From NCBI RefSeq assembly GCF_041146795.1, contig NC_135175.1, forward strand, positions 27,063,075 to 27,127,074: a stretch of 64,000 bases of DNA, read 5' to 3'. Shown in pieces: positions 1-64,000 of the stretch (position 1 is the first letter of the stretch; each line of letters starts with the position of its first letter). The notes below the pieces were generated by a model, which did no database searches, was not told the DNA's origin, and worked only from the letters and a program-made list of their open reading frames with translations. The stretch is from Maylandia zebra. Taxonomy: Eukaryota; Chordata; Actinopteri; Cichliformes; Cichlidae. Position numbers and translations under genes: made by a program.

Positions 1-199
1 TGCATTCAGTTAAGTTGGGCTAGACTGTAATACAAACCGTGCAGTTTGTCAACAATAAAACTGACTGAAATGAGAGAAAGACTGAGTGTGAGACTTTGAT
101 ATTAGATAAAATGAATATTGATAAAGTTTACCTTTATGTACAGAATCTGAATATCGCAAAATATTTAAAAAAAATTGCAATAATATCGTATCGTGGGAT
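1..199. other. Unassigned AT-rich sequence
   Basis: No coding, RNA or repeat signal that I recognise. The short open frames here have no splice context or domain similarity. Confidence 0.4.
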
Positions 200-464
200 G
201 TATGGTGATTCCCACCTCAACCATGCAGGGGCTTACACGATGGTTCATCGTCTTCCACTTCTTTCTTGGGTTTCTGCTGCCTGAGGTATTCACTGAGCAT
301 TCGGTCGGTTGGGGCCATCTTCCTGATGTATTCGTGGATGTTCGTTGTCTCATCCCGGACTGTGGTGCTGACACTCACCAGTCCCTGGCCTCCTTCCTTC
401 CGCTTAGTGTGCAGCCTCAGGGTGCTGGACTTGGGGTGAAACCCTCCATGCATGGTCAGGAGCT

Positions 465-560
465 TCCTTGTCTTGATGTCAGTGGCTTCTATCTCCTTCT
501 TTGGCCAGTTTATCCCAGCAGGGTACCTGATCATGGGCAGGGCATAGGTGTTAATAGCCC
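465..560. repeat. 96-bp direct repeat, copy 1
   Basis: LINE-coding sequence repeated almost without change at 1084-1179. The two copies flank an LTR-like insertion. The length is far above a normal target-site duplication. Confidence 0.85.
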
Positions 561-1075
561 TGTTACGTCCCCTCTTAAATGCTAGGCGATGAGGGTGGGG
601 GGACAGTAACAGTTAGATCCAGGTGGAATGAAAAAGAACGCCAGGCAGAGGTATTTAATATAAAATAGATCTTTATTGTAGGCAAACACCTCAATAATTA
701 TAAATGGCAACAACAAAAGGAGACAGCACCGCTGCTTTAATAAGAAATCAGGGAGGTCAACCCAAAGTGGTAATGACCACTCAACAAAGAAAGCAACAAT
801 AAGGCTTCAACAGAAAGAGACAGCAACGCTGCTAACAAACAATATCCAGGCAGGCCACACAAACTAATGAAGGCCGCCATCACTCATGGGCAATCACTGC
901 TCAGTTAAGCACTACTCACACACCAGAGCCACACACCAGAAGGCTGGTCACACGCAGCAGGCTGTTCCACACCTAAGTCAGTAGCACACTCTGACCAGCA
1001 CAGAGGAAAACCACCAGAAACCTCTCCCTCCCCCTCCACACTGCTCTTCTCCAGCTTATATCAACAAAGGGGACA
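561..1075 (-). mobile_element. Solo LTR-like insertion
   Basis: On the minus strand the segment begins TGTCCCC and ends GGGGACGTAACA, giving the TG...CA ends of an LTR. It contains a TATA-like ATATAAGCTGG near the start and AATAAAGATC about two thirds along. No ORF or second LTR is seen, so it looks like a solo LTR. The 4-8 bp on each side do not form a clean target duplication; instead 96 bp of the host LINE is repeated on both sides. Confidence 0.6.
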
Positions 1076-1083
1076 TAGGCGTA

Positions 1084-1179
1084 TCCTTGTCTTGATGTCA
1101 GTGGCTTCTATCTCCTTCTTTGGCCAGTTTATCCCAGCAGGGTACCTGATCATGGGCAGGGCATAGGTGTTAATAGCCC
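1084..1179. repeat. 96-bp direct repeat, copy 2
   Basis: Second copy of the sequence at 465-560. After it the LINE sequence continues normally toward 1936. Confidence 0.85.
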
Positions 1180-1936
1180 GGATCTTGTTCTTACCATTCA
1201 GCTGACTCCTCAAGACTTGTCTGACCCAGGTGACTGATAATTGCTCTATTCCGTAGTCAGTATCCATAGCCAGCCTTGTCAATGATCTCACTGAGGGGGT
1301 TAAGGTCTATGCAGAACAGCAGCAGGGACAGAGCATCTCCTAGGTACATCCCGCACTTGATGGTGACTTGTGCTATGGGCTTGAAGTTGGCTTCTAGTGT
1401 TGCCCGCCGCATCCCCATGGAGTTCCTGATGAAGGCTCTTGGGGTCCTGTTGATCGTGTATAGGTCTAGGCACAGAAAGGAATTTTTGCCAATTCCTTTC
1501 TGTGCCCCACTCATGTATTGAGCCATGTGCCTGTTCATCTTAGCCGCTACGATGCCTGACAGGAGCTTCCATGTGGTACTGAGGCAGGTTATTGGTCAGT
1601 AGTTGGATGGGACCGGTCCCTTCTGGGGGACCTTGAGGATCAGGACTGTCCAGCTTTCAATTAGCCATTCCTGGTGTGTCTCGTCAACTAGTAGCTGGTT
1701 CATTTGTGCTGCGAGACGCTCATAGAATGCAGTCAGCTTCTTCAGCCAGTAGGCGTGAACCATGGTGGGGGCTGGGTGTTGTCCAACTAGTCATACTGGA
1801 GACCCTTTCTTGGATGTCTGCCACTGTGATGGTTACTGGGCCCTGTTCAGGGAGGTTGCTGTGGTCTGCCCTCAGATCCACTAGCCACTGAGCACTGCCG
1901 TTATAGGTTGTGTCCTTCTCCCATATATTCTTCCAG

Positions 1937-3428
1937 CAGGGCTGGACTGGGACAAAAAAATCAGCCCGGGCATTTTGACTAGAGACCGGCCCACCAGGTA
2001 TTATAGGAAAAACCATAAAGCCTTTGAATGAAAACAAACGCTGTTGTGACAGTGATGTACACTGTCTTGTTGGTATATGTATGATTTCTATACACTTTAC
2101 ATCAGATAAAAACTTTGGTTGTAAGATTTGGATAATTATTTGTTAAAAGCTAGACATTTTAAATGAGAATAAGAAAGAAAAGTATTTTTTTGTGTCCCCC
2201 TTTCCCTGTTAATGCCCTACCTGGCCCCCTGGCAAATGTTTGCTAGACCTGCCCCTGCACAGTTACCAGCTGTCAGCTACTTAGAAAAGGATCCTGGTGT
2301 TATTTGTCTCTCAGAAACAGTTCATAACTTCTCTTCAACTCATTCATGTCACCTAAAAGGTGAACCTGTTTCTCCATCACCTGTTCAGCTCTGATGATTC
2401 AGTAAGGACATCTCCTGGTTTCATCTTCATGTTTTCCTCTCACCACATGTTCAAACTGATATCATGACCAGTAGCTTTTATGCTGTGGCTCCAGCAAACA
2501 TCAGCTGATACTAGAAATCAATATTAAATAAATTCTAACAACAGCTGAGCAAGCTTAAACCTGCTGCTGTTGTTTAGCGCGACATCCGCTGGTTTCCTCT
2601 TTCTGGTGCAAAGTGGGCGATAAACAAGAGAGAAAAGCCCATCAGCTGATCATTGATCAGTTTCATGATTGAAGTAGCAACAGGAGAGGGAGGGGAGAGA
2701 ATGAGAGAAGAAGAGGCAGCTGACAGCGTAAAGACACAGAATAACCCCAGATTTGTCTCTTTTTCCATTCTAGCTGAAGTACGGGACAAATTGTGTTCCT
2801 TTTCAGCTCAATACGAAACGTGCAATATTTTCTCTGAATACGGGACGATTCCGTTCTTTTAGGGAACGGTTGGCAAGTCTACTAACTAACCTTATGAATA
2901 AAATCAAGTTCACTATCAGTAACATCATAGCACCCACCCAGCTGTATAGAAACTCCGTCATGCTAGCTAGTTATTGTAACTGACTGTAAAAAAGTCAGCA
3001 CAAGAAAATAAACTACACTTCAACTTGGTTTATATCTGACCAAGATAGACTGCAGGTCATAACTTCTTACCTGAAGTTCAGTTCACCTGACACTCGGACT
3101 GGCAGCCGCCTTGGGTCTCTCCACCTCCTGCCTCCCCTTACTCTCACCCACCTGCTGGCCTCTGTGGAAGCTCCGTCACAGCCACCACCAAACAACTGAG
3201 TTATTTTTACACATCGGCCAGCATCTGGCCAATCCACCACCATTCATTGTTTATACCGTTACAAAAAAAACGCCACAAAAAACCATTGGCCCATAAAAAC
3301 GAAAAATCACCATCGGCCTACCAGGCAAATGCCGGGTATACCCGATGGCCAGTCCAGCTATGGTCGTGCCATCAGTTAACCCTTTGCGTTCCAGCTGTGG
3401 CACACGTGCCCAGGGTTGCCGACCCCTG
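1937..3428. mobile_element. Composite hAT-type element, left-truncated copy
   Basis: The sequence starts CAGGGCTGGACTGGGAC and ends GTTGCCGACCCCTG, and runs parallel to 54046-55472 with small indels along its whole length. The right end matches a hAT terminus that in the other copy is paired with a left terminus and an 8-bp target duplication. Here the left part of that outer element is absent. No transposase frame survives; the short open frames inside are chance. Confidence 0.75.
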
Positions 3429-3939
3429 ACCTAAAGCAATGTTGTAAAGAAAAGTGCACCAATGTGTCCGCAACAATGTGAGAGACTGATAAAATCATAT
3501 ACCAAAAAGGTACTCCAAGTCATTCCTGCTAAATATGGTCCTGCAAGCTGTCAACTTAGGTTTTCACAAAGCTCTTGGCTTAATTTTTGTTAAGTAATGA
3601 CACAGTGTAATATGTAATATGTGTTGTTCGATCTGAATAATCAAATATATTTTAATTATTTTAAGACCTGGTAAGGGCCAAGTTTTTTCGTAATTGACTG
3701 AGGGTGTAAAGTTGGCTCAAGAATCCTTTGGGCAGTGACACAGGTTTTGTAGTTTGGGGCGTTTTATTTTTAAAAAAAATTTGTTTTCACTTTTGGAATT
3801 TTTAGACACAATCCCACATTTTCAATGGTTGAACAAACAATTGGAAGAAACAACATAAATTTCAATGGTTGAACAAACAATTGGAAGAAACAACATAAAT
3901 TTCAATGTGGATTATTCTAAAAAGATGAATGTGTCACAG
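3429..3939. other. Unassigned spacer with a 40-bp tandem duplication
   Basis: No gene seen. A tract of A/T-rich sequence includes an exact 40-bp tandem repeat at 3821-3900. Confidence 0.5.
3821..3900. repeat. Exact 40-bp tandem duplication
   Basis: The unit starting TTCAATGGTTGAACAAACAA occurs twice in a row at 3821-3860 and 3861-3900, with seven more bases of a third copy. Confidence 0.95.
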
Positions 3940-4500
3940 CGGGATGCGTCGGTGTGAAGATGAGGTGGACCTAGAAGCAGACACGGTGGAGACAAAACGG
4001 AGTTTCCAAAATAAAGCGAGCCTTTATTTGGCTGAAAGAATGAATAAACAAACAAAATAGCAAACAAGACTCAACTATGAACTAAACTATGACTTTTTAA
4101 ACTATGACCTTGACGAGGAAAACATGGGGGTACATATGCAGATGACGTGATGCTGAACACAGGGAGACTGTGGACTTAAATTCACACATGAGGTGATTAG
4201 GGGAAGTGGAGACACATTGAGGACACAAACATAATGACAACACGGGGGACAGTAAAACTAAATACAATGAGCAAAGAACACCAGACGCAGACATGACATG
4301 AACTTGAGAACAAGATAACACAACAGACATGAAACATGACAGGTAGACACACTAAACAACAAGGAGAACCTACCACAGGCATAAGTGAGAGTACACTGAG
4401 GACAAGAACATGTAGTAAACAGAAAGAGATACATAACTCAGAATGCATAGAGTAACCTAAATGAAAAAAATAACTCAAAGCAACCTGATAATACAAGAAC
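3940..4500 (-). mobile_element. LTR retrotransposon fragment (LTR plus leader)
   Basis: Minus-strand sequence has an LTR-like layout: a polyadenylation-type AATAAAGGCTC stretch near 4020-4035, followed downstream by a leader ending in a TGTGACA-like block near 3934. A related arrangement is seen in the better preserved LTR element of this window. No gag or pol frame is present. It abuts a Tc1 remnant at about 4500. The assignment is inferred from structure only. Confidence 0.45.
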
Positions 4501-5529
4501 TAAACCTCCTTACAATATGCCTAGGAACACGAATATAATAACCCCAAAATGCTGGGTCATAGACAATTACAGCTGCCAGTCTTTTAGGGTATGGCTCTAC
4601 CAGCTTTGCACATCTAGAGACTGAAATCCTTGCCCATTCTTCTTTGTAAAACAGCTCCAGCTCAGTCAGGCTAGATGGACAGCGTTTGTGAACAGCAGTT
4701 TTCAGATCTTGCCACAGATTCTCGATTGGATGTAGAATTTGATTGGGCCATTCTAACACATGGATACGTTTTGTTTTATACCATTCCATTGTTGCCCTGC
4801 CTTTATGTTTAGGGTCGTTGTCCTGCTGGAAGGTGAAGCTCCGCCCCAGTCTCAAGTCTTTTGCAGACTCCAAGAGGTTTTCTTCCAAGATTGCCCTGTA
4901 TTTGGCTCCATCCATCTTCCCATCAACTCTGACCAGCTTCCCTGTCCCTGCTGAAGAGAAGCACCCCCAGAGCATGATGCTGCCACCACCATATTTGACA
5001 GTGGGGATGGTGTGTTCAGAGTGATGTGCAGTGTTAGTTTTCCGCCACACATAGCGTTTTGCATTTTGGTCTCATTTGACCAGAGCACCTTCTTCCACAT
5101 GTTTGCTGTGTCCCCGACATGGCTTGTGGCAAACTGCAAACGGGACTTCTTATGGTTTTCTGTTAACAATGGCTTTCTTCTTGCCACTCTTCCATAAAGG
5201 CCAACTTTGTGCAGTGCACGACTAATAGTTGTTCTATGGACAGATTCCCCCACCTCAGCTGTAGATTGCTGCATTTCGTCCAGAGTCAACATGGGCCTCT
5301 TGGCTGCATTTCTGATCAGCGCTCTCCTTGTTCAGCCTGTGAGTTTAGGTGGACGGCCTTGTCTTGGTAGGTTTACAGTTGTGCCATACTCCTTCCATTT
5401 CTGAATGATCGCTTGAACAGTGCTTCGTGGGATGTTCAAGGCTTGGGAAATCTTTTTGTAGCCTAAGCCTGCTTTAAATTTCTCAATAACTTTATCCCTG
5501 ACCTGTCTGGTGTGTTCTTTGGACTTCAT
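4475..5529 (-). pseudogene. Tc1-like transposase, frameshifted remnant
   Basis: Three overlapping minus-strand frames together give a Tc1 transposase. The N-terminal Psq/HTH part begins MKSKEHTRQVRDKVIEKFKA at 5529. The middle (5292-4852) has the paired-like DNA-binding and first DDE segments. The C-terminal part (5050-4475) keeps FQQDNDPKHKGRA and PIENLWQDLK. At least two frameshifts lie near 5300 and 5040. The usual SPDLNPIEN motif reads QILHPIEN, so a conserved Asp is lost. Clear terminal inverted repeats are not visible on both sides. This is a dead copy, clearly different from the intact Tc1 element at 46809-48414. Confidence 0.9.
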
Positions 5530-5879
5530 GGTGTTGTTGCTCCCAATATTCTCTTAGACAACCTCTGAGGCCGTCACAGGGCAGCTGTATTTGTACTGAC
5601 ATTAGATTACACACAGGTGCACTCTATTTGATTTGATTTTATTGATTAGCATTCAAATATCTCAGTGAAGACAGAACAAAGATCTACCACAAAGCAAGAA
5701 AGCATGAGACAAGGCTAATCAAAAGGTATTGGCTGAAGCATTTTCTTATTACGCCAACCCTTTTAACAAAAGATCTTTTTGCATGCAGCTCCTGTACACA
5801 GGGCTCGAAGCAAATAATAAAACAAAGCAAAAACAAACAAACAAACAAACAAGAAAAAAAAAAACTTTCCACCTTAGAT
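5530..5879. other. Tc1 flank and AT-rich sequence, no gene
   Basis: Sequence upstream of the dead Tc1 transposase, then an A-rich stretch with (CAAA)n near 5825-5850. Nothing coding is recognised. Confidence 0.4.
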
Positions 5880-6110
5880 AAGTAACTACATCAAAGCAAA
5901 AGAATCAAGAGGTTTTTTTGGTTTTGTTTTTTTTTTTTTTTTGCCCTTTTCATTCTTGATATATATATTTTTATAATACTCTATTTTTAAACATATTTTT
6001 AAACAAGGAAAATGAACTACACCTTTTTAAATCACTGTCATAACTATTCCACAGGTTAACTCCTCTAACAGAAACACATCTCTGTGTGGGAGAGCGCCTT
6101 TTCGTTGTTG

Positions 6111-6772
6111 TCGTTGTTGTGCTAAGCTAACAGGCAGAATGCTACAAGCATAGCTCTAAAGAATGTAGCATCATGGGCAGTGTAGTCCGTGCTGCAGGGA
6201 GAATGGACTGCCATACACGTAATGGGTCTGTGAGCGCGAAGAGGGAGAAAAAGGGGAGTGGAAAGGTACGAGTTGTCATCGAGGAAAAACGGGAGCTGGA
6301 AGCATGTAAATATAATAATAACCACTACAGCCAAGAAGAGTGCCTGACGAGCCCAGTTGTAAGTAAGCTATTAAGACTCGACTGTACACCGTGTTCGTGT
6401 TTTCCTCCGATAACAATAAGTTCCGTTGGAGCAGTCTTTCAACGCCTCTCTCTGTCTCTCGCAAGAAAAGTTGACCCACACAACAAAGTAAAGCTATTTT
6501 TCGGCTACGAGCCGACAGGGACCCCGCCGTATTAGCCAGAGGTCCCTTTACTACAGTTCGGAGACACGGACCTTCAGTAATAGTAATAAATCACACAGCA
6601 ATAGTACATTCACGTTGTTGTAAAAAGCATGATAATGTATTAAGTAATCTAAAGTATTCAGAATACGTTACTGTCATTGAGTAACGTAACGGAATACGTT
6701 ACAGAATACATTTTGGGGCATGTATTCTGTATTCTGTAATGGAATACATTTTAAAAGTAACCTTCCCAACAC
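6111..6772. mobile_element. Non-autonomous hAT-like element inside the LINE
   Basis: The right end reads, in reverse, CAGTGTTGGGAAGGTTACTTT, a terminus shared by many fish hAT-type elements. The left boundary is inferred from where LINE coding sequence stops (about 6110). No transposase frame is seen; the 120-codon plus-strand frame here has no recognisable domain. The target duplication was not resolved. Confidence 0.5.
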
Positions 6773-6799
6773 TGTTTATACATTATCTGTGCCATTTTA

Positions 6800-8359
6800 C
6801 AGGGAGTGCAGAATTATTAGGCAAATGAGTATTTTGTCCACATCATCCTCTTCATGCATGTTGTCTTACTCCAAGCTGTATAGGCTCGAAAGCCTACTAC
6901 CAATTAAGCATATTAGATGATGTGCATCTCTGTAATGAGAAGGGGTGTGGTCTAATGACATCAACACCCTATATCAGGTGTGCATAATTATTAGGCAACG
7001 TCCTTTCCTTTGGAAAAATGGGTCAAAAGAAGGACTTGACAGGTTCAGAAAAGTCGAAAACAGTGAGCTATCTTGCAGAGGGATGCAGCAGTCTCAAAAT
7101 TGCAAAGCTTCTGAACCGTGATCATCGAACAATCAAGCATTTCATTCAAAATAGTCAACAGCGTCGCAAGAAGCATGTGGAAAAACCAAGGTGCAAAATA
7201 ACTGCCCATGAACTGAGAAAAGTCAAGCGTGCAGCTGCCAACATGCCACTTGCCACCAGTTTGGCCATATTTCAGAGCTGCAACATCACTGGAGTGCCCA
7301 AAAGCACAAGGTGTGCAATACTCAGAGACATGGCCAAGGTAAGAAAGGCTGAAAGACGACCACCACTGAACAAGACACACAAGCTGAAACGTCAAGACTG
7401 GGCCAAGAAATATCTCAAGACTGATTTTTCTAAGGTTTTATGGACTGATGAAATGAGAGTGAGTCTTGATGGGCCAGATGGATGGGCCCGTGGCTGGATT
7501 GGTAAAGGGCAGAGAGCTCCAGTCCGACTCAGACGCCAGCAAGGTGGAGGTGGAGTACTGGTTTGGGCTGGTATCATCAAAGATGAGCTTGTGGGGCCTT
7601 TTCGGGTTGAGGATGGAGTCAAGCTCAACTCCCAGTCCTACTGCCAGTTTCTGGAAGACACCTTCTTCAAGCAGTGGTACAGGAAGAAGTCTGCATCCTT
7701 CAAGAAAAACATGATTTTCATGCAGGACAATGCTCCATCACACGCATCCAAGTACTCCACAGCGTGGCTGGCAAGAAAGGGTATAAAAGAAGAAAAACTA
7801 ATGACATGGCCACCTTGTTCACCTGATCTGAACCCCATTGAGAACCTGTGGTCCATCATCAAATGTGAGATTTACAAGGAGGGAAAACAGTACACCTCTC
7901 TGAACAGTGTCTGGGAGGCTGTGGTGGCTGCTGCACGCAATGTTGATGGTGAACAGATCAAAACACTGACAGAATCCATGGATGACAGGCTTTTGAGTGT
8001 CCTTGCAAAGAAAGGTGGCTATATTGGTCACTGATTTGTTTTTGTTTTGTTTTTGAATGTCAGAAATGTATATTTGTGAATGTGGAGATGTTATATTGGT
8101 GTCACTGGTAAACATAAATAATTGAAATGGGTATATATTTGTTTTTTGTTAAGCCTAATAATTATGCACAGTAATAGTCACCTGCACACACAGATATCCC
8201 CCTAAAATAGCTAAAACTAAAAACAAACTAAAAACTACTTCCAAAAACATTCAGCTTTGATATTAATGAGTTTTTTGGGTTCATTGAGAACATGGTTGTT
8301 GTTCAATAATAAAATTATTCCTCAAAAATACAACTTGCCTAATAATTCTGCACTCCCTG
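6800..8359 (+). mobile_element. Complete mariner-type (DD37E) transposon
   Basis: The element is 1560 bp, flanked by TA on both sides (6798-6799 and 8360-8361). The inverted ends begin CAGGGAGTGCAGAATTATTA and match for about 25 bp. It holds one uninterrupted transposase gene. It has inserted into the C-terminal coding part of a minus-strand LINE, whose frame continues on both sides. Intact ends plus an intact ORF suggest a fairly young, possibly mobilisable copy. Confidence 0.93.
7018..8034 (+). CDS. Mariner/Tc1-superfamily transposase, intact, DD37E
   Basis: A 338-residue transposase would cut and paste its own element in the nucleus. Residues 1-110 form the helix-turn-helix DNA-binding part, including a SSLKIAKLLNRDHRTIKHFI helix pair. 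The catalytic core has the first Asp in VLWTDEMRVSL (about 143), the second Asp in FMQDNAPSHAS, and Glu in [11 protein letters not shown] count 37 residues between the second Asp and the Glu, unlike the 34 of Tc1 and mariner. The start is the first Met after the 5' inverted-repeat region, at codon 1 of an open frame of ordinary length for the superfamily. No stop or frameshift is present. DD37E families are known in vertebrates (for example Traveler); membership is inferred. Confidence 0.93.
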   Translation: MGQKKDLTGSEKSKTVSYLAEGCSSLKIAKLLNRDHRTIKHFIQNSQQRRKKHVEKPRCKITAHELRKVKRAAANMPLATSLAIFQSCNITGVPKSTRCAILRDMAKVRKAERRPPLNKTHKLKRQDWAKKYLKTDFSKVLWTDEMRVSLDGPDGWARGWIGKGQRAPVRLRRQQGGGGVLVWAGIIKDELVGPFRVEDGVKLNSQSYCQFLEDTFFKQWYRKKSASFKKNMIFMQDNAPSHASKYSTAWLARKGIKEEKLMTWPPCSPDLNPIENLWSIIKCEIYKEGKQYTSLNSVWEAVVAAARNVDGEQIKTLTESMDDRLLSVLAKKGGYIGH

Positions 8360-8361
8360 TA

Positions 8362-10481
8362 TATTCAACTAAATCATAAAATTTCAGGGTATTCAGATTA
8401 ATAAACAAAATGTTAGTTGGTTCTATATAGTTTGATTGGTTTATAATTCTTATAGCTCTTTTTTGTAACTTGAAAATAGGAAGAGTGTTCGTTTTATATG
8501 CCTTACCCCATATCTCCAGACAGTAAGTCATATATGGAAGCAACAGAGTACAATAAAGTGTGTATAATGATTTTTTGTTCAGGACATGCTTTGTTTTATA
8601 GAGAATAGCAATGGTTTTTGACATTTTTGTTTTCACATGGTTTATATGAGACTTCCAACTCAGCTTATCATCAATTATCACTCCAAGAAATTTATTTTCG
8701 TACACTCTTTCAATTTCAATTCCATTAACCCTGATTTTAGATACATTTTTCATTTGTCTAGTGTTAAAATAATCAATTTTGTTTTCTTTATATTTAATGA
8801 TAACTTATTTACATCAAACCAATTTTTTAATATATTTAACTCCTTTTCCGCTGTAGTCAGAAGCTGTTCAAGGTTTTTACCTGAGCAGTACAGAGTGGTA
8901 TCGTCAGCAAACAATACACATTTTAACAGTTTGGGAACACTACATATGTCATTTATATATAATATAAATAATTTAGGGCCCAGCACAGAGCCCTGAGGAA
9001 CACCACAAGTTACTTTCAACTGCTTAGATTTTACATTATTGAATTCGACATATTGATATCTTTCATCCAGGTAACTTTTCATCCACTTGTATGCTAACCC
9101 TCTTATGCCATATCTCTCTAGTTTATTCATTAATATAGAATGATTAATTGTATCAAACGCCTTTTTTAAGTCTATAAAAACACCAAGAGAATATTCCTTA
9201 TTATCTATAGCATTAGATATCCCTTCAACAAGTTCCATCACTGCCATCGAAGTGGACCTTTTCACTCTAAGCCATATTGGTTATCACTTAGGAGATTATG
9301 CTTCTCAATATATTTATCAAGTCTATTAACAAATAACTTTTCTAAAATGTTTGAGAACTGTGGGAGTACTGATATTGGCCTGTAATTGGTAAACTGACAT
9401 CTCTCTCCGTTGTTATGGATTGGAATAACTTTTGCCATTTTCATTTGTGAGGGAAATACACCAGTTCGAAAGGACAGATTACAAATGTATGCGAAAGTTT
9501 GCACTATATATTCTATAATACTTTTAACTAATATCATGTCAATACCAAAACAGTCAGTGGACTTTTTATTTTTAAATGTCTTCACAATGTTAATTATTTC
9601 TCTATGAGTTGCAGCACCAATAAACATGGAGGACACATTCTGAGTAATATGTTTATTTAAGTCGTTATTATTTCTTGACTCTGGAATTTCTTTTGCTAAA
9701 TTAAAGCCAACATTTACAAAGAAATCATTAAATTCATTTGCAATGTCTTTAGTTTTATCAAGCACAGTATCTTTATCTTTTTTAAAATAATCTGGATAAT
9801 TCTTATTTTTTGAGCCCTTTTTGATTATACTATTTAATATCCTCCATGTTTCTTGTGTGTTACTTCTACTTTGCTCCAATAATTTGTGGTAATATTCTTT
9901 CTTACTTGTTCTTATAATATTTACTAATCTATTTTTATATAACTTGTACTTTATTTCAGCATTTTTGTCCTCTGTTTTATGAATCTCTTATATAGATTAT
10001 TTTTCTTTTTACATGCATCCTCTATCCTCTTTGTGATCCATGGCTTATTTGATCTGTGATGCTTTCTAGTGATTTTCATTAAAGGACAATGTTTTTCATA
10101 TAGTGAAATTACAGTTGATAAGAATGCATCATATGCACTATTTGAATCTTCATTTGCAAAAACCTCTTTCCAATTGTGTTCCTTTAAGTCCACCTGGAGG
10201 GCAGCAATGGCTCTTGTTGTTCTATGTCGTAGCATATCAAATATTTGATTCTTTTGTTTAGTTTTAATCCCAAAATAATTTTGAAAAATTGCAAAAACAG
10301 GAAGATGATCACTTATATCAGTTATAAGAAGTCCACCTACTATTTCATGGTCAATTTTATTTGTGAATATATTATCTATCAATGTAGCTGTATCAATTGT
10401 TATTCTACTTGGTTTTATAATTACAGGGAAAAGGGAGTTACTATACATTGTATTTATTGAAATGTATGACCGACAATGCAT
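8362..10481 (-). pseudogene. LINE ORF2: endonuclease end plus reverse transcriptase, broken
   Basis: Three minus-strand pieces are collinear. 10481-9951 gives the end of an APE-type endonuclease (ATLIDNIFTN and DISDHLPVFAIF). 9879-9262 gives the N-terminal RT region (NYRPISVLPQFSNILEKLF). 9265-8750 gives the RT core with IDLKKAFDTINHSIL, GVPQGSVLGPKLF and the catalytic FADDTTLY. 8753-8362 continues the thumb/C-terminal part. Frame changes occur near 9265 and 8750, and there is a break near 9900-9950. The C-terminal end continues beyond the inserted mariner element. It would have made cDNA for target-primed integration, but this copy is dead. Confidence 0.85.
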
Positions 10482-10496
10482 TTGCCATTTTAATAT

Positions 10497-10745
10497 TCAT
10501 ATTGAATTGGTCATCTGTATACCGTAGTACTCACAAGTATTATTGGTGTTATTGTAGAAGTGGGTATCTGGGTCAATGTTACTTTCAGGGTCATGCATGT
10601 TGTGCTCTGCATAGTTAAATGTTTTGAAGTTCGTTTTCTCAGTGTGTGTGGCAAAATAACCACCTTGACAGTCCTTTTCATAATCAAATTCTTCCTCTTC
10701 AGTATCTCTGAATGGAAACCTATAATCTGTGTCCAAATTTGTCAT
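10497..10745 (-). pseudogene. LINE ORF2 N-terminal fragment
   Basis: An acidic 82-residue frame begins just after the end of ORF1 and precedes the endonuclease remnant, as expected for the start of ORF2. It stops shortly before the residual endonuclease frame, and most of the endonuclease is missing between them. No domain is recognisable within it. Confidence 0.5.
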
Positions 10746-12578
10746 TTATGTGTTTTTGTTTTTGTTGTTGCTGTTTCCATTGTTTTTGAGCCGTAAGGCC
10801 AGAAACACTTACCATACCCATTGTTCATTATCCAATCGTCACTTTTCCAATAGATTCCATAGCAGATTCCTGATTTTTTATATTGCTCTAAGTCTTTGAG
10901 TTCTCTTATCATCACAACTTTCACTTCTTCGGGATTGCCATTTAGTCTTATCTTTACTTTGCAGTTCCTCGTCCATGCCGCTTGTGTCTAGGGATGGGTA
11001 TCGTTTAGGTTTTATCCGATACCGGTGCCAAACCGGTACTTTTGAAACGGTGCCGGTGCTTAAACGGTGCTCAAACCGATGCTTAAAGAATGGAGAACAC
11101 AAAATTGGTCCAAAAACCTCTCATGTTCAGCTGTTTTTTTATAAAAAGATGTTAGTTTTTTTCTGCAGCTATGGGGCATATATGGTATCACTCTTGGCTG
11201 GAAGCAGTGTATAAACAATGGAAAAAACACAAATTTTGTCCAAAAACCTCTCATGTTTAACTGTTTTCCACTTCTTCTTTGGTCATTTTAGCCTTTTTGG
11301 CCAGGGTGAAGAGAGTATCTGCCATCAAACAAGAAGACAGCCGCATGTAGCTATGATGATGTTTGCTAGTTCACCTTACATGCATTAATGTAATAACGTG
11401 GTTAGCCTACTCAACGTAAATTACACACGAACAACATTAAGCTACTCACGCAGAGAAGAACGGCTTCTGCTGCCATCATCATCCTCATCATTTCTGCTAC
11501 ACTGGCAGGGATAGGGGCCAGGACTCTCCTCTTCGGGTTTTTGGGGGATGTTGCTCCGGGTCCGATAACTGGCAACCCACCCGCAGTAGATGCGCTCGGT
11601 GTGAGGTCTCGCAGCAAGCTATCAAATACGGCGCATTTCTCGGCTTTTAAAAAAAAAAACGCTATGCGTCGCCAGGTGTTTCATCGGATTTGAGGTGTTA
11701 CCTCCTTTGACAGTATCACAGTATCACCTTAAAGCACTTGTTGCTGCTGAGTTTGCATCTTTTGCTGTGAAGTACAGCCAGACTTTTGACCGCTTCGCCT
11801 TGGGCATTTTTAATCTGTAGCTCTGCTCTAAAAGAACGTACGTACCTGGACCCGCCTACTATCCTCGGAAACGTAAAATGATTGGCTAGAATCTAAAGTG
11901 TATCACAGCTCAGGAAAAAAAAGCACCGAAATAAAGCACCGAAATGTGCGCTGCTTTTCGGTCTGGTTACTACCGTTTATGTCAGAATGCACCGGACACC
12001 GGTACCCATCCCTACTTGTATCTTATTTTGTTTTCTCAGGCTGCGTGCCTGTCTTGCAATTTCAGCAGTCTTTTTCGTTAAATGTTCATTTAAATACATA
12101 CCAGTCCCTTTTAGCTTCTTACCCTGTTTCAGTAACTCAATCTTTGTTTTGCGACTCACAAACCGAATAATGATTGATGGCTTTGTTTTACTGTCTTTTC
12201 TGGGGAGCGTGTGGCATGCTGCAATATGATGGCTCTGAATACTTACATTCTTCGTTTGAAGGAATTTTATCACTTGCTGTTCAAGCGTTTGCAGCTCCTC
12301 TACCGGGCATCTTCACCGTCTTTACCTCTGCCAGCTGTTACTCTGGCGTAGGTTCGGTGTTGCGTCTCCAGTCCACTTATGACTAAATCATCCATTCTTG
12401 TGTATTGTTCAAGGTCCTCGATTCGCCGTTCCAAATCGTCTATTTTCTTGTCCTTGTCCTTTATGAGCTTTTTTAGTTGTTTTATTTCATCCATTAGGTC
12501 ATGTAGCATACCTTGTTGTTTAGCCACTTTGCTCAGTTCATCAGACATGAAATTAAGCGATTTCCTAATCTCCTCCAA
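10742..12578 (-). pseudogene. LINE ORF1: coiled coil plus RRM-like, split by a hAT
   Basis: 12578-12300 encodes a long heptad-rich coiled coil (DKDKKIDDLERRIEDLEQYT) that probably drives trimerisation. 12273-12015 encodes an RRM-like block with KPSIIIRFVSRKTKIELLKQ and LNEHLTKKTAEIARQARSLR, typical of ORF1 proteins that bind LINE RNA. The frame resumes at 10980-10742 beyond an inserted 1026-bp hAT-like element. ORF1 proteins are nucleic-acid chaperones. A frame break lies near 12290. The copy is inactive. Confidence 0.75.
10989..12014. mobile_element. Non-autonomous hAT-like element inside LINE ORF1
   Basis: The ends are TAGGGATGGGTATCG and its inverse CGGTACCCATCCCTA. The flanking 8-mers CTTGTGTC (10981-10988) and CTTGTATC (12015-12022) match at 7 of 8 positions, as for a slightly aged hAT target duplication. 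LINE ORF1 coding continues on both sides. A 68-codon minus-strand frame at 11411-11617 has no recognised domain. Confidence 0.85.
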
Positions 12579-12640
12579 CTCCTCTTCGACTCTTGGGTTT
12601 GCTTTTTTAGGCCGATTTTGAAAATGATGAGATTGGTATT

Positions 12641-12890
12641 TCCTTGTGATGGCCCGTTGAAGTCACTGTCGATTTACTTGTTGGTGCCTTGCTAGAGGAG
12701 CCTGGGCCCAGTGGCTGCTGGAGGATCCTGGGCCTAGTGGCTGCTGGAAGAGCCTCTGTAATCAGAAGGTTTGTGGTTTGGTCCCCATCTGCTCCGGTCT
12801 ACTTGTGCAAGATACTGATCCCAAGATGCTGTCTGATGCATCTCATTTAGTCATCAGTTATTAGTCTATGGGCAACTGACTGCACTCAGA
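12641..12890. repeat. tRNA-SINE-like or low-copy repeat stretch
   Basis: A short tandem phrase (GCCTGGGCCCAGTGGCTGCTGGA-like) is followed by a B-box-like GGTTTGTGGTTTGGTCCCC, as in a degenerate tRNA-derived SINE. The A box is weak. Low confidence. Confidence 0.35.
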
Positions 12891-13104
12891 CCAAAGGGGG
12901 CTGAATAATTACGCACACACCACTTTGCAGTTATTTATTTGTAAAAAATGTTTGGAATCATGTATGATTTTCGTTCCACTTCTCACATGTACACCACTTT
13001 TTATTGGTCTTTCACGTGGAACTCCAATAAAATTTATTCATGTTTGTGACTGTAATGTGACAAAATGTGAAAAAGTTCAAGGGGGCCGAATACTTTAATT
13101 CTGC
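12890..13104. mobile_element. Tc1-derived MITE fragment
   Basis: The sequence with AAGGGGGCTGAATAATTACG and, inverted, CAAGGGGGCCGAATACTTTA resembles the terminal parts of common fish Tc1-type elements brought together without a transposase gene. Confidence 0.55.
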
Positions 13105-13380
13105 GATCATCGATTTTAGTTGTCTTCTGTGGTCTTTAAAATCTTGAGCATTGACCAGCGGATTCCTTCTTTTTAAGAATCTGCCAAGTTTTTGACTGGG
13201 CCTCTCCTGAACCTTTATAGGTTTATTTAGTTTTTTAGCCTGATAATGGCCTCCCTCGCTTAAATTGGTATCATATTTGAATTTCAGTGAAAAGCTATAT
13301 AATACAAACTCAAGACTTTTAATCAACTTCAGATGTGTCTGCTTCATTTATCGTGAAACAATAAGGCCTCCTTATTGTTT
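13105..13380 (-). other. Unrecognised minus-strand open frame
   Basis: A 111-codon minus-strand frame ends at 13012 and starts at 13347. The lysine/arginine-rich part around SQKLGRFLKRRNPLVNAQDF has a protein-like composition, but the C-terminal end runs into the Tc1-derived MITE. No family is recognised. It may be an exon remnant or chance. Confidence 0.2.
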
Positions 13381-13680
13381 ATCCTGGCCATGAAATTGCT
13401 TGTCCTGCTTGTCTAATTAATCGGGCCAATGAAAATGGCTGTACTTCTTAAACGGATAATGGCCTGTCCTGAGCCTGGTTCTGCCAGAGGTTTCATCCTG
13501 TTAAAAGGGAGTTTTTCCTTCCCACTGTCACCAAAGTGCTTGCTCATAGGGGGTCATATGATTGTTTGGCTTTTCTCTATATGTATTATTGTAGGGTCTA
13601 CCTTGCGATCTAAAGCGCCTTGAGGCCACTGCTATTGTGATTTGGTGCTGTATAAATAAAATTGAATTGAATTGAACTTT
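13381..13680 (+). mobile_element. LINE/SINE 3' tail
   Basis: A conserved fish 3'-tail sequence (AAAGCGCCTTGAGGCCACTG, then TATAAATAAA) ends in a repeated AATTG microsatellite at 13655-13675, the usual 3' end of short retroposed LINE or SINE copies. No ORF of note. Confidence 0.6.
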
Positions 13681-13842
13681 AGGTACATGGTGGTAGTGTT
13701 GGTATACAGAGGCAAAACAAAATAAATGTGTCTTTGTCTAGCAAATTATGAAACTGCCTTTGGGTATATCAGGCAGATTAGTTTCTTCTTTCTCTCTCTA
13801 AAATAATCACTTGAAGTTATTTGTAAACTAAGTGGTGTTTGT

Positions 13843-15603
13843 TAGGGGTGCAACGATATTCGTATCGATATTGAACCGTTCGATACAGTGCTTTCGGTTC
13901 GGTACGCATATGTATCGAACAATACAAAATTTGTAATTTATTTTATCAACTTTCCTTCTGACGATTCTGTCTGTGTTGAGCGCTCAGTGAATCTGCGTTC
14001 GACTACTCTGCCTAGGGTCGACAGTGCAGCCTAGGCGGAGTAGTCGAACGCTGAGCGCTCAACACAGACAGCATCGTCAGAAGGAAGAGCGCAGGGCAAG
14101 CTAGCGAGACAGAAGTTAAGCTCTCCTTACAACATGGACCTTCCCCACTCTCATTCAGATCTGGCGTTTGGAATTATTTTGGTTTTCATGTGACGTATGA
14201 CCCTGAAGGTAAGCGAGTCATGGACTAAAGTAAAACAGTATGTTGGATGTGCCATGCAATGCTCAATTACATGGGTGGGAACTAGTGTGTTAGCGCAGTT
14301 AGCTCGTTAACGTGTTGGCCGTCTAGCCCCATGCACGGGGCGGTCGGCGGTAGCTCGTTAACGGAGATTTGCCGTGTTGTGGCGTTAAGGTCATTTCAAC
14401 GAGATTAACCTGAAAGCACTAGTGGGAACACAACGAATATGACTGCACATTTACGCCGACATCATCCTAGTGCAAAGACAAGTGAAAGCAGAAAAAAAAC
14501 AAGCAAGCATGCTACTAACTTTAGCCGAGTCATTTAGACAGCTGTTTAATATGCTGCTGAGAATATAGCCCAGAAGAAGCGGATAGTATAGCTTTTATTT
14601 TGGAAAGAGACATTTCTCTGTAATAAACTCTCTTTTCCAAAGATGAGTGATTCCTCAATCAGATACCATTGAAACATAGAAATGTGCATTTGCTCGCAAT
14701 ATCGCTAGCCCAACGTCCCGGGGCTAGTGATTTTTTCAGTCGGGGTACCAAAATCTATCTCTGCCCTGCCCGTCGGGCTATTGTAGGAAGGAAAAATATA
14801 TGTCAATGCTTTTGCATTCTTTCGGAAATGTAGCTGGGTTATTATGTCATTGGCATCGGTGAGCCACTGTCAATATGTGACATATTGAAATCGCGTTTGA
14901 ATTTGCGCTTGTTTTTTTGCTTTCACTTTGCAATCGCGCGAACTGTGTATAGAGAGCGACAGCACTGATCTGTGAGTGATGATAATTTGCGCACCAATTC
15001 CTCTGACATCGTCTTATTAATCGTTAGCTTACTATGCAAACATGACAAGTGAAATCTCCCGCAGCTTAAACATGTGAGAGGTTGATCGCGCAGAGAATCG
15101 CTGAGTGAGTGCGTGTGTAAAAGCAGCAGGATTTATATTTGACTACGATGACCTGGATGACTGATAACCTTCACAGACAGATATATATTTTAGTTCTGCT
15201 GAGCCAAATAAGACAGGTCAGGGTGAAGAAGTGACAGCCAAAGAAAAGCTTACCACAAAACGGGAAAGTTATGACAAATCAGACTATAAGGCAAAAAGAA
15301 AGTGCAGCTTTATGGTTTCATGGACAAAATTATTTCTGTGGCTGCAATATGACGAGCTAAATAACCAGGGCTGCACATAAGTGGTCCGCAGGTGTGCATT
15401 CGCTGTCAAAATAAAAAACACGCACAAGGGTTAGGGTTAAATTTAAAAACTGTACTTTTGAGTTAAAATATATATTTATAATTTTAATAAATGACAAATT
15501 AAAAAGGCATGAACATTTTTTTTGTATCGAAAAAATATTGAACCGTGACACCAAAGTATCGAACCGAACCGAACGGTGAATTTTGTGTATCGTTGCACCC
15601 CTA
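13843..15603. mobile_element. hAT-type element, non-autonomous, with perfect target duplication
   Basis: The element is 1761 bp with ends TAGGGGTGCAACGAT and ATCGTTGCACCCCTA. The 8-bp GTGTTTGT occurs at 13835-13842 and again at 15604-15611, the hAT signature. No transposase frame is found. It contains a 131-bp hairpin (13954-14084) and a stretch at 15140-15175 also seen at 37816-37855. Confidence 0.92.
13954..14084. repeat. Long near-perfect hairpin
   Basis: Arms of roughly 55-60 bp begin CCTTCTGACGATTCTGTCTG and end with the near-exact inverse. A short loop lies around GGTCGACAGTGCAG. Confidence 0.9.
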
Positions 15604-15989
15604 GTGTTTGTCTTTATGCAGAAATGTGCTTGTTTTCTAATATGTTAAGTGATTATTGGTCTTGTTTCTTATTGTCCACATTAAAAACTTCTGAAGTATG
15701 TTAGGAATAATGTAATGTGCACATTTTGTCATGAGAGGGTGCTCTCCACGCTCTGAACTACACCTTGCTTTTAAGTATTTTCGCCATGCATTCAGTGCAT
15801 GTGCTGTTTTAACTCCTGTCTTTTATTTTTCTTTTTAGGGCCAGAAAAGGTGATCATAACATGCAAGGACATGAACAAAGCAAGCACAGCCTTGAACTAC
15901 ATCATCGAAAGCTAAGGCAACAAAAACGTTGTTTGCATGAAACTTGATTTGTCAGACAGCAAGTCTATACAAGAATTTGCTGAAGCCAT

Positions 15990-16095
15990 GGTAAATGGTA
16001 AATGGCCTGTATTTATATAGCGCTTTACTAGTCCCTAAGGACCCCAAAGCGCTTTACATATCCAGTCATCCACCCATTCACACACACATTCACAC
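15990..16095 (-). mobile_element. SINE fragment inserted in an RDH-like exon
   Basis: The sequence from GTAAATGGTAAATGGCCTGT to the CACACATTCACAC run is the 3' part of the tRNA-SINE also found at 31389-31675 and 52357-52667. AAGCCAT flanks it on both sides (15983-15989 and 16096-16102), giving a 7-bp target duplication inside the coding exon. Confidence 0.85.
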
Positions 16096-16489
16096 AAGCC
16101 ATCAACAAAGGTAAAATGATTTTCAGGGTAAAAGGTAAATGGCTGCAAATAACTTTGTTGTTTGCGAAACTTGTGCATAGGATTTTAAAATTGGCAATTT
16201 ATATTTGAATTTCAAGTTATGAAATATGATTCAATAAACATGTTTGTGGTTGTTACAGTAAAAAATATAACTTTTTCTATTTTTTTGATTTTTTTAAATG
16301 ATTTTAGATAAATTGTGTTAATACAATATGTCAAAATGAAAACATAACATTAAATTCAGAGACGTGAGGTTGTGCTGAAAAGGATGATACCAAACAAGAC
16401 AAAGTAAATAGATTTAAAGATGAAACGTAGATGCAAAATCAAAAGTTGTTAAAAATGGCCATTTATAACCTGGACCCCAGAGGATTAAA

Positions 16490-17595
16490 CTTTTTTTTTT
16501 AAGTAACGCAATAGTTACTTTTCAAGTAATTAATTACTTTTAGAATCTTGTTACTCGGTTACAAACTCAGTTACTGTAATTGTCGGGCTATAAGCCGCTA
16601 CTTTTTGCACAAGCTTTGAACCCTGCGGCTTTTAGTCAGGTGCGGCTTTTCTATAGATTGTCCATGATTTTTGTGATATCGTAAGACGATTTGTTTTGTT
16701 TGTTCCGCTGTTGTACGGCACTACGTTGCCTGGCGGAAGGATCGGGGTTCAAGAGTGGTATGTTAGTCACATGTCCGTCCGCCAGGCAACGTAGTGCCAT
16801 ACGAAGTAGCGCGAAAAACAAACTTCAAAGTAGCGCTACGCATTCAGCGGGAGGCGTGGATGACGAGCGACGATAAGCTTGCGAAAAGCAAGTTATGCTC
16901 AACTCCACCGGTGGATTCTGACAGCGTGGAAAAGTGCGAAAACATCCACGATCACCAACGGATTTTGAAGGGCTGGACTGCTGCATGATGGAGAGGAGGA
17001 CACCGCCACGGCCCTTCTGAGGGTGTTCGACTCTGACACTGACAACGAGGATTTCTTTGGTTTTGAAAGTGGCAACGAAGGAGAGAAGCGGAGAGTGGAT
17101 GACGAAGCCATCCTGAGCCTGTTCGTTTCCGACATTGGAGAAGAGGACTTTGGTGGTTTTAGAGCGCAGGAAGAAGAGAAAGATGGTGAATGACTGACTT
17201 TTCTTCTTGTTAAAGCCGTGTCACTGCACCTGAGCCTAAAAGGTAGTCCGAATCTATTTTTCTGGTGTGCTGTAGGTTACTGTTATGTACTACATGTGCA
17301 AATATGTACCCATAACTTGTTTTTCAAAATATTAATAAAAGGGGTGTGTCTCCAAACAGCCATCTCTTTCCTGACAATTCCCTTTGTGCATATTCTCTTA
17401 CATATGATAAGTCAACATTGAAACACCTGCGGCTTTTAGTCAGGTGCGGCTAATGTATGTACAAAACAGGATTTTCCCCTGATTTTAGCTTGTGCGGCTA
17501 ATATTCAGGTGTGCTTTGTAGTCCGGGAAATACGGTACTTTTTTGAAAAAGTAACTATAATTAATTACTTTTTCAAAGTAACTTACTCAACACTG
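16490..17595. mobile_element. hAT-like repeat interrupted by the pogo-like element
   Basis: AGTAACGCAATAGTTACTTT-like sequence before 16573 and AAGTAACTTACTCAACACTG after 17537 are the two halves of a common fish repeat with a CAGTGTTG-type terminus. The left terminus is not clear. Confidence 0.45.
16574..17535 (+). mobile_element. pogo/Tigger-like element, mostly deleted
   Basis: The ends (CTGTAATTGTCGGGCTATAA and, inverted, CCGTATTTCCCGGACTAC) fit the pogo/Tigger terminus and are flanked by TA. Inside at about 16985-17190 a plus-strand frame gives an acidic tail with FDSDTDNEDFFGF and LFVSDIGEEDFGGF, typical of the C-terminus of pogo-type transposases. The DNA-binding and DDE parts are gone. 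It sits inside another fish repeat ending AACACTG at 17595. Confidence 0.65.
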
Positions 17596-17799
17596 ATGAA
17601 CACACATGAAAAGTTGCATATGTTTTACCCTCTCTCTCTCTCTCTCTTGCTCTCTCATTTTTTTTCCTTAACTTTTTTCTAAAGATGAGCCAAAACTGAA
17701 CATCCTTATCAACAATGCAGGAGTAATGGTCTGTCCCTACGGAAAAAACAGCACCGACAAATACCAAGACATTGCCAGCGTTAGACAGGAGTAGCGGGT

Positions 17800-18459
17800 T
17801 ATTTGGACTTTAAGTATAATATTGTACAATAGTTAAAAAGCTACTGTCAGTGGGTTTTTGTTTTGTTTTTTTACCTGTGAATCATTCAAACATAAAAACT
17901 GACTCAACAAATAACAATAACAACTTTTAAATGGTATCTTAGGCACTTTTTTGCAAGCAGCCTGTCACAGTAACACATGAGGGGGAGTACAATTTCCACT
18001 CATGGCTGCATTAACATGTCAATACAATTTTGAGGGGAGCGGTCAAATTTCAGGTTGTACTAGTCAAAATCCTTCAAAAAGTTACAAATGCATAGAATTT
18101 TTCAGTACTCACTTTGTGATGTTGCAGTTGGATCTGATACTTCAGCGTAAATGCTACACTTATTTCATAATCAGCATTTTTATGACTTTACTGCAGAACA
18201 GCAAAGTGTTAACACATGCTTTAGATATGACAGACAGACATGAAGTTTAAGGTCAACTTCCAGATAAGAGATTTGACGTTACAGTGTACTGCATTTTCAC
18301 TTCCTTTTAGCCACACTCACTTCAAAATTCATTTTCCTCATCGTGTGTTTAACCCTGACATTTCCATAAATAGTAGTTATATTGATTGGCTTGTATAATT
18401 AGACACTGAAGCAATAATATGTTTAAAGAGGTAGATAGGGCTTTGGTAAAAAAAAAAAA
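17800..18459. other. Former intron sequence, no gene
   Basis: AT-rich sequence with no coding potential recognised. Its last part is one arm of an imperfect duplication with 19602-20200. Confidence 0.5.
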
Positions 18460-18467
18460 AAAAGGAG

Positions 18468-19601
18468 TAGGGCTGCTCGATTATGGCAAAAATGATAATC
18501 ACGATTATTTTCACTGAAATTGAGATCACGATTATTTGACGATATTTATTTAACCCTTTAAGACCTACCATAGAACCAAGTCCACCAGAGCTTATATTAT
18601 TATTTTTTTTACATGTTGTAGTGCCATTTGTGGGAGCATTTCAAGTTGCTATACATCAATACAACTGTTATAGCCCATATTTTAATAATATGTATGCATT
18701 AAGTCCATAGTAATTACATAAATTGCAAAAAAGTGCAATAAACTACAAAAAAAATTGAAAATCGCTTTTGTTTTGTTTACATATATTTCTACTTGGAGAA
18801 ATTTAAGAGGTTTATCCCTCAAAACTTTAAATACAATAAAGTTGCAAAAAAATAGTTTCCCACCACAGGAAATTTATTTTGAGTGTCTTCATAGTTTTAT
18901 TTTGGAGATACAGCAATTTTTATATACTGCAGGAAAAACAAAAAACAATCCTATGATGCAAATTTGCAAAGAAAACAGCAGGTGCATCATTTTACTGTGG
19001 GAAGTGTTACGAACAGCTGATAGGAACGGCAAAGCGTGTTTCTGGAATATTATGTTTTTGTTCCTGCAAGCGCTTTTTATGCAATTTTTGCAAAGCTATA
19101 TGTGGAGCGAAACCGTGACCTAGGACAAGCTGATGGCATCAGATGTAAGTACAACTCCTCCGGTTTCATATGCAAAACAAATTATTGCGCTAGCTTACAC
19201 GGTTCAGATTCTACAGGGATTTAAAAATAGTTACGCAAAACGGAGCGTGCTGCTCTGACCGGCTTTAAAGGGTTAACAATAACTTTAAAAAAATAATATA
19301 AAATAGTGTGCAACACCACTGAAGTTTTTTTTTTTTTTAAACTCTCTTTTCAACCAACGGCAGTCACTCTCCAAATAACTTCTGCTTAGCTTTCCGGGCT
19401 TCCCTCGGGTCCTCTTAATCAGCGGTCTCCACCCTTTTTTGCGCCACGGACTGGTTTATGCCCGACAATATTTTCACAGACGGCCTTTAAGGTGTCGCGG
19501 ATAAATGAGGGAGGGGCTAATAATCGGCTCAGTCATTTTTAATGATCGTTGAAAGCCCAGATCGTAATCGTGATTAAAATTCGATTAATTGAGCAGCCCT
19601 A
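18468..19601. mobile_element. hAT-type element with perfect 8-bp target duplication
   Basis: The element is 1134 bp with ends TAGGGCTGCTCGATTA and TTAATTGAGCAGCCCTA. AAAAGGAG flanks it at 18460-18467 and 19602-19609. No transposase frame is present; a 122-codon plus frame at 18755-19123 has no recognised domain. It interrupts one copy of a local duplication. Confidence 0.92.
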
Positions 19602-20230
19602 AAAAGGAGTACAGTTTATCAACCCTGCTATCAGAACATTTTTCCCTACCAAGGTTTAGTAGGCAACTCTAATGAAACAAAAAATCTTTAATAACTTTTG
19701 TATGGTACCGTTTTACACTCTAAACACAACACTCCTTTCAAGACCAACATTTTTACTACTGCAGAACAGTAAAGTTGCAGGAAAATGTTTTGAACAAAAG
19801 GTAAGCCTTTATTTATGGCTGCTCAATATTGCAAACAGGTGGAACAGAGAAAACATGGGACAGGAGGGCACAGAGTAGACACCACACAACACAGAGAAGC
19901 CAAATAACAAACCCTAAGAACTAGAACTCCGGAAATACTGGGACAGAAACATAAATAACAGTGACAACCATGAATACGAACAATCAAGAAACACAAATTA
20001 ACCAGATACAAAACACTGGGTCACCGACCCAGGACCGTGACAGTTATATTGATTGTCTTCTAATATTAGACACTGATGCAATATATTTGAAGAGGCAGAG
20101 AGGCCATTGGTTAAAATCAAAGAGTACAGTTTATCAACCTTGCCATCTGATCATTTTTCCCTCCTGAGGTTTAGAAAGTCACTCTAGTGAAGATATTTTT
20201 TTGTTTCAATAACTTCCTTGCCTGGAAGCT
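19602..20230. repeat. Second arm of an imperfect local duplication
   Basis: The blocks TTATATTGATTG...TTAGACACTGA at 18376 and 20044, and AGTACAGTTTATCAACC at 19609 and 20124, occur in the same order. This shows an old tandem duplication later interrupted by a hAT in one arm and an LTR fragment in the other. Confidence 0.75.
19798..20042 (-). mobile_element. Truncated solo LTR
   Basis: On the minus strand it begins TGTCACGGTCCTGGGTCGG at 20042 and runs to a polyadenylation-type AATAAAGGCTTACC near 19798. The first bases are shared with the 446-bp LTRs at 21148 and 34347, but the rest differs, so it is a related family. Confidence 0.75.
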
Positions 20231-20750
20231 TAGTCACTTTAACATGTTATTACTGTTATTGTTATCTCTCACAATAACAGTTTAAAAGAAATCTGGATCT
20301 ATGTAGTGCCCTTGACTTATTAGAGGGCACAAATGGACGACGCTGTATTACCCATGCAGGCTTCATCGATGCAATGTGAAGTTACATTTCAAGTGAGGTA
20401 CAGGTCAAGGTTTTCTAGTTACCCACATACCTAGATTACAATTCACCTGTCATTAACTGTTGTTTGGCTATTTCTGCTCTGAGACTGGAAAAAACAAAAG
20501 ATTTAAGACATTTGTGTATACCTTCAAGTCTATATTGAGGACTTTTGACTTGTTGACTAGTTGCAACAATATTTACCAATTTCAGCTTTTGGAATCAGTT
20601 GAATCCGGAATTACTGATCATCAGTAAAAATGTTGTTTCCAACATTTCCAACCGCAGACAATGAATCCATGTTAACTGACCATCAACATAATGCAACACT
20701 GGACAAACATGAGATGTGTCATCAAAATTTTACACATCACAGGTATGCTC
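20231..20750. other. Intergenic or former intron sequence
   Basis: No gene, RNA or clear repeat recognised. Confidence 0.4.
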
Positions 20751-20754
20751 ATAG

Positions 20755-20880
20755 TCTATCCATTTTCTTCCACTTATCCAGGGCCGGGTCGCGGAGGCAG
20801 CATCCCAAGGAGAGAAGCCCAGACCTCCCTCTCCCCAGCCACCTCTTCCAGCTTGTCCGGGGGAACACCCAGGCATTGTG
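20755..20880. mobile_element. Short LINE (RTE-like) fragment
   Basis: Contains the fish LINE phrase CATTTTCTTCCACTTATCCA followed by GGGCCGGGTCGCGGAGGCAG and CTTGTCCGGGGGAACACCCA. These are usually part of RTE-like fish LINEs similar to the one at 34880-36300. Confidence 0.5.
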
Positions 20881-21147
20881 AGATTATTATATTATCTTAT
20901 GCCACGTCAGACCCCTAATTAAAGATTGTGAAATCATTATGTAGTTTTAGTTTGCATTATTCTCCTGACTTAGAAGAAGGTGATAACTATTACAGTTATT
21001 AAACTGATTTGTATTACATTAGACTGCTGATTTATTGTGAATGAATGATATTGTTTTATGATGCATTATAGTGCTGAGGTATAAGAAATACTGTGTGCAG
21101 AGAGTCATCACCTTATTTGTCTTATTAGAAAAGAACAGAACATACTG
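20881..21147. other. Unassigned sequence beside the LTR element
   Basis: AT-rich; no gene or repeat recognised. It gives no target duplication matching the sequence after 34792. Confidence 0.35.
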
Positions 21148-21593
21148 CTCGGAGACAAAACATTAACTTAAACGACGGCTTTATTTGCTGGAGAGTCACC
21201 TTTGGACGATGCATAAACAACAACTTAAACTAACTAGACAGGAGATGCTGAAGGAAGACGACCATGGATACACACACAACAAACGTGGAGGACGCAACAA
21301 CTGGCAGGGAAAAACACAGGGCTTAAATACATACTGAGGTGATTAGGGAATGTGAAACAGGAGGAGAGCACAGCTGGGACTCATCAGACATGACAAGACA
21401 AGGGGAGGCAAAACTCAACACATTGACATAGTACACAGACTTTCAAAGTAAAACAGGAAACTGAACAGACGTGGACTAAACTAGGGGATACAGTGACAGA
21501 AATCAAACCCAAGAGAATCAAAACACATCATGAAAACAAAGATAACTAATACAAACAGAAAAACACTGAGTCCACAGACTCAGGACCGTGACA
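21148..21593 (-). repeat. 3' LTR
   Basis: A 446-bp copy equal in length and apparently nearly identical to 34347-34792. It supplies the last 16 codons and stop of the internal ORF. Confidence 0.9.
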
Positions 21594-21830
21594 GTACCCC
21601 CCCTCAAAGGGCTGGCTCCCGACAGCCCCAAACAAAAAAAAAGGCACAAAGCACCAGGCCAGGGTGGGCGGAGGGGGCCCAGGAAGGAGGGACAGAGACC
21701 AAACAAAAAACAAGGAGCACAAGAGACCAGAACAAACCAAAAACAGGTCAACACAAAACAAGACTATCCACGAGTCCATAGCAAAGTCCGGGAGTCGACA
21801 ACACAAGAGCCGAAACAGTTCAGGGGGCCG

Positions 21831-22025
21831 ACCATGCACACAGCAACGGCGGCGACGGGCAAACAGTTCCGGAGGCCGACCGTGCACACGGCAACGGCAG
21901 CGACGGGCAAACAGTTCAGGGGGCCGACCATGCACACAGCAACGGCGGCGACGGGCAAACAGTTCCGGAGGCCGACCGTGCACACGGCAACGGCAGCGAC
22001 GGGCAAACAGTTCTGGAGGCCGACC
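21831..22025. repeat. 45-bp tandem repeat in the LTR-element ORF
   Basis: The unit around GGCCGACCATGCACACAGCA occurs about four times, alternating between two variants. It encodes the RPPELFARR-type peptide repeats. Confidence 0.9.
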
Positions 22026-22476
22026 ACTCGGAAGGCAGTGGTGGCCACTGAGCAGGTCCGGAGGGCGGCCGCGATGCCAGCGGTGGCGACGAACTCCTTC
22101 CAGAGGCCATCCCCGAAGGCCATGATGCCAACTTAGCGGCCTGGAAAACGGCTGGCAGAGGCGAGGCGGAACAGGTCGAGCTGGCACCGACGGCGGCGTG
22201 GCAACCACAGGACCAGACGAGGCAGGACCAGACGAGGCAGGACCAGGCGAAGATGATGAGGATGCGGAGGCCGGACCAGGCGAAGATGATGAGGATGCGG
22301 AGGCCGGACCAGGCGTGGATGACGGCAGCGGGACGGCTGCGGAACCTGACGGCAGCGGGACGGCTGCGGAACCTGACGGCAGCGGGATGGCTGCAGGAGG
22401 TGATGTGGAGATGTGCTGGCTGGGTCCTCCAGGACCCTCAGCTAACGAGGCGTGGGGCTGGGTGGGCTCCTCGGAC

Positions 22477-22622
22477 CCTCCAGCAGACGTGGCATGAGGC
22501 CGGACGGGCTCCTCGGGCCCTCCAGCAGACGTGGCATGAGGCCGGGCGGGCTCCCCGGGCCCTCCAGCAGACGTGGCATGAGGCCGGGCGGGCTCCTCGG
22601 GCCCTCCAGCAGCCGACACTTG
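22477..22622. repeat. 51-bp tandem repeat in the LTR-element ORF
   Basis: CCTCCAGCAGACGTGGCATG recurs every 51 bp about three to four times, encoding the Gly/Pro-rich peptide repeats. Confidence 0.9.
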
Positions 22623-24476
22623 AGGCTGGCTGGGTTCTCCTAAACCCCCAGCAGACGAGGCAGGACGCTGGTTGGGTTCACCTGAACCCCCAGCTAACAT
22701 GACGTGAGACTGGACGGTCGACTGAAACAGAAGTTGTAGTGGTGGTCGCAATGAAGGTCGTGCTGGGTGTAGTGATGGTTGTTGAACATGCAACAGAGCG
22801 GGTAACAGACTCTCAGCAACTCCTCTCCGGGGAACAGGGACGGGTACTGGGCCTGGTCGAACCTCAGCCACCGCCACCTGAAGAACAGATACAGGGCCAG
22901 GGAAGAGCTGTGTTCTGGCAGCCGTACCCCTGGGGGCCGGTGTGGGTGCAGCAGCTAGCTGGACCGTCGCTGCTCCCACCCGAGGAGCTGAAACGGGTGC
23001 AGGAGTCAGCGGGGTCTCAGTTGCCCCCACCCAGGGAACCAGAACAGGCACAGGCAATGACCAGGCGCCCACCATCCCCGCCCGTGGAGCAGATACAGGT
23101 GCAGGGATGAACGGAGCCATAGTCTGCCTGGGAACTGGAACCGGACGCGGAGAGCAGAGCAGAGGAGCTGTAACAGTCACTGGGAAAACCAGGTTTATGG
23201 CACCAGACATGGTTCTAGAAAACCGAGACTTACGGCAGGCTGACCTTGGTAAAACCGCTATTCTTAAGTTGTCCAGGTTGACGTTAGCAGTCTTAGAAAA
23301 AACGAGTTCAGGGGCAGTCACAGGTGCTGGAGGAATTATACAAGCGGTATCTGAAGAAACTGGGTGTGAAGCAACATAAAACACAGTCTTACAAAACGCA
23401 GCCTGGGAAGTTGCACACACAGTGTCCAGGGCTACTGGCTGAAAAGCACGGCGCACAGAGTCATACAAACATGATCGTGGATCCGAAACTTCTGCAGTGT
23501 TCAAACCAAGTATTTTTGCCAGCTTGGTAACAGCAGATGACACCTGGTTGGTCTTAACCTGGACAGTCACAGGACGTATAGTCTGGAAGAGTTCACAATG
23601 AGCAACACAAACAGTCTTTGAATAAGCAGACTCTAGGCTTGTGAAATTTAACTCGGGGGAGGTTATGGAAACATGAGGTTTATCATAGGAAGCCTCAGAA
23701 TGAACTGGCTGGTGAGCCGCGTAAACCATGGGTGAAGCAACACCAACAACAGCCTCATGAGGTCTAGCCTGCACAGCATAGATGGAATGTGGCTAGGAAA
23801 TTGAACTGTCCCTGTTTAGTTTAGCGGTAAGAGAAATAGTCTTTTGAGCTGCATCTTTAATGTCCCGAGTGAGATCATGATTGTCCAAGTCAGAAAATTT
23901 CATAACAGATTCACATATATAATCTACATCTGGAAACTCACTATTAACTGATCCAAAAACAGATGGCTCGGAATCAACATAACCTGCCTGAGAAGCGAAA
24001 ACAGAAACCCCAGTCTTTTCAGAATGAAACCCAGAAACACCACTCTCAGTTACAGGACAAAAAATCTCTTTTGACTCTGAAATAAGGTCATCTGATTCCT
24101 GAATATTCTCAAACTTGGAAGAAACAAAAGAGGGAAGATTAGAATGCTCAGAGTCCCGAAAGACAGCCTCAGAGTCAGCCACCTTGGGATCATCAGTTTC
24201 TGTCTTTGCAGGCCCTGAGTTACCAGTCAAAAAGTTAACCGACTTCGAATTCGCTGGCTCAGAGCGGGAAATTCCCAGCGTGGAAGAAGCCGGGTGACAA
24301 CTGTTCTGTTCACTCACCACGTCCAGCAGTTCAGAACTGGACTCGGGTTGCGGTGAGGGACGGCGACGACGAGAACACCGCTTTCTCTTAGAAACCGGAG
24401 CGACAGAAAAAACGGAGGGTGTCGGAGCAACAGTGACTGGTCCCTCATCCTCCGACCACATTCCTGCCAGGCATGA

Positions 24477-24482
24477 GGCAGG
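24477..24482. repeat. Target-site duplication, left copy
   Basis: GGCAGG directly before the transposon. The same six bases follow it at 33885-33890. Confidence 0.92.
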
Positions 24483-25290
24483 TACGGTGGCTGGGAAGTG
24501 CAAAGCGCAACAAATTAAAAAACGGCAACAAATTTAAAATCCGCAACAAATTAAAAATCCACAACAAATTAAAACTCCACAACAAATGAAAAAACCGCAA
24601 CAAATTAAAAATCCACAACAAATTAAAAAACGCAACAAATTAAAAAACCGCAACAAATTAAAAAACCGCAACAAATTAAAAATCCACAACAAATTAAAAA
24701 ACCGCAACAAATTAAAAATCCACAACAAATTAAAAATCCACAACAAATTAAAAAACCGCAACAAATTAAAAATCCACAACAAATTAAAAAACCGCAACAA
24801 ATTAAAAATCCACAACAAATTAAAAAACCGCAACAAATTAAAAATCCACAACAAATTAAAAAAACGCAACAAATTAAAAATCCACAACAAATTAAAAAAC
24901 CGCAACAAATCAAAAATCCACAACAAATTAAAAAACCGCAACAAATCAAAAATCCACAACAAATTAAAAAACCGCAACAAATTAAAAATCCACAACAAAT
25001 TAAAAATCCTTGACGGAAAGGGATTGTCTGAAATACCGGAAGTGGCACAACGATTAGGCTTACTCCATATTTGTAGCTCAGAAAAGTGATTCGGGATGTC
25101 AACAAACGTTGAGAAACTCACGCCTCACAGCGCTTCCTTATCACCCTGACGGTGCTTGCTGCACTACATAGAGAACCGGAAAATGTTTTGCCCGTTTTGT
25201 GGCGTTAGCTTCAGCCTCTTCACCCCTTTTTGTGCTTCCTGTGGACGGTCTCTGGAGCTTTTGCGGGACACAGACCAGGCTGAAGGATCA
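24483..25290. repeat. Left terminal inverted repeat (808 bp)
   Basis: Inverse of 33004-33884. Identity ends abruptly after GGATCA, inside the coding exon. The length difference is due to the number of 18-bp units. Confidence 0.92.
24505..25008. repeat. Subterminal array of 18-bp units (left)
   Basis: About 28 tandem units of CAACAAATTAAAAA plus TCCA or ACCG, the two variants often alternating. Because 18 is a multiple of 3, the array creates spurious open frames on both strands. Likely role by analogy with other DNA transposons: multiple transposase binding sites (inference). Confidence 0.93.
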
Positions 25291-26234
25291 GACACCCTAC
25301 AGTACTGCATTAAATATTTCAACGAAGGTCACTCATATAGTGTTATCATGGACATGATGTTAAGTTTGCATGGTGTAAAGATAAGTTTAAGGAGTCTTAA
25401 AAGTAAACTTAATAATGCTGGACTTTACCGAAGAAAATATTTTCACTCCAGAACAACGATCATTAACGCAATCAGAGCGGAGCTTCAAGGACCTGGGCGA
25501 TTGTTTGGGTATCGAACAATGTGGCAGGTACTTAAACAAAAGCATCATCTTAAAGTGAAGAGGGATGATGTGATGAAAATACTCCGGGAGCTTAATCCTC
25601 ATGGATGCCAGATGAGAACACGCAGAAGATTCATTAGGAGAACCTATCATTCGCTGGGACCCAACTACATGTGGCATGCTGATGGTTATGACAAGCTCAA
25701 ACCATTCGGTTTGGCCATTTCAGGGTGCATTGATGGATTTTCACGCAAGGTTTTGTGGCTAGAATGTGGACCAACCAATAATAATCCAGTGGTTATAGCT
25801 TACTATTACTTGTCATGTGTTGGGAGCCTTGGTGTTGTACCGATGAGACTGAGAACTGACTGTGGGACAGAAAACGGCATTATGGCTGCAGTTCAGTGCG
25901 CACTACGTCACCATCATGATGACCACTTCAGCGGAGAGTCCAGTCACATGTTTGGTTCATCAACGAATAACCAGCGAATTGAGTCCTGGTGGTCCATATA
26001 TCGAAAAGGAAGGTAAATATAACATTTAATTTTGCCTGATATTTAAAGGCGTAACAAATTTGAATGTCGTGCAAAAGTTGATTTATTGTCAGTCTGCCCC
26101 AGGGCAGCTGTGGCTACAACTGTAGCTGCCTCCACCAGTGTGTGAATGTGAGAGTGAATGAACAGTGGAATTGTAAAGCGCTTTGAGGGCCTCGAAAAGC
26201 GCTATATAAATGCAATCCATTATTATTATTACTG

Positions 26235-26278
<44 letters not shown>

Positions 26279-27678
26279 TCAGTAATTCAACTTAAAAAGT
26301 AAAACCGATATTAAATACTCATTGTATGCCAAACTATACATTTTTAGCCCATTTAGTAATTATGATGATTATGCTTTGGAACTTAAGAAAAACCCAACTT
26401 CAAAACCATAATATTGTGAAAAGGTTAAATATTTTAGACTTAAAGTGCCACTCTACTATGAGCTAATTAATTCAAATCATCTGCAAAGGGTTCCTGAGCC
26501 TCTAAATGGTCTTTCTAATTCAGGAGGACTCACAGAATGGACATGACTGCTGTCCTGACAGCTGTGGGAAAAAAAACATAATTGACACCCTCCATAAAGA
26601 ACACCTTAAAAGAATTTGAATGTTCACAGAGACTATCAAAGCACATTAATAGAAAGTTTTGTCTAATGTAAGTGTGGATGAAAGGGGTGTAACATAGTGT
26701 AGTGGCTAAGACCTCAAGGCTGCTACTGAAGCATCCTGGTCTTCCATAACACCTCAACAGATCCACAGACTGATAGCATCCATACCACGCTGCATGGAGG
26801 CAGTAATTTATGCAAAAAGGACCCAAACAAATAGAACATACAAATTGTTAGAGACATTGAATTTGGGTTTTTCATAAGTTCTACGTCTTAATCATTAACA
26901 TTGTAAGAAATACTTGAAATACCTCACTTTGTATGTAATGACTCAGTATCGCTAATTTCACATTTAATTAGAATTCCTAAAATAAATTAACTTTTGCACA
27001 TTACTGAAATGTTTTAGAGTTTTGCCTGTATGCAATCCCTTTCGATAGAAAACATTTAAACTGACTGGAGTCTATATATGATTCAGTTAAAATGAACTGT
27101 AAAGTGCCATGCGATGACGTGTTGTGAAACGATGCCATGTAAACAAACTAAACTATCTCTAAACAATTTTTTTAGGGCTCAGTTTTGGTTGGAGCTGTTT
27201 GCGGATCTTCGAGATGCTGGACACTTCAATGGAAGTCACGAGCATCAGTGCCTTTTGAGATTTTGCTTCACTGTCATTGTTCAGAAGGATCTTGATGAAT
27301 GTGTGAAGCTGTGGAACACTCATCGGATTCGTCCCTCAAGAACAGCTTCATGTCCAGGAGGTGTGCCAAATGAACTGTACTACCTACCCCACAGGTAACG
27401 GATAATAATGATCAAATAATTACTTTATGTGTAAACCTATATTAATGCAATTGTCTTCCATTGATCACAGATACGGCTCCAGAGACTGTGGATTCCTGAT
27501 TCAACAATCTGAACTGGACGCTTTTCCTGAGTCTAGGCTGTCAGTAGTTGTATGTGGGGACTCAAACATACAGGAGTATCTGAATTTTGTAATGGAGCAA
27601 AATCATTTTCAAAAGCCCGTCTGCTGGGAGTCTGCCACTGAACTTTACATGAAGTTAATAGAAATTGCAAATTTCTAA
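25156..27678 (+). CDS. DDE transposase of the 9.4-kb element, three exons, 427 aa
   Basis: Exons 25156-26012, 27176-27394 and 27471-27678 join in phase across GT/AG introns and end in TAA. Residues 12-29 form a CxxC...CxxC zinc-ribbon-like module (C12, C15, C26, C29). Residues 50-165 look like helix-turn-helix DNA-binding parts (GHSYSVIMDMMLSLHGVKIS and the following basic region). The catalytic core has D176 in MWHADGYDKL, D235 in LRTDCGTENG and E276 in NQRIESWW, a DD40E spacing of the integrase (rve-like) type. Exon 2 starts at AQFWLELFADL. No stop or shift is seen, so it may be functional. Its first 45 residues equal those of the opposite gene because both start in the inverted repeats. 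Met1 or Met10 could be the true start. Confidence 0.88.
26094..26280. repeat. SINE fragment and TTA microsatellite in the transposase intron
   Basis: GGGCAGCTGTGGCTACAACT through AAAGCGCTATATAAATGCAA is a retroposon 3' fragment. It is followed by an imperfect (TTA)n run at about 26219-26280. Confidence 0.7.
26281..27175. other. Remaining intron 1 of the transposase gene
   Basis: Ordinary AT-rich intron sequence ending in a TTTTTTTAG acceptor; no other feature recognised. Confidence 0.5.
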
Positions 27679-28336
27679 AAAAAAACAAAAACCTGGCTTT
27701 TTGTTGTTTTCACCAAAACCTATAGCATATGCTGCTTTTTTGAACTAGGCTACATGAGTTGGCTGAAGACGCCAAAAGTTTAAGTTTGTGTTTGTAAAAG
27801 CATATTCTTACTGAATGTCTTGATAATTCTGGTCCTTGTTTAGCTGATGGAAGTTGAGATACAGTCCTGAACATTTATATAAATAATAAATCAAATCAAA
27901 ATCACATCTTGCACTGTATTGTGTGTTTATTACAACTTTTAAGAGTAGAACACAGTACACCTTTAAATGCCTTTACTTTTAGTAGCACTGTCAAAACTTT
28001 GAACAAATCAAGTCTAGCGATTGCATTTTAAATCTCCTTTGAACAGATGTACCTACATTTTAGAATAAAAAAAACATGCTCAAATACATAACAGATTTCT
28101 GGATAAGTCCCGTAGCAAAAAACCTACAGAATTTACAATGTAATGCCAAGAAGAAGCAGCTGTAAGTAACTGGGTTATCTAATAAAACTACAATAAACCT
28201 GGTAAACTATAATGGATTTGTGCTGTACCGCCAGTATGTCCCACCTTCTCCTATTCATAACATATTTAAAAAAAAATTTGACTTAAAAACTTGAGGAATA
28301 AATCAACAGCAGGTTTGAACTACAAGGCCAGACATT
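27679..28336. other. Space between the two convergent transposon genes
   Basis: 658 bp with polyadenylation-like AATAAATC near 27885 for the transposase and, on the other strand, AATAAAC-like signals near 27925. No ORF recognised. Confidence 0.5.
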
Positions 28337-31300
28337 CTAGAAACATCCAAATCCTGGGGAGTTTTGAATTCCAAAATCCATGTTGGATTTAAACAAGGAA
28401 TATGAAGTTATCATTGGTAGTTTCAATAAGTTTAAGCATGTATTTGCCATCGGGAATAAAGAGTCATCCAGGAACTGTAGGCTTGGTAGTGGATCTAATC
28501 CAGAAGGTGGCAGTGATGTTAGCCCAGTTGCAAACATCAGAACATCGCCCAACGACACAGCAGTTTGTGATTCTGCAAAAAATTTTAAAAAAAATTATAT
28601 ATGTATATGTGAATTCAACACATTGTCTTGTAATGAGTACTAAAAGAAATACTGGTATAAACCTTCACAGTCCAGCAGATAGTCTGACCAGTAGCCCACA
28701 GTTTGACTTTCCAGACGTCTCCTGTTACTTCCAGATGGGCTGAAGTCAGGTTTGAAAAGTCTCTCAAGTTCAAGGGCTGTGAGTTTCTTTTCCATGTGAC
28801 ACAGGACCGGGGAAAGCAAAGTAGGGTGTTGCTGGAGTGCACTCAGGAAATTAAGTGCTGAAAGACCCTCTTTAAATCTAAAGAATGAGGAGAACTTTGT
28901 GTCATTTACCAGTTCATAGTACATGCACAAACTATGGACAAACTGTGAACTTTGGAAACCTTGGAGAATGTAAAATATTTCAGTCGGAAACTATGAACAA
29001 CACTGTCATAACAATAATTCACCTGTCTCACCTGTCAATTACAGATGAGTTTCGAGCAATTATATACCACCGGAGATAGTCAGACACAATGTCTTTCTTT
29101 TCCTCAACTGTGGAAACATGCCTTAGACAACCAGCCACCTGTAGCATAGTACTGTGTTTTATGACACAGTCACGCAGGACATCCACTGAACCAGCACTGT
29201 CGATCTGAAAAACCCATAAAAATGGACATACACAATGTAAGCTTACGTGTCTGATTTTCATTCCTGTTTTTTCCCTACACAAAGAAAGAATTTTTTAATG
29301 TCATACAGATGAAGAAGCTGTAGTTCTATCCTGCATTCAAATCCTGCGCTGTCCTCACCTCTTGTAAAGCTTTCCCTATGTCGTCATCTGTGACTGAGGC
29401 AACTGTTGCTTTTACTGAAGTCTGGCCTGCAAGATAATGTACCAGCTCTTCTGACAGGAAATGGGGCCCTGGACCACCATGCACAACTGACACGGCTATC
29501 ATCTTTCCTGCTAGGTAGTATTCATCCTCCCTTACAGCTGTGAATGAATACAGTAAATGATAAACTCTCTCACACACACACCTCTCTCTACCGATCGATC
29601 AGATCCGATCGATGTCAGATAGATCGATCAGATAGACAGACTAATGCTGTTTTGAAATAATCCAAGAAATTATTATGAGTTGCTTCTGATAATAATTAAA
29701 AACAAATTGATTTAAAAGTCCAAAAAAGTCTTTAAATTAAGTTTATCAAACATCTGATCATTGCATACCCTTTGCATTGTAGACGAGGAATCGACGTCCT
29801 TTGGGTCCATCAAAAATGGGACGATCTTTCATGTGTTTCATTAGCAGACTCAAAAACTCTCGTTTTGGGCCACCTGCATCAAGTCCTTCTTCTAGAATGC
29901 CAGAATCATCAGTAAATTTAACCAGCATGTCATTGGTTTCAGAGTATGACAACCGCCTGAAACCCCTGACTGCTCCATCCCAGACATTTGCTCTTGAGAT
30001 GTTGAATCTGCTGACACTTCCATGATGAATAGCACTGGATAAGTTTGCAATGATGTCAGGTAGATTAATGTTAACGTCTTCCCTGTAATCACAAAAATGA
30101 AAGACCGAATGCAAGACTATACAATTTAGCATTGTTATTTGAAGTAGTATTTGATATTTTACAGTGCTCTGTCATCAATCGGTGAAGCAACTTCAACCAG
30201 CTCTTCATCCTCGTCCTCAATGCAGGGGGCACACAGGTCTGCATATTTACTGTTGAGAAATTATAATTCCAACATTAGAATAACTTCTATTCACCCTTTA
30301 ATTATCTTTACCCATTTCACAAACCCAAACGTGTACTGTAGTTACAGATTTAAAATTACATATAAGACACAATTTTATTTACCTATAGGGACTCATGACT
30401 GGATTCGTTTCGTTTTGGTGATCAAGATCCTCTGTATCAGATATTACAATCTGGAAAAAAAAGAACAAAAATTGCATACTGTATATAAACATACATAGCT
30501 TTGTACTATTTCAGCAATAGCAAAAAACGTCATGCTGACATAAATTGCCCAAATACCTGACATGGCTGTATGATAGATGAAGGTCCTGGAGCATGTCTGA
30601 AACAGAATAAGAGTATTGGAATTAAAATGTCCAGATAAGAAGCTCATACAGTTCAATATTATTTATGATACCAACATTATAAAAAGGCTATGAAACCAAT
30701 AAATATTTATATTAGGGTGGGGCAATAAAATAACAATATGTATTGCAGTATACTTTTCTCTCAAAGGAAATATGAGACTATTGCAATAGAGCTATCCATC
30801 CATCCATTTTATATGCTGCTTATTCCTCTAATCACTCTTTTTTTTCATTGACATAAGAATAGTCAATCCTTATCAAGTAGCGCAGCAACCAATCGCTCTG
30901 GGAACAGCATCATGTCCAGTTAGGGTGACTTGTTACCTGCAGCACAGTGAAGTAGCAGCGCCACCCGTGGAGATGTTTGGGCACCATTTACATCTAAACC
31001 AACCATTAAAATAAATATACAAGGAGAGATTAGGAGAATTTGCTTTTATTTCTTAGCTTATTCATTTGATATTGACAAAGACTTTGTCAATTTTATGTCT
31101 GTTCTCCTGTAAAACTTACTGTAAACTAAGATTTATGTTTAGAATCATTCTTTTTTGTTTTTAAATGTAATTGACCAAGCAATTGAGTGATCTGGTGTTT
31201 GTTGTCTTTTGAAACTGGAAATCTTTATCCCTGACTTTTGATTTAGTTTTTAACATGTACCTTTTTTTAGTTATCTGAAACGGATGTAATATGTTAATAC

Positions 31301-33138
31301 ATCCGTCTGTCTGAACTTATGACAGGAAATAAATATTTAAATCAAAACAAGCTTCTGAGGATTTCACATCTTACTTATGTGAAATTTTAAGTTCACCTTG
31401 TAATCGGAAGGTTGCCGGTTCGAGCCCCGGATCGGACAGTCTTGGTCGTTGTGCCCTTGGGCTAGACACTTCACCCATTGCCTACTGGTGGCGCCAGTGT
31501 TCGGCAGCCTCGCCTCTGTCAGTGCGCCCCACGGTGGCTGTGGCTACAATGTAGCTGCCATCACCAGTGTGTGAATGTGTGTGTGAATGGGTGGATGACT
31601 GGATGTGTAAAGCGCTTTGTCCTTAGGGACTAATAAAGCGCTTTACAAATACAGGCCATTTACCATTTACCATGAGCAACGGCACATTTAATATGTACAA
31701 ATCTAGCGGTTTATATCGTGATCAATATTCCCTGAAATAAAACAAAGACATATATTGTATTGCCCAACTCTAATATATAGCAGAACAAGCTCTTAAATAA
31801 CTTACTCCTTCTCTGCATGTTTACCATTAGGGGTACTCTGGTCTTGTGGTTTGAAAACCTAAGATGAAAAACATGCACTTTTCAAAGCTTTCACCAACTT
31901 CGTATCGCATTTAGATAGTCCATCAATACTTAAAAAAAAATACTTTTTTAAAGAACATATAATCACACAATGAAAATAATAGACCCATGGATGTTACAGA
32001 ATTATGATCATTATAGAGAAAAAAAATAGAGCACTCAGAGGACATGCACCTCTGCCAGGGCCACTCACAGGCCTCTGGCATGGTGGAGAGGGAAAAAAAG
32101 TACACACCAATGTGTCTGCCTGGTTGAACTCAGCTGTGCTTCTTGATGTAATCACAATCTCAGGGTCCGAGTCTGAGGTACCATCCTCTGCAATCAGAGC
32201 TGAGAAAGTAGACACATTATTAGTTGTTGTATATGTAAACACATCAAAATATAAAATTAACAAACCTCGTTTGAAGTGGCTCTCTGGGCAAATGAATAGA
32301 GAAATCCTGTTGTAGTTCTTTCCTATTTCCTCTTTGTAGTCTGCCAATCGGAATGGCCTTTCTGTCCCAGGCACATTTATCACCTCTGTGCAGTCAGGAT
32401 ACAAAAGGACATATGGTCCCTCCACCAAGTCCTTGTTGAATGTTCTCATTTTTTCTACAGCCTGCTTCAGGAGGTCAGGGGCTGTAATTTCGGGGGTAAT
32501 AAATAAGGGCAGTGTTTTCCCTCTTAGCGGTTTTAAGTCGGTTTGTTGTGACACCATAAATCCGATATTGATCTACAAACAAATAATAAAAGCCAGATCA
32601 CTTTAAGAATAATTGCCAAATCCTCGTTTATAAAGTTACCTGTGATGGCTTACCTTGACAGGTTTACTCTGTAACTTGAGTTTTAATTTTGCTCCACAGC
32701 TGAAGGCCTGACGCTCTTTGGATTTTGATTTTTTGTACTCCATGAACTGCTTGTATGACGGACATGTTTGTTCTGGTTGAATGAAAAACGTTTGACATCA
32801 AAACGGGGTTAGCACTCTCCATTACTAAACGTAGACGAGAATACAGTATAAGGAAACAGAAACAGAAACCGGAGCCAAAATGGTAAATAAACGTGCTATT
32901 TAACTGAAATAGCATAGACTGTCTGAAGAGAACAAAAAGTGAGTAATATATCAAAATTACTTTGTTCAGAATTTTCTGTTTGTTTTGATGTCCCCGGGGA
33001 GTTTGATCCTTCAGCCTGGTCTGTGTCCCGCAAAAGCTCCAGAGACCGTCCACAGGAAGCACAAAAAGGGGTGAAGAGGCTGAAGCTAACGCCACAAAAC
33101 GGGCAAAACATTTTCCGGTTCTCTATGTAGTGCAGCAA
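28337..33138 (-). CDS. HECT-type E3 ubiquitin ligase carried by the transposon
   Basis: Minus-strand multi-exon gene. Exon 1 (33138-32961) has the zinc-ribbon module shared with the transposase. Exons near 32772-32654 and 32572-32266 have [13 protein letters not shown] and [20 protein letters not shown]. Small acidic/Ser-rich linker exons follow at about 32199-32108, 31860-31806, 30596-30558, 30450-30384 and 30252-30164. HECT exons lie at about 30082-29769 ([18 protein letters not shown]), 29540-29359 ([19 protein letters not shown]), 29205-29030, 28882-28668 and 28560-28337. The last contains [16 protein letters not shown], matching the HECT catalytic-cysteine motif, and ends GFGCF. All inspected junctions carry GT/AG. 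HECT ligases pass ubiquitin from their Cys to substrates. Fish genomes hold many predicted G2/M phase-specific E3-ligase-like proteins of this sort. A role in the transposon's life is inference. Confidence 0.82.
30713..31772. mobile_element. Non-autonomous element in an intron of the HECT gene
   Basis: The left end TAGGGTGGGGCAATA and right end TATTGCCCAACTCTA are inverted matches. Flanks give no clean 8-bp duplication. It contains the SINE at 31389-31675. Confidence 0.55.
31389..31675 (+). mobile_element. tRNA-derived SINE
   Basis: CACCTTGTAATCGGAAGGTT is followed by the B box GGTTCGAGCCCC. The body then runs to AAAGCGCTTTACAAATACAG and a GGCCATTTACCATTTACC tail. The same family as 52357-52667 (opposite strand) but 5'-truncated, lacking the A box. 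Confidence 0.85.
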
Positions 33139-33884
33139 GCACCGTCAGGGTGATAAGGAAGCGCTGTGAGGCGTGAGTTTCTCAACGTTTGTTGACATCC
33201 CGAATCACTTTTCTGAGCTACAAATATGGAGTAAGCCTAATCGTTGTGCCACTTCCGGTATTTCAGACAATCCCTTTCCGTCAAGGATTTTTAATTTGTT
33301 GTGGATTTTTAATTTGTTGCGGTTTTTTAATTTGTTGTGGATTTTTAATTTGTTGCGGTTTTTTAATTTGTTGTGGATTTTTAATTTGTTGCGGTTTTTT
33401 AATTTGTTGTGGATTTTTGATTTGTTGCGGTTTTTTAATTTGTTGTGGATTTTTGATTTGTTGCGGTTTTTTAATTTGTTGTGGATTTTTAATTTGTTGC
33501 GGTTTTTTAATTTGTTGTGGATTTTTAATTTGTTGTGGATTTTTAATTTGTTGTGGCTTTTTAATTTGTTGCGGTTTTTTAATTTGTTGTGGATTTTTAA
33601 TTTGTTGCGGTTTTTTAATTTGTTGTGGATTTTTAATTTGTTGTGGATTTTTAATTTGTTGTGGATTTTTAATTTGTTGCGGTTTTTTAATTTGTTGTGG
33701 ATTTTTAATTTGTTGTGGATTTTTAATTTGTTGTGGCTTTTTAATTTGTTGCGGTTTTTTAATTTGTTGCGGTTTTTTAATTTGTTGCGTTTTTTTAATT
33801 TGTTGTGGATTTTTAATTTGTTGCGGTTTTTTCATTTGTTGCTGTTTTTTAATTTGTTGCGCTTTGCACTTCCCAGCCACCGTA
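33004..33884. repeat. Right terminal inverted repeat (881 bp)
   Basis: Inverse of 24483-25290 with a longer 18-bp array. It includes the first 45 codons of the HECT gene and its upstream leader. Confidence 0.92.
33289..33862. repeat. Subterminal array of 18-bp units (right)
   Basis: About 32 tandem units of TTTAATTTGTTG with GTGGAT or GCGGTT spacers, the inverse of the left array. The order of variants differs from the left, so the arrays have diverged in copy number. Confidence 0.93.
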
Positions 33885-34280
33885 GGCAGGTGAGGGGTGG
33901 TCGGAACCAGACGTGAGGGAGGAAGGAGTCCGATGCTGCGACTTCAGCTGCTGCAGAGGGGCTTTAGAATGCTCCGCCCGCTGCGGCGGCATGAGAAGGC
34001 TTGCTCGCTGTGACTGAGGCAGTGTGGATGAGGAGATGAGGGTGAATTGGGCCAGCTCCCGGGCTTTGACTGCCTCCTTAGCCTGGGTCAGCGAACGGCT
34101 GAACTCCGAGGCAATAGACAGCTTGCGCAGTTGAGGATTTCTGTCAAATATGGTTTGTATTGCATTCAGCCCGACTGAGAACGTCTGCAAATCTGAGGCG
34201 TGGCTAATGCGAGTCATCAGTCCGAGGATGCGAGCAAGGTCCACCTCTCTCTCGAGGTGAGCTGAGTCCGCTGGGTCCAT
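33885..34280 (-). pseudogene. N-terminal part of the LTR-element ORF (gag-like)
   Basis: The minus-strand frame starts MDPADSAHLEREVDLARIL just after the 5' LTR leader and runs into the transposon insertion at 33885. The same phase is found again after 24476. The helical, charged sequence resembles the start of gag-type proteins of fish LTR elements. No protease or RT motif. It is broken by the 9.4-kb insertion. Confidence 0.65.
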
Positions 34281-34346
34281 GTTATGGTTGCGTCCTTCTG
34301 TCACGATGAGTTGTGTGGCTGTCAGTGGCTGGACCCACGTGCAGGA

Positions 34347-34792
34347 CTCGGAGACAAAACATTAACTTAAACGACGGCTTTATTTGCTGGAGAGTCACCT
34401 TTGGACGATGCATAAACAACAACTTAAACTAACTAGACAGGAGATGCTGAAGGAAGACGACCATGGATACACACACAACAAACGTGGAGGACGCAACAAC
34501 TGGCAGGGAAAAACACAGGGCTTAAATACATACTGAGGTGATTAGGGAATGTGAAACAGGAGGAGAGCACAGCTGGGACTCATCAGACATGACAAGACAA
34601 GGGGAGGCAAAACTCAACACATTGACATAGTACACAGACTTTCAAAGTAAAACAGGAAACTGAACAGACGTGGACTAAACTAGGGGATACAGTGACAGAA
34701 ATCAAACCCAAGAGAATCAAAACACATCATGAAAACAAAGATAACTAATACAAACAGAAAAACACTGAGTCCACAGACTCAGGACCGTGACA
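34347..34792 (-). repeat. 5' LTR
   Basis: 446 bp, matching 21148-21593. On the minus strand it begins TGTCACGGTCCTGAG and ends CTCCGAG, with an AATAAAGCCG polyadenylation-type signal close to the end. Confidence 0.9.
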
Positions 34793-34879
34793 CGTGCGCT
34801 CATCTCCCCTCTGGATGGTTTGTGCGCAGAAGTGTTGTTTGGAATAATAAGATTTGTATGGAATAAAATGGTTGTTGAT

Positions 34880-36300
34880 TGAGCATTTATACACCGAGTA
34901 TTGTCCTTCCTTCAGCCCAGCTCGTGACCATAGGTGAGGGTAGGGACGTAGATCGACCAGAAAATTGAGAGCTTCACTTTTACACTCAGCTCTCTCTTCA
35001 CCACAACAGACCGTTACAGCGTCCGCATCACTGCGGCCGCAGCACCAATCCATCTGTCAATCTCCCGCTCCCTTCTCCCGTCACTCATGAACAAGACCCC
35101 AAGATACTTAAACTCTCTTAAACTCTCACTTGGGGCAGGAACTCGTCCCTCACCCAAGTGGTCACTCCACCCTTTTTGGGCTGAGGACCATGGCCTCAGA
35201 ATTGGAGGTGCTGATTCTCATTCCCACTGCTTCACACTCGGCTGCGAACCGTTCTAAGGCGAGCTGGAGGCCATCCCCCATTAAGCTAACAGAACCACAT
35301 CATCCGCAAAAAGGAGAGATAAAATCCTGAGACCACCCAAGTGAAAGCCTTCCGCCACTTGGCTACACCTAGAAATTCTGTTCATAAAAATCATGATCAG
35401 AATCGGTGGCAAAAGGCAGCCCTGGTGGAGCCCATCAACCATAAGGAATGAGTCAGACTTATTGCCGGGTATGCAGACCAAGCTCTTGCAATGGTTGTAT
35501 AGGGACTTAATGGCCCATAGCATTGGGTCAGACACCCCATACTCCTGGAGCACCCCCCACAGGACCCCCCAAGGGACACGATCAAATGCATTCTCCAAGT
35601 CCACAAAACACATGTAGACTGGTTGGGCAAACTCTCATGCGCCCTCAGTATCCTTGAGAGGATGAAGAGCTCATCCAGTGTTCCATTACCAGGACGAAAA
35701 CCGCATTGTTCCTCCTGTATCCGAGGTTCGACTATCGGACGAACTCTCCTCTCCAGCATCCTGGCATAGACTTTTCCTGGGAGGCTGAGGAGTGTGATTC
35801 CCCTGTAGTTGGAACACACCCTCCAACCCCCCCTTTCTTAAAGATGGGAACCACCACCGTGGTCTGCCAATAAAAGGGTACTGCCCCTGATCTCCACACA
35901 ACATTGTAGCGGCATGTCAACCAAGACAGCCCTACAAGATCCAGAGCCTTCAGGAACTCGGGGCGGACCTCATCCACCCCAGGGGCTATGCCACCAAGGA
36001 GTTGTTTAACTGCCTCACTGACCTTGCCCCCAGAGATTGGCAGGTTATCCCCTTCGTTCCCAGACTCTGCTTTCTCCAAGGAAGACATGCCAGTGGGATT
36101 AAGGAGGTAAGTATTTCTTCCACTGCTCGACAATTTTCTCAGTCGAAGTCCGCAGCGCTCCGCCCACACTATACATAGTGCAGGTAGAACACTGCTTTTG
36201 GAACAATCCATGTCCCAGTTGCCAGTCTTGGTAGCCAGGGATCGGTCCGCCAGGACCTCGCTCCTGGCTGCTGCCTGGTTCACAATGCACCCGCTCATGG
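34880..36300 (-). mobile_element. RTE-like LINE reverse transcriptase remnant
   Basis: Minus-strand frames give RT motifs. About 36100-35735 has a KAAGPDE-region equivalent reading GIAPGVDEVRPEFLKALDL. 35819-35690 has CSNYRGITLLSLPGKVYAR. 35613-35281 has FVDLENAFDRVPWGVLWGVL, LHQGCLLPPILIMIF and LLFADDVVLLA. Several frameshifts separate them. Downstream sequence to about 34880 matches the continuation of the same family (GACGTAGATCGACCAG and CATCTGTCAATCTCCCGCTC phrases). The copy is dead and 5'-truncated near 36300. Confidence 0.8.
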
Positions 36301-36768
36301 TTATTATAGAAATGTAGTTTTTAAAAAAGGATTTTGCCCTTTCAATTGTATTTAGGGAAATAACTTCACACATCATAAGTCTGATAAACATGCCCCACCA
36401 AAAGACACAGACTCAAAACTTTTAACTGACATCTCGCACTTTTTAATTTGATGTTTTTGTGCAGAATTAGTGCAGCAGGATAGCATTCCTCTTGAACGTA
36501 ATTAAATCATAAGCTGTGGGTGGTCTTTGTAACACATTCTGTCTTATGGTATTTATTTGATGTAGTACATTTATTGTAAAAGTCTTTAACAAGTTTGGGA
36601 TACAGTATTTCGTATTTAGTAAATTGTTACTATTTCCAGATACATTAACTTCACTCTATTTTCTGAAACTGAAACTTGACAACTTTAAAGTCATATTTTC
36701 TCCCCCTCCATTTACTTCCTGTTGACATATTTGTTGCTTGACCTGATTAAAAAGTCAGCACCAGCTAG
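36301..36768. other. Former intron of the RDH-like gene
   Basis: AT-rich; ends in a CAG-type acceptor before the exon with [11 protein letters not shown]. No other feature recognised. Confidence 0.45.
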
Positions 36769-37224
36769 GATTATCAATGTATCTTCCATGGCTCACTCCT
36801 GGGGCTCCATAAATCAAGAGGACCTCAACAGTGAGAAGCATTACAAGAATAAAGCCTATGCTCAAAGCAAGCTAGCCAACGTCCTCTTCACCTGATCACT
36901 GGCTAAACGATTAGAAGGTAAATAATGCACCTTACACGCTGTCATTTCTTTCTTTTAATTTGCCAGTTTTCTGTTCAAATCAAATGCATGACTAGTAGCT
37001 CTACCGTTGGTGATTTCATTCACTTTTTCCTTACTTTTAGGCACAGGAGTGACGACCTACTCTCTCCATCCTGGAGTTGTTCAGCGTGAGTTATGTCGTT
37101 ATCTGAATGGTGCCCAGCAATTCTCCATGAAGATGATCAGTCCTTTTACCAAAAACTCAATTTAAAACACAATTTACTGTGCTGTTGACCCATCATTGAA
37201 GAAGGAGAGAGGCGGATACTACAG

Positions 37225-37557
37225 GTACACTTTTGGTGTAACACATGGAAATTATATTGTTACTTGTCATTACCTAGTAGCATATTAGTACAGTGGCTTT
37301 CACCATTTGTGGTTTTGAAAGTTAAACATGATGTTTTGCAGCAGCTTATTGTCTTAGAGTAAAGGATACTTTCTCAGATTATGCAATTCAATATGAAGCA
37401 AGATAAATGTCCTGTTAAAGTCAGAGTTTTCTGTGTCACAAAAGTGTCCCTCTTTCAACCTAGCTAAATCACTGTGTTGACCTACGTTGAACATATAAGC
37501 TATTCGAAAACAGATTATGTACAAAGTTTGGGTGAAAAATGTAATGCATTTAATAGT
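37225..37557. other. Sequence after the last RDH-like exon found
   Basis: A GTACAC donor follows at 37225, but the expected last exon was not found before the repeat at 37558. Confidence 0.4.
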
Positions 37558-37817
37558 CAAAGGAGCTTGCAAAGAAAAGCGTCTGGATTTCTTTAAGTTA
37601 CTTGAAGACGTTTCACCTCTCATCCGAGAAGCGGAGGATGAGAGAGGATCATCAGGGAGCCCTTTTGTCCCTCTGTGGGGGATACTCTCACTAGGTTTAA
37701 ATCTGGGACTCCCCACCATTTGACCTTAGAACTGAAGAAGCTTCTCGGATGAGAGGTGAAACGTCTTCAAGCAACTTAAAGAAGTCCAGACGCTTTTCTT
37801 TGCAAGCTCCTTTGACT
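37558..37817. repeat. Long inverted repeat (fish interspersed element)
   Basis: Arms of about 75 bp face each other (CAAAGGAGCTTGCAAAGAAA ... and its inverse at 37740-37817) around a centre of about 105 bp. The tail TGACTACGATGACCTGGATG recurs in the hAT at about 15140. The element class is uncertain; Penelope-like or foldback elements are candidates. Confidence 0.75.
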
Positions 37818-37859
37818 ACGATGACCTGGATGACTGAGAACCTTCACAGACAATGCATT

Positions 37860-40800
37860 TAATACCATTAAGTGCGATATCAAGAGTGCAAACATCATTA
37901 ACAGCAGTCTATAAACTGTAAACTATAAACTATTTAAAAAAAAACTATATAAGACATAGAAAAGACAAAAACAACCTGTCTCTATTCTCTCAAATTGCAC
38001 AACCCCTTATTACACCAAGCACATTCAAGTGGACATTGTAGCATTTTAATGTTTTTTATTGCTCTGCTATTCAGTCCTTCTGTCCTTTCTCTAACTGCGC
38101 CATGACAGTGTCATGGTGCAAAAAATGTATATAATATATACATCTCTATATAAATATTACAAATAAATACACAGAAAAGGAGTGTATACAAACTACCTAC
38201 ACCAGTTTTTATGTTAGTGTGCACAGATCCTAAAACAAATAAAGTTTATAACCATTGCTGATATCTGTTATCACTGACTGGGGTTTTAAGCTTTGTCAAG
38301 TCAGCTAATGCAAAGAAAACACAACTGTGATAAATTTCCAGTGTAGTACAACTGAATAATCAATTTTCGGCATCATTGCCTGAGCACTTATGGCCAGGCC
38401 ACACCAATCTTTAAACACTTAATTTTTATCTCAACAACACAGCTGTAAAACTTTATTCTGCACGCTGCACAGTTCTGACGTTTTATTTGTTCCTTGGAAA
38501 TAATTTATTATGGTCACATTTGCCACTCACACAGTGAAACTGGTAACTACACTGTAATTCTGTGAATAGCAAATGTAAGATCATAATACTGATTTATAAA
38601 AAATTTAAAGAAGCTTAAATATTTGGTTTATCAATGTTTAATACAAGGTGTGTAATTAATTGGATAATATCTGCATGATAATTCATAATAGACTGCAGTC
38701 TTGTTTACATTTTTTACAAAAACTTTTCTTTTTACTTTCTGACATTAAACTGACTCATGGAGAGCGTTCATTTGTTTCTGTCTGCTTTCAAAAAATGTTT
38801 AGGTTAATTGTGTTATCGCCAGTATTATATTAGTCAACTGGATCAATATCACCTAATTTTTTACGGCCTCATTAATCCATAAATGATGTCTCACAGGTTT
38901 GTTGCCCATGGACAACATCAACAGGCATTCATCAGGTATAAAGTAACTGCATCCCCTTCATCAGGTTTTCATCATCTTTAAACATTAAGCGCCCTCAAGT
39001 AATAATAGAAACAGTGATTTAAAAAACTTTAAACTGTGCAAAAAAGTTAATGAAATAGGTTAATTTTCTTCAAGAGTAATTGATGAACATCGGCCTGTAG
39101 GGCTAAATCTGGCTTATTTACTTAGTAATAAGTAATGTCACATCAAATAAACAAAAGCAAGAAAATATCTGATAGTAGGGCCAAACAGGTCAGGGGGGAA
39201 ATGCTAAGAGAGGGCGGACAAAGCAGAAACTCGGGAAACGCTGCAGACCTGAACTAAACAGATAACAAATGGATAAATGGGCTTAAACTGTGACTCACTG
39301 CCAGAACAGGGTTCAAGAGGCCAAGTTATCAAAGGACACTTGAAATAAAACTGACAGCAGCTGGTGGGAATCCGAGAGAGAGAAAAGTGTAGGGCTTATG
39401 AACAGGTGAAGAAAACCTGTGAAGTCAACTCTATATTTTTATACTTTGACTTCACTGGAGCAACTTCACATGGTTCACAGTTCAAAATAAGTATGACCAT
39501 ATGGAAAATATCCCCTCTATATGGCACAGTCTAAAGGAGAGAGGTGCATCTGCTGGTCTTTAAAGGCTCATTGGCGAATCTTCAAGCAGTTTAACAGCTT
39601 CACCTCTTGATACATGGTGCACATGAGGAAATGGGGTACCATACCACAGGTTCATACTGTCGCCTCACAACAAGAAGGTTTCTGCTGACTGGGGCTATGA
39701 GGGAAACACAAGTGCAAGTCCTACAAATGTGATGTTTCCTGCTACAGCTTTAAATTTATAGTCTAGTTTTTTGCGATAAACAGATCTTGTGTCATGCACG
39801 TTGATTTAATATTGATGTTTATAATTGGTATCTAGACACAGTGGTTTCTGTCATTTTCTTTACAGTAAGTTTACTGTAAATGAAATTATGGAAAATTACT
39901 GTAAATAAAAGTTACAGTTACTTCGCTTTAGATAAATAAACACACAACATAAAAATATATTTGCAGTAACTGCTGTAAATGCAAATTACACAAATTTCCC
40001 ACGTGTGGGACTAATAAAGGTTATCTTATCTTATCTTATCTTACTGTAAAACCCAGTCACAGCAAATTTATAGAAAGTGCTGTTTCAGCAGGATGTAAAA
40101 AGTGCTTACAAAGATGGTTCCTGTGATCCTTTTACAGCTATGACATGTATTGACAGTTTTGTCTACGAATAAAAATGAGGTCAAATCAGAAGTAATTAAA
40201 GTTGTGTAGAAAGGCGGGGTGAGTTTGGAAGCGATCCAATCAGAATTTATTTCCTTGGGCAGAAAGGTTAGATCGGCACGTTTGATATGTTCCCGGGAAA
40301 CGGGGGTGTGGGTGGAGGGGCTCATTTATTCTCATGCTCTTCTCACGGAAATCCAATACAATTTCAGCATTTGTAAGGAGAAGAGCGCACCTACCAAAGC
40401 ATTTCGTATTTGATGTCAAGGAAAATAAAATGGAGCAACTCCTGCTGGTAAAAACAGACAAACTTTTACACTTTTTATTTTTCAAATCAAATGAGTCAAA
40501 TTTAGATTTATTCTGCTATCATCTTGTGATGCCTAGTCGACTGAAACTAAAATAATTTAATGCCTTAATTATGACTAAAACTAAATCCTAATTTGCTGTC
40601 AAATTCAACACTGGACCTGCTAAAGGTTAAACCAGCCTGAAGCCTGAACTCACACACTGGGTACATTACTTTATCCGTCATTACTTCAGCTCATTATTAT
40701 TATTTATTACTGAGACATTATTTATCATCTAATAATAACTTATGAACGTCTGCGTTTCCTTGTACCAAAATATTAAATATTCTGCTGTGTTAAGACCCTG

Positions 40801-41690
40801 AAATATTTTGATCAAGTTAATAAAATCATGGAATTGATTCATTTAATCATTAAACAGAAAGGGAGGGTAATAAAGACAATGCTTGTTGGCTGCAATTCTA
40901 CCTTGTAATTCTGTGGGGCTGTGGTTTCTTGATAATGGTAATAAGATCATAACACTAACCAGGAAAATCAGTCTATTGGTCCTTATGTTGCTTAAAAATT
41001 CAATTCATAGACCAAACCCTTGGGGGAGGAAAGATAAATAATTATTGATTGTTTTAAAGAATCTTATGCTGCTTTATGATCGATTGATGATTCAACATTT
41101 AACTTCATATTTTATAATTAGGTCAACCATAAATTTGTATTTTTATTAATTTATAATTAGGTCAACTGTGATCATTTTGAGAAATTAGAGGAACTTTAAC
41201 ATACAGCATTTAATAAACATCATCCTAATAAGTAAGCTATTTGTTCTGTGGTATTATTAGAAACTATTTCAGTTCAAAAGTTACCTTAGAGATATTGTTA
41301 CTCCTGGACATTCTTGGCTTTGAATATCTACTATGACCTTAACTTATCTAATCAAGTAATCAACAAAGTTATGTACAATCACTGTGGTATGCACATTGTA
41401 ATATTGTATATGTAATAACACTTATGGCTTACTTATTACTTACTTGTCTTATTAATTAACAATATGAGTTAGTGTAAAATGTCTTTTTTTTAACCATTTC
41501 CAGATGTTTCCAGGATTTTAAACATGATAATTAGTTAAACTGAAACTGTGATAGGGCCATGCTATTATAGAACATATTGACTTGCCCATTAAACGTGGTC
41601 TAATCATTTGCGAGGCACCATAAATGTGTGCACTGAAGTCCTTCATCTCCATGGCCACGTATAGCATGAATCATTAATGTTTGATAAAGA
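37860..41690. other. Intergenic region upstream of the polyketide synthase gene
   Basis: No gene recognised. It holds AT-rich sequence, a short LINE 3' tail at 39990-40045 (CCCACGTGTGGGACTAATAA followed by a TTATC repeat), and no convincing ORF. Confidence 0.5.
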
Positions 41691-41701
41691 AAAGAAGCTG
41701 C

Positions 41702-41922
41702 CTATAAGAACGGCAAGTCCAGCAGTGATACCATCAGTGAGGGAAACTGCCAACGGGATGGATGTAAGGATACAGTGTTGCATGACTAAACTGGACTAAC
41801 TACACTGTTTCACTAAATAACTCGCTCCACTTTTTTCTGATCTGCTGCCACGGTCATGCTGACAGACTAAAGATTTCTGTTTTTTTTTTAATTTATTTAT
41901 TTTTCAGTGATTTTCTGTCACA
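41702..41922 (+). promoter_or_regulatory. Probable core promoter and split 5' UTR of the polyketide synthase gene
   Basis: CTATAAG at 41702-41708 is a TATA-like box. A short untranslated exon may end at 41763 (ATGGAT then GTAAGG), with an acceptor TTTTCAG at 41907 and the coding start at 41923. If so, a two-codon upstream ORF (ATG GAT TGA) is formed across the splice. This is inferred from signals only. Confidence 0.45.
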
Positions 41923-41980
41923 ATGGAAGAAACTGAAGACAGCATTGCAGTGGTGGGAATTGGATGCAATTTTCCAGGCG
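41923..41980 (+). CDS. Polyketide synthase coding exon 1
   Basis: ATG context CACAATGG. Encodes [19 protein letters not shown], the usual start of a KS domain, and ends in phase 1 before GTGAGG. Confidence 0.92.
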
Positions 41981-44900
41981 GTGAGGACACTAGGAAGTTT
42001 CTGTCTGTCTGTTATTATTTTACTACCTAATTTGATTGTTGTACGTCACATGGTGTATAGTCAGATCCAGAAGTATTTAGACATGGACATTTTTGTGTTT
42101 TTGCATCTGTGCACCACCATGGTGGATTTGAAATCAGTCAAGATTATGAAAGTGCAGACTTTCAGCTTTGATTAAAGGGGTTTGACAAAAGTATTAGATG
42201 AATTGTTTAGGAACTGCAGTCATTTTCAGAGGCTCAAAAGTAATTTAAAGGGTTGTTACAAAAAATTTGATAGTTGTCCACTGGAACACCCAAAAGATTT
42301 GTTCCTGAGGTGAAGGAGGTATTGCTAGGCTTAATCTAGTAGATTCTTAAAACAGGGGCGATTCTAGGATCAAAGCTTTGGGAGTGCTGAGCACCCAGAG
42401 AGCTGCCCAGCCAGGCAAGATAAACCTGTCTCTGTCAGTCCCTGCATCCTTAAATGTTGTTCCGAGTTCTCCGTGACTGTCACTTTGGTGCATTTAAACC
42501 CCTGTTCCTCCCCGTCCTCGTCGTCTGTTGTCTTCGTCTCCGTTATCAGTCATCATAATTTTATCATCTCTGTCCAAGTCTGCAAATTTCTTTATTAAAT
42601 CATAAGCTTCTTAAATTCATCAAGTCTTTCTGTGCCTGGGTCCTCGTCACAAAACACGACATAAGATAAGATAAGATAACCTTTATTAGTCCCACACGTG
42701 GGAAATTTGTTTTGTCACAGCAGGAAGTGGACAGTGCAAAAGTTATGACGCAAAAATTAGAATACAATAAGAATAAATACAGTACACAGCTGTACAGAAT
42801 AGAATAAAATAATATACTATATACAGTAGAATAAAATAGAATAAAAATATACAATAAGATAAAAATAGAATACGAATGCTATATACAACTGAGTAAAAAT
42901 ACAACGATGCCAGAAAAGATTATTGCACTTAGTGTTATTGCACATGTGTGGATGTGTGTGTTTGTTCAGTTAAAGTCTTTGTTGTGGAGTCTGACAGCAG
43001 TGGGGAGGAAAGACCTGCGAAATCTCTCCGTCCCACACCGTGGGTGCCGCAGTCTCCCACTGAAGGAGCTGCTCAGTGCTGTCACAGTCTGCTGCATGGG
43101 GTGGGAGACGTTGTCCAACAGGGATGACAGCTTAGCCGCCATTCTCCTGTCACTCACCACCTCCACTGGGTCCAGAGGGCATCCTAGAACAGAGCTGGCC
43201 CTTCGGATCACCCTGTTCAGTCTCTTCCTGTCCCCAGCAGAGATGCTGCCGCCCCAGCAGACCACACCATAAAAGATAGCAGAAGCCACCACAGAGTCAT
43301 AGAAGGTCTTCAGGAGTGGGCCCTCCACTCCAAACGACCTGAGTCTCCGCAGCAGGTACAACCTGCTCTGCCCTTTCCTGTAGAGGGCGTCTGAGTTATG
43401 AGTCCAGTCCAGTCTGTTGTTCAGATGAACACCAAGGTACCTGTAGCTGTCCACAGCCTCAATGTCCATACCCTGGATGTTCAGTGGTTGCAGTGGAGAA
43501 TGCTTGTGCCTGCGGAAGTCTACCACCAGCTCCTTGGTTTTACTGGCGTTGATCTGGAGGTAGTTCAGCTGGCACCAGTCCACAAAGTCTTGAGTCAGTC
43601 CTCTGTACTCCTTGTCGTCCCCATCAGTGATGAGGCCGACTATTACAGAGTCATCAGAGAACTTCTGCAGGAAGCACTGGGTGGAATTGTGGGAGAAGTC
43701 TGCAGTGTAGATGGTGAAGAGGAACGGAGCCAGAACCGTTCCCTGTGGGGCCCCCGTACTGCAGACGACCCTGTCCGACACACAGCCCTGAGTCCTCACA
43801 TACTGTGGTCGGTCGGTGAGGTAGTCCAAAATCCAGGTAGTGAGGTGATGGTCCACTCCAGATTTCTCCAGCTTGTCCTTCAGAACCGAGGGAAGAATAG
43901 TGTTGAAGGCACTGGAGAAATCAAAGAACATGATTCTCACAGTGCTTCCAGCGGACATCATCGTTTTGTACATTTTAACACAATTTAATCCCCACATTTG
44001 TGAAAGAAAAGCAAAACACTTTTTTGAAAAGTCTGTAACAAAACCATCAAATCTGATCAAGGTTATTTAAATGCTGCCAAAGAAGAATGGATTGGAATAG
44101 AAAAAGTACATATCCTAACCTTAATTACTACGGGAGAATAATGAATGATGCTCATAGTGAGTAAAAAGTAAACTGAGTACATTTTTTGGACAGAGAGTCA
44201 CTTTTAACATGTATGTATAATATAATACAGATACATAAAAAACACTCCCAAAACAGAATAAATTATTACAAATAAATTATTACAAAATATTAATAAAAAT
44301 TATAAAAATGGAGGCAACTTTGCCTGTGGTAGAATGTATACCATGCATGAAAAAATCTTTACTGCAGATACTAATTTTACTAATTTAATAATAATAATTT
44401 TGTGTTGTAAGATTTATGACTTTCATGCTTTCATAGTGGTACTTAGGAGAGCTTGACATTTTTATCAGGTGGTACACACTGTAAAAAGTTTGAGAAACAC
44501 TGATAAGTTAAGTGTATGTGTGCTTTTGGAAAACATTTGAAGCTGCAGTACAGAATCTTTGAAACAAGCAAGCTTAAAACATCTTTAGAATATGAACAGA
44601 GCACTCTTCTTCTCTTTACAGCTCCTCACTCCACCAGGACACTGATTGGCACTTTCTGATAGTGTGCAAATGTGATGTACGTACTGCGGCAGTCATGCAG
44701 ACAACTGGACGGTCCAAAAGTTGGCCTACCTATTACTGGCTGAGGTTTTAGTAGAGTTGTGCCTGAACCACATAAAAATATATCATTAATTTTAATCTCC
44801 CCAATCAATGATAATGTTATGTTGGAATGTTGTTAAAGAGGGTCAAAAATGTTTCAACCCAGTTTGTTTTGCAGATTCTGTATAGCAGCTTTAATATAGG

Positions 44901-45353
44901 GAGAACACAACTTCCAGACTGTATGAGTAAAATCTTTTTTTTTTCTCTTTGTCAGTTTAACAGTTTCTGTTGTGCCTGTCACTGTTCCCTGTCTGTTTTC
45001 TTACCTGGTTCTTCCTGACCTTGTACTTTCTTCTCACATTCCCCTCTTTCCTCTCTCCCTATTTGGACTGACAATCATACACAAATAGATTGTATTCAAT
45101 TAGATGAAAAATTACATTAATGTGAAAAAAATTCTATTAAGATCACTAACAAAAAGTTCTCTCTAAGTGTACTTCAACCAAAAGGCAAATAACCAAACCA
45201 CATAAACATCTAATAAAATATATAAATATTGAAACACTGATCCAACATTATTCTTGATTGACGGATCATTTGATCTTACACTTTTACCTGAATGTGGCTC
45301 CTTTTTTTGAAAAAACTTCCTTATATCCATTATGAACCTGGCTGTCTCTCTGT

Positions 45354-45400
<47 letters not shown>

Positions 45401-48400
45401 CACAACAGGAGTTATAAGGTTAATGGGCATTCAGTAAGTTAGCTAGTTAGTATCCATTTCAAACAGGACAGTGGTAACAACAGCAGGCTACGGACAATTC
45501 TAAGTTTTAGATTTTAAAGAGGCTGTATACATTTCAATGGGAGCAACAGGACGGTCAACACTGCAGGTTACCTGGTGTAATGTTTTTCAGCTAAAAAGAA
45601 ACATGGTCTGACTCCTACCTAACTATATAAAGAGTAACTGAAGGTTAAATGCAGCCAACATGTCCTGTTTTAAGCCAGGCACTTGCACCTCCACTCCGCT
45701 GCGTCTCAGCCAACATCGCTCTGGCAGCAAGAGCGCTAGAGCCAGAGTAGGGGAGAGGCGAGCTGGAACAAACCATTTTGGGAGGGGGGGTTATCTATAC
45801 TTTTGTTGTTAAAATGTTACGTCTCAAACAAGTACAGTACTGTATGCTTTTTATATTTTTAGTAGTGTGTCACACAAACAGCAAATATTGTCAAAAAAAG
45901 TAAGAAATCTTTGGGGGTGCTTTGATTCATTTTGGGGGTGCTGAAGCACCCCCAAAAATGGGCTAAAATCGCCCCTGTCTTAAAAAGACACAAATGGTGG
46001 TATACAGAGGCAAAAACTGTACCATTCCCCAAACAGTACATTAAGAACAGTGAAAAATCTTTCACTATAGTTACATAAAATTTAAAAAGTGTTTTATATG
46101 TATCTTCTCCCAAAAACAGGAGAGGGGCTTGACAATTTCTGGAAGGTTCTGGTGAACGGGAGAAACTGCTCTGTGCCAATTCCCAAAGAGAGATTTGACT
46201 TAAGCAGCTGGTATGATCCTGATGACAACAAGCCGGGTAAATCCCGCACAGCCAAGGCTGCTCTCATTGACGGGTATGGCCCCTTATCTCGTTTAGATCT
46301 GCTTATCTGTTTCACAAATGTGCGCCTATCAATACAGTCATATAAACTTTTGTTTGGCAATTTCACACAATGAAGTGTTGATTAATGAAATCACACTGCT
46401 GCTCCTGATTTGTATTAAAACAGAGACGTACTATTTTGACGCTTTTCCAAAGACGGTTTCGTTTTTTCCCCCTTTTGAAAATAAAACAAGTGTTCCAAAC
46501 ACTGGACTACTCAAATATGGCCTCTTAACATGATAAACCTCCATCAGTTAGCACAATGTTCCATGGAAATGAGTCTCTTTACATATGTCTAGATGTCCTA
46601 TTAATACTCGTGAAATAATTTATGATGCATGGTTCAATTTAATCCATTAACTGTCACTGAAGGTTTTTCTTATCAAGTCCATGTTATATTAGATAACAAC
46701 AACCCTGCTTTATCTTCAAACATAGGGCCATTTCAGAGTGACTACAAAAATTATGAAAAGCAGTTCATTTCTTAACTTTAGGCTTTAACTTTAGATTACT
46801 TTAACCTACAGTGGGGCAAAAAAGTATTTAGTCAGCCACCGATTGTGCAAGTTCCCCCACCTAAAATGATGACAGAGGTCAGTAATTTGCACCAGAGGTA
46901 CACTTCAACTGTGAGAGACAGAATGTGGAAAAAAAAAATCCATGAATCCACATGGTAGGATTTGTAAAGAATTTATTTGTAAATCAGGGTGGAAAATAAG
47001 TATTTGGTCAATAACAAAAATACAACTCAATACTTTGTAACATAACCTTTGTTGGCAATAACAGAGGTCAAACGTTTACTATAGGTCTTTACCAGGTTTG
47101 CACACACAGTAGCTGGTATTTTGGCCCATTCCTCCATGCAGATCTTCTCGAGAGCAGTGATGTTTTGGGGCTGTCGCCGAGCAACACGGACTTTCAACTC
47201 CCGCCACAGATTTTCTATGGGGTTGAGGTCTGGAGACTGGCTAGGCCACTCCAGGACTTTCAAATGCTTCTTACGGAGCCACTCCTTTGTTGCCCGGGCG
47301 GTGTGTTTTGGATCATTGTCATGTTGGAAGACCCAGCCTCGTTTCATCTTCAAAGTTCTCACTGATGGAAGGAGGTTTTGGCTCAAAATCTCACGATACA
47401 TGGCCCCATTCATTCTGTCCTTAACACGGATCAGTCGTCCTGTCCCCTTGGCAGAAAAACAGCCCCATAGCATGATGTTTCCACCCCCATGCTTCACAGT
47501 AGGTATGGTGTTCTTGGGATGCAACTCAGTATTCTTCTTCCTCCAAACACGACGAGTTGAGTTTATGCCAAAAAGTTCTACTTTGGTTTCATCTGACCAC
47601 ATGACATTCTCCCAATCCTCTGCTGTATCATCCATGTGCTCTCTGGCAAACTTCAGACGGGCCTGGACATGCACTGGCTTCAGCAGCGGGACACGTCTGG
47701 TACTGCGGGATTTGATTCCCTGCCGTTGTAGTGTGTTACTGATGGTGACCTTTGTTACTTTGGTCCCAGCTCTCTGCAGGTCATTCACCAGGTCCCCCCG
47801 TGTGGTTCTGGGATCTTTGCTCACCGTTCTCATGATCATTTTGACCCCATGGGATGAGATCTTGCGTGGAGCCCCAGATCGAGGGAGATTATCAGTGGTC
47901 TTGTATGTCTCCCATTTTCTGATGATTGCTCCCACAGTTGATTTTTTCACACCAAGCTGCTTGCCTATTGTAGATTCACTCTTCCCAGTCTGGTGCAGGT
48001 CTACAATACTTTTCCTGGTGTCCTTCGAAAGCTCTTTGGTCTTGGCCATGGCGGAGTTTGGAGTCTGACTGTTTGAGGCTGTGGACAGGTGTCTTTGATA
48101 CAGATGATGAGTTCAAACAGGTGCCATTCATACAGGTAACGAGTGGGGGACAGAAAAGCTTCTTACAGAAGACGTTACAGGTCTGTGAGAGCCAGAGATT
48201 TTCCTTGTTTGAGGTGACCAAATACTTATTTTCCACCCTAATTTACGAATAAATTCTTTACAAATCCTACCATGTGGATTCATGGAATTTTTTTTCACAT
48301 TCTGTCTCTCACAGTTGAAGTGTACCTCTGGTGCAAATTACTGACCTCTGTCATCATTTTAAGTGGGGGAACTTGCACAATCGGTGGCTGACTAAATACT

Positions 48401-51400
48401 TTTTTGCCCCACTGTACCTCTGTGCAGGGAGGCAAATCTGCCAGTTGATTCAGGTGGTGTTGTTCCTGCTGGAAAACTGCAGAATTCACTTGGTTTTGGC
48501 CTTTCCTGCTGAATGTTCTCAATCAGATTCTTTGGGATCTTAGAGTGTTTTGAGGTTTTACATACCGGTATCAGGATGTAATAAAAATCATCCAGTTCTA
48601 TCAGGTCTTAAATTTGGGCAAGTACAACCTCAGATGAACTACAAAACGTGACATATTACGCTGTGTCATTATGGGTTTAATTCAAATTGAGCCAAAATGC
48701 AGAAGCAGTGTGTGAAAACCTGAGGACACCCTATGATTCAGTAGCTTATAGAATTAACTTTAGCAGCAATAACTTAAAGTTTTTTGCATGACTTTATCAG
48801 GCAGGCACTTCACTGTGGAGGAATTTTGGCCAACTCATCTTTGCAATGTTGTTTCAGTTTATTGAGGTTTGCAGGTCTCAACACATCATTTCAGTCTGTT
48901 TGAGGTCTGGGCCCTATTTCAGGAAGCCGGTTTAGAAAACTCAGAGTGAAAAACGATACTCAGGGTTGAGTAACCCCGAACTGTCCAACTCGGAATATTC
49001 GGTTTCAGAAAGGCTGATAACGATTAGTTCAATCAACGCGGAGTTGCTTTAACCCCAAGTTAAGCGCACGCACGAGGATACATAAAGCCCTGATTAGTGG
49101 AGCACAGATTAAGCGAGTCACCATGGAGATGGAGGGAAAGAAGGCGCGGTCAATGTATTTTACAGCGCTTGAGGCCAAAATTCTGATGGCAGCATATGCC
49201 GATAACATGCAAATTTTGCGGGAAAAAAGTAACGCAGCCTCAGCTGCAAAAGAAAGGGAACATGCATGGCAAAACAAAGCCGACAGAGTCAATGCGTGAG
49301 TGTTAATTTAAACATTGATCTAGGGATTTCCACCCATTTAACACGTTATTTCATTTTATTTTATTTTATTTTGTATTTCATACATTTTATTTTGTGATGT
49401 GATGTGAGCGCAGGTGCAACCCAACAGGCCCCAAACGTTCCTGGCAGCAAGTAAAAATGAAATATAAAAATATAGTCCAAACAGGTAAGGTGTAATTGTA
49501 TTATGAGCCATAGTGCTTGGTCTGTTTGTCCGATGTAAATCAATTGCAGTTAGAGGCTACATTAATTTCCCCTCTGTAAGCACTTATTGAAATTATCTGA
49601 GCACATTATAAGTACATATTTGCTTACTCTGTATGCTCAAATGTGATCCGTTATAGCCAACAGAAAAAAAAGCGGAGGCCCGAAAAACAGGTGGGGGTCC
49701 TCCACCACCACCACTCACAGAGGCTGAGCAGTTGGCTTCCACATTTGTGATAATGTTGGCAGCATCACATATGATCTTCACAGTGCAGAGAACACAAATT
49801 AGCATCCATTACTATAATGAAATAATTTGTTAGTTTGAAATGCTACAGGGAACTATGTACCTGTACATTAATGCTGTGGAAAGACTTCCTGTTCACATAG
49901 TCTCCTTCATTTACCGAAGGAGCAATGATTGGAATGTGAGTGCCATCTATACAGCCAATCACGCCTGGGAACCGTGAGAATAAATGTAAAATTTAAGTAG
50001 TAGTTCAAGTATCACCACATCATGAATTAAGTTTCGTTCATCCTGATACCTGCAATTTTGTGGCATCCCTCTTTGATAAATCTTGTGGGTCTATGACCGG
50101 GGAACACCACAAACGAGTACAGGAGACGTTTCAGTGCAACTGTAACATTCCTGACTGCCCGACAGACGGTAGCCTTGGAAACGTGCTCAGCTGCACCAAT
50201 ATTATACAGAAAGCTCCCGTTTGCAAAAAACCGAAGTGCAATACAAATAATATGTACAGAACTGAGAGAATGTCCGCGATGTGTCACATGAGCAATATTA
50301 GGCCTGAGGATGTTATTCAAATGAATTATAGATTGTGCTGAAAAACGGTAACGTTCACACAGAAAATCATCAGGAAATGATAAAATGTCCGGACGCGCTC
50401 TGATCACTCTCTCCCGGCGGAGGGATCTGCAGAGAATTTGGGCTTCAACATCTACTGGCTCTTCAAGGAAGGAGCACGCCATGTCTGACACTTCCTACAG
50501 TCAGGTTTCCGACAAAGAGGCGAAGAAAGTCAGGGTTAGTTGAAGTAAACCTGCTAGCGGGCAGGTTAGCTTCACGGAGTGTGTCGTCATAGTAACTCAC
50601 TCAGAATTAATCTAAACTCGCTTTGTGAAACCGAAAACCCAGAGTTTTCGTTAACTCAGGGTATACTTACTCAGAGTTTGCACTAAACCGGCTTCCTGAA
50701 ATAGGGCCCTGGAAAACCTTGATTATTTTCATTTTAGCCGTTCTGTTGTAGGATCATTTTCCCTTTTGCATGACTCAAATTGGGCCAAGCTTTAGCTGTT
50801 AGACAGATTGCTGCACATTTGACTCTAGAATACTTCGGTAAACAGAAGAGTTTGTGGCTGACTTAATGACTACAAGTTTCTCAGATCCTGTGACTATAAA
50901 ACAAGTCCAAACCACGATCCTGATATGTGTTTACTGTGTGTTATGGCCAAACATCTCCACTTTGGTCTCATCTGTCCAAACGAGTCCTGTGGTTTCTCCA
51001 GATGCAACTTTGCAAACTTAAGCAGTGCTAAAATGTTCTTTTCTCTCTTGACTCTTGGCGAAGGCGGTCGCACTTTTTCTCCTCTCCTCCTTCCCCTTAT
51101 CTTCCCTGCTTAGCCTCTTGTGTCCTTGTCTTGTCTTGTGTGTATTACTTTCCCTTGAACAGTCTCTCACTGTCGTTCTCTAAAACCTAAAGAGAATTAT
51201 GGATTTGATCAACTGGTCTCTGAATGCTATCGACACCCTTTTCTCAACAAGAAGTCTGGGCTCGGGAGAGCCCAAGTGCCCTGGAGGGACTTTCCCTGCC
51301 AGATACACAATGGACGGGTGGCAGAACTGGAGGGTCATGTGCCTGGCGGGACTGTCGATCGAGGACGCTGAAGATATCTACCTATTCGGAACCATGATAA

Positions 51401-54400
51401 CAGGGTTCTTGCTGATCGGAGCTGGCTTGGCCCTGACTCATCGGAGAAATGAGAGAGCGGAACCAGCTGTTCAAACCCCCCCAAGGCTGACCGCTGGAAT
51501 TGAAGCGATGGGACGAGGCGCGACCTCTCACAACGAACGCAGCATGGTTAACACCTTGGAGACGCTTACGGCTGCCGTGAAAACTCAAAGTAACAACATT
51601 GAGCGTATGATGGGATACATCAGAGAGGGGCCTGCTCAAAATGACACCCTTGAGCGAAAGTTGGATCACATCGCAGAACGGCTCACTGCAGTTGTGGGGT
51701 CTCAGAACCAAAAGAATGACAACACCACGGAACAGAAGTTTGATACCATCATGGGGAGGCTCGCAGCTCTCCAACGGAAGATCGAGAGACCAGTGTCTCT
51801 TTTTTTCCTCTTGTACTTTTCCCATTGTTGTGTACTTTTTCAGTGTTTTTTTTTTCTGTAACGATGCCGATCTCCAACTGTATTCCCATGTGATGTCTTT
51901 GTTGTGTGTGTAAGTCGGGGGGGGGGGGGTCCTATTCCTGCATATGGCCAATAAAGCATTCATTCAATTCAATTTAGAGAGAAAAGGCTGGTAAACCTTT
52001 TCAAACACGCCATAAATGTCTGAACTTGAACATTTAATGTTCTAACTGAGGCCTGCAGAGTCTAAGATTGCATTTCACAGGCTGACCTTGAGGTAAATTT
52101 GCTGGGACTTCCACTCCTGGGACAGTAAAAAACTGTCTTGAAAGTTTTCAACTTGCCTATAATAATTACCACTAGTCATTGCTGTCTTACCTCTCTGACA
52201 TTGTTATATCACAAACCCGAATACTCCAGACTAACAAACCACCAAAACACAACTGATCAACAAGTGTGAGGTGCTCAAACTTTCGGATCAGTAAATCAAG
52301 TTTGTTTGATTTACAGGGCTTGGCTGCTAGTAAACCAGTTAATTTCTATGGAAGTAAATGGTAAATGGCCTGTATTTATATAGCGCTTTACTAGTCCCTA
52401 AGGACCCCAAAGCACTTCACACATCCAGTCATCCACCCATTCACACACTGAGGCAAGCTACATTGTAGCCACAGCTGCCCTGGGGCGCACTGACAGAGGC
52501 GAGGCTGCCGGACACTGGCGCCACCGGGCCCTCTGACCACCACCAGTAGGCAACGGGTGAAGTGTCTTGCCCAAGGACACAACGACCGAGACTGTCCAAG
52601 CCGGGGCTCGAACCGGCAACCTTCCGATTACAAGGCGAACTCCCAACTCTTGAGCCACGATCGCCCCAGTAGTGAAGATCTACTTCGTTTTTCAAAGTTT
52701 TTCACACATCGCTTCTGCATTTTGGCTTAGTTTGTTTGTTTGTTTTAATAAATAAAAGCATGGTGTAATATGTCATGTGTTTTACTTCACTTTAGGTTGT
52801 ATTGACCTATCTTTGTGACCTGGACCAAATTATATTTGTCATGTCCAGATATGTAAAACTTCAGAATAGAAAGAGAATGTACTTTATTTTCACCATGATT
52901 TAGGTTTTTTCTTTCATTGTGTTTTACCAAACTGCAGTGTTATGTCTTTAGCTCTTTGGATTTAAGCAAATCTGCCTTTCATTTGCATTAGTTTCCTTTC
53001 TTTTGGTGGAGTATTGCACAGAAATTGTGGACAAACCAAAAATAGAAACTGATTATAGCAGGGGTAGGCAACCTTTCTGATGGCCAGTGCCATTTAAAAT
53101 TTCCTCTGAAGTCAGTGTGCCATATGATTGCATTAGCAATAAATTTCATAACGCTCTATATGAACAGTTACACAATATATAGAACCACTTTCTAGAATTA
53201 TATTTGTTTGCAGATGTTGGCAGCTATCAGCGAATAGCTATCAGCTATTTTGAAACAATACAGACACCTTTTATCCATAACAAGAACTCCATAACAGCAA
53301 ATGAACTGTACAATGGAAAATACAAATGCTATTTATGTTCTCCTCACAAGAATGATAGGAAAAATAAACTAAGCCAATATGGCATGTCTGTTAATACAGA
53401 GACACACATGTTAATGTGATCTTTGGTCTCCCACTCTGAGACACAGGTCTCCGAGTGTCCAGCATTCAGATGGCTACCTGAGGACTCATATGAGAGAAAA
53501 TCTGCTCACACAGATATGTAGAGCCAAATACTGTCAATAAGGCCTCTGCAATGTTCTGAAGACAGTTAATCTTGTCAGGTAGTGATGTCCAGCAGGTGAA
53601 AATGGATTCCAGCTGCTTCAATGTTGCATTAACTGGCATTAACTCAACCAGTTAATGCGAGACAAATCTAGCTGCTCATTTCTGGTTCGATCAGAAAATA
53701 AAATATTGGTCCATACACCTGAAAGTGCCAAAAATCCATTGTGTCTCGAGTCTACGGATGTATCCATGTATTTCCGTGGTGCTGAGGCTGTGCTGAGCGG
53801 AAAGCTTCTGAAGCTTTTGAAGTGTCGGAATGTGGAAAGCTAACAACGTCCCCCTCACCAGTAGGCTAAGTTATTTTTAGCCAATTACAAGTTGAATCTG
53901 GTAGTTGGGGTTGTTAGCCAAGATACCGTCATTAAGAAGAGAAAAAACTAATGTGTCTATGCGAGCTGATTTGTGATGTGCACCGCTGGCGCGGCCATTT
54001 ATTTTTTGATGCACCTTCTCAGATTAATTCACTGCGTGTCGTGCCCAGGGCTGGACTGGGACAAAAAAAAAAAAAAAAACAGCCCGGGCATTTTGACTAA
54101 AGACCAGCCCACCAGGTATTAAAGCCATAAAGCCTTTGAATGAAAACAAACGCTGTTGTGACAGTGATGTACAATGTTGTTGGTATATGTATGATTTCTA
54201 TACATTTTATGTCAGATAAAAACTTTGGTTGTAAGCTTCAGATAATTATTTAATAACAGCCAGACATTTTAAATGAGAATTAGAAAGTATTTCTTTGTGC
54301 CCCTCTTTCCCTGCCCCACCTGGCAAAACTTTGCTAGATCCACCCCTGCACAGTTACCAGCTGTCAGCTACTTAGAAAAGGATCCTGATGTTATTTGTCT

Positions 54401-57400
54401 CTCAGAAACAGTTCATAACTTCCCTCCAACTTATTCATGTCACCTAAAGGGTAAACCTGTTTCTCCATCACCTGTTCAGCTCTGATGATTCAGTAAGGAC
54501 ATCTCCTGGTTTCATCTTCATGTTTCCCTCTCACCAGATATACAAACCGACATAATGACCAGCAGCTTTTGCAGCTGTGGCTCCAGCAAACATCAGCTGA
54601 TACTAGAAACTAATATTAAATAAATTCTAACAACAGCTGATCAAGCTTAAACATGCTGCTGCTGTTTAGCATGACATCTGGCACAAAGTGGGCGGTAAAC
54701 AAACAAGAGAGAAAAGCCAATCAGCTGATCATTGATCAGTTTCATGATTAAAGTAGCAACAGGAGAGGGAGGGGAGAGAATGAGAGTAGAAGAGGCAGCT
54801 GTGCAGCATAATGACAGAATAAATCCAGCGTTGTGTCTTTTTCCATCCTAGCTGAAGTACGGGACAAACTGCGTCCCTTCTCAGCACAACACAAAATGCT
54901 AATAATTTCTCTGAATGCGGGACGATTCTGTCTTTTTACAGGACGGTAGGCAACTCTACTAACTAACCTTATGAATAAAATAAAGTTCACTATCAGTAAC
55001 ACCATAGCACCCACCCAGCTGTATAGAAATTGCTAGCAATAACATATAACATGCTAGCTAGTACGCAGCACGAGTTATTGTAACCGACTGTAAAAAGTAA
55101 GCACAGCGAAAATAAACTCCACCTAAACTTGGTTTATATCTGAACCAGATAGACTGCAGGTCATAACTTCTTACCTGAAGTTCAGTTCACCGGACGGGTG
55201 GCTGCCTCCCCTCTCCCTGATCCACCTGCTAGCCTTCACTACTTGCTAATGTTACTGAATCTGTGGAAGCTCTGCAATGCCACCACCAAACAACTGAGTT
55301 ATTTTTACACACCGGCCAGCATCTGGCCAATTCACCACCTTTCATTGTTTATACCGTTACAAAAAAAAAGAAAATTATCGGGCCACCAGCAAATGCCCAG
55401 GATGGCTAGTCCAGTTATGGTGGTGCCATCAGTTAACCCTTTGCCTCGTGTGCCTAGGGTTGCCGACCCCTGGATTATAGGTTTGTACAATAGAAACAGC
55501 TGTACAGCTTTAGAGTCTGTACATGCATTACACTGTAAATGCAACACATGTATGAGAAGTAATCTAAGAAGGAAGAATTTAAACCATAATTACAACATCC
55601 CATTGCCCGAATCTGACCTTGTTATTTTTTTGGTATTTTCAGGTTTAATGAATTCGACCACAGGTTTTTCGGCATCAGTGACAGTGAAGTGGAACAAATG
55701 GATCCTCAGCAAAAACAGCTCCTTCAGTGTGTCTACAGGGCTTTAGAAAATGCTGGAATTCCAATGGAAAAAGCCAGTGGGACCAGAACAGGAGTGTTTT
55801 TTGGTAAGGTACTAAAAGCTTACTTGTGTTTTGTGTTTTTATTGTTTTGTGTTACAATAATGGGTGCTTGATCCAAAACAAAGCTACTTTTTTATACCAG
55901 AATTACCATCAAAATTTACATCCATTCAAATGAATAATGTTAAAATGATAAGTGCATGACCCCTGTGTTTTATGTATCTCTGTAGGAATAATGAACAGAG
56001 ATTATGAAACAAATGCTGCACATGTGCACCCAAGTGTGATCAACCACTGGACTGGCACAGGGCTTGCCATGAGTATTGCAGCAAACAGAGTCTCCTATGT
56101 CTTCAACTTCACCGGACCTTCGCTGTCCTTAGACTCCGCCTGTTCTTCATCCCTTGTGGCTCTTCATCTTGCCTGTCAATCAATAAAACAAGGTCTGTCC
56201 AGCATAGATAACTTCAGGTTAATTAGCAATAGAGTAACTGGTAGTAAATCATTCTGTAGTGTCGTATTTGTTTAGAAAGTGGCGTTAGCATTTAATTAGT
56301 TGGGATGATATGGTGTCCTTTATCTTATCAGGGGATTGTGAAATGGCTGTCTGTGGAGGGGTCAGCTGCATCCTTGAGCCAAGAGTTTTTGTTGCGCTGA
56401 GCAAAGCCAAGATGATCTCACCTGATGGAACCAGCAAACCTTTTTCCAGTAGAGCAGATGGATACGGCAGAGGGGACGGATGCGGAGTAGTTCTCCTAAA
56501 GCCACTGAAAAAGGTCAACATATGCAGATTAATTATAAGAAAATGTCAAATACTTCAGGAATTTAAACATTAAATGGACAGTTTGCCAAAGTGCCAAACC
56601 CGGACGTTGGCAATGTAGTAGATCAACCAGCTGATGATCCATCACAATTCATAGATTACTATAATACATGAAGTACAGAAAGGAAGTTATTAGTTGTCTT
56701 GTCATTGATTGCCTCTGTTGCACAAACTAATGATAATTAAAATCCACTGAGAAGTACAGCAGGATCACAAACTGTCATATTCATTACAGTTAATCTAGTT
56801 TAGCTCAAATCTGAGAAATATTCTAGGGGGAGTTGCAATCCTTGTGAATTATGGAGTGACAGACAGATGGGCGATGAACACATCGCCATCTCATAGACCT
56901 GTTGGTCCTTCGGGAGGATGAGCTAAAAACACAACAATGACTCCCTTTTTTTTTCATATTGAGTGATAAATTGTAATTAACTGCAGTGACCAACTGTACA
57001 CTTTCCATCAAACGTGATTGACCTGCTCGCCTAGCCTATAAAAATTGTCTCCAACAGATTGGTTTAGCATTTCATTTTCATTTTTGCACACTTAGTTTAG
57101 TTCTAATTAACCAGCTTGAACAAAGGATATTTTCAAATGTATTTTCTGTAGCTGTAAGAGTGGCTCCATAGTGCAGTGGTTAAAATGTTTGCCCAAAATG
57201 TCAGGAGAAACATGGGTGATTGCACTGAAAGGGCAAAATATTTTTGCCAAATCAAAAATATGGATCCATCCACTGTGTCAATTCGTTGTGAAAAGGGAAA
57301 CAGTTAAAAGAAGGGTTTCTTTTTTTTATACCTTTACGCAAAATATAGAACATTCAAATTCAAATTCAAATTTTATTTGTCACACACACACAACCATACA

Positions 57401-60400
57401 CAGTATGACATGGGGGTGAAATGCTTGTAGCTGTACAATGCCCGACCATTAAATGACAGAAGAAAAGTTTTACAATATTTACAATTTACTACAAAAATTT
57501 ACAAATTAACTTAGGAATTTACAGTAAAGAATGTGCAAATAGCAGAAGAGATTATAAAGATAAGGATTATAAATTATAGGAATTATAGGATTATAGGAAA
57601 TGTGTGGTGGTGCGTGTGGTGACGTGTGTGAGAGTCCAGTCTTATAGTGACGTGTTTGGGAGAGTCCAGTCCTACACCTGGTTCAGGCCCCGAATAGCCT
57701 GGGGGAAGAAGCTCCTCTTCATTCTCTCTGTTTTGGCCTTAAGGGAGCGGAAGCGCTTCCCAGACCTCAACAGTGAGAAGAGTCCATTGTTGGGATGGGA
57801 GAGGTCCATCATAATCTTCCTAGCTTTGGACTTGCACCGCTTGGTGTAGATGGACAGCAGGTCAGGGAGCTCTGATTGAATGATGCGTTCTGCCGAGCGC
57901 ACCACCCTTTGCAGATCTCGTCTGTCCTGCTTGGTGCTGTTCCCAAACCAGGTGCAGATGTTTGACGTCAGGACGCTCTCGATGGTGCAGGAGTAGAAGT
58001 TCTTGAGCACCTTCAGTGGCAGATGGAAGTCTCTAAGTCTTCTGAGGAAGAAGAGACGCTGACGGGCTTTCTTAACCAGGGTGTTGATGTGACAGGACCA
58101 TGACAGGTCCTGAGTGATGTGGACACCCAGGTATCGGAAACTGTCCACTCTCTCCACTGGCGTGCCACTGATGATGAGGGGTTTGTAATTCCTCGCCTGC
58201 TTTGTAGAGAAGTCCACGATCAGCTCCTTAGTCTTGCTGATGTTTAGGAGGAGGTTATTCTCCTGGCACCAGGTCTCCAGGTTCCTAATCTCCTCCAGGT
58301 AGGCCGTCTCGATGTTGTCGGAGATCAGGCCCACAACAGCAGTGTCGTCAGCAAACTTGACAATGGAGGTGGTGTCGGATGTGGCAACACAGTCATAAGT
58401 GTACAGTGAGTACAGCAGGGGGCTTAAAACACAGCCCTGAGGCACTCCAGTGCTGAGTGAGATGGAGGGGGAGACTTGTTTTCCTACCCTCACTGATTGG
58501 GGTCTGTCTGTGAGGAAGTTGAGGATCCACTGACACAGTGATGAGCTGAGTCCTAGATCCGTCAACTTGGTGAAAAGCTTAGAGGGAATTATTGTGTTGA
58601 ATGCTGAACTGTAGTCCACGAACAGCATCCTAACATAATTCCCTCTGCCAGTGTCCAGGTGACTCAGGGATGTGTGGAGCAGGTGAGATATGGCATCGTC
58701 TGTGGAACGATTAGTCCGGTAAGCAAACTGAAGTGAGTCGATGGTGGGAGGAAGTGAAGAAGTGATGTGATCTCTCATCAGTCTTTCAAAACACTTCATC
58801 ACAATTGAAGTCAGTGCTACTGGACAGTAGTCATTGTGGCAAGCGGGCTGTTGTTTCTTTGGAACAGGGACAATAATGGACCGTTTAAAGCACGTGGGAA
58901 CCACAGCTTGGGCCAGGGAGAGGTTGAAGATCTCCGTGAACACCGGTGCTAGTTGATCAGCGCAGGCTCTAAGGACCCGGCCAGGCATTGCATCTGGTCC
59001 TGCTGCTTTCCTGGTGTTCACCCTCCTGAAGGTGTTCCTCACGGCATGCTCTGTGATGACGAATGCATTTTCTTCACTGGTGCACTCCGAGCGCGCGCAG
59101 CCGTTTGTTGTTTTAATTGCTGCGGCGTCGAAGCGAGCATAAAACGTGTTCAGCTCATCAGCCAGTGAAGCATCGGCATTCATCATTGAAGAAGCTGGTC
59201 GTTTATAGTTCGTTATAGTCCGCAGTCCTTTCCACAGGCTCCTAGAGTCGCACTGTCGTAGCTGTGACTCTAGTTTTTCCCCGTAGCTCCGCTTTGCCTT
59301 TCGAGCCCGTAGCCTGTTCCTGATGCCGGCTCTTTTACCTCGAGGCCGTCGCTTAGGGTCGCGTCCTTTGTTCTCTCTCAGGATCTCCTTTGGCCAGGTT
59401 GGGTCCAGAGTTAAACATGGTGAAATGTTCGTGTATTGCAGACCAATAGAAACCAAAGTGTCTCTACTGTAGCGGATTTGTGTGTTTTGCATGATGCCCA
59501 TGCAAGATTATCGCAGATATAGCAAAAAGTGACGAAAAACTGCAAAAAGTGGAGAAGTTAGGGCAGAGCATCCAGCACGGCAGCCGACCTCACCGGCGCC
59601 ATTTTGTTACTTCCATTCCGTTTGATTTAAGACAAAGTGGAAATCTCTGCGGTATTGATCCTTCAGCTGAGTAACTCACATCAGTGCAATCTAGTTTATA
59701 TATTTATAACTATAAGCTAAAGTTCAAATATGTCATGTAATATGTTTGACTCTGGTGTTAGATGTTCTTTATCAATACACACTTTTATTCATGTTTCATT
59801 TTGATCTTTTTGTTGCTTGTCAGGCTCTTCAAGACCATGACTATATCTGGGGTACAATCAGCAAAACTGCTGTAAACCAAGATGGCCGCTCTGTTACTCC
59901 AATCACCAAACCATCCATGGCACAACAAGAGGAGCTTCTCCGCAGAATCTATTCAGAGTCTGACCTTGCAGATGTCCAGTACATAGAGGCACATGGGACT
60001 GGAACCCCAGCTGGAGACCCAACAGAGGCAAGAAGCATTTCCAACGTCATTGCTAAATCTAGACCTCCTGGTTCAAAGACACTCTGGATTGGCTCTGTAA
60101 AGAGCAATATTGGACACACAGAATCTGCTGCTGGAGTCGCTGGACTCATTAAGGTTCTCCTGATGATGAAGCATGAGACCATTGTTCCTTCGGTGTTCTA
60201 CACTGACAAGGCTTCCAGTGTAGATGCCACAGCACTAAACATTAAAATTCCTAAGGAACCAGAAAAATGGGAATGCTCTAGTGCAAGAGTTGCAGGAGTT
60301 AACAACTTTGGTTTTGGGGGAACAAATGCACACGCCATTGTCACACAGCACATCCAGCCATATTCTAAGCAAAGGCATGATGAGAAGCAAGTCAAGTATT

Positions 60401-63400
60401 TTGTCATATCTGCAAATTCTTCAAAATCACTTAACATGATAATGGAAGATACCATCAGTCAGCTACAGGCAGAAAACCGGTTTGATCTAGATTCTTTGCT
60501 CTACACGTCAGCTTGCAGAAGAACCCACCAAAAACATAAATACAGAAAAGCCATCACAGTGTCTTCTGTAGTTAATCTAAAAGAGAAGCTAATTGCTACT
60601 GTTGGCAAAAATATCAGTGTTGCCTTCTCAGATCCAAGGTTAGTGTTTGTCTTCTGTGGAAATGGTGTCACCTACCATGGTATGTGCATGCAGCTACTAA
60701 AAAACGAGCCTATATTCAGAGAAAAGATCAAAGAAATTAAGGAACTTTTCCAAAAGCTCAGTCCTTTGGACATACTGGATACTCTTGAGAGCGAATTTGA
60801 GAGCAGCGACTTCAGAAACCCAGACGTTGTCCAACCCCTCCTCTTTGCTATTCAGGTTGGGATTACTACCTTGCTCAGGCACTGGGGAGTCAAAGCTGAT
60901 GCAATTCTTGGACACTCTGTTGGTGAAGTGGCAGCCGCTCACTGCTCTGGTCTCTTGTCTCTGGAGGATGCAGTAAAAGTCATATATTTCCGCAGCACTC
61001 TCCAGAGAAAAGTCACCGGGGGAAAGATGCTAGTGATCAGCAACATGGCTGTATCAGAGGTATCTTCACTGCTCCCTCCTTACTCTGGTAAAATTTGCCT
61101 TGCTGCATATAACAGCCCACAGTCCTGCACCCTTTCAGGTGAGACAGACGCAATTGAGCGCTTCCATAAGGAGCTAAGCACCTCAGCCAATAGTCAGAAT
61201 CTGTTCCTTCGTGTGCTGGATGTCCCTGCTGCTTATCACAGCCACATGATGGACCCAATTCTACCAGAAATTGTGGAAAAAATTGGCATCTTACAGGCAA
61301 ATGATCTTGACACGGAGTTGTTCTCAACAGTGACAGGGAAGGAAGTCCAGCAGGGAGATTTCTGCACAGGTGAATACTGGGCTAGAAACATTCGTGAGCC
61401 GGTTGCTTTTGAGCAGGCAGTACAGTCAGCAACTAGAGGAAAGAAGCACACTGTGTTTGTTGAGATAGGTCCAAGAAGGGCACTGCAGAGAAACATTATG
61501 GAATCTCTGGGAAATGACACGGCTGTCCTTGCCTCTGTGCAGCCAGAAAGAGATCAAGAATCAGTCATGTCTGTTGTCTCTAAACTGTTTGAACTCGGCG
61601 TTCAAGTAGATTGGAACACCTTCTATAAAGGCTATGAGACAGTACCTCTGCCTTTTCCTAAATATCAATTTGACTGCTCAGACAAGGATGTTATCATTGG
61701 GGCAGCACAGAATAACACAGCAAGCAATCATCCTGTGCTGTGTCAGACGGGAAGTGAAAGCAACATTTTCACTTGTGATCTAAAGTCTGACTCTTCTTTC
61801 TATTTGAAAGAGCACAAGCATAATGATGTACCCATCATCCCTGGTGCTTTCTATGCTGAGCTGGGTTTAGCTGCGTACATGGCCAGTGCTAAACCAAAAG
61901 TACCTCTCAGTTCACTGCAGCTCAGTGTCAATTTTCACAGACCATTTGTTTTAACACAGAATCCACCTGAAATGAAAGTGCAACTAGAACAAACAGAGAG
62001 GGAAACCAGATTCACCGTTTTCTCCTCATCTGTAGCTTATGCATCAGGCACTGTGGTTTCAAAGAAAGAGAGGCTGATTGAGGAGCAGCGCATTTCACTA
62101 AGCTCCATCAACAAACGATGCACATCTGTAGTGAGCTTTCAGGAGTTTTATGGGTATCTCTCTCAAGGAGGCTTTCAGTATGGAGACATCTTTCAGAATA
62201 AGAAGGATGTGCACTATGGAGATGATCTGAAAGAGGCTTTTGCAAAAGTCTCAGTTCTAGAAGAACTTCAGCCTCATTTGCATGACTACTGCATTCATCC
62301 TGTCTTGCTGGATTATCTAATGCAGCTTCTCCCAGTTGCAGTAGAGCACATCTTTGCTGGCAGGCCAGGATTTCCTGCCAAAATAGGAAGTCTTACAGTC
62401 TTTGAACCTTTGCAAAATGAGATGACTATTTATCTGAGAGCAACTGATGTGGGCACTGATCACTTTGGGGTTTGTGGGTGTTTTGCAGACAAGGAAGGCA
62501 GAGTGTTGGTTGAGGTCAAAAATGTCATAATCAAGTACCTAGGCAGTCGTTCTCATGTGGTAGATGAGTACTTCTACCACAATGCCTTCGATGTTGTCCC
62601 AAATGATCACATTGCTACTCCTCCTCCAAAGGCGTTGGTGTTCTGTGATACTTTAGGGATTGCTGATGGTCTAAAGAAACATTTGGACTCAGCATCTACT
62701 TACATTCCCATCACATATGCAAAGGACATCTTGGGCAATGGTTTCCCTTCTCTTTTGGCAAGTCTTAAAATCAGAGATATTAGAGAAAACTTTGATGAGG
62801 TCTTATTTTTGTGGGGCAATGAAGACTTCACATCACGGCCAGCTGAAATCATCCTGCAGAGTCTAGCTGACTGCTGTGAGATTTTCCGCCAAATAGTTGT
62901 TGAGCTAAAGCGAATTCACTTCCCAAAATCAATTAGAGCCATAACCTACCGTTCATCTGACATCACAGTAGATCACGTAAGTCCAGGTTTTGCTCTTGTT
63001 GGTATGACACGATCGTTCGCTGCTGAGATACCAGATCTTTCTTTTCAGCTGATTGATATGAGCAGGATCTCTCCTGAGGACATTGCAGCTCTGTCTGATG
63101 CCCTAAGGTCATACCCATGCAGCAAGCACCCAGAACTGGTGGTAAAAGATGGACAGGTCTTGAAACCTTCCATTGTGCGCACCCCACTAGAAATCAATGA
63201 CAATAAGATTGGCACTTATACATCTACAGTGTCTGAACCATGTATTTTTCTGACAGCTGATCCACATGAAATTATGAAACTGAGTGCCATTTGCTCTGAC
63301 GAGGAGGCTGAGCCGATCAGTGATACATTCATTGAAATCCAGCCCAGTAAGATATGTGTTCACTCATCAGACTATTTCCCAGTCAGCACTTCAAATCTAA

Positions 63401-64000
63401 AATTCGGCAAAACACTGTATTGGAACAAGCACTCATCTCAGAAACACAAGCTGCTCGCTCTTGACTTCAGCGGTACTGTCATTGCAGTTGGAAAAGATGT
63501 AAGAAAATTCAAAGTGGGAGAACATGTTGCTTCCTGTTATCCTGTGGTGGCAGCAAGTAAGATCAAAGTACCACAGGAAGTGTGCTACAGCACCAAAAAG
63601 TTCCCAGTCCTCAGAAAAACACCTTGTGTTTCCTACTTTGTGCTAGCATGGGAAATCCTTCATCGAGCCTTGCTCGGAGCCAAGCATAATATAACAATCA
63701 TATGCTCTGTGCCTGATTCTGCACTATTGAAAGTCTTGGCACTTAGCGCTTGCAAATCAGGCTGGAATGTGAATGTTGAAACGCAGTGCAATGGGACTTT
63801 TGTAGGTGCCAGTCAGTTGGGTGCAGTTGTCATTCTGCCTCCATTTGATGAATCCCTAACTGCTCAAATTTGCAACTTTCTAGGGTTACAACATGTTGTA
63901 ATCGTATGTGAATCTCCGAAGCAGGATCTAGTCGTTGAGGAAGTGTTCCAAAGTGCAAAGGAAGGTGTTCATGTACAGATAATTCAGATGTCAGTCATTT
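41923..64000 (+). CDS. pks1: Type I polyketide synthase, 5' part (first about 1646 residues; continues past the window)
   Basis: Six exons (41923-41980, 46120-46273, 55643-55803, 55986-56192, 56332-56513, 59824 onward) join in phase with GT/AG sites. KS domain, residues 6 to about 430: Cys177 in DSACSSS, His311 in [15 protein letters not shown], His352 in [14 protein letters not shown], about 550-860: Ser619 in [18 protein letters not shown] near the specificity site suggests malonyl-CoA use. DH, about 895-1180: His918 and Asp1084 ([10 protein letters not shown]). From about 1440 an enoyl-reductase-like fold begins ([19 protein letters not shown]), but its glycine-rich NADPH loop looks lost. 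Further domains (KR, ACP) would lie beyond 64000. Fish genes of this type have been tied to otolith formation in medaka and zebrafish. The symbol is provisional because paralogues exist. Confidence 0.93.
42655..43970 (-). mobile_element. 5'-truncated L2-type LINE nested in the hAT
   Basis: Minus strand, ending with the 3' tail CCTTTATTAGTCCCACACGT-type sequence and an AAGAT repeat at 42660-42680. Its body carries the RT frame listed separately. Confidence 0.85.
42966..44060 (-). pseudogene. L2-type reverse transcriptase, 5'-truncated
   Basis: The 364-codon minus-strand frame is open. It reads into LINE sequence at about 43970 and then gives [35 protein letters not shown] and [15 protein letters not shown], followed by the thumb and C-terminal domain ending [15 protein letters not shown]. 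The catalytic box reads [10 protein letters not shown] instead of FADD. The endonuclease and N-terminal RT are missing because of 5' truncation, so it cannot be autonomous. The first codons come from the flanking host sequence. Confidence 0.85.
43971..45357. other. hAT interior without recognised gene
   Basis: AT-rich interior of the 42353-45977 element. Short frames have no recognisable domain. Confidence 0.4.
45355..45405. repeat. CA microsatellite
   Basis: (CA)n with a few interruptions. It gives a spurious Cys/Val-rich frame on the minus strand. Confidence 0.95.
46120..46273 (+). CDS. Polyketide synthase coding exon 2
   Basis: Acceptor CAAAAACAG and donor GTATGG. Encodes [20 protein letters not shown] and [11 protein letters not shown], conserved N-terminal KS sequence. 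Confidence 0.92.
46809..48414 (-). mobile_element. Complete Tc1-type transposon in polyketide synthase intron 2
   Basis: 1606 bp flanked by TA (46807-46808 and 48415-48416). Inverted repeats of about 200 bp start CAGTGGGGCAAAAAAGTATT. It contains an intact transposase gene and long nearly identical ends, so it is a young insertion. Confidence 0.95.
47027..48049 (-). CDS. Tc1-type transposase, intact, DD34E
   Basis: A 340-residue cut-and-paste transposase. The N-terminus [20 protein letters not shown] begins a bipartite paired-like DNA-binding domain (residues 1-120) with a GSRR-like hinge reading RSGAPRK. The catalytic core has the first Asp in [12 protein letters not shown], the second in [13 protein letters not shown] and the Glu in [15 protein letters not shown], with 34 residues between the last two. 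A glycine-rich box [12 protein letters not shown] is present. Length and motifs match active Tc1 family members; no stop or frameshift is seen. The start codon is the first Met of the frame, just inside the inverted repeat. Confidence 0.95.
49123..49810 (+). pseudogene. Harbinger Myb/MADF-like DNA-binding protein, truncated
   Basis: Exon 49123-49295 encodes [17 protein letters not shown] and [15 protein letters not shown]. Exon 49414-49484 continues [20 protein letters not shown]. These are typical of the Myb-like partner protein of vertebrate Harbinger elements, which helps the transposase enter the nucleus and bind ends. The third exon from 49655 has an extra A in a poly-A run that shifts the frame before the Pro-rich [14 protein letters not shown] segment, and then meets the deletion joint. 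Nonfunctional. Confidence 0.8.
49740..50480 (-). pseudogene. Harbinger transposase remnant (HARBI1-like)
   Basis: Minus-strand exon 50480 to about 50050 encodes the N-terminal part ([40 protein letters not shown]). The next exon, about 49970-49863, has [20 protein letters not shown], containing the first catalytic Asp. A third fragment near 49790-49740 ([14 protein letters not shown]) holds the second Asp region and then runs into the partner gene's tail. The final Glu and C-terminus are deleted, so it is inactive. Confidence 0.85.
50712..51198. other. Intron sequence and 5' leader of the next ORF
   Basis: No gene recognised. A pyrimidine-rich stretch at 51050-51180 precedes the ORF at 51199 and may be its leader. 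Confidence 0.4.
51199..51861 (+). CDS. Unrecognised 220-aa membrane/coiled-coil protein in a retroposon-like unit
   Basis: The open frame starts [20 protein letters not shown]. Residues 30-60 are a compact domain-like part ([20 protein letters not shown]). Residues about 62-80 form a membrane span ([19 protein letters not shown]) followed by a basic HRRNER stop-transfer. Residues 100-195 are polar heptad-rich helix, likely a coiled coil ([20 protein letters not shown]). The C-terminal hydrophobic run after residue 200 comes from T-rich sequence. The unit ends at about 51975 with AATAAAGC and a CATTCAATTCAATT tail like LINE 3' ends, with no second ORF, so it looks like a small retroposed gene carried as a repeat. 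No enzyme is seen; function unknown. It lies in a polyketide synthase intron, same strand. Confidence 0.5.
   Translation: MDLINWSLNAIDTLFSTRSLGSGEPKCPGGTFPARYTMDGWQNWRVMCLAGLSIEDAEDIYLFGTMITGFLLIGAGLALTHRRNERAEPAVQTPPRLTAGIEAMGRGATSHNERSMVNTLETLTAAVKTQSNNIERMMGYIREGPAQNDTLERKLDHIAERLTAVVGSQNQKNDNTTEQKFDTIMGRLAALQRKIERPVSLFFLLYFSHCCVLFQCFFFL
51976..52356. other. Intron sequence without feature
   Basis: Nothing recognised. Confidence 0.4.
52357..52667 (-). mobile_element. Full-length tRNA-derived SINE
   Basis: On the minus strand it starts GGGGCGATCGTGGCTCAAGA, with an A-box-like TGGCTCAAGAG and the B box GGTTCGAGCCCC. It runs through a conserved body to the AAAGCGCTATATAAATACAG tail. Small overlapping frames here are chance. 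Confidence 0.88.
53059..55472. mobile_element. hAT-type element with nested element, complete ends
   Basis: Ends CAGGGGTAGGCAACCTT and GTTGCCGACCCCTG, with the 8-bp duplication GATTATAG at 53051-53058 and 55473-55480. Sequence at 53430-53640 may be a decayed transposase remnant. A second element begins at 54046. The right 1.4 kb equals 1937-3428. Confidence 0.9.
54046..55415. mobile_element. Nested element shared with 1937-3365
   Basis: Starts CAGGGCTGGACTGGGAC and ends near GCTAGTCCAGTTATGG, an imperfect inverse. It has no ORF of note. It sits inside the hAT, and the composite exists at two places in the window. Confidence 0.6.
55643..55803 (+). CDS. Polyketide synthase coding exon 3
   Basis: Acceptor TATTTTCAG and donor GTAAGG. 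Encodes [20 protein letters not shown] and [19 protein letters not shown], the conserved MDPQQ block of KS domains. Confidence 0.95.
55986..56192 (+). CDS. Polyketide synthase coding exon 4 (KS active-site Cys)
   Basis: Acceptor CTCTGTAG and donor GTCTGT. Contains [17 protein letters not shown] with the nucleophilic Cys177. Confidence 0.95.
56332..56513 (+). CDS. Polyketide synthase coding exon 5
   Basis: Acceptor TTATCAG; encodes [20 protein letters not shown] and [19 protein letters not shown]. The donor is GTCAAC, weaker than the others but in phase 0 with the next exon. Confidence 0.9.
56514..57350. other. Polyketide synthase intron 5, first part
   Basis: No feature recognised before the LINE 3' end. 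Confidence 0.45.
57351..59607 (-). mobile_element. L2-type LINE in polyketide synthase intron 5
   Basis: Minus strand, with its 3' end at 57351 in an ATTCAAATTCAAATT repeat and its 5' end near 59607, where a GAAGTAACAAAATGGCGCCG start is seen. It carries one long uninterrupted frame. Confidence 0.88.
57672..59501 (-). CDS. L2-type LINE ORF2 with endonuclease deleted, reverse transcriptase intact
   Basis: A 609-codon open frame. A basic N-terminal stretch ([20 protein letters not shown]) that in related LINEs precedes the APE endonuclease is joined directly to the post-endonuclease segment ([20 protein letters not shown]). The RT follows: [64 protein letters not shown] and the catalytic [12 protein letters not shown], then the thumb and a C-terminal domain ending [16 protein letters not shown]. 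There is no stop or frameshift, so the RT could be made, but without its own endonuclease. Host-gene function is unlikely; it lies antisense in an intron. Confidence 0.88.
   Translation of the reverse strand: MGIMQNTQIRYSRDTLVSIGLQYTNISPCLTLDPTWPKEILRENKGRDPKRRPRGKRAGIRNRLRARKAKRSYGEKLESQLRQCDSRSLWKGLRTITNYKRPASSMMNADASLADELNTFYARFDAAAIKTTNGCARSECTSEENAFVITEHAVRNTFRRVNTRKAAGPDAMPGRVLRACADQLAPVFTEIFNLSLAQAVVPTCFKRSIIVPVPKKQQPACHNDYCPVALTSIVMKCFERLMRDHITSSLPPTIDSLQFAYRTNRSTDDAISHLLHTSLSHLDTGRGNYVRMLFVDYSSAFNTIIPSKLFTKLTDLGLSSSLCQWILNFLTDRPQSVRVGKQVSPSISLSTGVPQGCVLSPLLYSLYTYDCVATSDTTSIVKFADDTAVVGLISDNIETAYLEEIRNLETWCQENNLLLNISKTKELIVDFSTKQARNYKPLIISGTPVERVDSFRYLGVHITQDLSWSCHINTLVKKARQRLFFLRRLRDFHLPLKVLKNFYSCTIESVLTSNICTWFGNSTKQDRRDLQRVVRSAERIIQSELPDLLSIYTKRCKSKARKIMMDLSHPNNGLFSLLRSGKRFRSLKAKTERMKRSFFPQAIRGLNQV
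59824..64000 (+). CDS. Polyketide synthase coding exon 6, more than 4.1 kb, open at the window end
   Basis: Acceptor GCTTGTCAG at 59815-59823. No stop to 64000 over 1392 codons. It holds the rest of KS (His311, His352, [14 protein letters not shown]), the linker, all of AT (Ser619) and DH (His918, Asp1084), a region after DH without recognised motif, and the start of an enoyl-reductase-like fold. In the DH motif the usual HxxxGxxxxP reads [10 protein letters not shown], with Asp in place of Gly. Confidence 0.95.

Follow-up and report, generated by a model that had tools for sequence, protein, structure and literature searches.

The Repbase superfamily IS3EU/GingerRoot is characterized, in the available parts of two descriptions (PMC10045372, PMC12730594), by TA..TA termini, a 6-bp target-site duplication and an integrase-like DDE transposase. 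TET-bearing fungal IS3EU elements carry an alpha-kinase gene opposite to the transposase gene, with a TET/JBP gene in between; the same parts of these descriptions make no mention of N-termini shared by two genes. MuDR of maize, as far as the available part of PMC3440606 describes it, has repeats of about 215 bp, with promoters and transcription start sites within them or immediately internal to them, and two convergent spliced genes, of which one encodes the transposase and the other, mudrB, is an accessory gene of unknown function. ICP0 of HSV-1 is a RING ligase of a genetic parasite with experimental SUMO-targeted activity, in which IVISDS is reported to be a functional SUMO-interacting motif (available part of PMC3174244).

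The window, the 64-kb stretch of Maylandia zebra DNA analysed here, contains an IS3EU-type DNA transposon of 9,402 bp (24483–33884), whose termini, TACGG..CCGTA, fit the TAYGG..CCRTA of fungal IS3EU (PMC10045372, PMC12730594, in part). Like the TET-bearing fungal elements, it has a second enzyme gene in opposite orientation to the transposase gene; unlike in the IS3EU elements of those descriptions, this gene encodes a HECT ligase, and the repeats exceed 800 bp and hold the start of both coding sequences. It resembles MuDR in its pair of convergent spliced genes, one for a transposase and one accessory, and would do so in promoter placement as well if its leaders act as promoters; it differs in its transposase family, in the length of its repeats and in a shared coding module, of which the available part of PMC3440606 makes no mention. 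The ligase has SUMO-interacting-like sequences as ICP0 does, the core IVISDS of the latter resembling IVISDT, although it is of HECT type and the likeness is based on motifs.

A literature search, judged by titles and abstracts, found no paper joining IS3EU with HECT and no HECT-carrying DNA transposon with terminal inverted repeats, Repbase and subscription papers lying outside its scope; a description confined to a database may exist. Papers that mention IS3EU together with ubiquitin proved unrelated. HECT is absent from the main text of PMC4255032 and is not mentioned in the available part of PMC9587614. No paper tying 'phase-specific E3 ubiquitin-protein ligase' to transposable elements was found: the fish gene-expansion papers are not about transposons, and PMC6434244, found under this name in fish, contains in its available part a carp ovary gene list.

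Element boundaries and terminal repeats

Directly adjoining the termini on either side is a copy of GGCAGG; the chance of a 6-bp match at exactly the expected flank position is about 1 in 4,096. With the element removed in silico, the flanking sequence regains an open frame of 386 aa. The inverted arms (24483–25290 and 33004–33884) are 90% complementary over 786 nt, ungapped, and their innermost 343 bp (24948–25290 against 33346–33004) are identical. About 500–580 bp of each arm is filled by an 18-bp minisatellite, and a 173-bp leader is identical at both ends. Within the left leader, at 25035, lies ACCGGAAGTG, which we take to be an ETS-type motif. The features below come from direct reading (duplications), arm alignment (terminal repeats), repeat analysis (arrays) and observed identity (leaders).

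24477..24482, no strand: target-site duplication, left copy, GGCAGG
24483..25290, + strand: left terminal inverted repeat, 808 bp, beginning TACGGTGGCTGGGAAGTGCAAAG
24506..25009, + strand: subterminal array, about 28 copies of the 18-bp unit CGCAACAAATTAAAAATC
25010..25182, + strand: left leader and probable promoter, same sequence as the right leader
33112..33284, − strand: right leader and probable promoter, same sequence as the left leader
33285..33865, − strand: right-end counterpart of the 18-bp array, about 32 copies
33004..33884, − strand: right terminal inverted repeat, 881 bp, finishing CACTTCCCAGCCACCGTA
33885..33890, no strand: target-site duplication, right copy, GGCAGG

The initial annotation had placed the element at exactly these coordinates, with the same perfect 6-bp duplication, and had pointed to IS3EU-type elements. 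This placement agrees with the TA..TA termini and duplication length, both seen in this one insertion, and with an integrase-like DDE transposase (PF24764, D/D/E residues, fold matches). Its description as a transposon with its own HECT ligase is likewise borne out by the ends, the duplication and two intact genes between the arms, convergent and spliced when modelled with GT..AG introns and open frames. The claim that the first exon of both genes is built into the repeats has to be narrowed, as the repeat stops within exon 1 of each. Read from the sequence, this architecture of ends, arrays, leaders and two converging genes is, in our judgement, very nearly certain. Searches of viral and prokaryote contig collections with the transposase alignment (and of the viral collection also with HECT) gave no confirmed relative at the DNA level.

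The transposase and ligase genes

The transposase gene (+ strand, 3 exons, 418 aa) and the HECT E3 ligase gene (− strand, 13 exons, 677 aa) have no stop or frameshift and are apparently intact. Splice sites of both are predicted: they obey GT/AG, keep the frames open and agree with homologs annotated in fish. Features are from the gene models unless stated otherwise.

25183..26012, + strand: transposase exon 1
27176..27394, + strand: transposase exon 2
27471..27678, + strand: transposase exon 3, including the stop
27885..27890, + strand: first AATAAA-type signal past the transposase gene (signal scan)
27926..27931, − strand: sole AATAAA-type signal on the HECT strand in the interval separating the stop codons of both genes (signal scan)
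28337..28572, − strand: HECT exon 13, catalytic Cys645 (NTCLN; alignment) and stop
28663..28877, − strand: HECT exon 12
29032..29204, − strand: HECT exon 11
29359..29537, − strand: HECT exon 10
29769..30082, − strand: HECT exon 9, where the HECT N-lobe begins (domain search)
30163..30249, − strand: HECT exon 8
30383..30450, − strand: HECT exon 7, starting with the SUMO-interaction-like IVISDTED (motif patterns)
30557..30596, − strand: HECT exon 6
31806..31858, − strand: HECT exon 5
32108..32199, − strand: HECT exon 4, containing SDSDPEIVI
32266..32572, − strand: HECT exon 3, a predicted mixed alpha/beta domain in the structure model of a relative
32654..32772, − strand: HECT exon 2
32961..33111, − strand: HECT exon 1, its first 108 bp within the repeat

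Comprising the transposase core is an integrase domain (PF24764, E 5.7e-29), with the catalytic residues D167, D226 and E267 all encoded in exon 1; the D, D and E are present in all 48 aligned transposases, and the predicted fold matches those of MuA, TnsB, IstA and retroviral integrase. The HECT domain is complete (PF00632, E 1.2e-16, profile positions 22–304 of 306), and the structure model of a relative aligns to solved HECT domains over about 400 columns. A catalytic cysteine is found in the C-lobe of 43 of 46 HECT relatives, the remaining three being gapped at that column. By domain, catalytic cysteine and modelled fold of a relative, the protein is a predicted E3 ubiquitin ligase, and it falls in the annotated fish group 'G2/M phase-specific E3 ubiquitin-protein ligase-like'.

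The linker preceding the HECT domain was searched with two SUMO-motif patterns, worded by the analyst and the best of five first tried. One or both occur in 33 of 47 HECT linkers, against a mean of 3.8 and a maximum of 10 in shuffles, which ignore relatedness, and in 9 of 12 representatives below 60% identity (shuffles: mean 0.9, maximum 5). Fourteen of the 47 linkers have neither pattern, and the window's own linker has the IVISD type only, pattern A being absent. A loose pattern was dropped as not enriched (12 of 29, shuffles 9.1), as were two further patterns with weak enrichment (4 of 29 and 8 of 29, against 1.0 in shuffles for either). These SUMO-interaction-like motifs lend some support, at the sequence level, to the idea of a ligase acting on host factors.

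A module shared by both proteins

The identical tract of the arms reaches 36 codons into exon 1 of both genes, and both predicted proteins therefore share a zinc-ribbon-like start. This agrees with an earlier proposal of one N-terminal CxxC..CxxC module common to both through the inverted repeats, except that the count from the ATG is 36 codons and not 45. In the transposase model, confidence over the module is low (block means 55–71).

25183..25290, + strand: shared 36-codon module (CxxC..CxxC), transposase copy (arm alignment, gene model)
33004..33111, − strand: shared 36-codon module, HECT copy (gene model)

When a transposase N-terminus comprising only the module was searched against 5.8 billion proteins, 11 matches were obtained from 11 candidates: two transposases, one being the query, and nine HECT proteins. 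The best match after the query was the HECT protein of the same species (95% identical, E 8.7e-20). With only 11 candidates, the search is specific and not exhaustive.

Within a close subfamily from several ray-finned fishes (HECT at least 64% and transposase at least 73% identical to the window's proteins), six transposase–ligase pairs can be formed, two of which combine sister species or genera (Takifugu flavidus/rubripes and Polypterus/Erpetoichthys). Mean module identity is 0.857 between transposase and ligase within pairs, as against 0.548 and 0.537 between fishes; the transposase modules of different fishes are thus about 55% identical, versus 86% for transposase and ligase of one pair. 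Among the 720 possible pair assignments, the observed one alone reaches 0.857. Judged by these sequence comparisons, the module is undergoing concerted evolution between transposase and ligase, a claim made for the close subfamily alone; such evolution can arise from gene conversion alone.

A wider set of 44 HECT and 41 transposase N-termini was hand-picked by cysteine pattern from both protein lists plus the window, excluding a duplicate isoform (P0177) and broken, misplaced or truncated patterns (for example, P0046, P0047, P0049, P0117, P0128, P0129 and P0133). Annotated N-termini were too short to judge in 31 of 87 and 45 of 97 listed proteins. Of the 20 testable cases, 5 had their best HECT module in the transposase's own genus, Polypteridae being merged (expected by chance, a mean of 0.59 over the 41; P 0.00035), and an own-genus rule for every subfamily was dropped. 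Eleven of the 15 misses lie in a subfamily 49–55% identical, where module sharing is putative, and four in the close subfamily. One of the four is the loach pair, whose best match is Leuciscus, with its own second, and which does match in the six-pair test, where rivals are fewer; for Metynnis, Brachyhypopomus and Paramormyrops, the same-genus HECT modules came from other subfamilies only.

Pairing in other fishes

Among the matches listed (the best 120 of 190 for HECT and the best 120 of 691 for the transposase), both genes lie on contigs of equal size in several fishes, as compared by eye. They bear consecutive locus numbers in Archocentrus (LOC115776738/9), and the corresponding pairs are LOC117828943/4 in Notolabrus and CRENBAI_024063/4 in Crenichthys; Takifugu flavidus (31 kb) and Brachyhypopomus (463 kb) likewise have both on equal-sized contigs. 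At the protein level, this pairing and the species-specific match of the N-termini favour the view that the HECT gene belongs to the transposon.

Proposed mechanism and alternatives

We propose that the element is an IS3EU-type DNA transposon that inserted recently, is autonomous and has two genes. By its sequence, each end comprises the terminal sequence, the 18-bp array, the identical leader and the opening 36 codons, and from there the two genes converge. Identical ends would provide identical promoters, so that transposase and ligase are made together, and the shared module may take both proteins to one place, either the transposon ends, where the 18-bp arrays are natural candidate binding sites, or a common partner. 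There, the ligase may recognise SUMO-marked proteins through the SUMO-interaction-like motifs of its flexible linker and ubiquitin-tag them for removal, clearing proteins that hinder transposition; candidate targets are host silencing factors, repair factors or the transposase complex. As a whole, this explanation (one promoter, one targeting module and a ligase clearing perhaps SUMO-marked proteins) is tentative, with a probability of roughly 45%. Of its parts, it is probable that the ligase works for the element, the odds that the module targets both proteins alike are about even, and SUMO-marked targets are possible but doubtful. By analogy, the element could be a vertebrate transposon encoding an ICP0-like SUMO-targeted ligase that is aimed by the transposase's zinc ribbon and strips SUMO-dependent silencing or repair factors from its own ends, concerted evolution keeping transposase and ligase directed at a common target; we consider this rather unlikely.

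The shared module might instead be a by-product of repeats that grew inward and gave the second gene a promoter, with gene conversion keeping the coding stretch identical and the zinc ribbon mattering to the transposase only. Starting in the array, the identical tract crosses the leader and enters the coding sequence unbroken, as expected of a conversion tract, and modules diverge more between fishes than the protein bodies do (0.55 and 0.54 versus 0.81 and 0.72). However, a glycine follows both cysteine pairs in 44 of 44 HECT modules and the proline is kept in 90%, from ropefish to cichlids (the cysteines, and not the glycine or proline, were the selection rule), and we find this account somewhat improbable. 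A common module would also be the simplest means of bringing both proteins together on one set of DNA ends if the ligase acted on the transposase itself, controlling copy number or dismantling the strand-transfer complex once integration is over. MuA, which the transposase model resembles, forms a complex that needs a host unfoldase to be taken apart; the SUMO-like motifs suggest other targets, though a SUMO-marked transposase would fit both, and self-targeting appears unlikely.

Fish annotations list such HECT proteins under ordinary 'G2/M phase-specific E3 ligase-like' genes, as would be expected of a host-type gene captured by chance and having no role in transposition. Chance capture was dropped because of the same-contig pairs and matching N-termini, and we regard it as quite improbable: the HECT gene accompanies the transposase across a broad range of fishes (medaka, loach, cichlids, pufferfish, and polypterids in two sister genera), the catalytic residues are conserved, and the body identities of both proteins co-vary (r = 0.71 over 15 comparisons, for which host kinship alone could suffice). 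The window being a single sequence, an assembly or gene-model artefact might have fused unrelated sequences, yet the exact duplication and restored reading frame, the stop-free run of 16 exons and the independent indication of such pairing from other species leave this with a negligible probability.

A terminal inverted repeat normally supplies nothing beyond binding sites and perhaps a promoter. That of the element described here codes, in addition, for a module of two proteins that are otherwise unrelated, keeping its copies alike, and a repeat-borne module gives a selfish element a simple means of having a helper protein accompany its transposase. The fish 'G2/M phase-specific E3 ligase-like' proteins bear host-gene names, yet transposons carry at least part of the group, with consequences for gene counts and for studies of gene families. 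Should the ligase indeed remove SUMO-marked host factors, the element would be a vertebrate transposon with its own counter-defence enzyme.

Boundaries and insertion site of the element

The transposon spans 9,402 bp, begins with TACGG, ends with CCGTA and is adjoined at each end by GGCAGG, and the limits proposed in the initial annotation (24483–33884) are exact to the base. Its termini and duplication fit those of IS3EU elements as published (PMC10045372, PMC12730594). Excision in silico of the element together with one GGCAGG rejoins the flanks into one uninterrupted minus-strand frame of 386 aa that spans the junction, which points to a clean insertion into a pre-existing reading frame. 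Downstream of this interrupted frame is a 748-aa frame with minisatellite repeats; the two frames together fall within 21546–24482 and 33891–34361. Pfam searches gave no match for the two parts of the 386-aa frame or for the 748-aa frame, and both frames are possibly parts of another mobile element. Other mobile elements in the window are represented by Tc1/Sleeping Beauty-like transposase frames and reverse-transcriptase frames.

Features of the element and other mobile-element frames in the window
24483–25290, left arm of the inverted repeat
33004–33884, right arm of the inverted repeat
25183–26012, 27176–27394 and 27471–27678, plus strand, exons of the transposase gene (418 aa)
33111 down to 28337, minus strand, 13 exons of the HECT ligase gene (677 aa)
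6988–8034, 47027–48112, 4475–5071, 42966–44066 and 57672–59507, Tc1/Sleeping Beauty-like transposase or reverse-transcriptase frames (Pfam; the transposase frame at 4475 scores below the cut-off)

Inverted repeats and gene models

Reading inward, each arm consists of roughly 23 bp at the terminus, then an array of 18-bp units, then a leader of 173 bp and finally 108 bp that are coding. Owing to the unequal copy numbers of the array (about 28 in one arm and 32 in the other), the whole arms can be aligned only with gaps; the innermost 343 bp are identical. Within the leader at 25035, and mirrored in the other arm, is ACCGGAAGTG, a putative ETS-factor motif.

In both gene models every intron is GT..AG and no stop interrupts the frame. 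The start common to the two proteins comprises 36 residues, fewer than the 45 codons initially counted, and the repeat, which had been thought to contain exon 1, terminates within exon 1 of both genes. Between the two stop codons is a pair of neighbouring AATAAA-type signals, at 27885 (+) and 27926 (−), so the two transcripts probably meet tail to tail. Two related SINE-like stretches, with outer limits set by eye, are located in introns of the transposase gene (26087–26280) and the HECT gene (31380–31670), and are 90% and 85% identical over 40- and 33-nt pieces. The second includes GGTTCGAGCCCC, which resembles a tRNA-type B box.

The transposase and the ligase

The transposase contains an integrase core (PF24764, E 5.7e-29); its match to HTH_21 is weak and falls short of the cut-off. 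Its catalytic residues D167, D226 and E267 are conserved in 48 of 48 aligned relatives. A structure model of P0121, a relative 97% identical to it (mean pLDDT 85.4; catalytic residues D165, D224 and E265), resembles MuA, TnsB, IstA and retroviral integrases (best E 6.8e-7), with TM-scores that are low for the whole model (0.16–0.35) and reach 0.71 against targets consisting of the catalytic core only. Some relatives start with a hydrophobic, signal-peptide-like stretch and no zinc ribbon (P0233, P0237, P0232 and P0222, the last from the brachiopod Lingula); such starts were assigned by a hydropathy cut in P0233, P0237 and P0219, and by eye in P0222 and P0232. The N-terminal module of the transposase is possibly exchangeable. 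Two Sarotherodon galilaeus relatives, P0122 and P0192, are labelled 'gamma-butyrobetaine dioxygenase' and 'solute carrier family 15, member 5' at source and are probably misannotated transposon genes.

The ligase carries a HECT domain (PF00632, E 1.2e-16) with catalytic cysteine Cys645. The model of its relative P0006 (mean pLDDT 74.4) aligns with HECT domains of known structure along some 400 columns (best E 3.6e-15); among the matches listed, target-normalised TM-scores are mostly 0.4–0.67. Ahead of this domain the model has the module common to both proteins, a mixed α/β domain (residues 88–188) and a low-confidence linker (196–308).

A SUMO-interaction-like stretch is present in the linker of the window's own ligase. 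Among 47 linkers, 33 match one or other of two SUMO-type patterns against a shuffled mean of 3.8 and maximum of 10 (500 rounds), as do 9 of the 12 representatives that share less than 60% identity (shuffled mean 0.9, maximum 5). Both patterns are of our own wording. They were chosen out of a set of five after a trial on 29 of the 47 linkers, in an earlier cut, where one of the five showed no enrichment. The motif occupies one of two different places, depending on subfamily. For comparison, the SUMO-interacting motif SLS-4 of the viral ubiquitin ligase ICP0 is IVISDS (PMC3174244). The enrichment is a lead, rather than proof, that the linker carries SUMO-interacting motifs. Besides the tested motifs, the linker has conserved SDSDSEIVI and ADT(L/V) stretches (alignment A2).

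Gene pairs and the shared module in fishes

The best 120 of 190 HECT and 120 of 691 transposase matches come mostly from ray-finned fishes. Four Maylandia zebra proteins, three of 548 aa and one shorter, match the HECT body at 99–100% identity in their best local alignment, which covers 55–60% of the query. They could represent copies, alleles or different assemblies, and the models of 548 aa begin after exon 1. Equal-sized contigs, compared by eye, occur in both lists for Archocentrus and Notolabrus (genes consecutively numbered), Crenichthys (consecutive tags), Takifugu flavidus (31 kb) and Brachyhypopomus (463 kb); those of Oreochromis aureus and Dissostichus mawsoni are chromosome-sized, so their pairing weighs little.

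The shared N-terminal module is zinc-ribbon-like (CxxC..CxxC). Searched alone (Archocentrus transposase residues 1–45) against 5.8 billion proteins, it gave 11 candidates, all of which passed: two are transposases, namely the query and a second Archocentrus entry, and nine have HECT bodies. Ranked next after the query is the HECT protein from its own species, at 95% identity. In six species or sister-species pairs with both N-termini annotated and both proteins in the close subfamily (HECT at least 64% and transposase at least 73% identical to those of the window), module identity is 0.857 within pairs (minimum 0.72, loach), against 0.548 for transposases and 0.537 for ligases across fishes. 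The own partner is the best match in six of six pairs; only the observed one of 720 assignments does equally well. Residues preceding the module agree within the pair in Archocentrus (MDSSRV) and Takifugu (MDD.QV) and are missing in the other four, and the Takifugu flavidus HECT model, which lacks the start, yet retains TEEPAVPGTS, as does the transposase on the equal-sized contig. By these sequence comparisons, the module is common to transposase and ligase and evolves in concert in close-subfamily pairs.

Against concerted evolution, among the 41 transposase modules compared, the own-genus HECT module is best in 5 of 20 testable cases, where permutation gives a mean of 0.59 over the 41 (P 0.00035). 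Eleven of the 15 misses fall in a subfamily 49–55% identical, in which partners may lie outside the matches listed or sharing may have been lost; the remaining four (Misgurnus, Metynnis, Brachyhypopomus and Paramormyrops) belong to the close subfamily. Among the matches listed that reach the body start, the module is present in 43/87 HECT proteins and 41/97 transposases, annotation is too short to judge in 31 and 45, and a different N-terminus is found in 13 and 11, four of the 13 having the module but for a single Cys replacement. Sequences were selected by the Cys pattern for the own-genus and residue-conservation comparisons; the surrounding conserved Gly and Pro were not selected for.

Possible role of the ligase

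In the literature library searched, no paper combines 'IS3EU' with 'HECT', and no transposon of this kind is described in the titles and abstracts retrieved. The closest arrangement known to us is MuDR. This maize element likewise has convergent genes, with promoters in its terminal repeats, but no shared coding module is described in the passages of PMC3440606 consulted. Because ends, leaders and first codons are identical at both ends, a single sequence could provide both genes with a binding site, a promoter and a protein module. On this basis the ligase is most likely an accessory that works at the site of transposase action; its candidate substrates would be either silencing or repair factors marked with SUMO or the complex formed by the transposase.
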